Source: Marisa cornuarietis
Lineage: Eukaryota; Mollusca; Gastropoda; Architaenioglossa; Ampullariidae
Direction of reading: 5' to 3'
NCBI GenBank assembly: GCA_004794655.1
Contig: SMMW01000521.1
Span: 5,996,501-6,060,500, forward strand
DNA: 64,000 nt
Shown: piece by piece, positions 1-64,000 of the stretch
Numbering within the stretch: position 1 is the stretch's first letter
Layout: every line of letters begins with the position of its first letter
Position numbers and translations under genes: made by a program
Notes under the pieces: model-generated
Seen by the model: only the letters and a program-made list of their open reading frames with translations
What the model was told of the DNA's origin: nothing
Database searches by the model: none

Positions 1-1485
1 GTGTACAGATTGAATAAACTCAGCCAAGATTAGCGGACATGACGATGTATTTTTTTAAAGAAATGTTACAAGTGACGCAAAATATTTGTCAACTTTGAAA
101 CAAAGTTGCTCCACCCACGTGCAAAATAGATTGTGCTTCCCTAGGTGAGCGTGAAAGAGCAGTTTCTGTCGAACCCAATGACATCTCACATGTCACTGTG
201 GAGTTTATGATAGCTGACCGTTTCCTGGGTAAAGAGACCCACCCTGCTTCAAGAAGTTTGTACGAGCGGGCAGTTACAATGGCGGGTAACCAGGCAAGTG
301 ATGCTAAGACAGCAGAACAGATTGATGCGACTCGCTCATATTGTGTTAATATTTAATAATCTACCGTGTACATAAATAAAATAAATCACATTTTACACAA
401 GCATTCGTCCAATAAGTGTTCAAATGAATATTGACTAAGTACTTCTGTATATTTGAGTCAGTACCTAGATTAAAGCTAATTAAAATAATTGAGCAAAGAT
501 TAAGAGGTACATGTGTTTTCTATCAATGTTTCAAATTTGAACCAAATCTGTCCAGTAGATTAGAAATTATTGTTGTTTTCAGTTCGTTGCTCCTACAACG
601 TTTCATTATCCCACCTGAAAAATTTGTAATTTTGTAACACTTGAAACTGCATATCTCACAAAAGACCTTGCAAGTTTGTAGAAAACATTAGGACAGCAGT
701 ATATAATGGTTAGTTTGAAAAACACATTTTTTAGGTATATTTAGTATATTGCTATTTAAAATGGAGTACTTGAATGATCAAGTGCAGAACTGTTTTTCCC
801 AATTTACTGTATTTTTTCAGTATGTCTTTTAGTAAATGAGTTTTTCAGTCACTTGTATAGACAGACAGAGTTGGTAACTTCTCATACAAAGTACTTAAGG
901 ATTTGATTTGAAGATGCTACTTAGCTTCAAACTTGGTTCGAAATAAAGGAGTAAACGTGTGCCGCAAATCACTTTGAATGGCAATATCACCAAAACTAAT
1001 AAAGATAGAGGCTCAGATTTTCTTTTGTTTTTCTTATATTTTCTAACACTTTCACGAAAACATAAAATATGTTCATTTAACAATAGAAAACAATTGTGTG
1101 CCGGTACCTATTTATCTTATTTTTTGCAGGAGGTATTGCTTAAAGTTATGTATCAAATTAGTTTTATGTTTTTCTGCCCATGTTGGTCCTTTATTTCGAA
1201 GTGTTTAAAAAAATAACAAAAATGTCAAGTGCAGTAATTTAAAAGAAACGACTTTATAATTTGTACTTATCTAAGTTAAAAAGATAAACATTCCGATATG
1301 TCAAACAGGCATTTCTAACTTGTCAAATTGGTATATTTATAAATATATTTGTAAGGCAATAGACTAATCTTTGCAACATAAAGAATTTCAATGTAAGATT
1401 CCCTGTGAAGAAGGTTTGTGTAGTGTCTGTAAGAATCTATTAAACTTATTTAATAATTAATTGAATGTAATCTGACTTTTTCCAG
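1..1485. other. No gene recognised; A+T-rich flank of exon P1
   Basis: This stretch holds only short open frames with no recognisable motif. Exons 1-3 of the gene to which P1 belongs should lie upstream on the plus strand, but I could not find the exon 3 signature (a C...FGG.L.EI helix on a 91-nt exon) here, so they are either outside the window or lost. Confidence 0.5.
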
Positions 1486-1718
1486 ACAAGTGGGTGTGGA
1501 TAGGGATCAGTGACATTGCCAAGGAGGGAAGGTGGGTGTTAGCGAGGTCGGAAAAACCAGTAGAGTACGAGAACTGGGCTGACGGAGAACCAAACGAAAA
1601 CGGCAACGAGGACTGTGGAGAAATGTACAGCAATGGCCGCTGGAACGACCAATGGTGTCATCGTCTGGCTATGGCTGTCTGTGAGCGAAATGTAAGTATC
1701 CACCCCACTCTTCTGTGA
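1486..1718 (+). CDS. C-type lectin domain exon 4 (P1), 3' part of a gene
   Basis: The exon follows a clear acceptor (TTTTTCCAG ending at 1485) and reads K-W-V-WIGISDIAKEG, then GEPNENG, then SNGRWNDQWC and AVCERN. These are the second half of a CTLD: the WIG strand, the EPN tripeptide that in this family usually goes with mannose-type, Ca2+-dependent sugar binding, the WND Ca2+-site motif, and the last cysteines. EPN and WND are both intact, so sugar binding is plausible. A strong donor (AAAT|GTAAGT) ends the exon at 1691, so a further exon may follow; without splicing, the frame stops at 1716-1718. Length and acceptor phase match exon 4 of the minus-strand genes A-D. A large minisatellite begins about 100 bp downstream. 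No earlier exon is visible, so this is a partial gene or an orphan exon. Confidence 0.8.
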
Positions 1719-1789
1719 GCCCCTCGCATAAAAAACAAACAACTGGCTGTTGGTGTTATACGGGTATTACACAGCTTATTACAGTGTAA

Positions 1790-4700
1790 CTACGTGTACT
1801 TCGTGTCCTGTACAGTAGTGAGGAACGTGACGAGTAATGTACATGTAACAACTTAGTGACATATATTGTATTATTAGTATCTTGTAATGTACCTGTGACA
1901 TATATTGTATTATTAGTGTCCTGTAATGTACCTGTGACATATTGTATTATTAGTGTCCTGTAATGTACCTGTGACTGGTGACATATGTTGTATTATTAGT
2001 GTCCTGTAATGTACTTATGACTGGTGACATATATTGTATTATTAATGTCCTGTAATGTACTTATGACTGGTGACATATATTGTAATATTAATGTCCTGTA
2101 ATGTACCTGTGACTGGTGACATATATTGTATTATTAGTGTCATGTAATGTACCTGTGACATGTATTGTATTATTATTGTTATATTAGTGTTCTGTAATGT
2201 ATCTGTGACTGGTGACATATATTGTATTATTAGTGTTCTGTAATGTATCTGTGACTGGTGACATATATTGTATTATTAGTGTCCTGTAATGTACCTGTGA
2301 CTGGTGACATATATTGTATTATTAATGTCCTGTAATGTACCTGTGACTGGTGACATATATTGTATTATTAGTGTCCTGTAATGTGTCTGTGACTGGTGAA
2401 ATATATTGTATTATTAATGACCTGTAATGTACCTGTGACTGGTGACATATATTGTATTATTAGTGTCCTGTAATGTACCTGTGACAGGTGACATATATTG
2501 TATTATTAGTGTCCTGTAATGTACATGTGACTGGTGACATATATTGTATTATTAGTGTCATGTAATGTACCTGTGACTGGTGACATATATTGTATTATTA
2601 GTGTCCTGAAATGTACATGTGACTACTGACATATATTGTATTATTAGTGTCATGTAATGTACCTGTGACTGGTGACATATATTGTATTATTAGTGTCCTG
2701 TAATGTTCATGTGACTGGTGACATATATTGTATTATTAGTGTTCTGTAATGTCCCTGTAACTGGGGACATACATTGTATTATTAGTGTCCTGTAGTGTAC
2801 ATGTGACATATATTGTATTATTAGTGTCCTGTAATGTACCTGTGACTGGTGACATATATTGTATTATTATTGTCCTGTAATGTACTTATGACTGGTGACA
2901 TATATTGTATTATTAATGTCCTGTAATGTACCTGTGACTGGTGACATATATTGTATTATTAGTGTCCTCTAATGTACCTGTGACGTGTAGTGTACATGTG
3001 ACATATATTTTATTATTAGTATCCTGTAATGTACATGTAACTGGTGACATATATTGTATTAGTGTCCTGTAATGTATCTGTGACTGGTTATTTATATTGT
3101 ATTATTAGTGTCCTGTAATGTACCTGTGACAGGTGACATATATTGTATTATTATTGTCCTGTAATGCACATGTGACATATATTGTATTATTAGTGTCCTG
3201 TAATGTACATGTGACTGGTGACATATATTGTATTATTAGTGTCATGTAATGTACCTGTGACTGGTGACATATATTGTATTATTAGTGTCCTGTAATGTTC
3301 ATGTGACCGGTGACATATATCGTATTATTAGTGTTCTGTAATGTACCTGTAGCTGGGGACATACATTGTATTATTAGTGTCCTGCAGTGTACATGTGACA
3401 TATATTGTATTATTAGTGTCCTGTAATGTACCTGTGACTGGTGACATATATTGTATTAATAGTGTCCTGTAATGTACTTATGACTGGTGACATATATTGT
3501 ATTATTAATGTCCTGTAATGTACCTGTGACTGGTGACATATATTGTATTATTAGTGTCCTGTAATGTACCTGAGACTAGTGACATATATTGTATTATTAG
3601 TGTCCTGTAATGTATATGTGACTGTGACATGTATTATTAGTGTCCTGTAATGTGTCTGTGACTGGTGACATATATTGTAATATTAACGTCCTGTAATGTA
3701 CCTGTGACTGGTGACATATATTGTATTATTACTGTCCTGTAATGTACCTGTGACTGGTGACATATATTGTATTATTAGTGTCATGTAATGTTCATGTGAC
3801 TGGTGACATATATTGTGTTATTAGTGTTCTGTAATGTACCTGTAACTGGGGACATACATTGTATTATTAGTGTCCTGTAATGTACCTGTGACTGGTGACA
3901 TATATTGTATTATTAGTGTCCTGTAATGTTCATGTGACTGGTGACATATATTGTATTATTAGTGTCCTGTAATGTACCTGTAACTGGTGACATACATTGT
4001 ATTATTAGTAACCTGTAATGTACATGTGATATATATTTTATTAATAGTGTCCTGTAATGCACATGTGACTGGTGACATATATTGTATTATTAGTGTCATG
4101 TAATGTACCTGTGACTGGTGACATATATTGTATTATTAGTGTCCTGTAATGTATATGTGACTGTGACATGTATTATTAGTGTCCTGTAATGTGTCTGTGA
4201 CTGGTGACATATATTGTATTATTAGTGTCCTGTAATGTACCTGTGACTGGTGACATATATTGTATTATTAGTAATGTAATGTACTGTGACATATATTGTA
4301 TTATTAGTGTCCTGTAATGTACCTGTGACTGGTGACATATATTGTATTATTAGTGTCATGTAATGTACCTGTGACTGGTGACATATATTGTATTATTAGT
4401 GTCCTGTAATGTACATGTGACTGGTGACATATATTGTATTATTAGTGTCCTGTAATGTACCTGTGACTGGTGACATATATTGTATTATTAGTGTCCTGTA
4501 ATGTTCATGTGACTGGTGACATATATTGTATTATTAGTGTCCTGTAATGTACATGTGACATATATTGTATTATTAGTTTCCTGTAATGTACCTGTGACTA
4601 GTGACATATATTGTATTATTAGTGTCCTGTAATGTACCTGTGACATATATTGTATTATTAGTGTCTGTAATGTATATGTGACTGGTGACATATATTGTAT

Positions 4701-6495
4701 TATTAGTGTCCTGTAATGTTCATGTGACTGGTGACATATATTGTATTATTAGTGTCCTGTAATGTACATGTAACTGGTGACATACATTGTATTGTTAGTG
4801 TCCTGTTATGTATCTGTGACTGGTGACATATATTGTATTAGTGTCCTGTAATGTATCTGTGACTGGTTTTTTATATTGTATTATTAGTGTCCTGTAATGT
4901 ACCTGTGACAGGTGACATATATTGTATTATTAGTGTCCTGTAATGTACCTGTGACTGGTGACATATATTGTATTATTAGTGTCCTGTAATGTATATGTGA
5001 CTGTGACATGTATTATTAGTGTCCTGTAATGTGTCTGTGACTGGTGACATATATTGTATTATTAATGTCCTGTAATGTACCTGTGACTGGTGACATATAT
5101 TTTATTATTAGTGTCATGTAATGTACCTGTGACTGGTGACATATATTGTATTATTAGTGTCCTGTAATGTACCTGTGACTGGTGACATATATTGTATTAT
5201 TAGTGTCCTGTAATGTATATGTGACTGTGACATGTATTATTAGTGTCCTGTAATGTGTCTGTGACTGGTGACATATATTGTATTATTAGTGTCCTGTAAT
5301 GTACCTGTGACTGGTGACATATATTTTATTATTAGTGTCATGTAATGTACCTGTGACTGGTGACATATATTGTATTATTAGTGTCCTGTAATGTTCATGT
5401 GACTGGTGACATATATTGTATTATTAGTGTCCTGTAATGTACATGTGACTGGTGACATATATTTTATATTTTAGTGTCATGTAATGTACCTGTGACTGGT
5501 GACATATATTGTATTATTAGTGTCCTGTAATGTACATGTGACATATATTGTATTATTAGTGTCCTGTAATGTACCTGTGACTAGTGACATATATTGTATT
5601 ATTAGTGTCCTGTAATGTACCTGTGACATATATTGTATTATTAGTGTCTGTAATGTATATGTGACTGGTGACATATATTGTATTATTAGTGTCCTGTAAT
5701 GTTCATGTGACTGGTGACATATATTGTATTATTAGTGTCCTGTAATGTACCTGTAACTGGTGACATACATTGTATTATTAGTGTCCTGTAGTGTACATGT
5801 GACATATATTGTATTATAAGTGTCCTGTAATGTATCTGTGACTGGTGACATATACTGTATTAGTGTCCTGTAATGTATCTGTGACTGGTTATTTATATTG
5901 TATTATTAGTGTCCTGTAATGTACCTGTGACAGGTGACATATATTGTATTATTATTGTTATGTAATGTACATGTGACATATATTTTATTATTAGTGTCAT
6001 GTAAGGTATCTGTGACTGGTGACATATATTGTATTATTAGTGTCCTGTCATGTATCTGTGACTGGTGACATATATTGTATTATTAGTGTCCTGTCATGTA
6101 TCTGTGACTGGTGACATATATTGTATTATTAGTGTCCTGTCATGTATCTGTGACTGGTGACATATATTGTATTATTAGTGTCCTGTCATGTATCTGTGAC
6201 TGGTGACATATATTGTATTATTAGTGTCCTGTCATGTATCTGTGACTGGTGACATATATTGTATTATTAGTGTCCTGTCATGTATCTGTGACTGGTGACA
6301 TATATTGTATTATTAGTGTCCTGTCATGTATCTGTGACTGGTGACATATATTGTATTATTAGTGTCCTGTAATGTACATGTAACTGGTGACATATATTGT
6401 ATTATTAGTGTCCTGTAATATACATGTGACATATATTTTATTATTAGTGTCTTCTAATGTACATGTGACTGGTGACATATAGTGTATTATTGCGT
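1790..6495. repeat. Minisatellite 1: 46-bp unit, about 4.7 kb
   Basis: About one hundred tandem copies of a 46-bp unit that can be read as CTGGTGACATATATTG, TATTATTAGTGTCCTG, TAATGTACCTGTGA. A common short variant lacks CTGGTGAC (38 bp). Variant units (GTTCATGTGA, GTATATGTGA, GTGTCTGTGA) are interspersed. Seven consecutive identical units of a CCTGTCATGTATCTG variant lie at about 6041-6362. Open frames on the minus strand here are by-products of the repeat. Confidence 0.97.
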
Positions 6496-6779
6496 CTGAT
6501 TATTGTGTTCTGTTTGTATGGATACTGTATTGTACTGAACGTTTATGTCTGACTATAAATATGATTATTAACCTGTGGTGTAGAATGGACTGGTAAATGT
6601 GGGCCTCCTGGAACGAAAGATCCGGGTACTACGGTTCGCACAAAGTCGCAGGTTAACCTTGTTATGGTCCAGCATCGACACACATGTTAAAGTCTCGTGA
6701 TCAGGCACTCATCCGGTGGGTCCATTCGTAACCAGATAGATTTCATGTCATTGCCCAGTAGGTTCACATTAAGCGCCAG

Positions 6780-7690
6780 GTAAAGACGAGAGAATATCCA
6801 GGAGGAGCTATCAACAGCGACCACAGCCCCGTCTTAGGCAGCCTCAGGTTGAATCCTCCATCGGCCAAAATCCATTAGACCTGGAAAAGCTGCTTGAGCT
6901 CACTGTTGCTGAACTCTTCCAGGCGCAAAATGGAGGGAATTTTACTCCCAATGAACCTCGTTGACATCAATGGAGACACCCTCTGTACCCACACCAAGGA
7001 GGTACTCTTGACCTTGACCGAGAAGGCTTTACGGAATTCATAACCTGGTTCATACAGCAAGTTCTAGAACTGCTCGAGCTTCGACGGGCCTAAGGAGTGA
7101 TGAAGCAAAGGGGTCTGGAGGCAGCTACTGCATACGTGAAGTTCAACCACGAGATGTGGTACATCTTGCTTCCAAGAGAGAGAGAGAGATCGCTAGGTAA
7201 CCTTTGTTTTGACATCGTACTGATGGCGGGCAGCAACAGCGACTTACAGACCCTTACCGAGAAATTCGCCCCCAGCCCCGGCACGTGCAAACTCAGTTTA
7301 AACATCGTCAGACCTAGAAAAACAAAGATTGGAATGAACGGATAGAGAAGGTGCAGCCCTTCAAATATCTCAGCGCGACCATCTCAAAAGACGGTACCCG
7401 GGGTGGACGTACGATTAGGATTACGGCAGCAACAGCGGCGATGGCCAGCCTCAGTCTGATTTCGGACAATAGAAGTGTCAGCTTGCACACTGAATTCACA
7501 TTCTGCAAGTTTTCGTTGTGCCAGTCATGCTGTAGGACTGTGAGGCGTGGACCTTGCTTCACGAGAGGTCTTGGGATCCCCCATAGGGAGGGAACAGGAT
7601 CCCCGTAACGTCTGCTCACTACTGTCAAGCCGCAAAAGTCGGCATGGTCAAGTCACGTGGTCCAGTATGAAACCTGACTTTGATGATCGA
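6780..7690 (+). mobile_element. Decayed RTE-like non-LTR retrotransposon fragment (endonuclease end plus reverse transcriptase)
   Basis: In shifting frames the plus strand shows pieces typical of a widespread invertebrate endonuclease/reverse transcriptase protein. A DH-S-P-V-L segment near 6815 recalls the endonuclease end. It is followed by a linker with L.L.S...NS.LP.NLVDIN. Near 7210 comes DIVLMAGSNSDLQTLTEKF, corresponding to the stretch after the catalytic DD. Near 7350 comes VQPFKYLSATISKDGT with IRI.AATAAMASL. At about 7630-7665 the nucleotides match the usual RRKLAWFGHV segment. Stops and frameshifts throughout mean it is dead. It lies between minisatellite 1 and pseudoexon P2. The clade name is from memory of family style. 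Confidence 0.65.
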
Positions 7691-7737
7691 TTTTTGAAAG
7701 TTATTAAGTTCCTTCCCTGTCTACCCATGTTTGTTAT

Positions 7738-7935
7738 CTGGGTGTAGATAGGAATCCACAAATTAGAAAGGAAGTGAGTGTTGACGTACTCGATGAATCC
7801 TTTAGTTTACCGTAAGCGACAGACGGGAGCCCAATCAACGACCGGAATGCGTACTGGTGTGACGTACACATGGAGCTTATAGTCCAACAAACACTGCTCC
7901 AACATGGCTTCAGTTGTCTGTGAGTGTCAAGTCTT
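7738..7935 (+). pseudogene. Broken C-type lectin exon 4 (P2)
   Basis: Aligned by eye to P1, the sequence keeps W-V-(stop)-I-G-I where P1 has WVWIGI (TGG changed to TAG). It then has a TGA in place of the next W, VLTYSMNPLVY (compare VLTSTGSPLVY in genes A and B), and GEPN followed by a cysteine in a shifted frame. It ends W....SNKHCSNMASVVCE, with the cysteines spaced as in a CTLD C-terminus. The acceptor AG of P1 is missing here (TTGTTATCTGGG). At least two stops and a frameshift make it non-functional. A minisatellite follows within 30-60 bp, as it does after P1. Confidence 0.7.
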
Positions 7936-7959
7936 GTGTAATCAGGGAGACCACAAACA

Positions 7960-10262
7960 GTTATGACTGGTATTACAGTTATCCGGGTAATTACGTGTGA
8001 CGATTGTCCTGTACTGTAGTGTGACAAGTGTCCTGTAATTACGTGTCACGTGTCCTGTACTGTAGTGTGACAAGTGACGTGTAATGTAGGTGTGACGTGT
8101 CCTGTACTGTAGTGTGACAAGTGACGTGTAATGTAGGTGTCACGTGTTCTGTACTATAGTGTCAAGTGACGTGTAATGTAGGTGTGACGTGTTCTGTACT
8201 GTAGTGTGACAAGTGACGTGTAATGTAGGTGTCACGTGTCCTGTACTGTAGTGTGACAAGTGACGTGTAATGTAGGTGTGACGTGTCATGTACTGTAGTG
8301 CGACAAGTGACGTGTAATGTAGGTGTCACGTGTCCTGTACTGTAGTGTGACAAGTGACGTGTAATGGAGGTGTGACGTGTCCTGTACTGTAGTGTGACAA
8401 GTGACGTGTAATGTAGGTGTGACGTGTCCTGTACTGTAGTGTGACAAGTGACGTGTAATGTAGGTGTCACGTGTCCTGTACTGTAGTGTGACAAGTGACG
8501 TTTAATGTAGGTGTCACGTGTTCTGTACTGTAGTGTGACAAGTGACGTGTAATGTAGGTGTGACGTGTCCTGTACTGTAGTGTGACAAGTGACGTGTAAT
8601 GTAGGTGTGACGTGTCCTGACCTGTAGTGTGACAAGTGACGTGTAATGTAGGTGTCACGTGTTCTGTACTGTAGTGTGACAAGTGACGTGTAATGTAGGT
8701 GTGATGTGCCCTGTACTGTAGTGTGACAAGTGACGTGTAATGTAGGTTTGACAAGTCCTGTACTGTAAGTGTGATTAGTGTCCTGTACTGTGACAAGTGA
8801 CGTGTAATTACGTGTGACTAGTGTCCTGTATTGTAGTTTGACAAGTGACGTGTAATGTAGGTGCGACGTGTCCTGTACTGTAGTGTGACATGTGACGTGT
8901 AATGTAGGTGTGACGTGTCCTGTACTGTGGTGCTACAGGTGACGTGTAATGTAGGTGTGACGTGTCCTGTACTGTAGTATGTCAAATGACGTGTAATGTA
9001 GGTGTGACGTGTCCTGTACTGTGAGTGTTGCTAGTGTCCTGTACTGTAGTGTGACAAGTGAAGTGTAATGTAGGTGTGACGTGTCCTGTACTGTAGCGTG
9101 ACAAGTGACGTGTGATGTAGATGTGACGTGTCCTGTGCTGTAAGTGTGACTAGTGTCCTGTACTGTAAGTGTGACTAGTGTCCTGTACTGTAGTGTGACA
9201 AGTGAAGTGTAATGTAGGTGTGACGTTTCCTGTACTGTAAGTGTGACTAGTGTCCTGTACTGTAGTACAAGTGACGTGTAATGTAGGTGTGACGTGTCCT
9301 GTACTGTAAGTGTGACTAGTATCCTGTACTGTAGTATAAGTGACGTGTAATGTAGGTGTGACGTGTCCTGTAGTGTAATTGTGACTAGTGTCCTGTATAA
9401 TGTATATGCTCAGTGTCCTGTACTGTATGTGTAACTAGCACTATGTAGTCTGTGACTGTATCCTGCTTTATTATCATGACATGTGTCCAGCATTGTACGT
9501 GTGACTAGTATCATGTACTGTAGTGTGACAGGTGACGTGTAATTACGTGTTACTAGTGTCGTGTACTGTAGTGTGACAAGTGACGTGTAATGTAGGTGTG
9601 ACGTGTCCTGTACTGTAAGTGTGACGTGTCCTGTACTGTAGTGTGACAAGTGACGTGTAATGTAGGTGTGACGTGTCCTGTACTGTAAGTGTGACTAGTG
9701 TCCTGTACTGCAAGTGTGACGTGTCCTGTACTGTAGTGTGACAAGTGACATGCAATGTAGGTGTGACGTGTCCTGTACTGTAAGTGTGACGTGTCCTGTA
9801 CTGTAGTGTGACAAGTGACGTGTAATGTAGGTGTGACGTGCCCTGTAATGTAAGTGTGACTAGTGTCCTGTACTGTAGTGTGACAAGTGACGTGTAATGT
9901 AGGTGTGACGTGTCCTGTACTGTAAGTGTGACGTGTCCTGTACTGTAGTGTGACAAGTAACGTGTAATGTAGGTGTGACGTGTCCTGTATTGTAAGTGTG
10001 ACTATTGTCCTGTACTGTAGTGTGACAAGTGACGTGTAATGTAGGTGTGACGTGCCCTGTAATGTAAGTGTGACTAGTGTCCTGTACTGTAAGTGTGACT
10101 AGTGTCCTGTATAATGTACATGCTCAGTGTCCTGTACTGTCTGTGTAACTAGCACTATGTAGTCTGTGACTGGTATCCTGTTTTATTATCATCACTTGTG
10201 TCCAGCACTGTAGCTGTGACTAGTATCATGCATTATGTGCGTGACTAGCGCCCTCTACTGTG
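7960..10262. repeat. Minisatellite 2: 47-bp unit, about 2.3 kb
   Basis: Tandem units of about 47 bp, readable as GTGTGACAAGTGACGTG, TAATGTAGGTGTGACGTG, TCCTGTACTGTA. An alternative half-unit is TGTAAGTGTGACTAGTGTCC. The core (GTGTCCTGTA followed by .TGTA and GTGAC) is shared with minisatellite 1, but this array is richer in CG and in ACGTG. The long minus-strand frames (for example 8162-8635 and 9543-9956) only translate the repeat. Confidence 0.97.
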
Positions 10263-10740
10263 CGCTTGTCAAGATCCCTATCAACCTCTCGGACGTTTTA
10301 GTAAGAAACGGGTATCGTTGTAATACCCCAGAGTACGTATTACTACCAAGTGGCCAGCCTGTGATCAGCTACACTGTGTTAGTGTTGTAATTCTGACGAA
10401 ACTATTTACCTTTTATTTTGTGAACATTTTAAGTAAAGCGTGGATTGATTAGAACCTGAGAGCAGCGCAGGGGAAACAAAGAATACTTGGAAAATATTTG
10501 ATGTTTTTATTTTTAGATGCTGTAGATCGATGATGCAATGGGAGGAGAGCTCCACACGAACATCTCAAGTGAGAACACGTCCCAAGCAGCACAGGAAGAT
10601 TGGGCACACATGGGACCCATGTCATGGACTTGGTGGGGCACATGTCGGATTCAGGCATGGGACCAGGGCAGAAAATGAAAAAGGGCTATAGAAGGGGCCA
10701 ATGTCGTTTTTACCTCTGAATATAGTGAAGGACCCATATG
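10263..10740. other. No gene recognised
   Basis: Unique sequence between two repeat blocks. Short open frames only, without motifs. Confidence 0.5.
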
Positions 10741-10744
10741 TCAC

Positions 10745-10990
10745 CCATGTATATCTATGAATTCCTGCATGTTACCCAGGTAGGTCCCACCAATGTTTTT
10801 AGATATATTCTGAGAAAGACCCCTTGTATTATTGGTATTGTTTGGGAAATCTATGAATTCCTGCATGTTACCCAGGTAGATCCCACCTTATCTATGAATT
10901 CCTGCATGTTACCCAGGTAGGTCCCACCAATGTTTTTAGATATATTCTGAGAATGACCCCTTGTATTATTGGTATTTTTGGTGTTGTTTA
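10745..10990. repeat. Imperfect tandem repeat of about 90-100 bp with a partial copy
   Basis: The block ATCTATGAATTCCTGCATG, TTACCCAGGTAGGTCCCACC, AATGTTTTTAGATATATTC occurs at about 10750-10840 and 10892-10985. A partial central copy starts at about 10848. Confidence 0.85.
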
Positions 10991-11008
10991 GGTATATTCT
11001 GATTTTTG

Positions 11009-11314
11009 TCAAACTGAAAAAGGTGCCAATTTTTGCAAAAGGTGGTTTAAGAACATTTTAGCATTCTGTGAAGCTAATGATGGCGTAACAATGCTACAAC
11101 CTGATGGATCTGCAGAACCTTTTACATCGGTTTCGCAATTTTTCTGATATTCTAAAACTCGATCCGCATCGCTTACTGTTACAGACTCAAATTGCAAGAG
11201 TTCAGTCGACTCGCTCACAAGTCCTTCAGCATCTATTTCGTCCATGTGCTTCTTAACACGTGCTCTTATCCGTCTTCTCTTAGTCTGATATTCTTTCCCG
11301 AATTCCATTATCAA
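11009..11314 (-). CDS. Hypothetical protein, 101 aa
   Basis: An ATG-initiated frame with a basic N-terminus (KRRRIRARVKKHMDEID) and an acidic, polar remainder. No hydrophobic segment is visible and I recognise no domain. Amino-acid composition looks coding-like and is not repeat-derived. A GC-richer stretch with AAGATGGCGGC, a YY1-like motif, and two CCAAT/ATTGG motifs lies upstream at 11440-11540. It could be a first coding exon, the N-terminus of a transposon-encoded protein, or chance. Confidence 0.3.
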   Translation of the reverse strand: MIMEFGKEYQTKRRRIRARVKKHMDEIDAEGLVSESTELLQFESVTVSDADRVLEYQKNCETDVKGSADPSGCSIVTPSLASQNAKMFLNHLLQKLAPFSV

Positions 11315-11439
11315 ATTTAAATTACTTGATCAATGAGACTTAAAATAATATCTTTATAAATTACTCACGAGTGAAGGGTAGATCGTAGAATTGTGGTGTA
11401 CCACCAAGCTGTTGCGAGAACAAAGGCATGAAAGATAGA

Positions 11440-11560
11440 AATTCAAAGATGGCGGCGTCTGTGCTGCGACCTCCGCTATAGTTTTCCATTGGTTGTTTTA
11501 TAGCCGTGATCTTGAGGTCACGTCGACAACCATGCGATTGGCCGAAGGTACGTCGGTTTA
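11440..11560. promoter_or_regulatory. Possible promoter-like segment (YY1-like and CCAAT motifs)
   Basis: Contains AAGATGGCGGCG on the plus strand, CCATTGG at about 11487, ATTGGCC at about 11537 and several CpG in otherwise CpG-poor surroundings. It lies between a 101-aa frame on the minus strand and a 68-aa frame on the plus strand (11614-11820). There is no direct evidence of transcription. Confidence 0.25.
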
Positions 11561-12109
11561 ACTGTAGGGAAACGGCATAGTGCCTCGCAAGCTGGCTCGC
11601 TCAGTCAATAGCTATGAGACAACTCGGAAATCATGCCTCAAATAGACGTGATCTACGGGTATGCAGGAAAAAGTTCATGGCCCCTTGTCAGTTCGGCCTC
11701 CTGTGCTGCTTGGGGTACAGCGACATCTCCGGGCAAAGAAATAAACAAATCAACAAAGTGGGACCAAGGAAGGCCTTTGTGTGTCTGTTCTTGTTGTTTT
11801 GTTCACTGTTGATGCTGTAATCGTTTGTCTATTAAAGTCTGTTAGCAACATGTGTTGATTGTGTGATGTGTTGTTTGGTGCATGTGTATGGCTCATGTTA
11901 TGCGCTGCATTACATCCCAAATATGTTGTCTAGGCACTAATTCCTGCACACCTCACATACTAGGAAGATCAGGCGATCGCTATTTTTAGAATGTTCGTAG
12001 TGTCATAAAATAGTCTGTTAGTAGTATGCACGTGTACTGTCACAGACTAGTCTGTTAGTAGTATACCCATGTACTGTCACAAACTATTCTATTAGTAGTA
12101 TACACCTGT

Positions 12110-12113
12110 ACCC

Positions 12114-12198
<85 letters not shown>

Positions 12199-12210
12199 GT
12201 CGTCGTCGTC
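12110..12210. repeat. (ATC)n microsatellite
   Basis: Near-perfect trinucleotide run of about 100 bp ending in (GTC)n. It lies near the 3' end of the minus-strand retrotransposon fragment next to it. Confidence 0.97.
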
Positions 12211-12319
12211 GAGTGATATTCCTTTCCATGACAAGCTAGCTTGGTCTTGTTTCTCTTTTCATAAAATTTTGAATCGAGCTTACTGAACGATGGTCTCGCG
12301 TATATTCTGGTAAGGAGGA

Positions 12320-12780
12320 ACTATCTCTTGTAAATAGTCAGGAGCAGTTTTAAACATGCAGGACTGTGCAATCGAAACACTTTGTGATCAATGCGCTTGT
12401 TCACTGAGAGCCAGTGAAGGCTCTGTAGGATAGGGGGGATGTGCTCAGTGGACCACTTTGCACAGGTGACAATCCTGGCGGCTGTGTTTTGAACTCTTTG
12501 GAGTCGATCTAACTGGGAAAACTGTTCAGAATCTGTGTATCGTCTGCAAAGAACTGATGTCCCATCTGAAAACATTCAATTACATGTCCAAGCTTTAAAG
12601 TGTATACCGAAAATAATAATGGACCCAGAACGGATCCCTGTGGTACGCCACACACCAGAGGAACTGACTCAGAGCTGGCAGAGCCGACATCACTCTCTGA
12701 GATCTCTCGACAAGATAGCAGTCAATCCACAAAGCGTGAATGACGTCACTTGGTCTGAAGACGTGTATGAGTGATGTAAA
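12320..12780 (-). mobile_element. Internally deleted CR1/L2-like reverse transcriptase fragment
   Basis: On the minus strand the order is a WLLSREL..SDVG segment, then [18 protein letters not shown] (conserved RT motif), then FFADDTQ (catalytic ADD). The sequence then jumps directly to [32 protein letters not shown] and LLLTIYKR, which belong to the C-terminal end. The connecting part, roughly 150-200 residues in related elements, is missing. The same C-terminal text occurs at 26.88-27.07 kb in a copy that keeps the part lost here. Non-functional. Confidence 0.75.
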
Positions 12781-13203
12781 AAAAAGAAAGAAATGACGTG
12801 AGAGAGAGAGAGAGAGAGCGTGAGAGGGAAGTTAGTCGGTTGGGAGAAGAAAGATGTTTAGGACGAGAAAACAAGGCGTAGGATAGGAATTGAAAAGAAG
12901 AATTTGTGAGTAGGGCCTCTAAAAGTGTATAGAACGATTAGTGAGTAGGGCTTTAGGTATTCTCTTAGATATTGTCTTAGGAATTCAGCAAGAAAGGATT
13001 CGAAGAAAGTATTTCAGGAACTGGACATATGCGTGCAGACAACTGGCTTGGACAATGTGCAAGTCGATGATGGCCTTTGATATAATCTTGTTGAATTAAG
13101 ACTTCATGACTGGCGCAGTGGTGTGGGACATTTGTTCATCAGTAAACTTGAGCGTGTGCTGGCCTTCTAGTGAAACTTGTGCCTTCTGTTGGATGTTGCA
13201 TTT
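12781..13203. other. No gene recognised; short (GA)n
   Basis: Contains a (GA)n tract at about 12798-12818. No coding or repeat structure otherwise. Confidence 0.5.
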
Positions 13204-13368
13204 TCTGTGGAAAGTATGACATGTTGGATATTTGTTGTATGGAGTGTATTCCGGCTTGTATGACATGTGTGATATTTGTTGTATGGACTGTATTCCGGCT
13301 TGTATGACATGTGTGATATTTGTTGTATGGAGTTTATTCCGGCTTGTATGACATGTTGGATATTTGTG
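13204..13368. repeat. 44-bp tandem repeat, about 3.7 copies
   Basis: Unit GGCTTGTATGACATGTGTG followed by ATATTTGTTGTATGGACTG and TATTCC. The 94- and 114-aa minus-strand frames across it are translations of the repeat. Confidence 0.9.
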
Positions 13369-14190
13369 CTGAGGACTGTGTGACGCTGTGTGTGACGCAG
13401 CCCTGTGACGTGGAGGTGACGGCCCACTACACACCCACATTTTGTTGTCATCTTATTTTGACGTCAGCGCCTTGAGCTGTCCACAGGCCAGGATATGACG
13501 CTATACAAGCCAACATTATTATTTAATTATTATTTGCAGCCTCGCTGACAGATTTTCAATTGGGTTGAGCAAACTGTTACCGACTACTGGCTTCACGTGT
13601 TTCTTCCTCCCATTCGTCCTTCTATAGACATTACATTTGCATGTTGCTTTGCGTGCGTCCGTGTACGTGTTTTTATTATTATCCAGAGGATTTTCTTGTG
13701 TGAGTGTGTGTGTGTGTGTGTGCGTGTGCGTGTGTGTGTGTGTCGGGGGAGCATAAATTTTGTTGATATATCTCTGTACCATTGTTTGTGGACATGTTTT
13801 AGTCTGTTTCACTTTGTCGGTTGAGTGAATTTGTGTCTTTGAATTTCTTTGTAAAGCGCATTGAGCCTTCTGTAAAGCAGGGAAATACGCTATATAAATT
13901 TCCGTTATTATTATTATTATTATTATTATTATTTACCCAGTCAGTTGTTTGAGTTGTGAGGGACATGGCACATTTCAAGCCAGTAACTACACTGACAGAC
14001 ATGCAAACACACAGTGAAGTGAAATGCTGTCGACAGTTCTGACAACATGTACCATGTGTACATCATGTTCTGATCTTCTACTGATATATCAGTGTGTGGA
14101 AATGTGGAAATGACAAACTGTAATACACATACAACAGCTGACTTCAACTGGCAAATTACCACACTGTCTGTTAAACTGTACAACACAGCT
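13369..14190. other. No gene recognised; (GT)n and (TTA)n
   Basis: Holds a (GT)n tract at about 13700-13742 and a (TTA)n tract at about 13905-13933. Homology with the B segment begins only at about 14191. Confidence 0.5.
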
Positions 14191-14264
14191 GAGGTTTTCC
14201 TATCGTCTTCACACAGTACCAGACAAAAATCACATAACTTCACAGACAATAAGATGCACAGCTG

Positions 14265-14270
14265 TTTATT
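14265..14270 (-). terminator. Poly(A) signal AATAAA, gene A
   Basis: AATAAA within GGCAAAATAAACAGCTG on the minus strand. The motif and its surroundings recur at 27943, 35900, 41999 and 47495, always downstream of a CTLD gene or its remnant. Confidence 0.65.
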
Positions 14271-14384
14271 TTGCCAAAGAAAACGGTTCTACAGGCTCGA
14301 ATCATTTTAGACGACTTCCCTCTCAAGTGTCTTGTCCCCTGTGCCTATAGTAACCTGCATTGCACCTCAGTTTGTGTTGTCAGC

Positions 14385-17300
14385 TCACTCGCCACTACGT
14401 TTGACCTGACAACAAGAGAACACAAGACACAATTAATGAGCAAATCACATGCAACATGATAACACAGGACTACGGTGAAATCAGTAAGATGCAATGGTAA
14501 ATAAGGTGTAACAGGACTACATGGGTAAAAAAAGTGATAAGGGAGTTCACAGCACTCAACGAAAATAAACATGAGGCACGAGACAGAAAGAATGATTTTT
14601 TATTATGAGAAAAACAATGGAATGATGGCTGTAATAACCGCTATTCCGTGTCTCTCATAATCACACATCCTTAATTTCCATAGTACAGCATCACAGAATC
14701 CAATAGGAGTGCTCACCCAGCGCTTGACACAAACACAAGCACCAGGTGAATGTGTCGGACATGATGAAGGGGAAAGCTAGACAACAGTGAGGATGAAGGA
14801 CAAAGGACAGAGAAGATACAGAATGAACAGTAACAACGATGAGTTAGCTAAAATGTAATGAACAATGTTATCAGCATCACCTACAAATTAGGATAAATAT
14901 CAGAAAGTGAGAGAGAACGATTGAGGATTAACAGCAGTCAGTAGAAACTGTTTAGGAGAAGTGTTAACGGAAAAGATGTTTTTAATTCAGGTTAACGAGA
15001 CCCAATGATGTGTAAGTGGCAGATATACAAGAGAAGGGGATTCTGTTCCTTTGCTGTACCACAGCCAACATCAAGTAACCACACATCACTGTTGTCATGA
15101 CAGCAGCACACAAGATGAGCTAAAGAGGGAAGACACGTTGGAGCTTGGGTGCTGGGTGTTATGAACACATTGCAATAGCGACTGATTGAGTAATGGCTTA
15201 GCAAAAGAAGTTTTAAACAAAGGCAAACACAAACAACAGATAATACTTTTATCTACAAAAGAGATATCTGAATGACAGCACATATCTCTTGACTTCCTCT
15301 TAAAAACTGAGTGATTAAAGAAGCCTGGCTGTCACTCACATACCGCAGAGGTGTATGTACAGTTAAACAGGTGAGACAACAGGGTGACGATTGAAAAGAT
15401 GCGAACAGATAATCAGGTAGATAAGCAGCTAGTCTCCAGACAACTAAGAGGCGATGAAAGAGAGGCAGGCCGGGAAGTTTTTTAATTTTTATAAATAGTG
15501 TGCAATGTTTATGCAGAATTGTAAAAAGATATTAACACTATGTTGATATGGCTAGGTGCTTATGGGACTAGAAGTTTATAAGGCTCTTTACTTGGGTAGA
15601 AGGACTAATGAACAGGAGGACGGAGTGAGATTAGGGAAAAGCCAGTTTGGGGTCACTTAAGGGTAGCATGGGTTTTAGGGATGAGGGGACACGAATATTT
15701 CGGATGCAAAAGTAAGATAATAATTTTATGTGTATATGTTATATGAATACAAACAGAACTAACATAGCATAACATAGACAATTACAAATAAAGAGGAGAA
15801 AGTTGGCCTCACTGTTCTCTGGACTTTAAATCTGCCAGCTGGTCTCTCGCAGACGAAGGGCATTAGGACTGAAGGATCGCATGGAACATCATGCCACTGG
15901 CCGCGTGTATTAAAAAAGGCAGCACAGGATTCTTGTTTGCCGCCATTATTATCTGGTTGTCCGGGCTCCCAGTTAGTGTAGACCAAGGGACTTCCTGTAG
16001 ATGTCAGCACCCAGTGTCCTTCTGACAAAAAGTCGTTGAATCCTATCCACGCGGTTGACACTAATCGAACAAAGTATGATAAGCATGAACAATAACAACA
16101 ATATTAATAACAATAATAAATGTATATTTTATTTCCCTCACCAAGGAGCATGCTTTAAGAACTTAAGAAAAGCAGGAGACAAGGACAGCAATCGATGGAC
16201 GGAAGGAGAAACAACTTTGCAGACAAGTAACAAAAGACAAACACAGAGAACGTAAAGAGAAATCAGGTTACAAACAGTAAAGATGGAGACTGTAAGAAAT
16301 CTGCAGAGGAAGACAAGCAGGCGGACTAGTCATGTGTTTATAATCACAATTATTGACAACTAAGTTGATTGGTGTCAGGAGTAGTGCTTATATACATAAT
16401 CATATATAATATATATATAGCATGTAGATATTGGCAATATTAAACTATTGGAAAAGTTACATTAATCATTTAAAAACACGTATTAATTTTAACAGCACTA
16501 GTAATTACAGTCACTGGAGCTGATGTTCTATTGATGCACAACATTTACAAACCTTGTAAGAACTGCGTTATCGCCAAGCAAATATTAAAGGACATTAAAG
16601 GACAAAGTTACTTACCACCACGTGTCGTCATCAGACTATAAACAAATTTATTCTCCAGGGCCGAGTTAATTTCAACAAGGTGACCACCAAAAGTCTCGCA
16701 AAAACTCTGCGACAATAAACATTTCAACACATGATGTTACTGTAACAGGGTGGGATGAGGTTCGCTCTCTCAGTCTCACCACAATGATAACACAACACCG
16801 TCGTGGGTTGAGTCCGGTTTACTATTGTGTCAGAGGATAGGTCTCACTAGGCGAAAGCTCTAACAACTTGGTGGGGCGATGCGACCACCTCTCTTCTCTC
16901 CGTTCGACTCCCCTCTCTTCTCCCTCTCTCACCCTCTTATCCCCCTCATACCCGACTTTTCTAGAAGCCCTGTCCTTGTTACTAGGCGACCCCCTTCCGC
17001 TCTCCTTCGGCCGGGTCGCCATTCGGCCAGTGGTTTTCCCCAACCCCCTCCCACTCTCTTTCGGTCACAAGGTATGTCACCTACCTTTCTATCCCTGTGT
17101 GTGTGTGTGTGTGTGTGCAATGCGTGTGTGTACCTGTGCTGTGCGTGCCATAACCCATACTACTATACATACTACTTAATGATTATTGAACCCCAGAACA
17201 TACAGGTTTTACTTGAAAGTAAAAGCCAGGTAACAGAGCAGCGGATTTATGAGGTAAGATAAGGAGGGCGAAGTAAGGTAAGACTAACATGTCATGTACC

Positions 17301-19011
17301 TACAGACTGTAGTGAACAGAAAACTCCTTTAGTTTCACAAAGTCCTCTAGATGAACTCTCTCCCTTTCCATATCCGCCACCTTCCTACAACTGAATCCTT
17401 CAAATCTGCACTGAAAACTCACCTCTTCCTTGAGCATTACTCCTAACACAGTCCACACAATGCTCGTCCTTCTTACCCTCCCCCCTTCCGCTCTTGCTAC
17501 TTGTCTCCCCATCTTTCTCTGCAGAATCACTATATTCTCTGTTCCTGTTACTTGCTGTCTTTTGTGTTTTCTATCTTTGTTTTCTGTTTTTCGTCAGTAT
17601 TGTCGATATTGTCATGCGATATACAAATCTTCATTATAAATATCTTCATTATTATTATTATTTTTATTAGTGGAGTTTATCAACATGGTGAGTAACGAGC
17701 TGAATATCACAGTATTGGCTATTCACGAATCTTATTGACTTATCTATCAACACGGCGAGTAATGTTTTATTTTAATTAAATAGTTTAATAATATTGTTGA
17801 CTATTTACAAAAGGTATTTATGAAAGCTTAATGTTATGTCTGGAAATGTAAATGTGTAAGTGTTAACAAACAACTCATTTAATAAAATATTTACTAACAC
17901 AAAGAGACAGATTAGAAGAAAAAAACAGAAAAAAGAACAGAAAAGAAAAAAAACGATAATGTCTTCATTTCAATAGCGTTTGATGGTGTAACACCAGTTA
18001 ATATTCATTCATTCACACGTGTGAACATACGAGTTAAAATTCTTGATTGTAAAATAGCCCCTTAAGAGCGACAGATATTTACACATGGAAACCATGGAGG
18101 TGGTCGGTAGGACAAAACGAGAAAAATATTCTGCAAATAAAAGTGTCATTGAGTGATGAGAGTGGACACAGGTCAGTGCACATCAACTTACTACAGCGAC
18201 TGCCCACGGGAGAGGCTGGTGGATGTAAGTGTAGCAGGATTTCTCGTATGAAGTCCAAAAGCTTGGACACCCACAGTCTGCAGGAAAGTAAACACAGGGC
18301 AGTTCTGACATCGGACTATAAAACTATTTATTTTCTTGAAAACTACTTTTTCTCTTCTTAATATTATGTCAGCAATCAATATAATTTTTAACCGAAAAAT
18401 ACTAAAATGTACTGAAGGCGCATACAGTACTGTACACAGTAAGTGCATCAAGAAATCCCAGAGAACACATTCCCTAGTGTCTTCCAGGTATTGTTAACAT
18501 AACAAATAACAACACTGTTAACATTGGTGTAGCGATGTAAGCGATGTTAAATACAGTTTTATGGAAAGATCTTTGCTGTGGAGTAAAGGGTTTGATAACA
18601 CGACTTGAAAAGATATACTTACAACATGCGGTACAGAGAGACAGGAGAAGTAACAGTGTTGATGAAGACATATACTTACAACATGCGGTACAGAGAGACA
18701 GGAGAAGTAACAGTGTTGATGAAGACATGTACTTACAACATGCGGTACAGAGAGACAGGAGAAGTAACAGTGTTGATGAAGACATATACTTACAACATGC
18801 GGTACAGAGAGACAGGAGAAGTAACAGTGTTGATGAAGACATGTACTTACAACATGCGGTACAGAGAGACAGAAGAAGTAACAGTGTTGATGAAGACATA
18901 TACTTACAACATGCGGTACAGAGAGACGAGAAGTAGCAGTGTTGATGAAGACATGTACATACAACATGCGGTACAGAGAGACAGGAGAAGTAACAGTGTT
19001 GTTGAAGACAT
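14385..19011 (-). CDS. Secreted C-type lectin domain protein, gene A (5 exons, about 164 aa)
   Basis: Model on the minus strand: exon 1 from the array (any of 18963-19011 to 18623-18671), exon 2 18192-18277, exon 3 16616-16706, exon 4 15813-16060, exon 5 14385-14405. All junctions have GT-AG and compatible phases (1, 0, 1, 0). The product starts with a signal peptide (MSSSTLLLLLSLCTAC type). It continues CGCPSFWTSYEKSCYTYI (exon 2), SFCETFGGHLVEINSALENK (exon 3), then the ligand half in exon 4 and VKRSGE in exon 5. Six cysteines fit a long-form CTLD. The role is inferred as a secreted sugar-binding protein, such as an immune or matrix (perlucin-like) lectin. If exon 4 is not spliced, the frame runs to a stop at 15759 with a hydrophobic tail. 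The promoter TATA is at about 19047 and the AATAAA at 14265. Confidence 0.75.
15813..16060 (-). CDS. Gene A exon 4: QPD-type ligand half of the CTLD
   Basis: Reads STAWIGFNDFLSEGHWVL, then GQPDNNGG, then GQWHDVPC and PFVCER. QPD in the EPN/QPD position is, in the CTLD family, the tripeptide usually associated with galactose-type specificity. All other lectin copies in this window where the site is readable have EPN. The usual WND is WHD. The donor ACA|GTGAGG at 15812 is matched by ACA|GTGAGT in gene C and TTA|GTGAGC in gene B at the same place, which supports splicing to exon 5. Confidence 0.85.
16745..17175. other. Copy-A-specific insertion of about 430 bp
   Basis: Absent at the equivalent point of copy B (about 30305), where the flanking sequences are nearly joined. 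It contains a C-rich, then GT-rich stretch with a (GT)n at 17098-17118. No element family was recognised. Confidence 0.5.
17348..17690 (+). mobile_element. 5'-truncated CR1/L2-like retrotransposon 3' end
   Basis: Nearly the same as 52195-52560: the coding end LPFHIRHLPTIESFKSALK, then a 3' UTR with CACAGTCCACACAATGCT, and an A+T-rich tail. Absent from copy B at the equivalent site (about 30480). Further relatives are at 56300-56620 (+) and 58893-59285 (-). Confidence 0.8.
18611..19011 (-). repeat. Tandem array of signal-peptide first exons, gene A (7 units of 57 bp)
   Basis: Each 57-bp unit reads ATG, SSSTLLLLLSLCTAC, a last T, then the donor GTAAGTAC or GTAAGTAT. Only 8 nt separate one exon's end from the next ATG. 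Exon units are 18623-18671, 18680-18728, 18737-18785, 18794-18842, 18851-18899, 18908-18954 and 18963-19011. Unit 6 has lost 2 nt (47 nt, frame broken). Unit 7, nearest the promoter, has T for S at one position and a weaker donor (GTATGT). Unit length is a multiple of three, so units 1-5 form one open frame with a 19-residue period. The exon is homologous to the single first exons of C (MSPRPLLLLFLLCGTC) and D (MFPTALVLLLSLCGLC), all 49 nt with the same phase. Confidence 0.9.
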
Positions 19012-19044
19012 GGTGGTCGCTAAGTCTGTCAGCAGTTGTTGGGG

Positions 19045-19053
19045 TTTTTTATA
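19045..19053 (-). promoter_or_regulatory. TATA box, gene A
   Basis: GACTATAAAAAA on the minus strand, about 36 nt before the ATG of the promoter-proximal unit of the array. The same GACTATAAA context precedes the first exons of B, C and D. Confidence 0.65.
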
Positions 19054-19219
19054 GTCTTAATATCGAAGGTCGGGTTGCAAAAAGGATCATTTTGTGAGAG
19101 GATTTATTCTAATGTAACAATCGATCTGAAACTTAGACAAAGTAGCTGAGACCAGCTGTTTGAACAAACAATAACCGTGAAACTAGAGGCACCTTTGACG
19201 GATGCCCATCTCGGTAAAA

Positions 19220-19224
19220 ACATT

Positions 19225-19274
<50 letters not shown>

Positions 19275-19310
19275 TTCTCTTCTGTGTGTGTGAGTGTGTG
19301 TGTATTTCTC
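19220..19310. repeat. (GT)n microsatellite
   Basis: Dinucleotide run of about 50 bp plus a second shorter GT-rich part. Confidence 0.95.
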
Positions 19311-19321
19311 TCTTCATCATC

Positions 19322-19378
19322 GTCGGTGTGCTTCAAGAGCACGGAAGAGATTCTAATGAGTCTTTGTGACATCGCGGT
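19322..19378 (+). pseudogene. Possible CTLD exon 2 remnant on the plus strand
   Basis: Reads V-CFKSTEEILMSLCDIA and ends at a good donor (GCG|GTAAGA). The length from cysteine to donor and the pattern resemble the end of CTLD exon 2 in gene E and in the orphan at 27769. The tryptophan is absent and no acceptor is seen. The copy in segment B (32116-32172) reads CFKSTEEIPLSFYDIA. Confidence 0.3.
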
Positions 19379-19489
19379 AAGAGGTTCGATCACCACTTCA
19401 TATCAGACTAATAGAAATGATTGTTACAAAATGTGGCACTGTCCACACAGCACTGTTTTCAATGTTGGAGTGTCCAGTAGTACCAACTG

Positions 19490-19640
19490 TGGTCAGTGTT
19501 ACATTATCAAACAAATACACTCTGTGTTACACTATCAAACAAATACAGTCTGTGTTCAGTGTTACACTATCAAACCTGTACCACGTGTGCTTTATGCTAC
19601 ACTCTACACCCAGAACCAGCTGTGCTCAATGTTACACCAC
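19490..19640. repeat. Short tandem repeat, about 34 bp, 3-4 copies
   Basis: Unit GTTACACTATCAAACAAATA with CAGTCTGTGTTCA, degenerating downstream. The paralogous block is at 32283-32420. Confidence 0.85.
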
Positions 19641-19827
19641 TGACTAAAATACTTCTGCTGTCGAATATCCAAAATAAAGAGATAAGACACTAAACAGTGA
19701 AGATCATTTCATGATTTTAGTAAAATGCAGAGCTGAAACATGTAAAATTAGGGAAAAGAACCATTTCAGCAGACATGTTTAAAAATTGACTGAGGATAGT
19801 TGTGCCTAAACTGACAGTATTATATTG

Positions 19828-20070
19828 ATATTGGAACATATCAACACATTACATTTATGTAGAAACATATCAGCACAGTATTATATTGATGTATGAACAT
19901 AGCAACACAGTATCATATTGATATAGAAACATGTCAACACAGTATTATATTGATGTATGAACATATCAACACTGTAATATATTGAAGTAGGAACATTTCA
20001 ACATAGTATATTATATTGATGTAGGATTATATCAACACAGTATTATATTGATGCAGGAACATATAAGCAC
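19828..20070. repeat. 32-bp tandem repeat, about 7 copies
   Basis: Unit GAACATATCAACACAGTATT followed by ATATTGATGTAG. The paralogous, longer block is at 32875-33180. Confidence 0.92.
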
Positions 20071-20137
20071 AGGAATATTTTACATAGCTCTGTATAGGCT
20101 TAAATTCATGCATTATAGCGAAATGTTCCTCCTATTA

Positions 20138-21659
20138 ATACCTCTCTTTGTATTCCCCCGATGAGTGTATTGGAAGTATATCAAGCACTTACCCAACTCA
20201 AAGATACTAACACCAGAGGGCCTGACAACATCGACAGTAAAATTCTAAAGCTCTCAGCACCGGCCATTGCTGAAACTCTGACCTACCTGTACAACTTCTG
20301 TATTGATAAATCTTATTTTCCAACACACCTTAAACAAGCAAAAGTAATGCCTATACACAAATCTGGTGATACATGTGACCCTTAAAACTATCGCCAAATC
20401 TCAATCCTATCACCTTTCTCAAAACCCCTAGAAAAACACACCCACAAGCACCTACAAGAACACCTTATAAGGCATGAGCTTCTCCACCCGAACCAATCTG
20501 GCTTTAGGCCCCGTCACTCTTGTCACACAGCACTAACATCCATGGTGGAGCAATGGCTAAATAACATTAACGACAATCATTTTTCTGCTGCCTTATTTGT
20601 TGACTTTGCCAAAGCCTTTGATGTTATAGATCACAATCTGCTCATCAGAAAACATGATTTATACAATTTAAGTAGCGGGAGCACCAAACTCCTTACCTCC
20701 TTTCTCGACATGCTCCTCACTACAAGACAAAAAAGACAAAACCTAGTCACCCCATTCCCAAGTATCCATAATGGCACTCAAGCAATAACGGAAGTTCAGT
20801 CCCACAAACTCATAGGGGTTACCATCGACAACAACTTATCGTGGTCCCAACATATCTCTGCTATAAGCAAAAACATTCCCAAGAAAGTCTACCAGCTGTC
20901 AAGAATTAGGCATTTCCTAGACCCACACACAAGACAACTCTTCTATACAACCCACATTCAGTCAGTCATTGACTACCTCCACCATCTGGGACTCCGCTAG
21001 TGGAGTTTCCATGAAACCTCTAGCAAGTGTCCAGAGGCGAGCAATAAAAGCCGTTCTACTCAAACCGACAATACAGTCGAGTGACTTCCCCTCTCTGGGT
21101 GTCCTTCCCCTAACAAAAAGACTTAAATTTAATAAATGTATATTCATGTACAAAATACTGACCAGTAAACTGTCCCCCAGACTCGCTTTGTTGTTTTCTT
21201 CCAATTATACTGGGACTTCCCCAAAACTAAATACTCCAATCCCTAGAATAGACCTCTATACATCTACTCTCAAATATTCAGGGAGCGTGTTGTGGAACAG
21301 CCTCCCTCTCCATCTCAAGCAGATAAACTCCCTGAAGTGCTTTAGACGCCGTCTTCTAAAACATTTACAAGAAAATTAGATGAGCCCTCTAGAAACACCT
21401 CTCAATTCCAGGATCCATGTAAATATCTGCTTATTTGTTTGTTGTTGCTGTTGTTTCTTGCTTGTACTTTTTTTTAACAATCACCTTGTACATACTCACC
21501 TTCCACTCTTATTTGATGTTATCTCATGTTTATTACCAATTGTTTTTGCATTCTTTTAATTATTTGTTTATTCTTTCCCGGTATGGGGCGAGGGCTAAAT
21601 AAAAAAAGCACCTTCTCGCTTATTTACCTCTCGTTAATAAAGAATTGTCATTGTCATTG
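20138..21659 (+). mobile_element. CR1/jockey-like non-LTR retrotransposon fragment lacking its catalytic core
   Basis: The plus strand encodes RT text: NIDSKILKLSAPAIAETL, then VMPIHKSGD, then a stop, NYR.ISILSPFSK.LEK and HPNQSGFRPRHS. Next come DFAKAFDVIDH, TRQKRQNLVT, and then abruptly SHKLIGVTIDNNLSWS, LDPHTRQLFYTTHIQS, VLWNSLPLHLKQINSLKCF and a stop near 21377. The segment with GVPQGS and the YADD catalytic motif is missing. One frameshift lies near 20975. The 3' end is a TTGTCATTGTCATTGT tail. The equivalent site in copy B (33236-33246) lacks the whole piece. Confidence 0.85.
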
Positions 21660-22079
21660 TATAGATGCATGATGATCATACAGAATAATATTGTGTGTTT
21701 AGAGGTCTATTCACAGATGCTAATGTAATGTAAGTGTCTATTCTTATCTGTTGCTTTTCATAGTCTGCCTTACATTGTAAATACTATGCTTCATTCTTCA
21801 GCGTGTCATGGACAAAGGTGTGGACTATATTGTGTACATCATCTGCACATCTTAGTGACAATGAAAGAGAAAACCTTTATTAACCAGTATTTTCCTTGGG
21901 AGGTTAACCCTTATGTAGCCAACCCTTGGCGGACACGACTCACCACATCCTGACATCTCGCTAACGTAGTCTTTGATATAAAATACATACAGAATAAAGG
22001 TCAGGGCTGATCAGAACAATGTGATAGCACTAGCTGTCGTATCTGAATATTAAAGTTAGGAATAGCACGTACTTACCGA

Positions 22080-22146
22080 CTTACAGGATAACACAGAGAA
22101 ACACACCCATCCACACATATCGTTGATCGCCTGTGAAGCCCATAAA
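22080..22146 (-). other. Conserved start-plus-donor reading frame, possible first exon
   Basis: Minus strand: ATG GGC TTC, then a frame reading MGFTGDQRYVWMGVFLCVIL up to GTAAGTCGGTAAGTAC, which has two donor-like sequences in a row. The copy in segment B (33663-33727) keeps the ATG, frame and both donors. The hydrophobic end resembles a signal segment. No following exon or TATA was identified and the phase does not suit CTLD exon 2. Confidence 0.2.
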
Positions 22147-22599
22147 TGTTTCTTTAACAACTCATTTTCCTTCTATTGTTTCGTCCATACCACTCAGAAC
22201 ACTTTCGTCGATGCCCCTTTGGTTTTCATTTGTATTATTAAAATCTTACTCAGGTAAACAGTCGAGTGCTAGGATCATCATCCTCTGATAAAGCTGACAC
22301 TAACAACTGTTTGTTGAGTGAAGCCAGTCCGTGAAAACACCCGGTAACTGTCGCTCGTGAGAGAGATGTTTCACAGACCTCCCACATTTGATTCTTAGAA
22401 AAGCCATGTAGTCTATAAATAATATTTACTGGATAGAGATAACAACCTCTGTGGCTGACAGGTTGATTTCTCACGCAAGGTGTCGGTTCAATAACATAAT
22501 ATCCGAAATAAAAATGATGCTACCGTGCAATGAAAATATTAATAGATACACAGGCCTTCACCGCAACACAACAAGACATTATGTTGCTAGTCTAGAAAA

Positions 22600-22672
22600 A
22601 CGTGTGTGTGTGTGTACGTGTGTGCGTGTGTGCGTGTGCGTGTGTGTGTGTGTGTGCGTGTGTGTGTACTCA
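22600..22672. repeat. (GT)n microsatellite
   Basis: GT-rich run with CG interruptions. It is part of an inverted copy relationship with 26395-26531. Confidence 0.95.
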
Positions 22673-22689
22673 GTGTAAAGGGTGCAAAA

Positions 22690-22945
22690 CAGCTTTTACT
22701 GGATGAAACAAGTGAACATTTGGCTAGACCTGCAAATTAGCTGTCGTACCCTTCAACTTAAAATCGAAAACATTTTTTGTTGAGAATATTCTCATCATGA
22801 ACTTTATCTTCTAGACTACAGAAACGTCGGAACATAGTCTGGGTGTCGGAGTCATTCTTCCTTTTTCTCTACGTCTTACATTTTTGGTTAATAAATACAT
22901 TATAATGTTTGGCTGAAAAGGAGGTATTTTCTAGTCAGAAATGGG
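22690..22945. repeat. Orphan copy of the intron-2 segment of genes C and D
   Basis: Closely similar to 39064-39325 (intron 2 of C) and 53525-53813 (intron 2 of D), for example GTACCCTTCAACTT and CATAGTCTGGGTGTCGGAG. No CTLD exon was found at the expected distances on either side, so it marks a lost gene copy or a repeat. Confidence 0.7.
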
Positions 22946-23714
22946 GCCGGATGGTCGTGTTTCCAAGAGTCTGAAAACTCAAAGGTACCGACACCATCTT
23001 CGTGATAACAAGTGTTTACCGACATAACATCAACACGACTCTCGCTGACAATATGGAGCTTCATTCAAGCTGTCACCTGAAGAACCTAAATCCCGGGATT
23101 ATAATTAATAATGCAGGACTGAAAGAAGAACCACCACGTCCGTGCTTTAGAACTCAAAATCCACGGTAAACATTTGTACTACTAAACCACCAGAACAAAG
23201 CTTTATTACTTTCAGCATTGCAGGTCCGACAGTTTTTAAATGTGAGTATAAAGACAATCGTTAAATATTAATACAAAGGTTTTGACAAAAAGGAAGAAAA
23301 AGAACAAACCAAAAGCAAAACATTCAAACTTAATTTGAAAAATAGTTTTATGGCTCGTCAATTAAGAACTAAATTTTTAAAAAGTCGGTGTTAAATTAAT
23401 TTGTTTAATAATAAATAAAAGAACGTTTTTATTAAGCTCTTTTCATGGAAGCTACCGTGGTTTTCTGTGATTTTCATTCAACGTATGTACAGACTTACAA
23501 ACAAACATCGTCTGTAAGAGTAGGAACCAGATGCACCTTTAAACACGAAAACGCACACAATGCACACAAACACACGCACACAGCACATGTACAATAATAG
23601 TAGGCTTCAGGTCCCCAAAATATCAAAGCTCAATAAACACATGAAAGCCCTAGATATCTGTCACATAAGTGCCAACAATAATGACTTTTGTTGTGTATTT
23701 AAACAAACTGCAGC
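22946..23714. other. No gene recognised
   Basis: Parts near 23190-23270 resemble, in inverted orientation, sequence near 55500-55580 (CCACCAGAACAAAGCT followed by similar text). No coding features were found. Confidence 0.4.
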
Positions 23715-23871
23715 AGAAATATGAGGAGAGTCCAGTCACGTGACCTGCTGACTGGCCTGGCGTGTAACGATGTTGATACAGCCTCACACACACGCCGTGC
23801 AGACCACAGATAATCTTTTTTTCATCAGCTAAACAAATCTCTGTCAGGGGAATTATGGGGATTACCGTATA
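23715..23871. repeat. Conserved about 157-bp dispersed block, copy 1
   Basis: Matches 55711-55866 with only about five or six differences, far closer than the sequence around it. It starts AGAAATATGAGGAGAGTCC, contains the palindrome GTCACGTGAC, and ends GGGGATTACC. No coding frame or element family was recognised. Confidence 0.75.
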
Positions 23872-25035
23872 CTGGCATCCTCACGCGAAACATTCAGTTT
23901 ACTTCTCATTGAAAGGTTGGCACAACACAACTGCTATGATTTATTATCTCACAGTGTTATCATTTTGGAAAACAAAGACATTGCAGCAACAGTTGTATCA
24001 GCAGACATCTTTATTTAGTTACAACATTAACCACAATGTCATCTCACGCAGACAGAACTTTTCTGTACGACAGCTCAGTTCACAGATCTTCTTACAGACC
24101 TTTACTGATTCTGCTGTGGAAGGATGATAGCTCCAATCGCCCAAACAGACCATTACACATTACAAAGTAAATTCAAACAGCAGCACGAGATGTCTGCAGC
24201 TGCTCAGAAAAGTGAGGTTTTTACAACATCCTGTGGGTTTTAAGTTTAAAGTTAAGACTACCTCCCCCCTCCTATCTTGTCTAGCCCTGTTAATGTGATC
24301 TGACTTTCTTTTAAGTGGTAGAGATTTATCTCTACCTTTCTCCACTAAGCCACCCCACTTAGGTCCTTTCAATCTTTCTCTCCTCTCTCTTTCTCATCTC
24401 ACGGGCAACTATCAAGTAACATCGCACCATCTTCTTTGTCCAGTCTTCTAATCTGATCCGACTGGTCATTAACTGTGATAGATTTATCACTACCCTTTGC
24501 GCCTTTCCACCTACCACCTCGGCAAGTGCTTTCAATCGTTCTCTTCTTACAGACGAACTAACAAGTAAAACCGCACTAAGTGAGGTTGGCATCAGTGGAA
24601 TGTGGTCCCATCCATCGTAGGGGTCCGCCCTGACCAGGCCCCATCACCATCTGACCCTCCCCCTCGCCCCTCTGCTGTCTACCCTCTGCTCCATCCGCCC
24701 TCTTTTTCCCCCAATGGTTAGCAGTTAGCTGGTCACTTCAAGAGCGCCCTCTAATAATGAGGTTTTCCTGTACTACATGAACTGAGAAATTCGCGTGATG
24801 AAGTCAACTTACAAGCAGAGGACAGGTGTCCTGCTAATGTCATTCTATGAAAATGATTTTTTTTCCCTAACAATTTTCATCTGAAACAGCAGGCCGTGAC
24901 TGGCCCTTCCCCACCCACCAAGGCCGCCCCAAACCTCCGCCCTTCCCCTCCCCTCTGCCAACCCCTCTACTTCCCTGCTGGTTAGATGAGCACTGCAAGT
25001 GCGTCCTGAAATAATGGGGTTTTCCAGTAATATAT
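23872..25035. other. No gene recognised; degenerate internal duplications
   Basis: Two related stretches of about 130 bp (near 24240-24390 and 24430-24560) share TAATCTGATC, GATTTATC and TCTACCTTTC-like text. Sequence near 24826-24925 (GTGTCCTGCTAATGTCATTC) recurs at 25900-26005. Confidence 0.4.
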
Positions 25036-25577
25036 TGTAGCGGGAGCGCTAGGCAGCTTGTGAAGCTGACAGAGCTTTCTTCCCTCTACCCTGCACCCCC
25101 TTCCACCCCACGCTTGGTCGCGCGAGCGGAGCATCGCGAGGCAGGCAGACCGCACAACGGGTGACGAAGCACCCAGCTACTTCAGTATAAATACCAGAGA
25201 AAAGTCAGACTCTGGACCTGCTTGTCGAAAGACGACTGGTCAGTACAAGAGAGCTACCTGTTTGCCGAAATGCGAATGGACCAGGCTGAAAAGCACTCTT
25301 GTAACCCAGCCCCCTCTTTCCCCCCCACCCTAGGGAGTTAGGTGTTAGGATTTAGCTAGCTAGGTTAGTTAGAATAGGAATTGTAGCAGCTGTAGGTGTA
25401 AATTATGTAAACAAATCTATGTCTTTGAACTTACTCATTTGTGTAAGTGTCTTAGTCTGTATGCCAGAATGAGCTATGTGTCCTTGTTGTGTGAACGAGA
25501 TGAATGAGAATCAGTAGAGAGAAAGAAACTGTGTCGTCCATTGTAATTGTGTGGAGCAGCAGAACACACACGAAGAT
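25036..25577 (+). mobile_element. LTR-like repeat, copy 1 (solo LTR candidate)
   Basis: Begins TGTAGCGGGAGCGCTAGGC, has a TATAAATA box near 25186, then GGGAGTTAGG, a run resembling a poly(A) signal (AACAAATCTATGTC; AATAAATCTATG in copy 2) and a shared 3' end near AACACACACGAAG. Similar over about 500 bp to 54865-55380. The size, TG start, promoter and poly(A)-like layout suggest an LTR. No gag/pol frame was found between or beside the copies. Confidence 0.5.
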
Positions 25578-26060
25578 CAAGGAGCTGAGAGATACACCGC
25601 AGAGAACAAACTTTGGTTTAGAGAAAAGCAGGGTCTTTTGTGGACTCCATGGTTGGCTGAGTGCGGGTGCCGTAGATGGAAAAACAAAAGACAACGCGAG
25701 GCAGGATATGAGTCAACGCACCTGACTAACGAGAGCCAGAACTTTAGAAAGAAAGTTCTCCTTGGGAACTTCCGTCCTCTCCCCTGGGACTAGAAAGAGG
25801 AACGAACTGATTTATGGTGCTAGGGCCATGTAAGAGTAGTGACCGTCAGTCCGATTACAATATATACTGAAAAACTAGCGCGGTGGTCCGCCTACAAGGA
25901 GAGGAAAGGTGTCCTGCTAATGTCATTCTGTGAAAATATTATTTTTTCCTTAAATTATTCATCTTTAAAAAATACAGAAGGCCATTTTTTCCGCCCCCCT
26001 CCCTGGCTGTGCCCTAGGCGACTGCCTAGTTCGCCTAATAGATAGAACCGGCCCTGACTA
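25578..26060. mobile_element. Probable hAT-type MITE end at about 26058
   Basis: At 26005-26058 the minus strand begins CAGGGCCGGTTCTATCTATT and continues with AGGCAGTCGCCTAGGGC, text common at hAT-derived MITE ends. The partner end was not located. The LTR-like copy may interrupt it. Confidence 0.35.
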
Positions 26061-26394
26061 CAACAAACACAAAATAACTAACGTCACTTCCTGTTGTTTT
26101 TCTTGTAGCTTTGTCAGAGAGAAGCAGCATCGGGATATGTAGAGTAAGGTAGGTAACTGCAATTACCCATTTTATTAGATTCTCAAGTTCTCTCCCTTGA
26201 GCTTCAGGCCTCTCTGAAGCAGTTTTGATGATTCCGCATGACAGCGCACTAAGACCCGAGTAAAGACAACGTTGCAACAACAACAAGAAATGCATCCTAG
26301 AGCAGCTTGAAGTGCATGAAGATAATCACTTGCTTATGTCATTTCTCGACCAACTGGCGATAGAGACAGAAGAGAACCGACCATGTAAATATCC

Positions 26395-26446
26395 AACACA
26401 CACACACACACACACGCACATACACACACACACGCACGCACGCACG

Positions 26447-26478
<32 letters not shown>

Positions 26479-26531
26479 CTTGTTTTTTTAGACTAGCAAC
26501 ATAATGTCTTGTTGTGTTGTGGTGAAGGCCT
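26395..26531. repeat. (CA)n with inverted copy of 22553-22670
   Basis: A (CA)n tract is followed by AGACTAGCAACATAATGTC and TTGTTGTGTTGTGGTGAAGG. This is the reverse complement, one or two changes apart, of 22553-22600 with its adjacent (GT)n. Confidence 0.85.
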
Positions 26532-27300
26532 GGATGACCAGGAATTGTCTTAAACTCAACGACGACAAGACAGAAGCGTTACTGTGCGGCCCCAGGGCCA
26601 GAAGGGAGCAGATCGACATTAGTGATGTGCAGGTCGGTGACACCTCAACAGCCTTTGCTGACTGTGTACGGGACCTCGAGATGTTTATTGATGCAGAGCT
26701 CTCCATGTGTAACCATGTTAGTTCTGTTGTTTCAAAATCCTACTACGTTTTGAGGACTTTAGGTAGACTACGGTCCATGCTGACTCAAGCTGCTGCCAAC
26801 TCACTTGCTGTGGCTACCATCATATCGAGATTAGACTACTGTAATAGTGCATTGTGGGGTATACCTGCTACGCAGTCAGATCGACTCCAGAGAGTTCAAA
26901 ACACAGCCGCCAGGATTGTCACCCGTGCAAAGTCGTCCACTGAGCACATCACCCCTATACTACAGAGTCTTCACTGGCTCCCAGTGAACAAGCGCATTGA
27001 CCACAAAGTGTTTCGATTGCACAGTCCTGCATGTTCAAAACTGCTCCTGACTATTTACAAGAGATAGTTCCTCCTTACCAGCCGTCACGTGGTCTGCGCT
27101 CTGGCTCCCAGTCACCCCTCTGTCTCCCTGCAGTGGAAGACAGAAACAAGAAGACACTGGAGCCAGGGCCTTCAAAAACACGGCACCTAAACTGTGGAAT
27201 GGTCTGCCATCGTCACTGTCCACCATCACCTCACCAACCACGTTTCGAAAAAGACTGAAGACCCATCTGTTTACTTAAGATGGACTTATCTTAAACAACC
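26532..27300 (+). mobile_element. 5'-truncated CR1/L2-like reverse transcriptase fragment
   Basis: An open frame to about 27067 reads RNCLKLNDDKTEALLCGP, VRDLEMFIDAELSMCNHV, IISRLDYCNSALWGIPA, LQRVQNTAARIVTRAK, LQSLHWLPVNKRIDHK and LLTIYKR. Frame-shifted text follows, ending near W.GLPSSLSTITSPTTF. This is the part after the catalytic YADD. It is followed by a T-rich stretch and a (CAT)n tract (27464-27540), the short repeat often seen at CR1-like 3' ends. It begins exactly at the inverted-repeat junction at 26531. It is the intact relative of the fragment at 12.3 kb. Confidence 0.8.
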
Positions 27301-27463
27301 AAGCAACACTTCTGTCTTTATTTTTTACTTTCCTGGTGTTTTATCTATTTATTTACTTTATTTTTTCTTATTTTTTATTTATTTTGTTTTTTGTTTTTTA
27401 TTGTGTTTTTTTTTCTGCACAATGAGCATTCTTCTGAATGGATACCTGCGCATTACAAATGGA

Positions 27464-27541
<78 letters not shown>
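27464..27541. repeat. (CAT)n microsatellite
   Basis: About 25 perfect trinucleotides at the 3' side of the retrotransposon fragment. Confidence 0.97.
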
Positions 27542-27542
<1 letters not shown>

Positions 27543-27768
27543 GTGAGAGATGACACTTTGTCATTGTCCACACTGAGGAGCAGATCATTTACACAACTTT
27601 CTTGGTCTTCTCTATAAGCCGACTGAAAGGAATTCAGAAGATTTTGCTCGACGTGTACAATAAGCTTACAGGTTTACTTGAGACATATTTTATGGCAGTG
27701 CTATCATCGCTCGCTCTGTTATATACCATGTATAATTAATTTAGCATTATTTGGTCATATTTTTACAG

Positions 27769-27857
27769 TCTGCACTCACTGCCCAGACAAGTGGCACGCA
27801 TTTGCTGACAAATGCTACATCTTACAAACACGAGAACAAAATTGGTTTACGGCTATT
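27769..27857 (+). pseudogene. Orphan CTLD exon 2 (plus strand)
   Basis: Preceded by TTTTTACAG and followed by GT (GTCAGT). The 89-nt exon reads CTHCPDKWHAFADKCYILQT and REQNWFTAI, the classic N-terminal half of a long-form CTLD (CP..W..F...CY......W..A). Length and phase equal those of exon 2 of gene E (89 nt) rather than A-D (86 nt). The boundary of segmental duplication copy B begins 12 bp later, so the rest of the gene was probably cut off. No signal exon or exon 3 was found nearby. Confidence 0.7.
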
Positions 27858-27942
27858 GTCAGTTGATTGAGGTTTTGCTATCATCATCACACAGTAGGAG
27901 ACAAAAATCACAGAACTTCACAGACAATAAGATGCACAGCTG

Positions 27943-27948
27943 TTTATT
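27943..27948 (-). terminator. Poly(A) signal AATAAA, gene B
   Basis: Same context as in gene A, about 115 nt downstream of the proposed exon 5 stop codon. Confidence 0.65.
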
Positions 27949-28062
27949 TTACCAAAGAAAACGGTTCTACAGGCTGGAATCATTTTAGACGACTTCCCTC
28001 TCACGTGTCTTGTCCCCTGTGCCTATAGTAACCTGCATTGCACCTCAGTTTGTGTTGTCAGC

Positions 28063-31000
28063 TCACTCGTCACTACGTTTGACCTGACAACAAGAGAACA
28101 CAAGACACAATTAATGAGCAAATCACATGCAACATGATAACACAGGACTTCAGTGAAATCAGTAAGATGCAATGGTAAATAAGGTGTAACAGGACTACAT
28201 GGGTAAATAAAGTGTTAAGGGAGTTCACAGCACTCAACGAAAATAAACATGAGGCACGAGACAGAAAGAATGATTTTCAATTATGAGAAAAACAATGGAA
28301 TGATGGCTGTAATAACCGCTATTCTGTGTCTCTCATAATCACACATCCTTAATTTCCATAGTGCAGAATCACAGAATCCAATAGGAGTGCTCACCCAGCG
28401 CTTGACACAACACAAGCACCAGGTGAATGTGTCGGACATGATGAAGGGGAAAGCTAGACAACAGTGAGGATGAAGAACAAAGGACAGAGAAGATACAGAA
28501 TGAACAGTAACAACGATGAGATAGCTAAAATGTAATGAACAATGTTATCAGCATCACCTACAAATTAGGATAAATATCAGAAAGTGAGAGAGAACGATTG
28601 AGGGTTAACAGCAGACAGTAGAAAGTGTTTATGGAAAAGATGTTTTTAATTCATGTTAACGAGACCCAATGATGTGTAAGTGGCAGATATACAAGAGGAG
28701 GGGATTCTGTTCCTTTGCTGTACCACAGCCAACATCCAGTAACCACACATCACTGTTGTCATGACAGCAGCACACAGGATGAGCTAAAGAGGGAAGACAT
28801 GTTGGAGGTTGGGTGTTGGGTGTTATGAACACATTGCAATAGCGACTGATTGAGTAATGGCTTAGCAAAAGCATTTTTAAACACAAACAACAGATAAATT
28901 TTTTATCTAGAAAAAGATATCTGAATGACAGTGCATATCTCTTGATTTTCTCCTTCCTCCTAAAAAACTGAGGTGATGGAAGTGTGACAGTATCCCTGGT
29001 CTCTCAACCAGAACGTGAATGCTGGCCCCAGGGAACGGGCACGTGGGCACGAGTTACTCAACACTAGCCGCCCACGTCAACATGAACTGCAGGGGAAAAC
29101 ACACGATAATCACACGTCGGTCATTCAATTACACTACTTGGCTCACGAGCCCCCACCCCTGCTCTTCCCCGAACACAATACTCAACGACGTGTGAATATA
29201 ACAATAAAGAAAAGATTTATTCATACAAGAGCATTTCAACATAATCAATATAATCGTCTAAAACAGTTTCTAAGTTTTCTCTTTCGTTCAAGAATAGAAT
29301 TATTTTGAATGCGAAAGTAATATGATTATTTTATGTATGTGCTAATCCCGGGTTATATGAACAGAAACAGCACTAACATAGCACAACACAGAACATAACA
29401 AATAAAGAGGAGAAAGTAGGGCTCACTAATGTCTTGGCTTTAACTCTTGCGACTTCAGCCGCTGGTCTTTCGCAAACGAAGGGATGTAGGACTGAAGGAT
29501 TGCATGGTCCATCATGCCACTGGCCGTTTGGACGAAACATGGCGCCACAGGCTTCTTGTTTGCCACCATAATTATTTGGTTCTCCGAGCTCCCAGTTAGT
29601 GTAGACCAAGGGACTTCCTGTAGATGTCAGCACCCAGTGTCCATCTGACAAAATGTCGTTGATTCCTATCCACATGTAAGACTCTAATCGAACAAAGTAT
29701 GATAACATTAACAATAACAACAATAACAATAGCAATAATGATTGTGTGTTTTATTTCCCGAATAATGATGCTCACGAAGGAGCATGCTCTAAGAATGACA
29801 GGTAGGAGACATGGACAGAATACGAAGGACAGAAGGAGAGACAACTATGCAGACAAGTAACAAAAGACAAACATAGAAGACGTAAATAAAATCAGATAAA
29901 AAGTAAAGATGGAGAGTGTAATAAATCTGCAGCCCCCCTCGCCACACACACACACACACGCAGTGTCCCTTCACTTGCTGTGTCTCCCTGGGAAGTGGAG
30001 TGCTGGCCGATGACAGTTAATTGTATTTTCTTCAATCTTCAAGCTATCTAGAAAACCCCGCTGACTCGTTATCTTCACTCTACTGTTACACACAAATGTC
30101 AACAATATAGACCAATATGCACAACTTTTACAAACCTTTTAAGAACTGTGTAATCGCCAAGCAAATATTAAAGGACAAAGTTACTTACCACTTTCTGTGG
30201 TCATCAGATTATGAACAAATTTATTCTCCAGGGCCGAGTTAATTTCAACAAGGTGACCACCAAACGTCTGGCAAAGACTCTGAAACAATAAACATTTCAA
30301 AACAACATGCTCTTAACTAATGATTATAGCACCCCAGAACATACAGGTTTTACTTGAAAGTAAAAGCCAGGAGAACAGAGCAGCAGATTTATGAGGGAAG
30401 ATAAGGAGGGCAAAGGAAGGTAAGACTAACATGTCATGAACCTACAGACTGTAGTGAACAGAAAACTCCTTTAGTTTCCCGAAGCCCTTTTGCCCAGTCT
30501 ATCAACATGGTGAGTGACGATTTAAATATCATAATATTGAGTATTCACCATTTTTATCGGCTTATCTATCAACACGGTGAGTAATGAATTATTATAATTA
30601 AATAGTGTAATATTGTTGACTATTTACAAAGCGCATTTATCAAAAATGTTATGTATGTAAATGCTAATGAGTAAGTCTTAACAAAGAAATGATTAAACAA
30701 ATTGTGTACTAAGCGCAATGCAAAGAGAAAGAAAAGAAGAAAGAAAAGAAAAGAAAATAATGATAATGTCTTTATTTCAGTAGCGTTTGTAAAATAGCTC
30801 CTGAAGAGTGACTGACATAATTATTTAGGCATGAAAACCACGGAGGTAGGACAAAACGAGAAAAATATTCTGCAAATAAAAGTGTCATTGAGTGATGAGA
30901 GTGGACACAGGTCAGTGCACATCAACTTACTACAGCGACTGCCCACGGGAGAGGCTGGGAGATGTAAGTGTAGCAGGATGTCTCGTATGAAGTCCAAAAG

Positions 31001-31810
31001 TTTGGACACCTACAGTCTGCAGGAAAGTAAACACAGGGCAGTTCTGACATCGGACTATAAAACTATTTATTTTCTTGAAAACTACTTTTTTCTCTTCTTA
31101 ATGTTATGTCAGGAATCGATATTATTATTAACCGAAAAACACTAAAATGTACTGAAGGCGCTTACAGTACTGTACACAGTAAGTACATCAAGAAATCACA
31201 GAGAACACATTCCTTAGTGTCTCCCAGGTATTGTTAACATGACAAATAACAACACTGTTAACATTGGTGTAGCGATGTAAGCGATGTTAAATACAGTTTT
31301 ATGGAAAGATCTTTGCTGTGGAGTAAAGAGTTTGATAACACGACTTGTGAAGATATACTTACAACATGCGGTACAGAGAGACAGGAGAAGTAACAGTGTT
31401 GATGAAGACATATACTTACAACATGCGGTACAGAGAGACAGGAGACGTAGCAGTGTTGATGAAGACATGTACTTACAACATGCGGTACAGAGAGACAGGA
31501 GAAGTAACAATGTTGATGAAGACATGTACTTACAACATGCGGTACAGAGAGACAGGAGAAGTAACAGTGTTGATGAAGACATGTACTTACAACATGCGGT
31601 ACAGAGAGACAGGAGAAGTAACAGTGTTGATGAAGACATGTACTTACAACATGCGGTACAGAGAGACAGAAGAAGTAACAGTGTTGATGAAGACATATAC
31701 TTACAACATGCGGTACAGAGAGACAGGAGAAGTAACAGTGTTGATGAAGACATGTACTTACAACATGCGGTACAGAGAGACAGGAGAAGTAACAGTGTTG
31801 ATGAAGACAT
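28063..31810 (-). CDS. Secreted C-type lectin domain protein, gene B (5 exons, about 167 aa)
   Basis: Exons on the minus strand: exon 1 from the array (31762-31810 to 31363-31411), exon 2 30931-31016, exon 3 30189-30279, exon 4 29427-29683, exon 5 28063-28083. Sizes of exons 1-3 (49, 86, 91) and all phases match gene A. The protein has a signal peptide, then CRCPNFWTSYETSCYTYI and SLCQTFGGHLVEINSALENK. The ligand half in exon 4 follows, with VKRSDE at the end. Without the last splice the frame would stop at 29373 after a short hydrophobic tail (SSLFVMFCVVLC). The role is inferred as a secreted Ca2+-dependent lectin. It is the sister of A from the segmental duplication and keeps EPN where A has QPD. 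Confidence 0.75.
28985..29300. other. Copy-B-specific segment in intron 4 of gene B
   Basis: Not homologous to the corresponding part of copy A. A 97-aa plus-strand frame (29015-29308) shows no motif. Possibly an insertion; family unknown. Confidence 0.4.
29427..29683 (-). CDS. Gene B exon 4: EPN-type ligand half of the CTLD
   Basis: Reads SYMWIGINDILSDGHWVL, then GEPNNYGG with QEACGAMF, then NGQWHDGPC and HPFVCER. EPN suggests mannose-type specificity in this family. W-H-D replaces WND, as in A. A donor TTA|GTGAGC follows. Confidence 0.85.
30931..31016 (-). CDS. Gene B exon 2: N-terminal half of the CTLD
   Basis: 86-nt exon between CTTTCCTGCAG and GTAAGTTG. Encodes CRCPNFWTSYETSCYTYI and SQPLPWAVAV. 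It differs from gene A's exon at few positions (G to R, S to N, K to T, H to S). Confidence 0.85.
31351..31810 (-). repeat. Tandem array of signal-peptide first exons, gene B (8 units of 57 bp)
   Basis: Exon units of 49 nt end at 31411, 31468, 31525, 31582, 31639, 31696, 31753 and 31810 (ATG positions), each followed by an 8-nt GTAAGTAC or GTAAGTAT spacer. All eight keep the ATG, frame, phase and GT. Unit 2 puts an arginine into the hydrophobic core (STLLRLLSLC). Unit 3 has a silent change. One continuous minus-strand frame crosses all eight units. Confidence 0.9.
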
Positions 31811-31843
31811 GGTGGTCACTAAGTCTGTCAGCAGTTGTTGGGG

Positions 31844-31852
31844 TTTTTTATA
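31844..31852 (-). promoter_or_regulatory. TATA box, gene B
   Basis: AAGACTATAAAAAA on the minus strand, about 36 nt before the promoter-proximal ATG. Same layout as gene A. Confidence 0.65.
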
Positions 31853-32115
31853 GTCTTAATATCTAAGGTCGGATTGCAAAAAACGATTATTTTCAGAGGA
31901 TTTATTCTAATGTAACAATCGATCTGAAAATTAGACGAAGTAGCTGAGACAAAGCTGTTTGAACAAACAATAACCGTGAAACTAGAGGCACCTTTGACTA
32001 ATGCACGTCACGGTAAAAACATTCAGTGTGTGTGTTCGTGCGTTCGCGTGCGTGATCGCGTGGAGGTGAGATTGACAGTAATGACATCATCATCTTCTTC
32101 GTCGTCGACATCATC

Positions 32116-32172
32116 GTCGGTGTGCTTCAAGAGCACGGAAGAGATTCCATTGAGTTTTTATGACATCGCGGT
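32116..32172 (+). pseudogene. Possible CTLD exon 2 remnant, copy B
   Basis: Paralogue of the remnant at 19322-19378. Reads V-CFKSTEEIPLSFYDIA and then the donor GCG|GTAAGA. No acceptor and no neighbouring exon. Confidence 0.3.
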
Positions 32173-32282
32173 AAGAGGTTTGATCACCACTTCATATCAG
32201 ACTAATAGAAATGATTGTTACAAAATGTTACACTGTCCACTTTGCACTGTTTTCAATTTTGTAGTGTCCAGGAGTACCATCT

Positions 32283-32420
32283 GTGGTTAGTGTTACACTA
32301 TCAAACAGATACAGTCTATACTCAGTGTTACCCTATCAAACAAATACAGTCTATACTCAGTGTTACACTATCAAACCTCTACCACTTGTGCTTTATGCTA
32401 CACTCTACACTCAGAACCAG
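32283..32420. repeat. Short tandem repeat, about 34 bp, 3 copies
   Basis: Paralogue of 19490-19640. Confidence 0.85.
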
Positions 32421-32439
32421 CTGTGCTCAATGTTACACA

Positions 32440-32870
32440 TCTTGCTACAGAAAAGGACCATGTAGCAGGCGTGTACTGCTATCATTGTGACAATGTGCTC
32501 GGCTACATTTGTCAAAAGAGACATCTAGCGGACGACAGGACATATTGGATGGTTGTGCTCTCTCTCTTACATTTGTTACATGAGTCGGGAAAAGACACTA
32601 CAATACAGACAGCAAAGCAAACCATCAGAGATGAGTTTCCATAGTGACGAGCTCCATCAAGGTGTAGGAGGTAACATGTTTGTGTAGAATTTCAAAATAC
32701 TTTTATCTGCTGTTTCTACAACAACAGTCATTAGAAACTGAAAACAGGGAGCAGTATTAATGGTGTTTGTTATTTGGCGATAATACACAGCCAGATACAC
32801 GTGTATCCTCGTAAAATACAAATACCATGAGGTGCACTGGCAAGACTGAGGACAAGAACTTTAGTGCCAG
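32440..32870. other. Copy-B-specific segment, no gene recognised
   Basis: No counterpart in copy A. A plus-strand frame to 32644 ends in a region with CYHCDNVLGYICQKRH, where cysteine and histidine spacing is suggestive, but no known domain can be assigned. Confidence 0.35.
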
Positions 32871-32874
32871 CTCA

Positions 32875-33180
32875 TATCAACACAGTAATCTATTGATGTA
32901 GAAACATAAGACAATAATATATTGATGTATGAACATATCAACACAGTAATATATTGATGTAGGAACATATCAACATAGTATATTATATTGATGTAGGAAC
33001 ATATCAACACAGTATTATATGGATGTATGAACATATCAACACAGTATTGTATTGATGTAGGAACATATCAACATAGTATATTATATTGATGTATGAACAT
33101 ATCAACACAGTAATATATTGATGTAGGAACATATCAACATAGTATTATATGGATGTAGGAACATATAATCACAGGAATAT
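32875..33180. repeat. 32-bp tandem repeat, about 9-10 copies
   Basis: Same unit as 19828-20070, with more copies. Confidence 0.92.
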
Positions 33181-34154
33181 TTCACAGAGCTCTATAAAGG
33201 CTTAAATTCATGCATTATAGCGAAATGTCCCTCCTATATGCGTATAGATCATGATGATCATACAGAATAATATTGTGTGTTTAGAGGTCTATTCACAGAT
33301 GCTAATGTAATGTAAGTGTCTATTCTTATCTGTTGCTTGTCATATTGTGCTTGACATTGTAAATACTATGCTTCATTCTTCAGTGTGTCATGGACAAAGG
33401 TGTGGACTATATTGTGTACATCGTCTGCACATCTTAGGGACAATGAAAGAGAAAACCTTTATTAACCAGTATTTTCCTTGCGAGGTTAACCCTTATGTAG
33501 CCAACCCTTGGCGGACACGACTCACCACATCCCGACATCTCGCTAACATAGTCTTTGATATAAAATACATATAGAATAAAGGTCAGGGCTGATCAGAACA
33601 TTGTGATAGCACTAGCTGTCGTATCTGAATATTAAAGTTAGGAATAGCACGTACTTACCGACTTACAGGATAACACACAGAAACACACCCATCCACACAC
33701 ATCGTTGATCGCCTGTGAAACGCATAACAACTCATTCCCCCCATTTGTTTCGTGCACACCACTCAGAACAGTCTTCTCGATGCCCCTTTGTTTTTCATTT
33801 CTATTATTAAAATCTTACTCAGGTAAACAATCATTATCCTCTGAAAAAGCTGACACTAACAAATGTTTGTTGATTAAGGCCAGTCCGTGAAAACATCTGC
33901 TGCTAAACCCGGTAACTGTCGCTCGTGAGAGATGTTTCACAGACCTCGGATATTTGATTCTCACAAAAGGCAAAAAGTCTATAAATAATATTGCTGGATA
34001 GAGATAACAACGACTGTGGTTCACAGGATGGTCCCTCACGCAAGCTGTCGGTTGAATAACATAATATCCGAAATAAAAATGATGCTACCGTGCAATCAAA
34101 ATATTAATAGTCACACAGGCATAAACATACAAATACATAAATATTCTCACGGGG

Positions 34155-34155
34155 A

Positions 34156-34242
<87 letters not shown>
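34155..34242. repeat. (GT)n microsatellite followed by (GA)n
   Basis: About 85 bp of perfect GT, then GAGAGAGAG. Confidence 0.97.
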
Positions 34243-34245
<3 letters not shown>

Positions 34246-34950
34246 GAGAGAGAGAAGCAGAAAGAAATGTGCAGCACAATCCATCCAAAAAGATAGAAGT
34301 CGCTGAAGATAGCCTGGCCTTATAACACGGTTCATTAATTAAGTGGGACAACTACATCACGAACACAGAACCGCTAAAGTTATTTTATTATATGAAGTGC
34401 AAATTATTCATCTGATTATAAAAATATTAACACATGCACACTTATGTGTGTGGGTTCTTGGTGTAGAATATGGTTGGAAACCTTATATGCGGCTGCTTCG
34501 GTAGGACGACTGAAGAAACCGTTTACATGGCCGCTGCTAAGCCTGTGGTTGACCAGAGACAGAGTGAGAGACCACTGGGGTCAGTGAATACACTGCCTTC
34601 AGCAACCAGCCTGAGTGCATTTCCCGGTGATGTTCACGGACTACACCTGTCACTTAGTCTACAGTCGCCGACAACACAGACTGATGTCTGCCAACCGCAC
34701 CAACTAAGGGCGAAGATGTATTTAAGTGTCAAAGTTATTTAACCACTTATTATTGTTAACACAATATACTTACACAATCTTTTTATATATTTTCATAAAA
34801 ACAGAAACAGAGAATGAGTTTTATTAGCTGGGTGTGATTGCTGAGAATATTGAGGACCTACTACAGATCATCTCACTATTTGCCATCGTCGTCGAGTTTC
34901 GGTTGTTTCAACCTTTTGGTACATTGTAGTCTTTGGTCTGTAATCCTTGT
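34243..34950. other. No gene recognised
   Basis: A 90-aa plus-strand frame (34470-34742) has no motif, membrane segment or clear start context. Confidence 0.4.
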
Positions 34951-34954
34951 TTAT

Positions 34955-35150
34955 AAAATAACCTGTTGTGACTAATGTCAAAGTTCGTGTCTGGATATTT
35001 GCATGTAATAACCTGTTGTGACAAATGCCAAAGTTCGTGTCTGGATATTTGCATGTAATAACCTGTTGTGACAAATGCCAAAGTTCGTGTCTGGATATTT
35101 GCATGTAATAACCTGTTGTGACAAATGCCAAAGTTCGTATCTGGATGCTG
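34955..35150. repeat. 50-bp tandem repeat, about 3.8 copies
   Basis: Unit TGTGACAAATGCCAAAGTTC, GTGTCTGGATATTTGCATG, TAATAACCTGT, nearly identical between copies. Minus-strand frames over it translate the repeat. Confidence 0.93.
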
Positions 35151-35899
35151 GTAGCAGCTCGTGTTCCACATTTCGTGTGATGGTTAGTGAAGTGGCCGCC
35201 ATCATCACACACACAGCAAAGCGGAGATCTCCATGAAGGAATAAGTAAAAGAAATGTTCCTGAGAGCATCCTTTTGTTATCAAACTACTTCCATCCTTTT
35301 TTTTTATCTCCTTTCGCTATTTTTTCTCTTTATTTCTACTTTTTTCTATTCTTTTTCTATCCTTAGTCCCTGCACTGATGTTAGAGTCGCTACATTAAAA
35401 AAGACTTAAAGTATTAATAGAATAAAAATTAGCAGTAGAAGGTTTGAACTGCAGAATCAAAAGTGTCTGTATAGTATATTATATTTTATTGTCTGATTCA
35501 TTTTATAGTAAGCAAGTGTTGCTCAAGTGTTACAGCAGGTTCTTGTGGTTACAGAGGGTACACGGCCTGGGTATATTAGTCACATTAAGGGGGGTGTGTG
35601 TGTGTGTGTGTGTTAATAATTATATATATATATAAATTTATATGTGCTAGCCTGCCTGTGTACGTAAGAGTTCTTGCGATTGTGTGTAACATGCGGGAGC
35701 TAAAAAGAAAGAGTGTGTACACGCGTGTATGTGAGTATATATATATATTTTTTTTTTGAGTGCGCGCACGTGTCTCAGATTGCGCATTTCAGGAAATACC
35801 ACTTGTAGTAGAAACTCCGAATGGTTCGGCCAGACTGTCTTGTTTTCTCTCATCATCACACAAAAGACAAAGTTTACAAATAGCCAGGATGTAAAACTA

Positions 35900-35905
35900 T
35901 TTATT
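35900..35905 (-). terminator. Poly(A) signal AATAAA, gene C
   Basis: GAAAAATAAATAG on the minus strand, 135 nt past a good acceptor (TTGTTAAACCAG|GCGAAACC, exon starting at 36040) that is homologous to the exon 5 acceptors of A, B and D. Confidence 0.6.
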
Positions 35906-36559
35906 TTTCAAACAAAATGGCTTTGAATGTTGAAACATTTTACACGATTTCTTCTTTAAACATCTTGTTATCTCCGATGTCCACGGTGACCACCGTAGCG
36001 CCTCAAATAGGCGACGAGCTCAACCATCATCAGGTTTCGCCTGGTTTAACAAAGAAAACAAGTTTGAATGTGTAAATATGGTGTACAGGACTGAACAAGA
36101 TTAGTGTGGATAGAGGGTGTAGAGGAGTGCACAAGCAGCAAGCAGCAAAAGATGGAATAAATGAATATAAAAAAGATAAAGAAATTTATGAGAATATGGT
36201 TTTAATAACCATTAGAGCATTTGCATTGGTTTCGTAAAAATAGAGATCTCTCGATGACAGAGGGAAACGTCCACAACTCTCTCAAATTTCACTAACATAC
36301 AAAGGTTTTTTTTTTTACTTTTCCCAAGGTGAGCAACTAAACAGCCAAGAGAATCAATGAGATGCGTGAGCATTAAGGAGTTGGTTTAAGGTTAATGAGT
36401 TGGAAATAATGATAAAAACAGATGGGAGTCTCCCAGACATCTGTGTGGAGAAGAAATCGAGTGAAGTAAAGGAGTTGGACATTTTCATCGATCTGTTACA
36501 TTGTTTATGTAGAGCAAAAAGACAAACTGACATCACGGACTATTGAGTAGATGGTGTAA

Positions 36560-37560
36560 GCAGGATTTGACAACTGACAGAGTTGGTACATGTCAATACA
36601 ATGTTTATGTAAGCTGCAAGACAGAAAAAATTAATAAATCAACGGGGAAATAATTCAGCAGAGGAAAAATTCTGACCGACACCACCCACTAGGAGGTTGG
36701 AAGGCAATGACTGTGGTCCCGTCTGTAGAGTAAACAGGCCTCATCATGTGCACAGGGCCGGCGAAAAGACAATCGATAACAGACGAACCATCATGACAGA
36801 CCAGTCCTGGGCCTGATCAAGAACGACAACACGTGAGAAACAAACTAAACTCTGTACAGCTCTCAAAATTGTATTTTCCTTGGTGAGAGGCCTTTTATAT
36901 AACCTGCACTTTGAAGACACTAGTCTCCCGATGGCAGGCAACAAAAGCGAAGATCTTTTCAACAGACTGACAGAGCAAATGCATTTGGAATAGAGGATTA
37001 GAGATCAACACTGTCAAGAGCAAAGTCACTAACGGCCACTCCAATTGTAGACATAAACGGGATACAGCTCGAGGAGGTAACAACTCGGCAGCCTCCCTTT
37101 TTACAGGTGGCAACTGCAGGTAGACAACATCATTAGAATCGCGTTCAAAACTTACATGGAGAGCAAAACCAATGAGTACGGCCGACACCCGGAACCCCTA
37201 CTCAACTGTAAAAGGGCTCAATAATGAATATTTACAGGCAATTATTACCTCTTTACAGAGATCACGACATTAGCAAAATATAATTAGACCTAAACATCTA
37301 TGTCCATCCTACCAGTCGCACATCAGTCAAAAGTGCAAAAATATATATTCTTCTAGCAGCCGTCGATACTATCAAACGCAACAATCGGTGGAAAAGACGG
37401 GAGGATGTCCCTATCGGGGCTGGTACACAGACAAGAAACATCTGATTTAAAAAGATTGTTTGAAGCGATCTGCAGTATCGGATGTCAGATTGAACGATAA
37501 GTTGTTCAAGATTACAAACCCAAGACGAGACAAAGATCGCTGTCCATGTTCATTTTCTAG
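36560..37560 (+). mobile_element. Very decayed RTE-like reverse transcriptase fragment
   Basis: Near 36911 the plus strand reads DTSLPMAGNKSEDLFNRLTE, clearly related to DIVLMAGSNSDLQTLTEKF at 7.2 kb. Further on, text like EINTVKSKV and ITSFRYLGATIS-type nucleotides is seen only in fragments. It sits in the presumed intron 4 of gene C. Confidence 0.5.
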
Positions 37561-37849
37561 ATGTGAATGTATGATAAGTATGATTGTTTGCTGATGTGTG
37601 TCTGTTAGTATGTAGACTGACACTGCACAAGGATTTTTTCAGCCATCAGACACCGATGACATGCATTTCCAAGGGGTCATTCTAGTTTCGGAATATTTCA
37701 ATGGTGTTTCAAATTAAAGCAAACCAGATTTGTTTGAATAAGTGTGAAGAAACCTGCACATTTCTGGTTATTCTCATAAATAAAAGTAGACCTAGAAAAC
37801 AAGTACAAAAACGAAACAAGGACTCACTGTCGTTTCGGTCACAAGGGTT

Positions 37850-40521
37850 CTAGGAGACAGCAGCAGCTCGTCTCTCGCAGACGAATGGGACTGTGTAGGA
37901 ACAGGAAGCATCAAGCCACTGCCCGTTTACACGATTCATAAATGCGCAGCCTTCCAGTGCTCTGCCATAAGCATTGTTTGGTTCACTAGTCTGCCAGTTA
38001 GTGTAGGGCAGGGCCCTAGCTGTGGGCCCCAGCACCCAGTGTCCATCTAGCAAAATGTCGTTGGCTGCCGTCCACGCGCACTGCGCTAGAGAACCAAAAA
38101 GCAAACCTGTTGATGGCGATGTTGACGAAGGATACTTTTGTTTTCCTTTGCCTTTTAATAAATAAATATACATGTTATACCTATAACATACACCTCATCA
38201 TTATACGTGTGTAACTGTGTACATATGGTTTAAATCTGTGTAATAGAATTATAAACATTACCTGCATTAAACAATTTTTTTACACTACACACTCAGTAAA
38301 ATGTTTAAATTTACAGTATCTATTTTATTTTTTATTCGTGCAGTAGATTTTTCCGAATCTTCTTTGAAAGAGAAGGTGAGTAAGCACCAGAGATGCCATG
38401 GAGATGCCATGGAAACTTGAGAATTGTATTTAGTGACTTCATAGAGTACATATCGTTGTCCCCAAGTAGTATGTTAACCTGGATGTCCAGAGTTACATCT
38501 ACCACTCACCTGCCTAGTTTACCTGGGATCAAGGTCTTGCATTTCACTGGCGGTACAAAAGCCCTTTGCGGAAGATTTCACTTACCAGCATGGTTCCTTA
38601 TCAGATTATGAACAAAAGTGTTCTCGATGGCCGAGTCGATTTCAACAAGATAGCCACCGAATGTCCTGCAGATAGCCTGCAACGATTAACATACACACGT
38701 GTGAAGTCTGTTATAGCCTAGGTGTCAGTGTCTTTGATCAACTAAATCATCTTTCCACTAGTTCCTAGTACCAGACACTTGTAAGTACAGAGTATCTTTA
38801 CATACCTTAATAGAGCCGTAGATGTGGGCCATATATTCTCTCAAATCATTAACTACTTGTATAAAGTCAAGATTTAGTGTGCACATAATCTCTATTTTTT
38901 ACAAAATTCCTAGAATTGTAGGCTTTTTCTTTTAAATTTTTCTCACCCAACGAAAAGCAAACCTAGAAAGTCATCTCAGTGCGACAGGGAGTCTATAGAA
39001 AGTTCGACTTTCTGATGAGTGTATAATAAACAATTTTCTTAAATGTACTCAGTGTACTCAGAAACAGCTTTTACTGGATAAAACAAGTGAACAGTTGGTA
39101 AAACCTGCAAATTAGCTGTCGTACCCTTCAACTTGGAATCAAAAACAGCTTTTGTTGAGAATATTCTCATCATGAACTTTATCTTCTAGACTGCAGAATG
39201 ATGTCGGAACATAGTCTGGGTGTCGGAGTCATTCTTCCTTCTTTTTTTTCTACATCTTACATATTTGGTTAATAAATACAGTACAATGTTTGGCTGAAAA
39301 GGAGGTATTTTCTAGTCAGGAATGGAGACCAGCCCCAAACCAATGATCATTGATCCAAAATAGACCAAGAAACTACAACACCTTCTTCTTGTGAGATTAA
39401 CTTTAGAAAACAAGAGTGCACTGATCTCTGTGAGTGCAAAAATAGTGTCAGCTTGTTAAAACAAATGCAAGTGTACATTTATCATAAAATAAAGTGAATT
39501 TTTTCTTAATATTGTACTGAGGATGATTACAGGATATGAATATGCCGAAACGAAAGACCTGAACTACAAAATCAGTCCCACTGCATACTTTAAAACATAA
39601 GAAATAGACAAACTTAAGCATAAAAGCCACAAATTTAACGTAGTTAATAGTTTGTAAATATTATTCTGTAACTCAGTTCCCCGTCAAGTAAGTTACGATA
39701 GTGAAGCACAGCACAGCATTTGAACTTTGACCTTACATTAGCATCAGCCCACGAAGAAGGTTCATAAACGTAAGCGTAGCATGATGTGCTGAATTTAGTC
39801 CAGGAGTTTGGGCACGAAGAGTCTGCAGGCAGGTAAAAAAATTTATTGCCCACTATAACAATTTTTTATTGTTAAGGTTGACATTTAAAATTATAATAGG
39901 ATGCAGCTTAGAGATAAATCTAATGTACAACACTAAAATATCTTTAACGCACCAAGGTACAGCAGAAAGTAAACGAAAGAACAAAAATCCGAAAGAAATC
40001 GATCCTTTTATGTTTTTAACAACGAATACAAAAGCATGAGATATAGACAATAATAATAGCATTACTAATAACAATACTAATGATATCAGCTCTATGATAT
40101 TCAACAATATCAGGTTACACAGTTTGCTAAGATTATGCTCACAACACAAGCCACAGAGTGACAGCAATGTTGGGAACATGGTTCTCGATGAGTGGAGTCT
40201 ACAGGTTGTGAACATTCATAGTCCACACTTCCTTTCGAATAAGCAGGATATTCACAGTACAGTCAACTCTCGACGTGCTCAGCCCCCCCCCCTTTAATTA
40301 TGTTCTCCTTACTTGAAAATGAAAATATAATAAAAAAAACAAAATGTTCAAAAATATGGAAAATATTTATAAGAAATATAAAATAATTCAAATGATATAT
40401 TAAAAGACATTCAGAATTGTGAGGTTAATCATGTTAATGCTTGTACTAGCTCTGTTAGATACGGATACTCACAGCACGTGCCACACAGTAAAAACAAAAG
40501 TAGTAGCGGTCTCGGAGACAT
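37850..40521 (-). CDS. Secreted C-type lectin domain protein, gene C (about 153 aa)
   Basis: Exons on the minus strand: exon 1 40473-40521 (alternative 40143-40179), exon 2 39737-39822, exon 3 38586-38676, exon 4 37850-38085 with a TAG stop inside. The signal peptide is MSPRPLLLLFLLCGTC. Exon 2 reads SSCPNSWTKFSTSCYAYVYE and exon 3 AICRTFGGYLVEIDSAIENT. Exon 4 has WTAANDILLDGHWVL, SEPNNAYG, NGQWLDASC and PFVCERRAAAVS. A donor (ACA|GTGAGT) lies 22 nt after the stop, leading to a 3' UTR exon at 36040. Features to note: WTA in place of WIG, WLD in place of WND (a Ca2+-site residue lost) and an extra cysteine before the WTA. Sugar binding through the usual site is therefore doubtful although EPN is kept. 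Confidence 0.8.
39064..39325. repeat. Intron-2 segment of gene C shared with D and with 22.7 kb
   Basis: See 22690-22945 and 53525-53813. Homology between C and D continues to about 39640 and 54130, consistent with gene duplication. Confidence 0.7.
40143..40179 (-). CDS. Second, shorter first exon of gene C
   Basis: Minus strand ATG TTC CCA..., reading MFPTLLSLCGLC plus a T, then GTGAGC. It is the near copy of gene D's first exon (MFPTALVLLLSLCGLC) with 12 nt missing from the hydrophobic part. Splicing to exon 2 would be in phase. Its upstream TATA position reads GACTATGAATG (about 40216-40221), so its own promoter looks damaged. It could be an alternative first exon or a relic. Confidence 0.5.
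40473..40521 (-). CDS. First exon of gene C (signal peptide)
   Basis: 49-nt exon, ATG to T|GTGAGT, encoding MSPRPLLLLFLLCGTC. Same size and phase as the array units of A and B and as exon 1 of D. Confidence 0.7.
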
Positions 40522-40560
40522 TTTAGTTGGTACCTGGGCAGCAGGTGTTTTGACTGTTAA

Positions 40561-40567
40561 TTTATAG
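40561..40567 (-). promoter_or_regulatory. TATA box, gene C
   Basis: TAGACTATAAATTAACAG on the minus strand, about 40 nt upstream of the ATG at 40521. Confidence 0.65.
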
Positions 40568-40867
40568 TCTACACCGCGAGCATCACCGGTATTGACACGC
40601 ACACGAAAAGTTGTTTTGCATTCTTGTTTAAAGATTAGTGATTTTTATCACACACCTTGTGTAAATATTGCAACTGGATCAGGTGTTGCTTTAATAACAA
40701 GCCTCAACTGTGAGACCGCTGTCAACATTGCTACATCCAGCCTCACCACCATTTCATTCACGACCATCACGACGACTTCGACAGCCACCGTAATAATAAC
40801 ACTTATATAGAAAGACTATAGTGCCATCATCATTTACTAGGCTACCATACACGTCACATTCAGCTGG

Positions 40868-41135
40868 AACACACGTCACACAGACTGAAGTACACGTCAC
40901 ACACACTGAAACACACGTCACACAAACTAAAAGTACACGTCACACAGACTGAAGTACACGTCACACACACTGAAACACACGTCACACAGACTGAAGTACA
41001 CGTCACACACACTGAAGTACACGTCACACACACTGAAACACGCGTCACAGACCGAAGTACACGTCACATAGCCTGAAGTACACGTCACACGGCCTGAAGT
41101 ACACGTCACACAGATTGAAGTACACGCCCCACTGT
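40868..41135. repeat. 21-bp tandem repeat, about 12-13 copies
   Basis: Unit ACACGTCACACAGACTGAAGT, with a variant ending CACACTGAAAC. On the minus strand it reads GTGTGACGTGTACTTCAG, recalling the core of minisatellite 2. Looser copies of the ACACGTCAC motif continue to about 41540. Confidence 0.93.
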
Positions 41136-41930
41136 GCGTAACAACCAAACCTGTAGTATTGGGCTGTAATACATGTCACATTGAGGTAAAATATACCCCA
41201 GTCTACTGAAAGGCTCGTCACACTCGGTTAATGTACACGACACCCAATTAAAATAATAATGTATCGCTCAGCAAACCGTACACGTCATCATCGTCTGTTA
41301 TACATCAAAACAACCACAAAACCAAATGAACGCATGGACTAATTTCTCACCCTGGCGGAGCACACAGCAGCCAGTTCAAATGGCGCACGTGACTTTTTCA
41401 CACGTCACACTCGACTGTACTACATGTCACAAGCTACTGAAGTAGGGCACACAGCATACATACACATGACACTTTATCTCTGATGTATGTCACACTCGAC
41501 AAACTACCAACACTCTTCTCGAACGTCACACTCGGCTGATAAACGTTACAATGACCCACATACTGCCTCGCACACACAGACACACACACAAACAAACACA
41601 CAAACACACACAACAGCTGGATCTGTCTCTGTCGCCATAACATAAGGCCTGCAAAGTCTGGGGATTTGCCTGCCATAAATATTTTACCTAAACTCAATCC
41701 TCGCTAGATATTCGATAGGTAGCTTTCTACTTGTCGCAATATCCATGTAGCAAACATCATCTCCACACTTGCTTTACAAACCTTTCGCGTGTGTGCATCG
41801 GAGAGTCAGACAGTCACAGTCTTCTGAGTTGTGGGACCAGATGACTACAAAGCCACGTGACCACCAGAACACGTGTTGTTTGTCTCAAAGCCAGATTACG
41901 AGATTACGAGATGAAAGTTGTAATTATTCT
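41136..41930. other. No gene recognised; scattered CACGTCACAC motifs
   Basis: Degenerate continuation of the 21-bp repeat and a short (CA)n near 41575-41610. No CTLD exon found. Confidence 0.4.
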
Positions 41931-41998
41931 TCATCTTTATCATCACCATTATCATCCATATACCACATAAAAGACAAACAAAATCCATGAAATTATAG

Positions 41999-42004
41999 TT
42001 TATT
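41999..42004 (-). terminator. Orphan CTLD-type poly(A) signal
   Basis: CGCAAAATAAACTATAATTTC on the minus strand matches the poly(A) context of A, B and D. No CTLD exons 2-4 occur between here and gene D's 3' end, so it marks a lost gene copy. Confidence 0.4.
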
Positions 42005-42218
42005 TTGCGAGGGGAATTTTGTTTCAAAGTTTCAGAATGTTCAGATCTTTTCTATCGTTTTTTTCCTCACCTCTACAGGCTCCATTTCCAGCAAAATAGC
42101 GGGTGTTAGAGCGAGTTGTCCGGGTCAACGGTTCAGTGGAATCCTTGCAACTGATAAGCAAACAGTCAGAAATATGGCTAAACTCTTGAAGTTATCACCG
42201 CAGAAAAGTTTCTTTAAT

Positions 42219-43760
42219 ACAGTGATGCCCAACCTCTTTCGGCCTGGGGGCAATATAAATTTCCGACACGCGTGTTATTGGCCGGCTTCACCAAAAAAGT
42301 ACAAAAAGAGAAAAAAATAGAGCAGATACCGTTTTTATTAGTATCTACCCTTTAATTCTGTAGTAATTTGTGGGATGTTTGAATTTGTTTTCCCGAAACA
42401 AACATCTGAATGTCCGGCTGCATCGTAGAGACACCGAGTCGAGCACTGAATCGAAATGTTCGTCCGCCAGGAGATTACCTCAGACGGGTTTCGTCCCTTT
42501 CATCACTGAAAACGTCTGTTGACACACATAAGTACTTGTAAACATCGTGATCATCCTCAACCCTTGTTTTCGGACATGTGGAAAAGTTTCTGCAGGGAAC
42601 ATGGTGTAGAAATCAATTGTCTGCATCGCTAGAAATGTGTCAAGCAGGGATGTCTGGCTTTGCAAGTCACTCAGTTCCAGTTGCAGGTCTGTCGGGGCAC
42701 TTGACACATCTGCCGCAAATGGATTTTCGAAGAGACGTATTTCATTCTTCAAATCACGTAAATCCACAAAACTTTCATTGAAATTATCATTCACGAGCCC
42801 CAGAAGTTGGATCATTCTTGCTTTGGGGAAAGACATTTAGCTGCTGATCGTGACGTAGAGCTGCACACGTTGGGAACTGGACAAGCTGCACCCTTCCCGC
42901 CTGCTGAATGAAGAGTTGCAATTTCGCTTGGAATGATGCTATGTCCGCGTACACATGCGAACTCAACTTGTCTTTCCTTTGTAGTTTGGTGTTGAGTTTA
43001 TTCAGATGTCACGTGATGTCGCATAAAATCGCCAAATCCCACAACCACGAGGGGTCGTTCAGCTGAGACACTTGCTTTGATTTCTCAGTCATAAAAATTT
43101 CAATCTCATGTCAAATCAAAAAACCGTTTTAAAACTTTCCTCGACCTAACCAGCGGACTTCGCTGTGAAGAGAAAGTCTTCATATGCGGATTCTATTTCT
43201 GTCAGAAAGTCCTGGAAAGTTCCGTGGTTCAACGCCTGTGATCTGATGAAGTTTACAGTGCTGACCACAATCTTCATCACATGGTCCAGAATCAATACGT
43301 GTCCACAGAGACTTTGTTGGTCAATAATGCGGTGAAGCCGCAGAGGCTCGGTTCCATTGGACGACGACTTTTCTAAGAACCCTTGCTGCCGCTTAGTTTT
43401 GACTGGAGATATTTCCCCGTGTCTTCCACTCGCCGTGCAATTGCCATGTGAGAATGGCTGACGGCTTCAACTGCATTCTGCTTTTGAGGACACATTTCCT
43501 CCACCACTGCTAGCAACCACTTGTTTACACATTCGCCGTCAGCATTGGCTTAACTTCTCTGCTCAAAATGTGAGCAGCTCGGTAATTGTGACAGGATGAA
43601 TTTTCTCAACATCTTTTCTCTCATCAATGAGTATTCTCGGGTACTTTGATGAAAGTGCTGTAGTCCTATGGGCGAGCGGATAGCCACGAGATTTGAGGAA
43701 CATTACATGAGGCTGGAGGCACGCACACCTGTCTGCTGTATCCCACATTCACGTGCATTC
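42219..43760 (-). pseudogene. hAT-superfamily transposase pseudogene with a terminal inverted repeat
   Basis: The left end CAGTGATGCCCAACCTCTTT (42219) is a classic hAT terminus. The minus-strand frame 42480-42836 ends LFENPFAADVSSAPTDLQLE, then FPHVRKQGLRMITMFTSTYV and QQTFSVMKGTKPV, the dimerisation (C-terminal) region of hAT transposases of the GTF2IRD2/ZBED5-like group. Further upstream, in shifted frames, comes ILCDIT-(stop)-HLNKLNTKLQ, SFQAKLQLFIQQ and LVQFPTC, matching the middle of the same proteins. Stops at several places make it inactive. The right terminus was not found. Confidence 0.8.
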
Positions 43761-45814
43761 ATAGAAAGATCTTTCAGAGTAGCAGACCCTGAAGACCTCA
43801 GAACGTTTCAGTTTCTCTAAGTATTTTAGTGCATTTTTGTGCATTAGTGAGTTTGTGTGAGAGAGTGTGCATGCGTGTGTGACCGGTATGCGCGGTGGGA
43901 ATTATGTTCTTGTGTATGTTTTGTTGAGTGCGTGCAAGAACGTACGTTGAAATGAGTGTGAGGTGGGACCAGGAGATGAAGTCCTCAGGTTGTAAGATAC
44001 TGAGGTTCTTAGTTGGTACCTGCTAACAAGTCTAAGTCGTCTGCAAAGCATACTGGTTGCAAACTGGAAATGGAAATGTAGTGGTCGTGGAGAGCTTCCC
44101 CGCATGATCTTTCTCAAGATGTTTAACCAACGAGCATTAGGGGGCGCTACTGAGGTGCCCCGACTGCAGTGGGAAAATAACTTTCTATTCGGTCATCGAG
44201 CAGGACTGAGCTCATTGAGTTGTTATACAGCGCTGATGACTTGGACAAGGCCTTCGTTGATGCTGACATTTAGTAACATATGCAGTAGCCCTTTGACCTT
44301 TATTGTATGACTGTATTTGAAAAAGAGGAAGCTCACTAACAGACTTGACGGTTCCGTGTCAGTAGCAGAAAATCCTGGACCAAGACTGCAAGTGATTTAT
44401 TTGATGAATTTTATTCTAAGGAATATGGTGCTGGTGCCACAGAGGGGTGACATGGAAGTTAACAGTCAGTGCAGCGCGGGTGGGCGAGTCGCACCTGGCC
44501 TGACTAACAGGTGTTTTTATGATAGTGGAAAGAGAAAGGGGAAGACAATATAATTATCTGTTGCCGGCCAGCGCTTGACTTCTCAGAGAGACACGGCAAG
44601 TGCAGACACACTGTGTGTAGGGGGGAGGGGTGAAGGCTGTCTTCCTAGAAAGGTGCTTCGTTCTATTTTTCAGTATTTTGGGTGTTTTTGTATTAGGAGA
44701 ATTTTTCCTGTATGTTTTTAAAGAAAGATATAGATATGCAGTAGTAATTTTGTTTTGTTGTAATTTTTTAGCTGTGAGGTATTCATACCCTGGAGAATTT
44801 GGTCAGGAGTGTTGGGCGGCTCGTCCCTAGAGGCGGCGCCATTTGTTCAACGTCTGGCCTCTAGAGGCAGCGTTTGTGGTTTGAGGTTGGGTGACTCGTC
44901 CTGAGAGACAGCACCATTGTAAGTAACACGTTTGGTCCCGAGAGACAGCTTTTATGGTTTGGGTATTCGTGTGTGGAGTATATATGTAGTTATTTTTATG
45001 CACACTCCTTGAAACGTCAGTTTTCCAGTGACTGCAAATTAAGAACATTATCCAGTGTGAACATCAAAAAGTGACTTTGTGCCGGAGTATAAACTTTACT
45101 AGTATTCTTTGTTAATAATTCAAATTGAGACAACAAACTTTCTTTTAGACTATTTGATAATTAGATTATTTTGTACCTTAGAATTTCTTGAAATTATTTT
45201 ACCATGTTTACTGATTTTATTAAATGTGTACAGACTTGAACAGGAGGCAGAGTTGTTTTTGTATGAGGAAAAAAAGATCGCGCAAATGTCCAGGCGTTAG
45301 GTGAAGACAGAGGCTGTGACAACTGGTCTGACAGAGAAGCTGAGCTGGGTGAATGGTGACTAAATGTTGAAAGGTTGACATATTGGATGCCTAGTGTAAG
45401 TGTCAAGTAATCAGAGTCAGTTTGGTGTGTAAAGTAAGAAGTGTATGGGCGTCAAATTGTTCATATAGTGAAGATATTCTCGCTTTTCTATTAAATAAAT
45501 GCCTGTCTGAAAGATTTTCTCTGTACGTGTATATGCCCCTGTGATCATATGACCACACAGTCACGTGATATCAAGTACAAGTCTCACTTGTCTCATAGCG
45601 AGATGTATAAGATACATGCTGTGATACTCATGACTGTGGCTCTACATGCTGTGGATGACAGGTTTTGCTATCTCTTCTCAAAGAACTCAGTCTAGTGCTA
45701 ATAATTTATATGAATTTGTTTTAAGGAAAATAAAAATAGCGTTTTAGTTTATTAAAGAGTTTGTGTGTATCTTGTGTGTAATGTTTGTACCTGATTTTTG
45801 CTCAGTGCAGTCTT
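43761..45814. other. No gene recognised; diverged short repeats near 44.8-44.95 kb
   Basis: Three loosely related copies of GTCC.GAGAGACAGC / TCTAGAGGCAGC-type text lie at about 44825, 44865 and 44935. Open frames are short and without motifs. Confidence 0.4.
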
Positions 45815-45990
45815 TCTTGTACCCACCCTTCCCAGCCACAGCTGGCTTTCGAATGTCAAAGACTGGACTGGTCGTCCTGTACAGGACCTGCTGACTATCG
45901 CCCACAATAGACAAGAGTGGCGGCCCCTGTCAGCTGCCGCGTCTATCCATGTGATCCCCCCAACCACAGGTGCCGGTCATAGGACTGACT
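45815..45990 (+). mobile_element. C-terminal end of an RTE-like retrotransposon
   Basis: Reads NVKDWTGRPVQDLLTIAHNR then QEWRPLSAAASIH, the usual C-terminus of the same family as the fragments at 6.8 and 36.6 kb. A (GACT)n tract (about 45985-46004) follows directly, as expected at the element's 3' end. Confidence 0.7.
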
Positions 45991-46417
45991 GACTGACTGA
46001 CTGACAGACATACCATATGCACACACTAGTCTATCGTTATGTCATAAAATATGTTCTGCATGCTGCCTGTAGCCGAGAGCAACGACTTACCCTCGCTTTA
46101 TAACTAGGGCAGATTAGTGGACTTTGCTATCGAGCTATCGTCTGCTGAGGATCACCACAAGGAGTAGATTCTGCAAGCGGCCAGAGACACTGAAGGAAAG
46201 GACAGTCATCACTGCGCGCGCGTAGTGGAACAGCGCTGAATCAACTCGCGTCCAGCTGTATACAAGCTGAACTTATCGACAGACAGCTTCCGGTCTCTTT
46301 GTTTTGTACCCGCGAGCATAATATAGAATCCTTGGATATTGAAGAAATCTTCTTAGAAAGTATGCTTATATATATATATATATTAAATAAATGAATCCTA
46401 ATGTAAAATATCTTTGC

Positions 46418-46678
46418 TCAAACAGAGCGTTGTATCGTAGTATATGTATTTATTTCGTAGTTGCCAGGTGACTTATCTTCAATGTAACATTCCGGTTTGA
46501 AATGTCTGGAGCAAATAGTCACTCTTTCAATGTTAAAACTAGAATTACGATTCACAGCTCTCACAAGAGCTTTTTCCCAGTCTTGATTGTCTACTCTTCG
46601 TATGCGGAAGAATGATAAACCTTTGAGTCGACTTTTGCATGAAGGGCAGCCTGGAATCGCACATCTAGTGCCTGGCAT
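46418..46678 (-). CDS. THAP-type zinc-finger domain protein, N-terminal exon or fragment (86 aa)
   Basis: Starting at the ATG at 46678 the frame reads MPGTRCAIPGCPSC, FFRIRR, WEKALVRAVNR, VTICSRHFKPECYI. This is the THAP domain pattern (C..C near the start, W, then C.HF) known from DNA-binding proteins and from P-element transposases. It lacks the usual AVPT(L/I)F box after the ECY, and ends in EINTYTTIQRSV. Upstream on the same strand, CTCTACCTTG-like or TATA signals are not evident. It may be one exon of a THAP gene or a transposon relic. Confidence 0.65.
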   Translation of the reverse strand: MPGTRCAIPGCPSCKSRLKGLSFFRIRRVDNQDWEKALVRAVNRNSSFNIERVTICSRHFKPECYIEDKSPGNYEINTYTTIQRSV

Positions 46679-47089
46679 CTCAAAAGAACTACAACAAGGA
46701 GCTCTGTGACACACTGTGTAAAGTGAAACCGGAAAAAATGAGGCAATAACTTATTTGGTGGTAAGATTCAGTGGGATAGTATTAGGTCTTAGCTCAAGAT
46801 GGTACTTGAAGCAGAGAGTTTTCTCTTGTTGAACCCACCTAAAGACAAATGTTTCTATTTTTTTCTCCCCAGGCCTCTTGTTGTTGTTGTTCTTCGTCAT
46901 CTTCTGTTTAGTATTCCGCTTCGTCATAATCTTTTCTACTGTTGTGTGAGTGTAATCAGGTGGATATTTTCATTCGTCCACCCCCACGTTCATTTCATCC
47001 TTCATCTTCGTTGTCCTGTCCTACATCGCCAGTCATATATGCAAAATACATGTACCAACACAGAAGTTGTAACTCGAAGTTGTACTGAA

Positions 47090-47135
47090 GACAAAATACA
47101 AGATACAAGATACAATACAAGATACAAGACAACTT
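47090..47135. repeat. (ATACAAG)-type short tandem repeat
   Basis: CAAAATACAAGATACAAGATACAATACAAG and similar; a few copies only. Confidence 0.7.
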
Positions 47136-47309
47136 TATTTATCGCCAAAGGGCAATTCCAGTAAGAGCACCAGACGTCGCACAACCAAGAGTGGCCATCT
47201 GAAGTAACACTAATCAAACAGGTTTCGCAAAGTTAGACTTGGTGACACCTGCGGACTTTATTGTCGCACACAGAGTAAGGAGATGGGGCTTTGAACCACC
47301 TTGGTGCCC

Positions 47310-47390
47310 CAGTTCAGTACCCGGGTGGCGCAGTGGACTTACCTAGGATTGCAGACGTGTAGACTAAGCTCGACAGAGGGTTGAAGAAAG
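47310..47390 (+). other. Possible tRNA-derived SINE head
   Basis: CCCGGGTGGCGCAGTGGAC fits a pol III A box (TGGCGCAGTGG). About 30 nt on, AAGCTCGACAG is only a weak match to a B box. No cloverleaf could be drawn convincingly. Confidence 0.2.
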
Positions 47391-47494
47391 TATAGTAGTG
47401 AGAGGAATGGTAAATAAGCTTTCTGATTTTCCTATCATTTTCACACAGCACAAGAAACAGATGAAAGTTAACAAGTAGCTAGGATGAGCAGCTG

Positions 47495-47500
47495 TTTATT
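47495..47500 (-). terminator. Poly(A) signal AATAAA, gene D
   Basis: AGCAAAATAAACAGCTG on the minus strand. The proposed exon 5 starts at 47621 after AAACTAG, and a short coding continuation (SET-stop) is possible if exon 4 is spliced at 49568. Confidence 0.6.
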
Positions 47501-48589
47501 TTGCTACCAAAATATATTTGCTGTCTCGAAGCATTTTTCGCGATTTTCCTTTTCATGAGCCATGTTTGCCATGTCTGCCTCGGACGCGAATGCACATCGT
47601 CCGTGACGTGATTAGGTCTCACTAGTTTAAAAAAAACATTTGGCACAATGGGGTTACAAATAAGTTAAATGGGAGTAAACAAAGATAATAAATACAAAAA
47701 AATATTTTAATAATCACGGGAAAAGGATTTTTAAAAAGTGTCTGAGATAGCCAAGGTGAGGCAGACTTACCTTCATTGTATTTCTTAAAAATATGTTTCT
47801 CTGAATTACAGCAGGAAAAGTTAATACGCGAGAGCAAGAGAACACAACTCTGCAGACAACTGTGTAAGTCGTCACCGCAAAGTGTCCATCGTGTTTTGTA
47901 TGTCAGTGCTAGTATCAACGTAAAACTCAACGTTTTTTCTGCTTAGATTCCTAATAAACAAACTTTTGGAAAATGGGATTCATTTTTTATTACAGGATTT
48001 GTTGTTTTATAAATCTAACGGATAAGAAAGATAACGATATCACAGACCTGTGTACCTACATATCTTAATTGACGATATAAGTGGTCTTAACAGTTCTTCT
48101 TTGCTGAATCTCCGATACCATCATATTTCTCCTAAGTCCAGAGATATTTTTTTTAATTTGACTCATCATTTTGATTTCACCTAATGTGCTAACATTTTAT
48201 CACTTGTGAACGATTACAGAAGGAAAGAAAGAAAGAAAGAAAGAAAGACCCTTACATTTCCTCTACATACATATCTACGTACATACACACTATACAAGTA
48301 CACAGACTGTCTCTCTTTCTCGGCATCTCTTATTTCATCAATCCTTTTCTTTCACATGAACAGACATTGACTAGACATTACCCAATATTTACTGCCTAAA
48401 GTGACTAGACATTACCCACACATTACCGTCCCCATAGATAGCAAAACACATGTGAGCAGGCACACATGGATGCTTGAAAGCCCACGTCAACTTTACATGA
48501 CTCAAGGGGACTCATTCAACTATTATCGTTCTTTACAAGAGCTACAATGGATGTGAGGAAGGCTATTGTTTCAGCAAAGAAAATATTTC

Positions 48590-48965
48590 TCAACCGGAAG
48601 TTGTGGCCCGGACGTGTCTATACCTGAGCCCAGAGGGCATGACACAGAACAGGCCATTAACCGGGTGGGATGCACCTCGCACAGACTGCGCTGGGCGTAG
48701 CTCGTGCCCACAGAGGGAGTGCCAGCTCTACACACTTCCCGGTCGAGCAGACTTTGTTTGTTTGTTTCGTATTGTTTGTTTTTTGTGTGTGGTACTGCCG
48801 TACAAGATAATGACAGAGAATGTCATTACACTCTTATCCCCGCCGGAAAAACTGGACCAGAATGTTCCGTCTATGCCAAATTTCTTCAGCTGGCGTAGAA
48901 AGTAAAGGCGTTGTTGCCCCTTCTGGACAGTCGACACTACATTGATTTCCTAGCTGAGATCATTT
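48590..48965 (-). mobile_element. L2/Rex1-like reverse transcriptase C-terminal fragment
   Basis: Minus strand reads STVQKGQQRLYFLRQLKKFG and VMTFSVIILYGS. A frame change follows, then SHPVNGLFCVMPSGLRYRHV. These are the final segments of a non-LTR retrotransposon protein family common in fish and molluscs. Shifted frames and stops make it dead. It sits in the presumed intron 4 of gene D. Confidence 0.65.
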
Positions 48966-49560
48966 GAGATTGTGAATGGCCTCCCCGTTGATAATGACAG
49001 ACTCAACAGGACCTCTTTTTCTGCGGAAGTCATAATACTTTAAAGTCGAAGTCATGTGACTTCTAGTAAAGAAATCTGACTGGAGCTAACAGGTCACCCC
49101 TTTCCTTCTCACAGCTACACAGGTAGGTGAGCAAATTTGTGAGTCAGCAGGGTGAGTAATAATGAGGTTGTTTGGCAGATAATCATACAGACCCATTCTC
49201 CAGGTGTCTAGATGGGGATGAAGGAGAGATAAGTAAAGAAGTGATGAAACTATTTTATGTTTGCAAATTTTATGAAGAATGCCAAGACAAACTGACATTG
49301 TAGAAGAGGCTTTTTACTGCCACCACACGCTAAGAAAGATGTTTGACTAAATGGTTCATAAGTTTATCGAAATAAATGAAAGCTATTCACAGATAAACGT
49401 GCAGCTATTTACATTTTAAGTAGATGGAAGCATATTGCAAAACTTGATGAAAAATAAAGATTTATTTATTTTTATCGGGATACAAACAGGCCCAACATAA
49501 TAAATTATTCATAATAAAATGTAACAAAGACTGTAAGACTTTTGTGAGACAAGAAGAAGA

Positions 49561-52500
49561 CTAGTACCTGCAAACGGCTTGTCTCTCGCAAACGAATGGA
49601 AACAGACCTGAAGAATCGCATAGAACGTCATTCCAATGGCCGCTTGAACTAGACAGTAGAATGCAGGCTTCCTGTCTGCCTGCAGAATTATTCGGTTCTC
49701 TAGCGGACCAGTTATTGTAGACCAAAGGTCTTCCTGTAGATGTCAGCACCCAATGTCCATCTTGCAAAATATCGTTGGCTCCAATCCACACATCCGCTGC
49801 TATTGAACCGAAAGAGTTAATGTTTATTAGAAGTTAAACGGAATTTTTAATTCATAGGTGAGAGTGTAATTAATCCATTTTAATTTATATTTTAATAAAC
49901 AAATACCTATTTATTCCGTTACTCACACCTCATTCAGACCTCATTCATGAACTAAACTCAGTGCAGAACTCTGCTGCAGGTCTGGGGCCAGTTGCACAAC
50001 ACATTTCTAATTTTAAACATTTTTAGGCCTTAACTCTATTTAGATAATCAGTTTAAAGTGCACAACACAATTTTATAATTTTTAAAACTAAAACTGCTTT
50101 AAGTAAGATAAAGTTGTTTAAGTCTGACTTTCCGTTCTGTCAGTACAATGTTTTGTATGTTTTTCTGCAATGCATCAAAATGGCTAAGAAGAGATTTTTC
50201 CTCTTTAGAACAGTTTTAAGGTTTAGAAACATGTTGTGCAACTGGTCCCTGGAGCTTAGAGCTTAGGAGTGACGCTGGAGGCCATGTGTAAGGAGAGTGT
50301 AAGAAGGGGATGGAGCACAACCTTTCTTACTGTTGATTTTAGAATGGAAAGTGCTTCCAGCTGGAGAGGGGAGGGAATGTGGGGATTGGGCAGAAGATGG
50401 ACGAAGGGTGGTGGGGATGGAGAATGTGCGGGAGGAGGGTCTTCTGTGGTACCACACGCATTGTATACTCTTGTCGGTGCCCTCTTTTCCTGTGCAACAC
50501 AACCATTTGCCGTCCGATATTTTATACATCTCCCCCACAAACAGGCCTCTTTATTGTTTATATTTATTATACACACTACTCTGTGTGGCCCGAGCACTGA
50601 TAGGTCAAAAAGCAGGTAGGGGCTAAGAGTGAGTAGAGGGAAAACAGGGACAGGTCCGGGGTGTGTGGTTATTATGGGGTGCGAAGAGTAGAATTCACCA
50701 CATACATAGTTCCATTAGGAAAACAATTAATCAAATACACAAAGATACATGACTAATAAGAGAAATTGCAGAAAAGGCTAATTGTTAAATAGAGAAGAGG
50801 GAAACAAGAGAGAATATAGGTAGAGGAACACAACTCGGTAAAAGCTTGGTTTCTTCAAGTTAGTGAACTTTGACACAAGGGGCCAGTCAGCGACAACGGA
50901 TGGTCGGGGCTGTCAGCCGTCATCGTGAAACTTCAAGGACTACGAGACCGGTATTTACGAATATTTTGAAAGATAGAAATTTGACGCAGAGGTGGCGTTA
51001 GGGGGGGTGGCAACTGCGGCAATCGCTCCAGGCCCCGCGCCTGAGGAGGGGCCCGCGGCCCCGCGATAGGAGATTCTTGTGGTACGGTATATACAATATC
51101 TAGCCACACGGGGGTCCCGCATATGACAATGGAATAGGAACCCGCACGACCCCACGTACTGCTAAGACTGCCAGGAGGGGTCGCCGATCTCCGATTGTGT
51201 TGATTGGCCGTCGCTCCAAATCACCGAAGTCGGGCGGATCACGTGGCATCAGCCTGGTGTTTGTTCGGCAGACTTACGTGTTCTTCAAGGCGAGTACCAG
51301 TTGTATAACCAGTTGTGTCGGTGTACGAGCAGTTGTTAAAGCCACGCAATATCTATGGACTTGGAAGGAGATCAAAGATCAAAGACCGACTGAGTTTCAC
51401 TCTGCTACTAGCATCATAGAAACCTGTAGTAGAGTTGTCAAGGATGCCAAACGTAAACTCAACGATGATAAAACGGAAACCCTCCTATACTCTAGAAGAA
51501 GAAATCAATCATTGGTATGTCCGCCAAATCACACCAGGGTGGGCGGAACAAACATCACGTTTGTGTCATCCGTCAGGAATCTGGGATTCATTGTCACTGC
51601 AGATATGACTCGACATAAACATGTTACACCTGTCTGTCAGCCTGTCTATTATGATAAACATGTTACAGCTGTCTGTCAGTCTGTCTATTATGATAAACAT
51701 GTTACAGCTGTCTGTCAGTCTGTCTATTATGATAAACATGTTACACCTGTCTCTCAGTCTGTCTATTATGATAGACATGTAGCATCTGTCTGTCAGTCTG
51801 CCTATTATGAGCTCCGTAAGATCAGCGCCATCCGTCATTTTCTCTCTACACGCGCTACCAACACTCTTGTCTGTGTGTTTGTTCTTTCTCGACTTGACTA
51901 CTGCAACTCCTTGCTGGCAGGCTGCTCCTCATCCCTCATTCAGAGACTCCAGAGAGTACAGAACTTCGCTGCACGTCTGGTGCTTAGAGCCACGAAACGG
52001 GACCATGTCACTCCTCTCCTTCATTTTCTACACTAGCTACCCGTCTGTTCTGGCATTCAGTACAAACTGTCTGTGCTGTGTTTTAATTTCTTTGCAGGCT
52101 CCTGTCCTGATTATTTCTCACAACTTCTCATCCCTTACATCCCGGCCAGACAACTTCGCTTTTCGTCTGATGACCGTATCCTAACTGTTCTCTGGAACTC
52201 TCTCCCTTTCCATATCCGCCACCTTCCTACAATTGAATCCTTCAAATCTGCACTGAAAACTCACCTCTTCCTTGAGCATTACTCCTAACACAGTCCACAC
52301 AATGCTAGCCCTTCTTACACTTCCCCTTTTTTTCGCCTTTTGCTACTTTTGTACTCGCCTTTCTCTGCAGAATAACGATATACTTAGTCCTTGTTATTTG
52401 GTTCCTCTTTGCGTTTTCTATATTTGTATTCTTTTTGTCAGCACTGCTGTTGTTTACTCCTAAATCCGTTGTATGCTGTCCATGTTGTCCATGTGTCATT

Positions 52501-54684
52501 CTTGGTTTAAGCGCTAAGACTATGAGTGTGACCATGCGCTATACAAAGTTTTCTTTTATTATTATAAAATAAAAGACGGACAGTCGGGAGGCCATTATGA
52601 GTAAAGAATCGCTAGGGTACCAGGACTATCGGCTTTAGACCTGCTACTCGCTTTCACCACAAGCGTGGACACGTGTAGACACTGAGACGTTGAAAGAAGT
52701 TTCAGTAAAAGGGCCCCAGAGACAACTGTCAGCGATAAGCTGATTCGTATGGATATAAGAGTGAATGATATAATCACAAGAAAAAATATAACTGGCAGTT
52801 ACTTGAATTTTTAATAAATCTTTTTCTTGTACTTTGGTCGTTAAATCTTTTATGTTCGGGAAACAGCAGGGGTGAGAGTTAGTGAGGTGTGTGATGTATT
52901 TTAATTAAGTGAGTCCCTTTTGAACAGTGTACATATCGTTGTCCTCATGTAGCATGTTAACATGGGTGTCCAGAGTTACATCATAACTGTCACCGATATG
53001 ATTAGTATCTTAAGATCTAGGTCTCGCATTTTACGAGAAAGTGCCGATACAGGAACCCTCTGCGGATAATTTCACTTACCAGCACGGTTCTTTATCAGAT
53101 TCTGAACAAACGTGTTCTCGACGGACGTGTCGATTTCAACAAGATAACCACCAAATGTCCTGCAGATAGCCTGCAACAATTAACAAGCGAACGTTTGAAG
53201 TCTTCTACAGCCTAGGTGTCTGTGTCTTGGATCACCCAAACCATCTTTCCACTTGACTGGGGAGTAGAAGGGTGCTAGTTCCTAGTACCACGACACTTAT
53301 TAGTACAGAGTGTCATTACTGTGTGCCATAAATTCTCTCAAACCATTAGCTACTTTTTATAAAGTCATGATTTAGTATGCACATGAACTCTATTTTTACA
53401 ATATAGGCTTTTTATTTTAAATTCGTCAAAGGTAATGAAAAGGAAACCTAGAAAGTGAACTCAGAGCGACAGGGAAAAGTGTGAGTTACTGAGGAGTGAA
53501 GAATAAACAATTTTTCTAAATGTACCCAGTGTAAAGGATGCAAAAAAGCGTTTGCTGAATGAAACAAGTGAACTATTGGTAAAGCTGCAATGTAGGGGTC
53601 GTCCCCTTTAACTTGGAATAGAAAACACTTTTTGTTGAGCATATACTCATCATAAACTTTATCTTCTAGACTGCAGAATCGTGTTGGAAGGTAGATTCCG
53701 GAGGTTGGAGTCCATCTTTCTTCTTTTTTCTTCGTTTTTTACGTTTGGTTAAAAATGCAACACAACATTTGTTTGGAGATAATTATATAAATATATAGGA
53801 GGTATTTCTAGTCAAGGTTGTAGACCAGCCCTAAACCAATGGTCATTGTTCCGAAATAGACCAGCAAACTATAGCACTTTCTTCTTGTGTAAATAAGAGC
53901 AAAGATATCTGTGAGTGAGGAAATATTGTGACTTTTATCATACAAATAAAACAAATAAAAATTCACATTTAGCGAAATATAGTGTTTTAAACATTTTGTA
54001 TAATGGACTAAGGATGATTGTAGGTTATGGATATGCCCAAACGAAAGACCTGAACTACAAAACCAAACTACTTACTTTAAACGATATCAATGAATAAAAT
54101 AAAGAAAATTTTGAAATAGCTAGAGATAAGCACAAAAGCCACAAATTTAACGTAGGAAATAGTTTATGAAGATTATTTTGCAACTTAGTGCCCCGTCTAT
54201 TAATTACGATAGTGAAGCCCATCACGCATTTGAACTTTGAACTTACATTAGCATCAGCCCACGAAGAAGGAAGGTAAACGTAGGCGTAGCATGATGTGCT
54301 GAATTTACTCCATGAGTTTGGGCACGAAGAGTCTGAAGGCAGATTGAAAAAAGATTTGATCCTCCATTATCTCAATTTTTATCGTTATGGTTTACTTATT
54401 TTAGATTATGAGAGCATTTTCAGTCTAAAATGTGTAAAACACTAAAATATCTTGAACGCAAACCAAGACTTTTAATACTCTGATATTTGTAAGGAATATT
54501 TTTAACAACGGATGCCAACGAATAGGACGTAGACAATAATAAAAGCAACAATAATAACGGTGCTAATGAGGAAGATCCTCAGCTCTATGATATTAAATAA
54601 TATTTGGTTACACAGTTTGTAAAGATTATACTCACAACACAAGCCACAGAGTGACAGAAGAAGTACCAGAGCTGTCGGAAACAT
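49561..54684 (-). CDS. Secreted C-type lectin domain protein, gene D (about 154 aa)
   Basis: Exons on the minus strand: exon 1 54636-54684, exon 2 54247-54332, exon 3 53080-53170, exon 4 49561-49799 (stop TAG at 49561; an alternative donor CAG|GTACTAG would end it at 49568 and join exon 5 at 47621). The signal peptide is MFPTALVLLLSLCGLC. Exon 2 reads SSCPNSWSKFSTSCYAYVYL and exon 3 AICRTFGGYLVEIDTSVENT. Exon 4 has WIGANDILQDGHWVL, REPNNSAG, SGHWNDVLC and PFVCERQAVC. EPN and WND are both intact, making D the best candidate for a working mannose-type site among A-D. Intron 3 (3.3 kb) contains a MITE and a 1.2-kb retrotransposon fragment. D is closest to C in exons 2 and 3. Confidence 0.85.
49984..50250. 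mobile_element. MITE, 267 bp, with terminal inverted repeats
   Basis: The left end GGGGCCAGTTGCACAACA and the right end TGTTGTGCAACTGGTCCCT are inverted copies over about 20 bp with few mismatches. The inside is A+T-rich and also partly palindromic (TTTAAAC, TAAGGTTTAG). No coding frame. No clear target-site duplication. The TIR style recalls Harbinger/ISL2EU-type elements. It lies in intron 3 of gene D. Confidence 0.8.
50251..51380. other. Intron 3 of gene D, no gene recognised
   Basis: Open frames at 50256-50626 on both strands are motif-free. GC-rich text at 50995-51070 (GGCGTTAGGGGGG, GCCCCGCGCC) resembles a transposon terminus, but no partner end is visible. Confidence 0.4.
51400..52565 (+). 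mobile_element. CR1/L2-like retrotransposon fragment with an in-frame internal repeat
   Basis: Open frame from before 51450 to 52036, then shifted to about 52288. It reads KLNDDKTETLLY, VRNLGFIVTADMTRHKH, a 39-nt repeat (next entry), then YELRKISAIRHFLSTRATNT, SRLDYCNSLLAGCSSSLI, RLQRVQNFAARLVLRA, and after a stop LPVCSGIQYKLSVLCFNFF and VLWNSLPFHIRHLPTIESFK. This is the region after the catalytic motif to the C-terminus, plus the 3' UTR with CACAGTCCACACAATGCTAG. Inserted in intron 3 of gene D in antisense orientation. Confidence 0.85.
51612..51805 (+). repeat. 39-bp in-frame tandem repeat inside the reverse transcriptase frame, about 5 copies
   Basis: Unit AACATGTTACAGCTGTCTG, TCAGTCTGTCTATTATGATA encodes KHVTAVCQSVYYD. 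In a normal relative the segment (KHV...C...YY.LR.I) occurs once. Unit length is a multiple of three, so the frame survives. Confidence 0.92.
53525..53813. repeat. Intron-2 segment of gene D shared with C and with 22.7 kb
   Basis: See the 22690 entry. Confidence 0.7.
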
Positions 54685-54722
54685 GGTTCTCGATGTGTGG
54701 ACCTGTAGATGTACTGTGGCCA

Positions 54723-54728
54723 TTTATA
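54723..54728 (-). promoter_or_regulatory. TATA box, gene D
   Basis: GTAGACTATAAATGGCC on the minus strand, 39 nt before the ATG at 54684. Confidence 0.65.
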
Positions 54729-54864
54729 GTCTACCCCATGAACAAAGCAAGACTTGACCTTCTATTGCAAGCGGTTTGCAATCTATTCTCGTACAGCAAA
54801 ACATTCTGATCTGAAATCCCTTATAAATATTGTCCCAGGGATCATCTGTTACTAATCATACTAG

Positions 54865-55380
54865 TGTAGCGGGAGCGCTAGGCAGCTTGTACCGCTGACA
54901 TTGCTTCGTTCCCTCCACCTCCTTCTATCGCCATGCTTGGTCACGCGCGCGGAGCTTCGCAAGGTAGACAGACAACATAGCGAGTGACATTGTACCCAAA
55001 TATTTCAGTCAAAATAGCAGGAAACAGTCGGTTCTTGCACCTGTTACCGAAAGGCGACTGGTCCTGCTCGGAAAAGCAGCAAAAGCGGCTCACATCACTC
55101 AACCCCCACTCAACCCCCTTTTTCCCCACCCCAGGGAGTTAGGTCCTAGGTTTTAGTAAGATAGGTAGGTTATAGAGAATAGAAATAGCATTTGTTTGTG
55201 TAAATAATGTAAAATAAATCTATGTCTTTGAATTTATTTACCTGTGTGAGAGTCTTAGTCCTCACGAATGTTAGCGTGATGTACGTGTGTCCTCGTCGTG
55301 TGAATGAGATGAACGGGTGTCACTAGAGCGAAAGGAATTGTGTCCTCCGTTAATTGTCACATAGCAGAATACACATGAAG
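54865..55380 (+). mobile_element. LTR-like repeat, copy 2
   Basis: Begins TGTAGCGGGAGCGCTAGGC as at 25036, contains GGGAGTTAGG and AATAAATCTATG, and ends near ATACACATGAAG. It lies just upstream of gene D's promoter (about 140 bp from the TATA). Confidence 0.5.
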
Positions 55381-55710
55381 ATGTTTCTGACAGAAATCCC
55401 CAAGCGTACAGATACCGGCTGCTTTGTGACGAGTATTTACCATCAACACAACTCTCGTTTACATATAAATCTCCCTCCAATGTTCGACCCGAGATTAAAA
55501 TTATTAAAATTGAACGATTATATTCTTTATACTTCCCATTTTAAAACCGCCGGACTTAGTAATATAGCTTTGTTCTGGTGGTTCATTATTATTATTTATT
55601 TATTGTGGATTTTAACACTTTAAAGGCACGTACCTGGTGTTTATAACGGTTTTTCTTTCAGTCCGGCAGAATTAATATGAGGGCTTAAACATTGGTGTTC
55701 AGTTAGGGTT

Positions 55711-55866
55711 AGAAATATGAGGAGAGTCCAGTCACGTGACCTGCTGACTGGCCTGGCGCGTAACGATGTTGATACAGACTCACACACACGCCGTGCAGAC
55801 CACAGATCATCTTTCTTCATCAGCTAAACAAATCTCTGTCAGGGGAATTATGGGGATTACCTTATA
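55711..55866. repeat. Conserved about 157-bp dispersed block, copy 2
   Basis: Partner of 23715-23871. Sequence on both sides differs between the two loci, so the block has sharp edges. Confidence 0.75.
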
Positions 55867-56290
55867 TTGTTTAGTCTACACAATTGTCAAACATGTTCCG
55901 TTGCTCTGCATGTGGCGATTATTTTCTCTGCCAACACGCAGAGTCCAATGATCCAATCACTAGTTTAGTTTCGTCCCATCACCAAGACAACACTGCATCA
56001 TCTGATTTCTTCTTTACTTTCTTACAAAGAAACTTCACTCTACTGTCCATTATGTCTCTATTTTCCATTTAATTCTTAGCTTTTACTGCATTTTTTTACT
56101 TTGCAATTTACATCTCCCTGCATTCTGCTGGTATTTTAGATACCTCAATAACCTCATGTTGAGCGCTTTCTCGGATCTGTATCTGTTTTCTCATTGTTAA
56201 AACAGGTAGTTGAGCTTAAGCTTTGCATGAAAAAACAAGACAACAATTCTTCGTCTGACGACATTCTTCTAACTACTCCTGTCACCAGAA
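55867..56290. other. No gene recognised
   Basis: Short frames only. Confidence 0.4.
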
Positions 56291-56299
56291 CAACAACAT

Positions 56300-56620
56300 A
56301 TGGTGAATCTTTTAAATGTGCACTGAAAGCACATCTCTTCCTTAAGCAACAATCCTAACAACAGTCCATACAATGCTAGTCCCTTAACTCTCCGCCCTCA
56401 CCCTTTCCGCTTATTGCTACTTCCCTTCTCGTCTTCCTCTGCAGAATCACAAAAATCTTAGTCCTTGTTACCTGATTCCTCTTTACGATTTCTATATTTA
56501 TCTTTCATTATTCATCAGTACTGTTGTTCATCCTTCCTTTCCTTTGTATGTTGTCCGTGCCTCGTTTTTGTCTCAAGCGCTAAGAGCAGGCTCCTTACAA
56601 GTGTATGTGCTCTACAAATC
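56300..56620 (+). mobile_element. 5'-truncated CR1/L2-like retrotransposon 3' end (diverged)
   Basis: ESFKCALKAHLFLKQQS-type coding end followed by AACAGTCCATACAATGCTAG, as at 17.4 and 52.2 kb but more diverged. Confidence 0.7.
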
Positions 56621-56763
56621 ACAGCGGCCTAAGAACAGGGGGAAAACCATCCATCCCCTCGACCCCTACAAAAAAAATTACTGAGGAGGCAAGAATGTGA
56701 ACGTTCTTAACTGTCGGCATAGAGTCTGCACCTCTCCAAAAATTTGCATCTTCCTACTTAACT

Positions 56764-56764
56764 G

Positions 56765-56816
<52 letters not shown>
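56764..56816. repeat. (AATC)n microsatellite
   Basis: About 13 perfect tetranucleotides. Confidence 0.97.
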
Positions 56817-56817
<1 letters not shown>

Positions 56818-57318
56818 TTCAGTGTTCTATGAGTTCTGAAGGAAGTGAGGAAGGTGTTGAATATGATGTGTGTCGTTGGGCTTTCAGCTAGCGAATAGTA
56901 GAAGAAGCGACTCAAGACTACGACTGACCCAGACTGGTCTAGCTGGAGAGGACTTGTAATTTCTTTTCCAGTTAGAATAAGTTTCAAAACAAGACGACAC
57001 ACAAACTTTAAGAGTCCCTCATTCTGCAGGAACGGCCCGACATGCTGACGGTCACAAACTTTACCATGGAAACAGTCACACTAAAGAGGATATCCTCTCT
57101 GGTCACACTATGTGTTGGACGGTGACAAGGGAAAGAATTCATACCAGTGATATTGATTGTGCATAACCGAATTCTCTCCCGTTGACTGTTTTATATATAT
57201 TATATAGACTCGACACATACATCGCCTATACATATTCACGGTTGGTCGAAGCCATAAATAAAATGGCACTGACCAGTGACGATTTAGACTTTTAGCTAGC
57301 AATACCCAATGTGTGTGT

Positions 57319-57356
<38 letters not shown>

Positions 57357-57734
57357 CAGAGAGAGAGAAAACGAGAGAGAGAGAGAAAGACAGTCTGTAA
57401 GTTTATTTTACTAATTTTGTTAACTTTAGCAACGTTATTGCCCGTGTCACATATTTCCATACATATTAAAATAAAGAACAAATTAAGAGACAGAGACAAC
57501 AGTTCAAGAAGAAATGAAAATTATTTCAATCTTTGACGGCAGAACCAAAAAGATTTCCATAATAAACCACATCTGTACATCTCATTACTTATGATAGCTA
57601 TCTGATATCTATCCAGATGGTGTCTGAGGGCATACATAGGAATAAAACAATTTGTAGTTTAAGAAAACATTTAAATGATTAGCTGTTATAGCAGATTAAT
57701 AGGAAGTTGTATTTCAACACACGGCACACCGCAA
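56817..57734. other. No gene recognised; (GT)n then (GA)n
   Basis: (GT)n at 57310-57356 followed directly by (GA)n to about 57388. No supported coding frame. Confidence 0.5.
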
Positions 57735-58100
57735 GTAGTGTAAACCCTTTGTGTGTGAATGTGATTTCTTTTATTATCAAGGCAACATCTGCTACTTCGT
57801 CACTGAGGCTGGGCAAGTGAGCCTTCAATTAACACCAAGCTGTGTCGTTCAACTTTCTGTTTTAGCTTCATAGACTGATATTTAGTTAAATGATAGAGTC
57901 AGCATAGGTCTTATCAGGAGAGGTCTTATTTATTCTAAACACATTGCAGTCCCCGACACTTGACTGGGTTTTATTATATTTGAATTGATGGGGGAAACAA
58001 ATGTGATTATCGCCCAGTTGGTAAAGAAGCTGTAGAACTTGCCAGTCCCATCTTTCGTCTGTCACCACCAGTGGATTCTCACCAGTACTTCTTCTGTGAG
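57735..58100 (+). pseudogene. Possible decayed CTLD remnants (plus strand)
   Basis: In one frame 57740-57875 reads CKPFVCECDFFYYQGNICYF and VTEAGQ, combining a CTLD-like PFVCE ending with a QGNICYF start. At 58025-58098 the text KEAVEL, CQSHLSSV (in a shifted frame) and PVDSHQYFF ends at a good donor (GAG|GTAAGG), recalling exon 3 of a CTLD. Stops and frame changes are needed to link the parts. May be chance. Confidence 0.25.
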
Positions 58101-58890
58101 GTAAGGAATGTACACTGTGCTAAGATCACTATTTAAAATATTTAATTTTGATCAAATAAACATTTTGCAATATTTCCTTATTTTGACAGGAACACTAATA
58201 AATTAAAAGCGAAATATTTCATAGAAATATAAATGATGAAGAAAACAGCAACTGTTATCAGTTTATCCAAAGTAGTTATAATTAATACTATAATTTGCTG
58301 AGGCTGATTGACGGAAAACAAGGCAAACACCATTGTTGTGAGACTGTAAGCACACGAACTAAAGTGGTACACTGACACTAAACTGGTGGTGAAGTCACTA
58401 CCTGTTCGCAGCAAAGCTCCTGTCGTCACCATAAAGTCTCTCTCTGATGACCTGTCCTCTACAGTCGAGACACTGACGGTTTGCAGTAAAGGCTCCTGCT
58501 AAAACCCTGCCCAACAGTTTTTTCTCCCACGTGCTTGCCACAGAATCAGGAGTAGAGACAAGGGTTTGTAGCGACAGTCTGATGTCTCTATACAACTCGC
58601 TCCTCTCTGGTAGATCGCCTCAGAATGATCTCATAAGTGGGGTCGCTAACGGATTACAGTCAATGTCGTCGTATAACTCTGTTCTCTCTCAGTGGTTGAA
58701 CAGTCCGTGGCGGCCACTATCACATCACACCATGATGTCTTCACTAAGATTTCATCCTTGTTCTCAAAACAAAGATCTCACATCTCTTAGTTACGTCATG
58801 GTGTGACGTAATACGCAGGTCAACGTCACAGCTCACGAGACTATTCAGGAACGTGCCGCTGTTCCCCTCCCCAGGCCTTTGGACACTTAC
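58101..58890. other. No gene recognised
   Basis: A minus-strand frame to 58595 (with WEKKLLGRVLAGAFTANR) has no known motif. Confidence 0.35.
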
Positions 58891-58892
58891 TA

Positions 58893-59285
58893 AAAATTAA
58901 TAATAATAATAATAATAGTGAAGATGCGCATATTGACACTCATAGAGAGCATGCTCTTAACACTTAAAACGAGGAAGAGACGTGGACTACATGGATAGAA
59001 CACGAGGGACGGAAGAATAAACAACAGTACTGACGACAAACAGAAAACAATGATAGAAAACATAAAAAGACACCAAGTAAGAGAACATAGAAAATATAGT
59101 GATTCTGTAGAGAAAGATGGGGAGACAAGTAGCAAGAGCGGAAGGGGGGAGGGTAAGAAGGACGAGCATTGTGTGGACTGTGTTAGGAGTGATGCTCAAG
59201 TAAGAGGTGAGTTTTCAGTGCAGATTTGAAGGATTCAGTTGTAGGAAGGTGGCGGATATGGAAAGGAAGAGAGTTCCATTGTTCC
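58893..59285 (-). mobile_element. 5'-truncated CR1/L2-like retrotransposon 3' end
   Basis: Reverse complement of the same 3' end as 17348-17690, ending in (AAT)n on the plus strand at 58901-58917. Confidence 0.8.
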
Positions 59286-60320
59286 ATTCACTTACTAAAA
59301 TGAATAGTATTAATGATGAAATAATATAAAGAAAAGGTTTGAGCCGTGAAACGTTACAGTCACTACCCCCAAAGGCTGCCTCTGGTCAAACCTGTCACAA
59401 GATCCCGCTGCCGAGAACAGACATCTACAGAAATGTGCTACTCTGGGCATGTTGTGCGTAAGCAGTCATCATTCCAAGATCCTAGTCTGGTGACAGGACT
59501 TCATACTCACAGCAGCAACTTGACAGTAATTATTATCATGAAATACAGTTTGTGTGATTCTGATTGCTTGCGTATTGGCATTCGCACTGACATGCATCCA
59601 CCACCAGACAAAGGCCAGAAAACCTTCAAGAGAATAGGATTCAGCAGACTCGGGGTGCGATACTAAGGCGTAAGAAAGGGAGGCAAATACGTCCTGCATC
59701 AAGTAAAGGGCCGCTACCGTGTATGTGCATTCGGCCACGCGCGGACCTAGGATTTAATGTCACCTCCGTTTGTGTCAATGTATTTGCCACATTTCACAGC
59801 AATAATAAAAAAGCTGCCATAGAAATGAAATTTAAATTGTGATTTAACCATAAAATAAAAGAAGAACCTAACTGTTCTTACCTTTAGGCCATAGTGAGCT
59901 CAATTCCTTTGAAATACTCATAAGCAACACCGCATCACCCTCCACTTTCTTCGAGAAATGCTTCTAAACTAGAATCACAGAAAATATTGGAGATTTATTT
60001 TACGCAAGGTAGTAGAAAGGTAATTTTTATATTTGCATATACTTGTGCTTTGATAAAAATAAAGGAAACCACAGACAATGTAAGTTAGTATGGTCATGAA
60101 CAATGAAAGTAGGGTTTACTCCGGTTCCTTCTTAAGACATCAACTTGAAGACCTGTCCACTTACTCTGTTGCTACACTGAACTTGAACTGAATTGCCGCT
60201 GACGTTTTGGTAGAAATTTAAGAAGTATCGATAATTGATAAATTATCACAAATTGATAAAATTGAATAACAAACTGTTGATAATACTTTTCTTGTAACAC
60301 TGCTGCTAATTCTGAACTTA
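59286..60320. other. No gene recognised
   Basis: Short frames only, A+T-rich. Confidence 0.45.
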
Positions 60321-60324
60321 CGGA

Positions 60325-60610
60325 TGAAGAAGTGCATGCTATTTGTCTCATTGTAGTGTTCTTCATGCTATTCGTCTCATTGTAGTGTTCTTCATGCTAT
60401 TCGTCTCATTGTAGTGTTCTTCATGCTATTTGTCTCATTGTAGTGTTCTTCATGCTATTTGTGTCTTCATGCTATTTGTCTCATTGTAGTGTTCTTCATG
60501 CTATTTGTCTCATTGTAGTGTTCTTCATGCTATTTGTCTCATTGTAGTGTTCTTCATGCTATTTGTCTCATTGTAGTGTTCTTCATGCTATTTGTCTCAT
60601 TGTAGTCCAC
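60325..60610. repeat. 29-bp tandem repeat, about 9-10 copies
   Basis: Unit TTCTTCATGCTATTTGTC, TCATTGTAGTG. Two slightly different types (ATTCGTC and ATTTGTC) and one shortened copy. Confidence 0.95.
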
Positions 60611-61085
60611 TTTCATTGTGCACATCACTTGGTCTTGAGAAAGTCCTCCATGTGGTAAATCTGCTACAGGAATGAGGCCAAAGCGACTTTGCATTGTTGG
60701 TGCGAGTGGTCCTGATGGTTACTTTCCTTGGACTTATCTCTGCAATTCTTGCTCTTGCTTAGCAGACGACACGTGCTCCACGTGGGGAAGGTCTAGACAC
60801 TGCCTTGTCCTCACGAGCAGCAGATCATCTCCTGTATCATTATCATCATTACTATTGATGTGGGGTTAGGGGGGAGTATTTTTATCAAATCCTCCAAACA
60901 CATTCCAGGCTGTCCTATTTGTTTCCTGACCTTTTTGGTTTGGACAATGAGCCAGTGGCCGGCTTATAGGGTCTTTGACAGTGCAGGTAACAGCTGAGTA
61001 GTCTACAAAACTTAGTACACTAGCAACACGATGAAAACAAACTCAACTTGGGGTAAATACTTTCTGAGGTTTCTTCTCAAGAACC

Positions 61086-61151
<66 letters not shown>

Positions 61152-61345
61152 AAACATTCTCTCTGCCTCCCAACAAACATAAACATCTTTCTTAGCCTCA
61201 TTGTATTGTAACCTGTGTTGTACATTGTATGAGGGATGCACATCTCCAGGTCACACATTTATCTTATTCAAGGTTCACCGATAATCTACAGCTGCTGACA
61301 GTCAAGCAGTCGCCATCTTACTGTGAGTGGTAAAGTGGATCAAGA
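60611..61345. other. No gene recognised; (CA)n; upstream region of gene E
   Basis: (CA)n at 61092-61150. The text CAGCTGCTGACAGTCAAGC before gene E's start resembles CAACTGCTGACAGACTTAG between TATA and ATG in genes A and B, so it may be part of a shared core promoter or 5' UTR. No clear TATA. Confidence 0.4.
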
Positions 61346-62082
61346 ATGAGGCTGAAGTCTGCATTAGCTGTCATCTATGTGTTTGTTGTAACGAGTGCAT
61401 CGGGTAAGACTTTTCACTGTCACAATGTTTAAAATTTTCGATATCAAAAATCAAAAACGTGTACCGTTACTACCAGCCTGATCCTGATTAACTCTTGGCT
61501 TTGTGAATAAAACCCGTATTTTCCCAAATGTAGCTAAATCGTCGAATACAAAATGCAGTATCGGGGATAGCGCTTTTATCCCTTGGTGACTGTGTACCTG
61601 GGTATGTAACAGTCAGGTACAGTTGTTATTATTTATGACCCTTGACCTGTACACGTGCACACCAGGATTCACCCTGCATCGCGCGTCCTGTGGCCGAGGG
61701 GATTGATGGCTGACTTAATGAGGTTAGACTTGGGCCAGTGCTCAATCAGAGGAACTGGAGTTGTTTGCTAATAGGACAGTTACAATCATGTGACTACATT
61801 TCCTAGCTTTACATTTTAAGACATCTTGAGTCCCGTTGTCGTATGAACACCTGAACAGGTAATGGAGAGCAGGTGTCAGGCTTTGTACCTAAGTACATAC
61901 TGTTAGGGACATATCTAGGAACAGATTCACTTGGTCAAAATAATTGTATTAACAGCGAGATTTACTTGTTCTCACTGATTTGATTACATTACACGTCCTT
62001 TAAATGTACCTGTCATTGACCCTAGAGGGTCCTTATAGAGGGGACTTGTGAACAAACAGGCGTGCAAGTGTAAGAGTGTGTG

Positions 62083-62131
<49 letters not shown>

Positions 62132-63741
62132 GCTAATGTGCAGAAGTGTATAACCAGAGTGCGAGCAGTAGTAAGTGTAAGTGTGTTTGGTATTTGCTCA
62201 ATCATTGGCAACCATCATCAAGTCTACTTCTTTGTGTAGTGCCACTTGGTCAATAAATGAATTCCTTTCAAAAGAAAGAAGAAAATAACATACACACATA
62301 CTTTATTTTAAACGTATATTGGCTTTTGCACTGAATATCTATCACAGATTTTACCTCCGCTAGTCTCTAATCATAATCCTAGTCACAGACGTAGAGTAAA
62401 TTAAAGACACATGTCCACATTAATAACTGAAATTTACACAAATTCTTATATACCAAAAACATTTGACTGCAACAGTGTAGCACAAAACATTGAATCATCG
62501 ACATCAAATCCAGAGTTTAAAAGATATTTAAGTATGTCTGATAGGTGTGTTCCTGCTTTCTATTCTCTCGGAAACCGTCCTGACCACGTCTTACAGACTG
62601 GACTCCGTACTGGACCGAGCAACTTCAACTGAGATTTATTTAAAAGATATTTAAATAATAATTTATCATGTTCGTATAGCGAGTCTGCTGAACATTTTAT
62701 TATTATTATTATTATTTTTATTATTTTTATTATTATTATTATTGGGATTCTCGCCTATATATTCAGATTCAAAAGGGGCATTAATTACGATAACAATACC
62801 ATAAAGTTTCATGATTTCTACTGTTATTTCGCTTTTGCTGAATTGTTTGTGTGGGTGACTACACACCATAAGTTTATGTTTTATGTTTTACTGTGTTTTA
62901 TGTTAACAGAGCTTCGAAACTTAAATAAATGTATTAGAAGATAGAGTTCTTGTGAATCAGCTTCCGTAAAATGTTTTCCCTGGCGGTTGACAGTCCCTGC
63001 TACGTGCCGTGTGCAATAAATTTCTCATCGGTTGTCTTTGTCAGACTACAGAAGGTGTCCAGAAACCTGGAGTCTTTATGAAGACAACTGCTACATTTAC
63101 ATCGACATCCAACTTACTTGGTTCAATGCATTCGTAAGTTGACAGTCGACTTTGAACTCTATCCTCATTTGCAAAAGTAGTTCAAGATGGTTATTCAGGG
63201 ATAGAGAACAGATATGTTTTCAGAGATCGTTTGAATGTAGCCTTGTAGTCAGAGAGACAAATGTGATGTGAAGAGAGTTCCACTGCTTAGCAGCACAGAG
63301 GGAGGATGTCAGTTGTCCGTGTCTGTCTCTGTGGGAGGGAGGATAGAATGTGGGAGTCTGATGAGGAGAAGGTTTCGGCCAGGGGTTGTGGACAGACAAG
63401 ATTTCAGTAAAGCAGTGGGGACTGGGACGAACTTTCAAAGAATCCCTAGCATAGAGTTGAGTGCTTGTAGTCTAGTCTAGCTTTAACTGGTAGCCAATGA
63501 AGTGAGTGAAGAAGTGGTGTAACATGTTCAGATTTGTGAGTCCGGAAGAGGAGACGAGCAGCTGAGCTGTGGACTTTGTGAAGCGAGTGTTTGGACAAGG
63601 CTTGCAAATACGATGTGGCTCTAAAGTTTGTTGTTTGTTGTACGAAACAGAAAATGTGCCGTAGTCTGAATGGTCGACTTCTTCAAATAACTTCCGACGG
63701 AGAGAATTCCTTCGTCAGTAACCTACTCAAACATCGAAAAG
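61346..63741 (+). CDS. Secreted C-type lectin domain protein, gene E, 5' part (exons 1-3)
   Basis: Exons on the plus strand: exon 1 61346-61403, encoding the signal peptide MRLKSALAVIYVFVVTSAS, donor G|GTAAGA; exon 2 63045-63133 (YRRCPETWSLYEDNCYIYI, then LTWFNAF), donor GTAAGT; exon 3 63651-63741 (KMCRSLNGRLLQITSDGENS and FVSNLLKHRK), donor GTAAAT. Phases (1, 0, 1) match genes A-D, and exon 3 has exactly the same 91 nt. Exon 4 with the sugar-binding motifs must lie beyond 64000. Intron 1 is 1.6 kb and contains a (GT)n; intron 2 contains an antisense retrotransposon fragment. Its exon 2 (89 nt) pairs it with the orphan exon at 27.77 kb, suggesting a plus-strand subfamily. Confidence 0.82.
62087..62128. 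repeat. (GT)n microsatellite
   Basis: About 42 bp of GT in intron 1 of gene E. Confidence 0.95.
62698..62744. repeat. (ATT)n microsatellite
   Basis: Imperfect run, intron 1 of gene E. Confidence 0.9.
63180..63625 (-). mobile_element. CR1/L2-like reverse transcriptase C-terminal fragment
   Basis: Minus strand reads AARLLFRTHKSEHVTPLLHS, LHWLPVKARLDYKHSTLC, and further on SLCAAKQWNSL and TRLHSNDL, the C-terminal end of a non-LTR reverse transcriptase. A stop and frame changes make it dead. Lies in intron 2 of gene E, antisense to it. Confidence 0.75.
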
Positions 63742-64000
63742 GTAAATTATTTTAGGGATAAAAAAGATAACTAATTGGTTTCTAAATGAAAATATATAAT
63801 AAGAGTTTCCTTCGTAGTTCTGCTTCGGTAGCATATTCATTTTAATTAGTAATATTCAAAGGACTAAGAGCCATAAATAACTCATGAGTAGTTTTGTAAT
63901 TTTCTTATTTATCTTAATTACAAAAGAATTTTTGTATAATTAAAATATATTTCTCATGTGCATTGATAAACAAACTATTTTCTAAAGTAAAAAAAAGTGA

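Follow-up and report, generated by a model that had tools for sequence, protein, structure and literature searches.

Tandem repetition of a signal-peptide exon and its splice donor in C-type lectin genes of Marisa cornuarietis

RESULTS

Repeated first-exon units precede two lectin genes

The window analyzed here is a stretch of 64,000 nucleotides from a 534-Mb assembly (C389:5996501-6060500), and coordinates given without a contig name are positions within it. On the minus strand, the lectin gene designated A31 begins with eight head-to-tail units of 57 bp, which extend from 31810 to 31355 by direct reading of the sequence and from 31356 to 31811 according to TRF (8.0 copies, 97% matches). Each unit comprises a 49-nt exon (ATG, 15 codons, and T; MSSSTLLLLLSLCTAC) and an 8-nt spacer, an organization proposed in the initial annotation and confirmed here. 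The range given there (31351..31852) does hold the array, but the array proper occupies 31355-31810, the remainder taking in a TATA-like box. Units 1 to 8 lie at 31754..31810, 31697..31753, 31640..31696, 31583..31639, 31526..31582, 31469..31525, 31412..31468, and 31355..31411, respectively, all on the minus strand. The spacer with its donor is GTAAGTAC in units 1, 3, 4, 5, and 6 and GTAAGTAT in units 2, 7, and 8; unit 7 carries one residue change (Leu>Arg), and unit 8 is followed by the non-repeated intron ATCTTCACAAGTCG. A 27-nt core of the unit occurred 15 times in the window (≤3 mismatches), eight times in this array and seven times at 19011-18615, compared to no occurrence in 100 shuffles of the sequence.

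A TATA-like box (TATAAAAAA; 31844..31852, minus strand, by reading) stands 42 nt 5′ of the first ATG (ATG1). It is the single box that had been described ahead of the array, and the 8-nt spacers are too short to hold more; with the transcription start placed from this box, a 5′ untranslated region of about 10 to 18 nt is predicted. The array is a minisatellite in the usual sense of head-to-tail units of some tens of bases (57 bp by 8), and its eight plausible donors facing one acceptor make it a candidate case of alternative 5′ splice sites, for which two plausible donors are enough. It is not a set of alternative first exons, each of which would have its own promoter, nor of mutually exclusive exons, each copy of which would have its own acceptor and donor. 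As previously noted, a spacer of 8 nt is too short for an intron, and the units cannot be spliced to each other. Cassette splicing between units was likewise rejected, the sole nearby AG lying inside GTAAG, where it would yield a 52-nt exon that is not a multiple of three.

Downstream, the predicted A31 exons 2 (30931..31016), 3 (30189..30279), and 4 (29373..29683; the rest of the C-type lectin domain and the stop codon) follow on the minus strand. The exon 2 acceptor at 31016 (CCTGCAG^ACTG) has the phase claimed for it earlier. Spliced with one unit, A31 is predicted to encode a protein of 178 residues. This protein and that of the paralogue A18 belong to the Lectin_C family (PF00059; 75 and 64.9 bits, respectively; cutoff of 22.6), and solved structures include 218 distinct sequences that match the A31 protein. 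Protein searches returned no passing candidate with either the spliced A31 protein (0 of 17) or the array reading frame (0 of 7987 scored) as the query.

The array at 19011-18615, missed in the earlier reading, belongs to A18. It has seven units (18615..19011, minus strand), the first with the donor GTATGTAC and the second lacking 2 nt, and is followed on the same strand by predicted exons 2 (18192..18277), 3 (16616..16706), and 4 (15759..16060, the end of which was computed from the 175-residue A18 protein).

Arrays are found at five lectin loci

When the whole genome was searched with a 29-nt unit core (≤2 mismatches), at least 37 matches were obtained, all of which fall within five lectin loci or on a single haplotig contig, and the reversed pattern used as a control gave none; such counts are lower bounds for repeats. 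The arrays contain eight units in A31, seven in A18, nine in C404 (C404:55266-54755), five in G6127, and three in G6083, with lengths of 165 to 512 bp, and the TATA-like box is equally distant from ATG1 in all five. Unit number thus varies from 3 to 9 among paralogues. It was equal (5 and 5) in the one haplotig pair, formed by G6127 and contig C395, which are 99.97% identical over the 3,856 bp compared. In all, 24 matches resembling exon 4 were found in the surrounding 178 kb of C389 together with 80 kb of C404, and a genome-wide search with lectin exons gave at least 115 matches (150 of 234 candidates scored).

Exon 3 of G6127 (C389:6126296) is broken by a stop codon and a length change; despite this, all five of its units are in frame and retain GTAAGTAC/T donors. 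The end of contig C389 (C389:6139888-6154622) is a 14.7-kb, 99.81% copy of 6037391-6052121 (window positions 40891-55621), which may have arisen by recent duplication or represent a haplotype that was not purged. Haplotypes may therefore be mixed in this region, and there may be fewer than five independent loci. A lone lectin exon 4 was observed upstream of the array of G6127 (C389:6128678-6128388), with no exon 2 or 3 match adjoining it, and a long tandem repeat starts about 0.5 kb beyond.

Single-copy first exons in related genes

The closest relatives found that also carry exon 2, G5904 and G5921, align to A31 DNA through exon 2 (200 bp at 89.5% and 239 bp at 90.8%, respectively). Each has one 49-nt first exon (MSTTSLLLLLFLCGSC, by reading) with the donor GTGAGTAT and a TATA-like box ahead. 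Among 14 exon 2 places in the cluster, seven showed a convincing 49-nt first exon, corresponding to six distinct genes since the places at 6050824 and 6153325 are near-identical copies and were counted as one; none of the 14 had an array within the 2.5 kb scanned upstream. Of four further plus-strand genes, three likewise carry a single 49-nt first exon, detected by script in G5840 and by eye in G5904 and G5921; no such exon was found at the fourth, C514, or at the C546 locus. The intron 3′ of the array resembles, by eye, the start of the single-copy intron of G6050. Given that both the nearest exon 2-bearing relatives and other cluster genes have a single 49-nt exon, sequence comparison indicates that the array is the derived state, and one unit with a similarly short leader is probably enough for such genes.

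As a route to the first duplication, exact microhomology (TCTTCA) between the starts of exon and intron was considered and rejected, as it predicts a period of 55 nt and the observed period is 57 nt; the two sites share just a loose AT(GT)CTTCA resemblance. In a neighboring lectin gene on the minus strand, a 49-nt first-exon candidate (40521-40473) is preceded by a TATA-like box, and a second candidate, shortened to 37 nt (40179-40143) and with a decayed box, TATGAA, lies nearer to exon 2. Intron 1 of another lectin gene harbors a minisatellite (roughly 0.8 to 2.1 kb ahead of exon 2 at C389:6107102) with about 30 copies of a 44-bp unit, which contains GTATGA and is not a multiple of three in length.

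The reading frame is preserved in some arrays and broken in others

Each donor was joined to exon 2 and the product read from each ATG. All ATG/donor pairs were in frame in A31 (36/36), G6083 (6/6), and G6127 (15/15, into exon 2 only since its exon 3 is broken), compared to 16/28 in A18 and 16/45 in C404. From ATG1 only, the in-frame donors numbered 8/8, 3/3, 5/5, 1/7, and 0/9, respectively. The claim that the joint to exon 2 never changes phase therefore holds for any donor in A31 but fails in A18 and C404. In A18, the donor of unit 1 is changed and unit 2 is frame-broken; in C404, unit 1 is frame-broken, and the lectin exons are open. An identical unit with the 2-nt deletion occupies position 2 in A18 and position 1 in C404, and the lesion is therefore common to both by descent or exchange. 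The last unit is of normal length and carries GTAAGTAT at all five loci.

A damaged frame or a changed donor is seen in unit 1 at three of five loci and in 2 of the 27 remaining units (P = 0.018), a post hoc comparison of small size that counts one lesion common by descent and may also be affected if array ends escape homogenization. This concentration of damage argues against unit 1 as the sole working unit, a reading that would predict the opposite. Conversely, the state of A18 and C404 is not what would be expected if reading of the entire array were required. From ATG1, no one rule of donor choice leaves all four open genes in frame, which favors mixed or redundant use, unless C404 is dead; it could be a young pseudogene, and the best case for use of a later unit would then be lost. 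The suggestion that the array is a tuned device fared poorly against these data, given a broken frame in two of four open paralogues, copy numbers of 3 to 9, and nearest relatives with a single copy.

Synonymous change types in the units were in excess, without significance (5 of 9 versus 29% expected; P = 0.11; 28 of 32 units, the four with length changes being left out). Coding constraint was accordingly not inferred from this excess; however, a P value of 0.11 leaves room for a weak one.

Donors are near-equal, with exceptions at unit 1, and start codons are not

Predicted pairing with U1 is similar for the two common spacers (GTAAGTAC, −6.8 kcal; GTAAGTAT, −7.3 kcal) and the donors of six single-copy relatives (−6.9 to −7.4 kcal). 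The first donors of A18 (−3.0 kcal) and G6083 (−1.9 kcal) pair worse. Under a matrix of human splice sites, however, these GTATGT donors score 3.78 bits, compared to 3.97 in two single-copy relatives, which weakens the argument from poor first donors; those of A18 and G6083 may still work.

ATG1 has A at −3 at all five loci, and later ATGs have T at this position in 27 of 27 cases, making ATG1 the only start with a purine at −3. The statement that each unit has its own ATG is correct for A31, but the likely strength of the later ATGs had been overstated. The array repeat is moderately hydrophobic (mean Kyte-Doolittle value of 1.27 in any 19-residue window).

Possible exchange of sequence between paralogues near the array

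Units differ almost as much within loci (pi of 0.026) as between them (0.030; 28 of 32 units). Set against the divergence of about 4.7% in intron 1 between loci, this similarity suggests that units may have been homogenized or exchanged. A conflict in history was detected at C404: compared to the other loci, 33 to 39 of 101 to 103 sites differ in the 110 bp before ATG1, for the most part past the TATA-like box, versus 9 to 18 of 422 to 424 sites downstream of the array (Fisher P of 8.6 × 10−16 or smaller in four of four comparisons). The other six locus pairs showed no strong conflict (P = 0.036 to 0.8). The C404 pattern fits an exchange near the array, with a break near the TATA-like box that is not demonstrably within the array.

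DISCUSSION

We propose that the arrays consist of redundant leader-plus-donor cassettes that were multiplied and shuffled by exchange and are only loosely constrained in copy number, an account that we consider, by a small measure, probable. According to this proposal, a 49-nt signal-peptide exon together with the first 8 nt of its intron would have been tandemly duplicated in the ancestor of the five lectin paralogues, and the array would then have grown, shrunk, and been swapped between them. With a cassette of 57 nt, a multiple of three, any donor in an intact gene would give an in-frame lectin. Transcription would start at the one TATA-like box, and exon 2 would be joined to any of the near-equal donors, probably in mixed use. 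Translation would begin mostly at ATG1, the sole ATG in a good context, and the same lectin would be secreted, carrying no additional 19-residue repeat or one or several of them. The array would withstand damage to individual units and would be free to vary in copy number. The sequence shows the anatomy, the copy numbers, the derived state, the frames, and the damaged units; mixed donor use, redundancy, and near-neutrality are inferred from these, and the retention of more than one unit at all five loci counts against loose constraint.

Several other readings overlap with this one and with each other, and the weights that we give them are not meant to add up to certainty. One is that only the first, cap-proximal donor is used and that units 2 to n are freely drifting intron. 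Single-copy relatives with a similar TATA-to-ATG distance are consistent with it, as are the tolerated frameshifts in units 2 and beyond, the ability of A18 to stay in frame from ATG1 with donor 1 alone (1/7), and the near-normal matrix score of GTATGT first donors (3.78 versus 3.97 bits). We nevertheless regard it as somewhat unlikely, since changes fall most often on unit 1, the first donors of A18 and G6083 pair far worse with U1 than do other array donors and those of the six relatives (−3.0 and −1.9 versus −6.8 to −7.4 kcal), and C404 has open lectin exons yet a unit 1 that is out of frame. At the opposite extreme, the last, intron-proximal donor would be the main one and the entire array the normal leader. 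Among equal donors, the intron-proximal one tends to be preferred; this choice also gives the shortest intron, and the last unit, of normal length with GTAAGTAT, is intact at five of five loci. However, this intactness may reflect descent only, and from ATG1 no in-frame lectin would result in A18 or C404, making a last-donor rule rather improbable.

In a further reading, which follows the initial annotation, copy number together with the choice of donor would tune the length of the leader, the start codon used, or secretion. The multiple-of-three unit and the 36/36 in-frame pairs of A31 agree with such tuning, as does the short predicted 5′ untranslated region (about 10 to 18 nt), given that the available text of one report describes leaky initiation from a Kozak AUG for leaders of <32 nt (PMC2518114). 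Against it stand the T at −3 of all 27 internal ATGs, the frame lost in A18 and C404, and the only moderate hydrophobicity of the repeat (1.27); we judge tuning quite unlikely, and regulated leader length as such is possible but unsupported. A variant, a heritable leader rheostat, would have several of the eight donors in use, giving one to eight signal peptides and several starts in a mix set by copy number, with redundancy allowing C404-like paralogues to survive the loss of unit 1; we find this unlikely as well, if slightly less so. It is harder still to credit that the array mainly offers a place for crossovers by which paralogues trade promoters and leaders, an idea compatible with redundant cassettes. 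Differing histories on the two sides in C404 (four of four comparisons) and unit types common to several loci point toward it, but the break lies near the TATA-like box rather than demonstrably inside the array, and the other six pairs give P values of only 0.036 to 0.8. Finally, an assembly artefact seems very improbable. Although the 99.8% copy at the end of C389 means that haplotypes may mix nearby, the five loci have distinct units and flanks, the G6127 locus recurs with five units on a second contig, and arrays of 165 to 512 bp are short.

Structures already known include coding minisatellites, competing donors, and duplicated first exons. Alternative first exons have separate promoters and one shared exon 2. 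The arrays likewise set several start-plus-signal exons ahead of one exon 2 but have one promoter and one transcript. As with alternative or tandem 5′ splice sites, donors compete for one acceptor; here, however, three to nine near-identical donors are separated from one another by a whole coding exon. Mutually exclusive exons are also tandem duplicates, but units 2 to n lack a usable acceptor. The closest family found is that of the Rlec lectins of the oriental river prawn, a multigene C-type family with one to nine tandem copies, proposed to arise by slippage, and variation mainly in a late exon; in the available text of that report, the repeat is 30/33 bp long, lies within exon 2, and is described without a start codon, signal peptide, or donor (PMC7536079). 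The human DDX3Y/MSY2 minisatellite is also a repeat at the 5′ end of a gene that enters the transcript and leader splicing, but its unit of about 100 nt is non-coding and supplies the transcription start, with no ATG, signal, or donor per unit in the available text (PMC3039753). A repeated start-plus-signal-plus-donor unit had no precedent among the literature matches listed, which covered few subscription papers.

The array thus looks like a derived, unstable duplication that gives spare leader parts, not a proven control device. Even so, related genes form a natural series of 1, 3, 5, 7, 8, and 9 copies of a first exon with its donor, which makes the choice of the spliceosome among near-identical donors and the role of tandem signal peptides testable, and each rule of donor use predicts sharply what should be found at the broken units of A18 and C404. 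A repeat made of an exon and its donor need not ruin its gene as it spreads, since an intact unit leaves the phase unchanged.

At the predicted sugar site in exon 4, the triplet is EPN in A31, QPD in A18, and QPN in G6083 and C404, which we take to be the sugar-site motif in these lectins. Replacement changes in exon 4 significantly exceeded silent changes in two of six pairs, A18-C404 (32 replacement versus 1 silent; P = 0.003) and G6083-C404 (P = 0.008), but not in A18-G6083 (P = 0.079) or the three A31 pairs; P values are uncorrected, and the pairs are not independent. From sequence, these changes and the variety of motifs suggest diversifying recognition behind a constant leader, which does not by itself make the array important. 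A hydrophobic C-terminal tail is encoded at 29373-29450 in A31 (SSLFVMFCVVLC) and is present in A18 and G6083 as well; C404 stops earlier.
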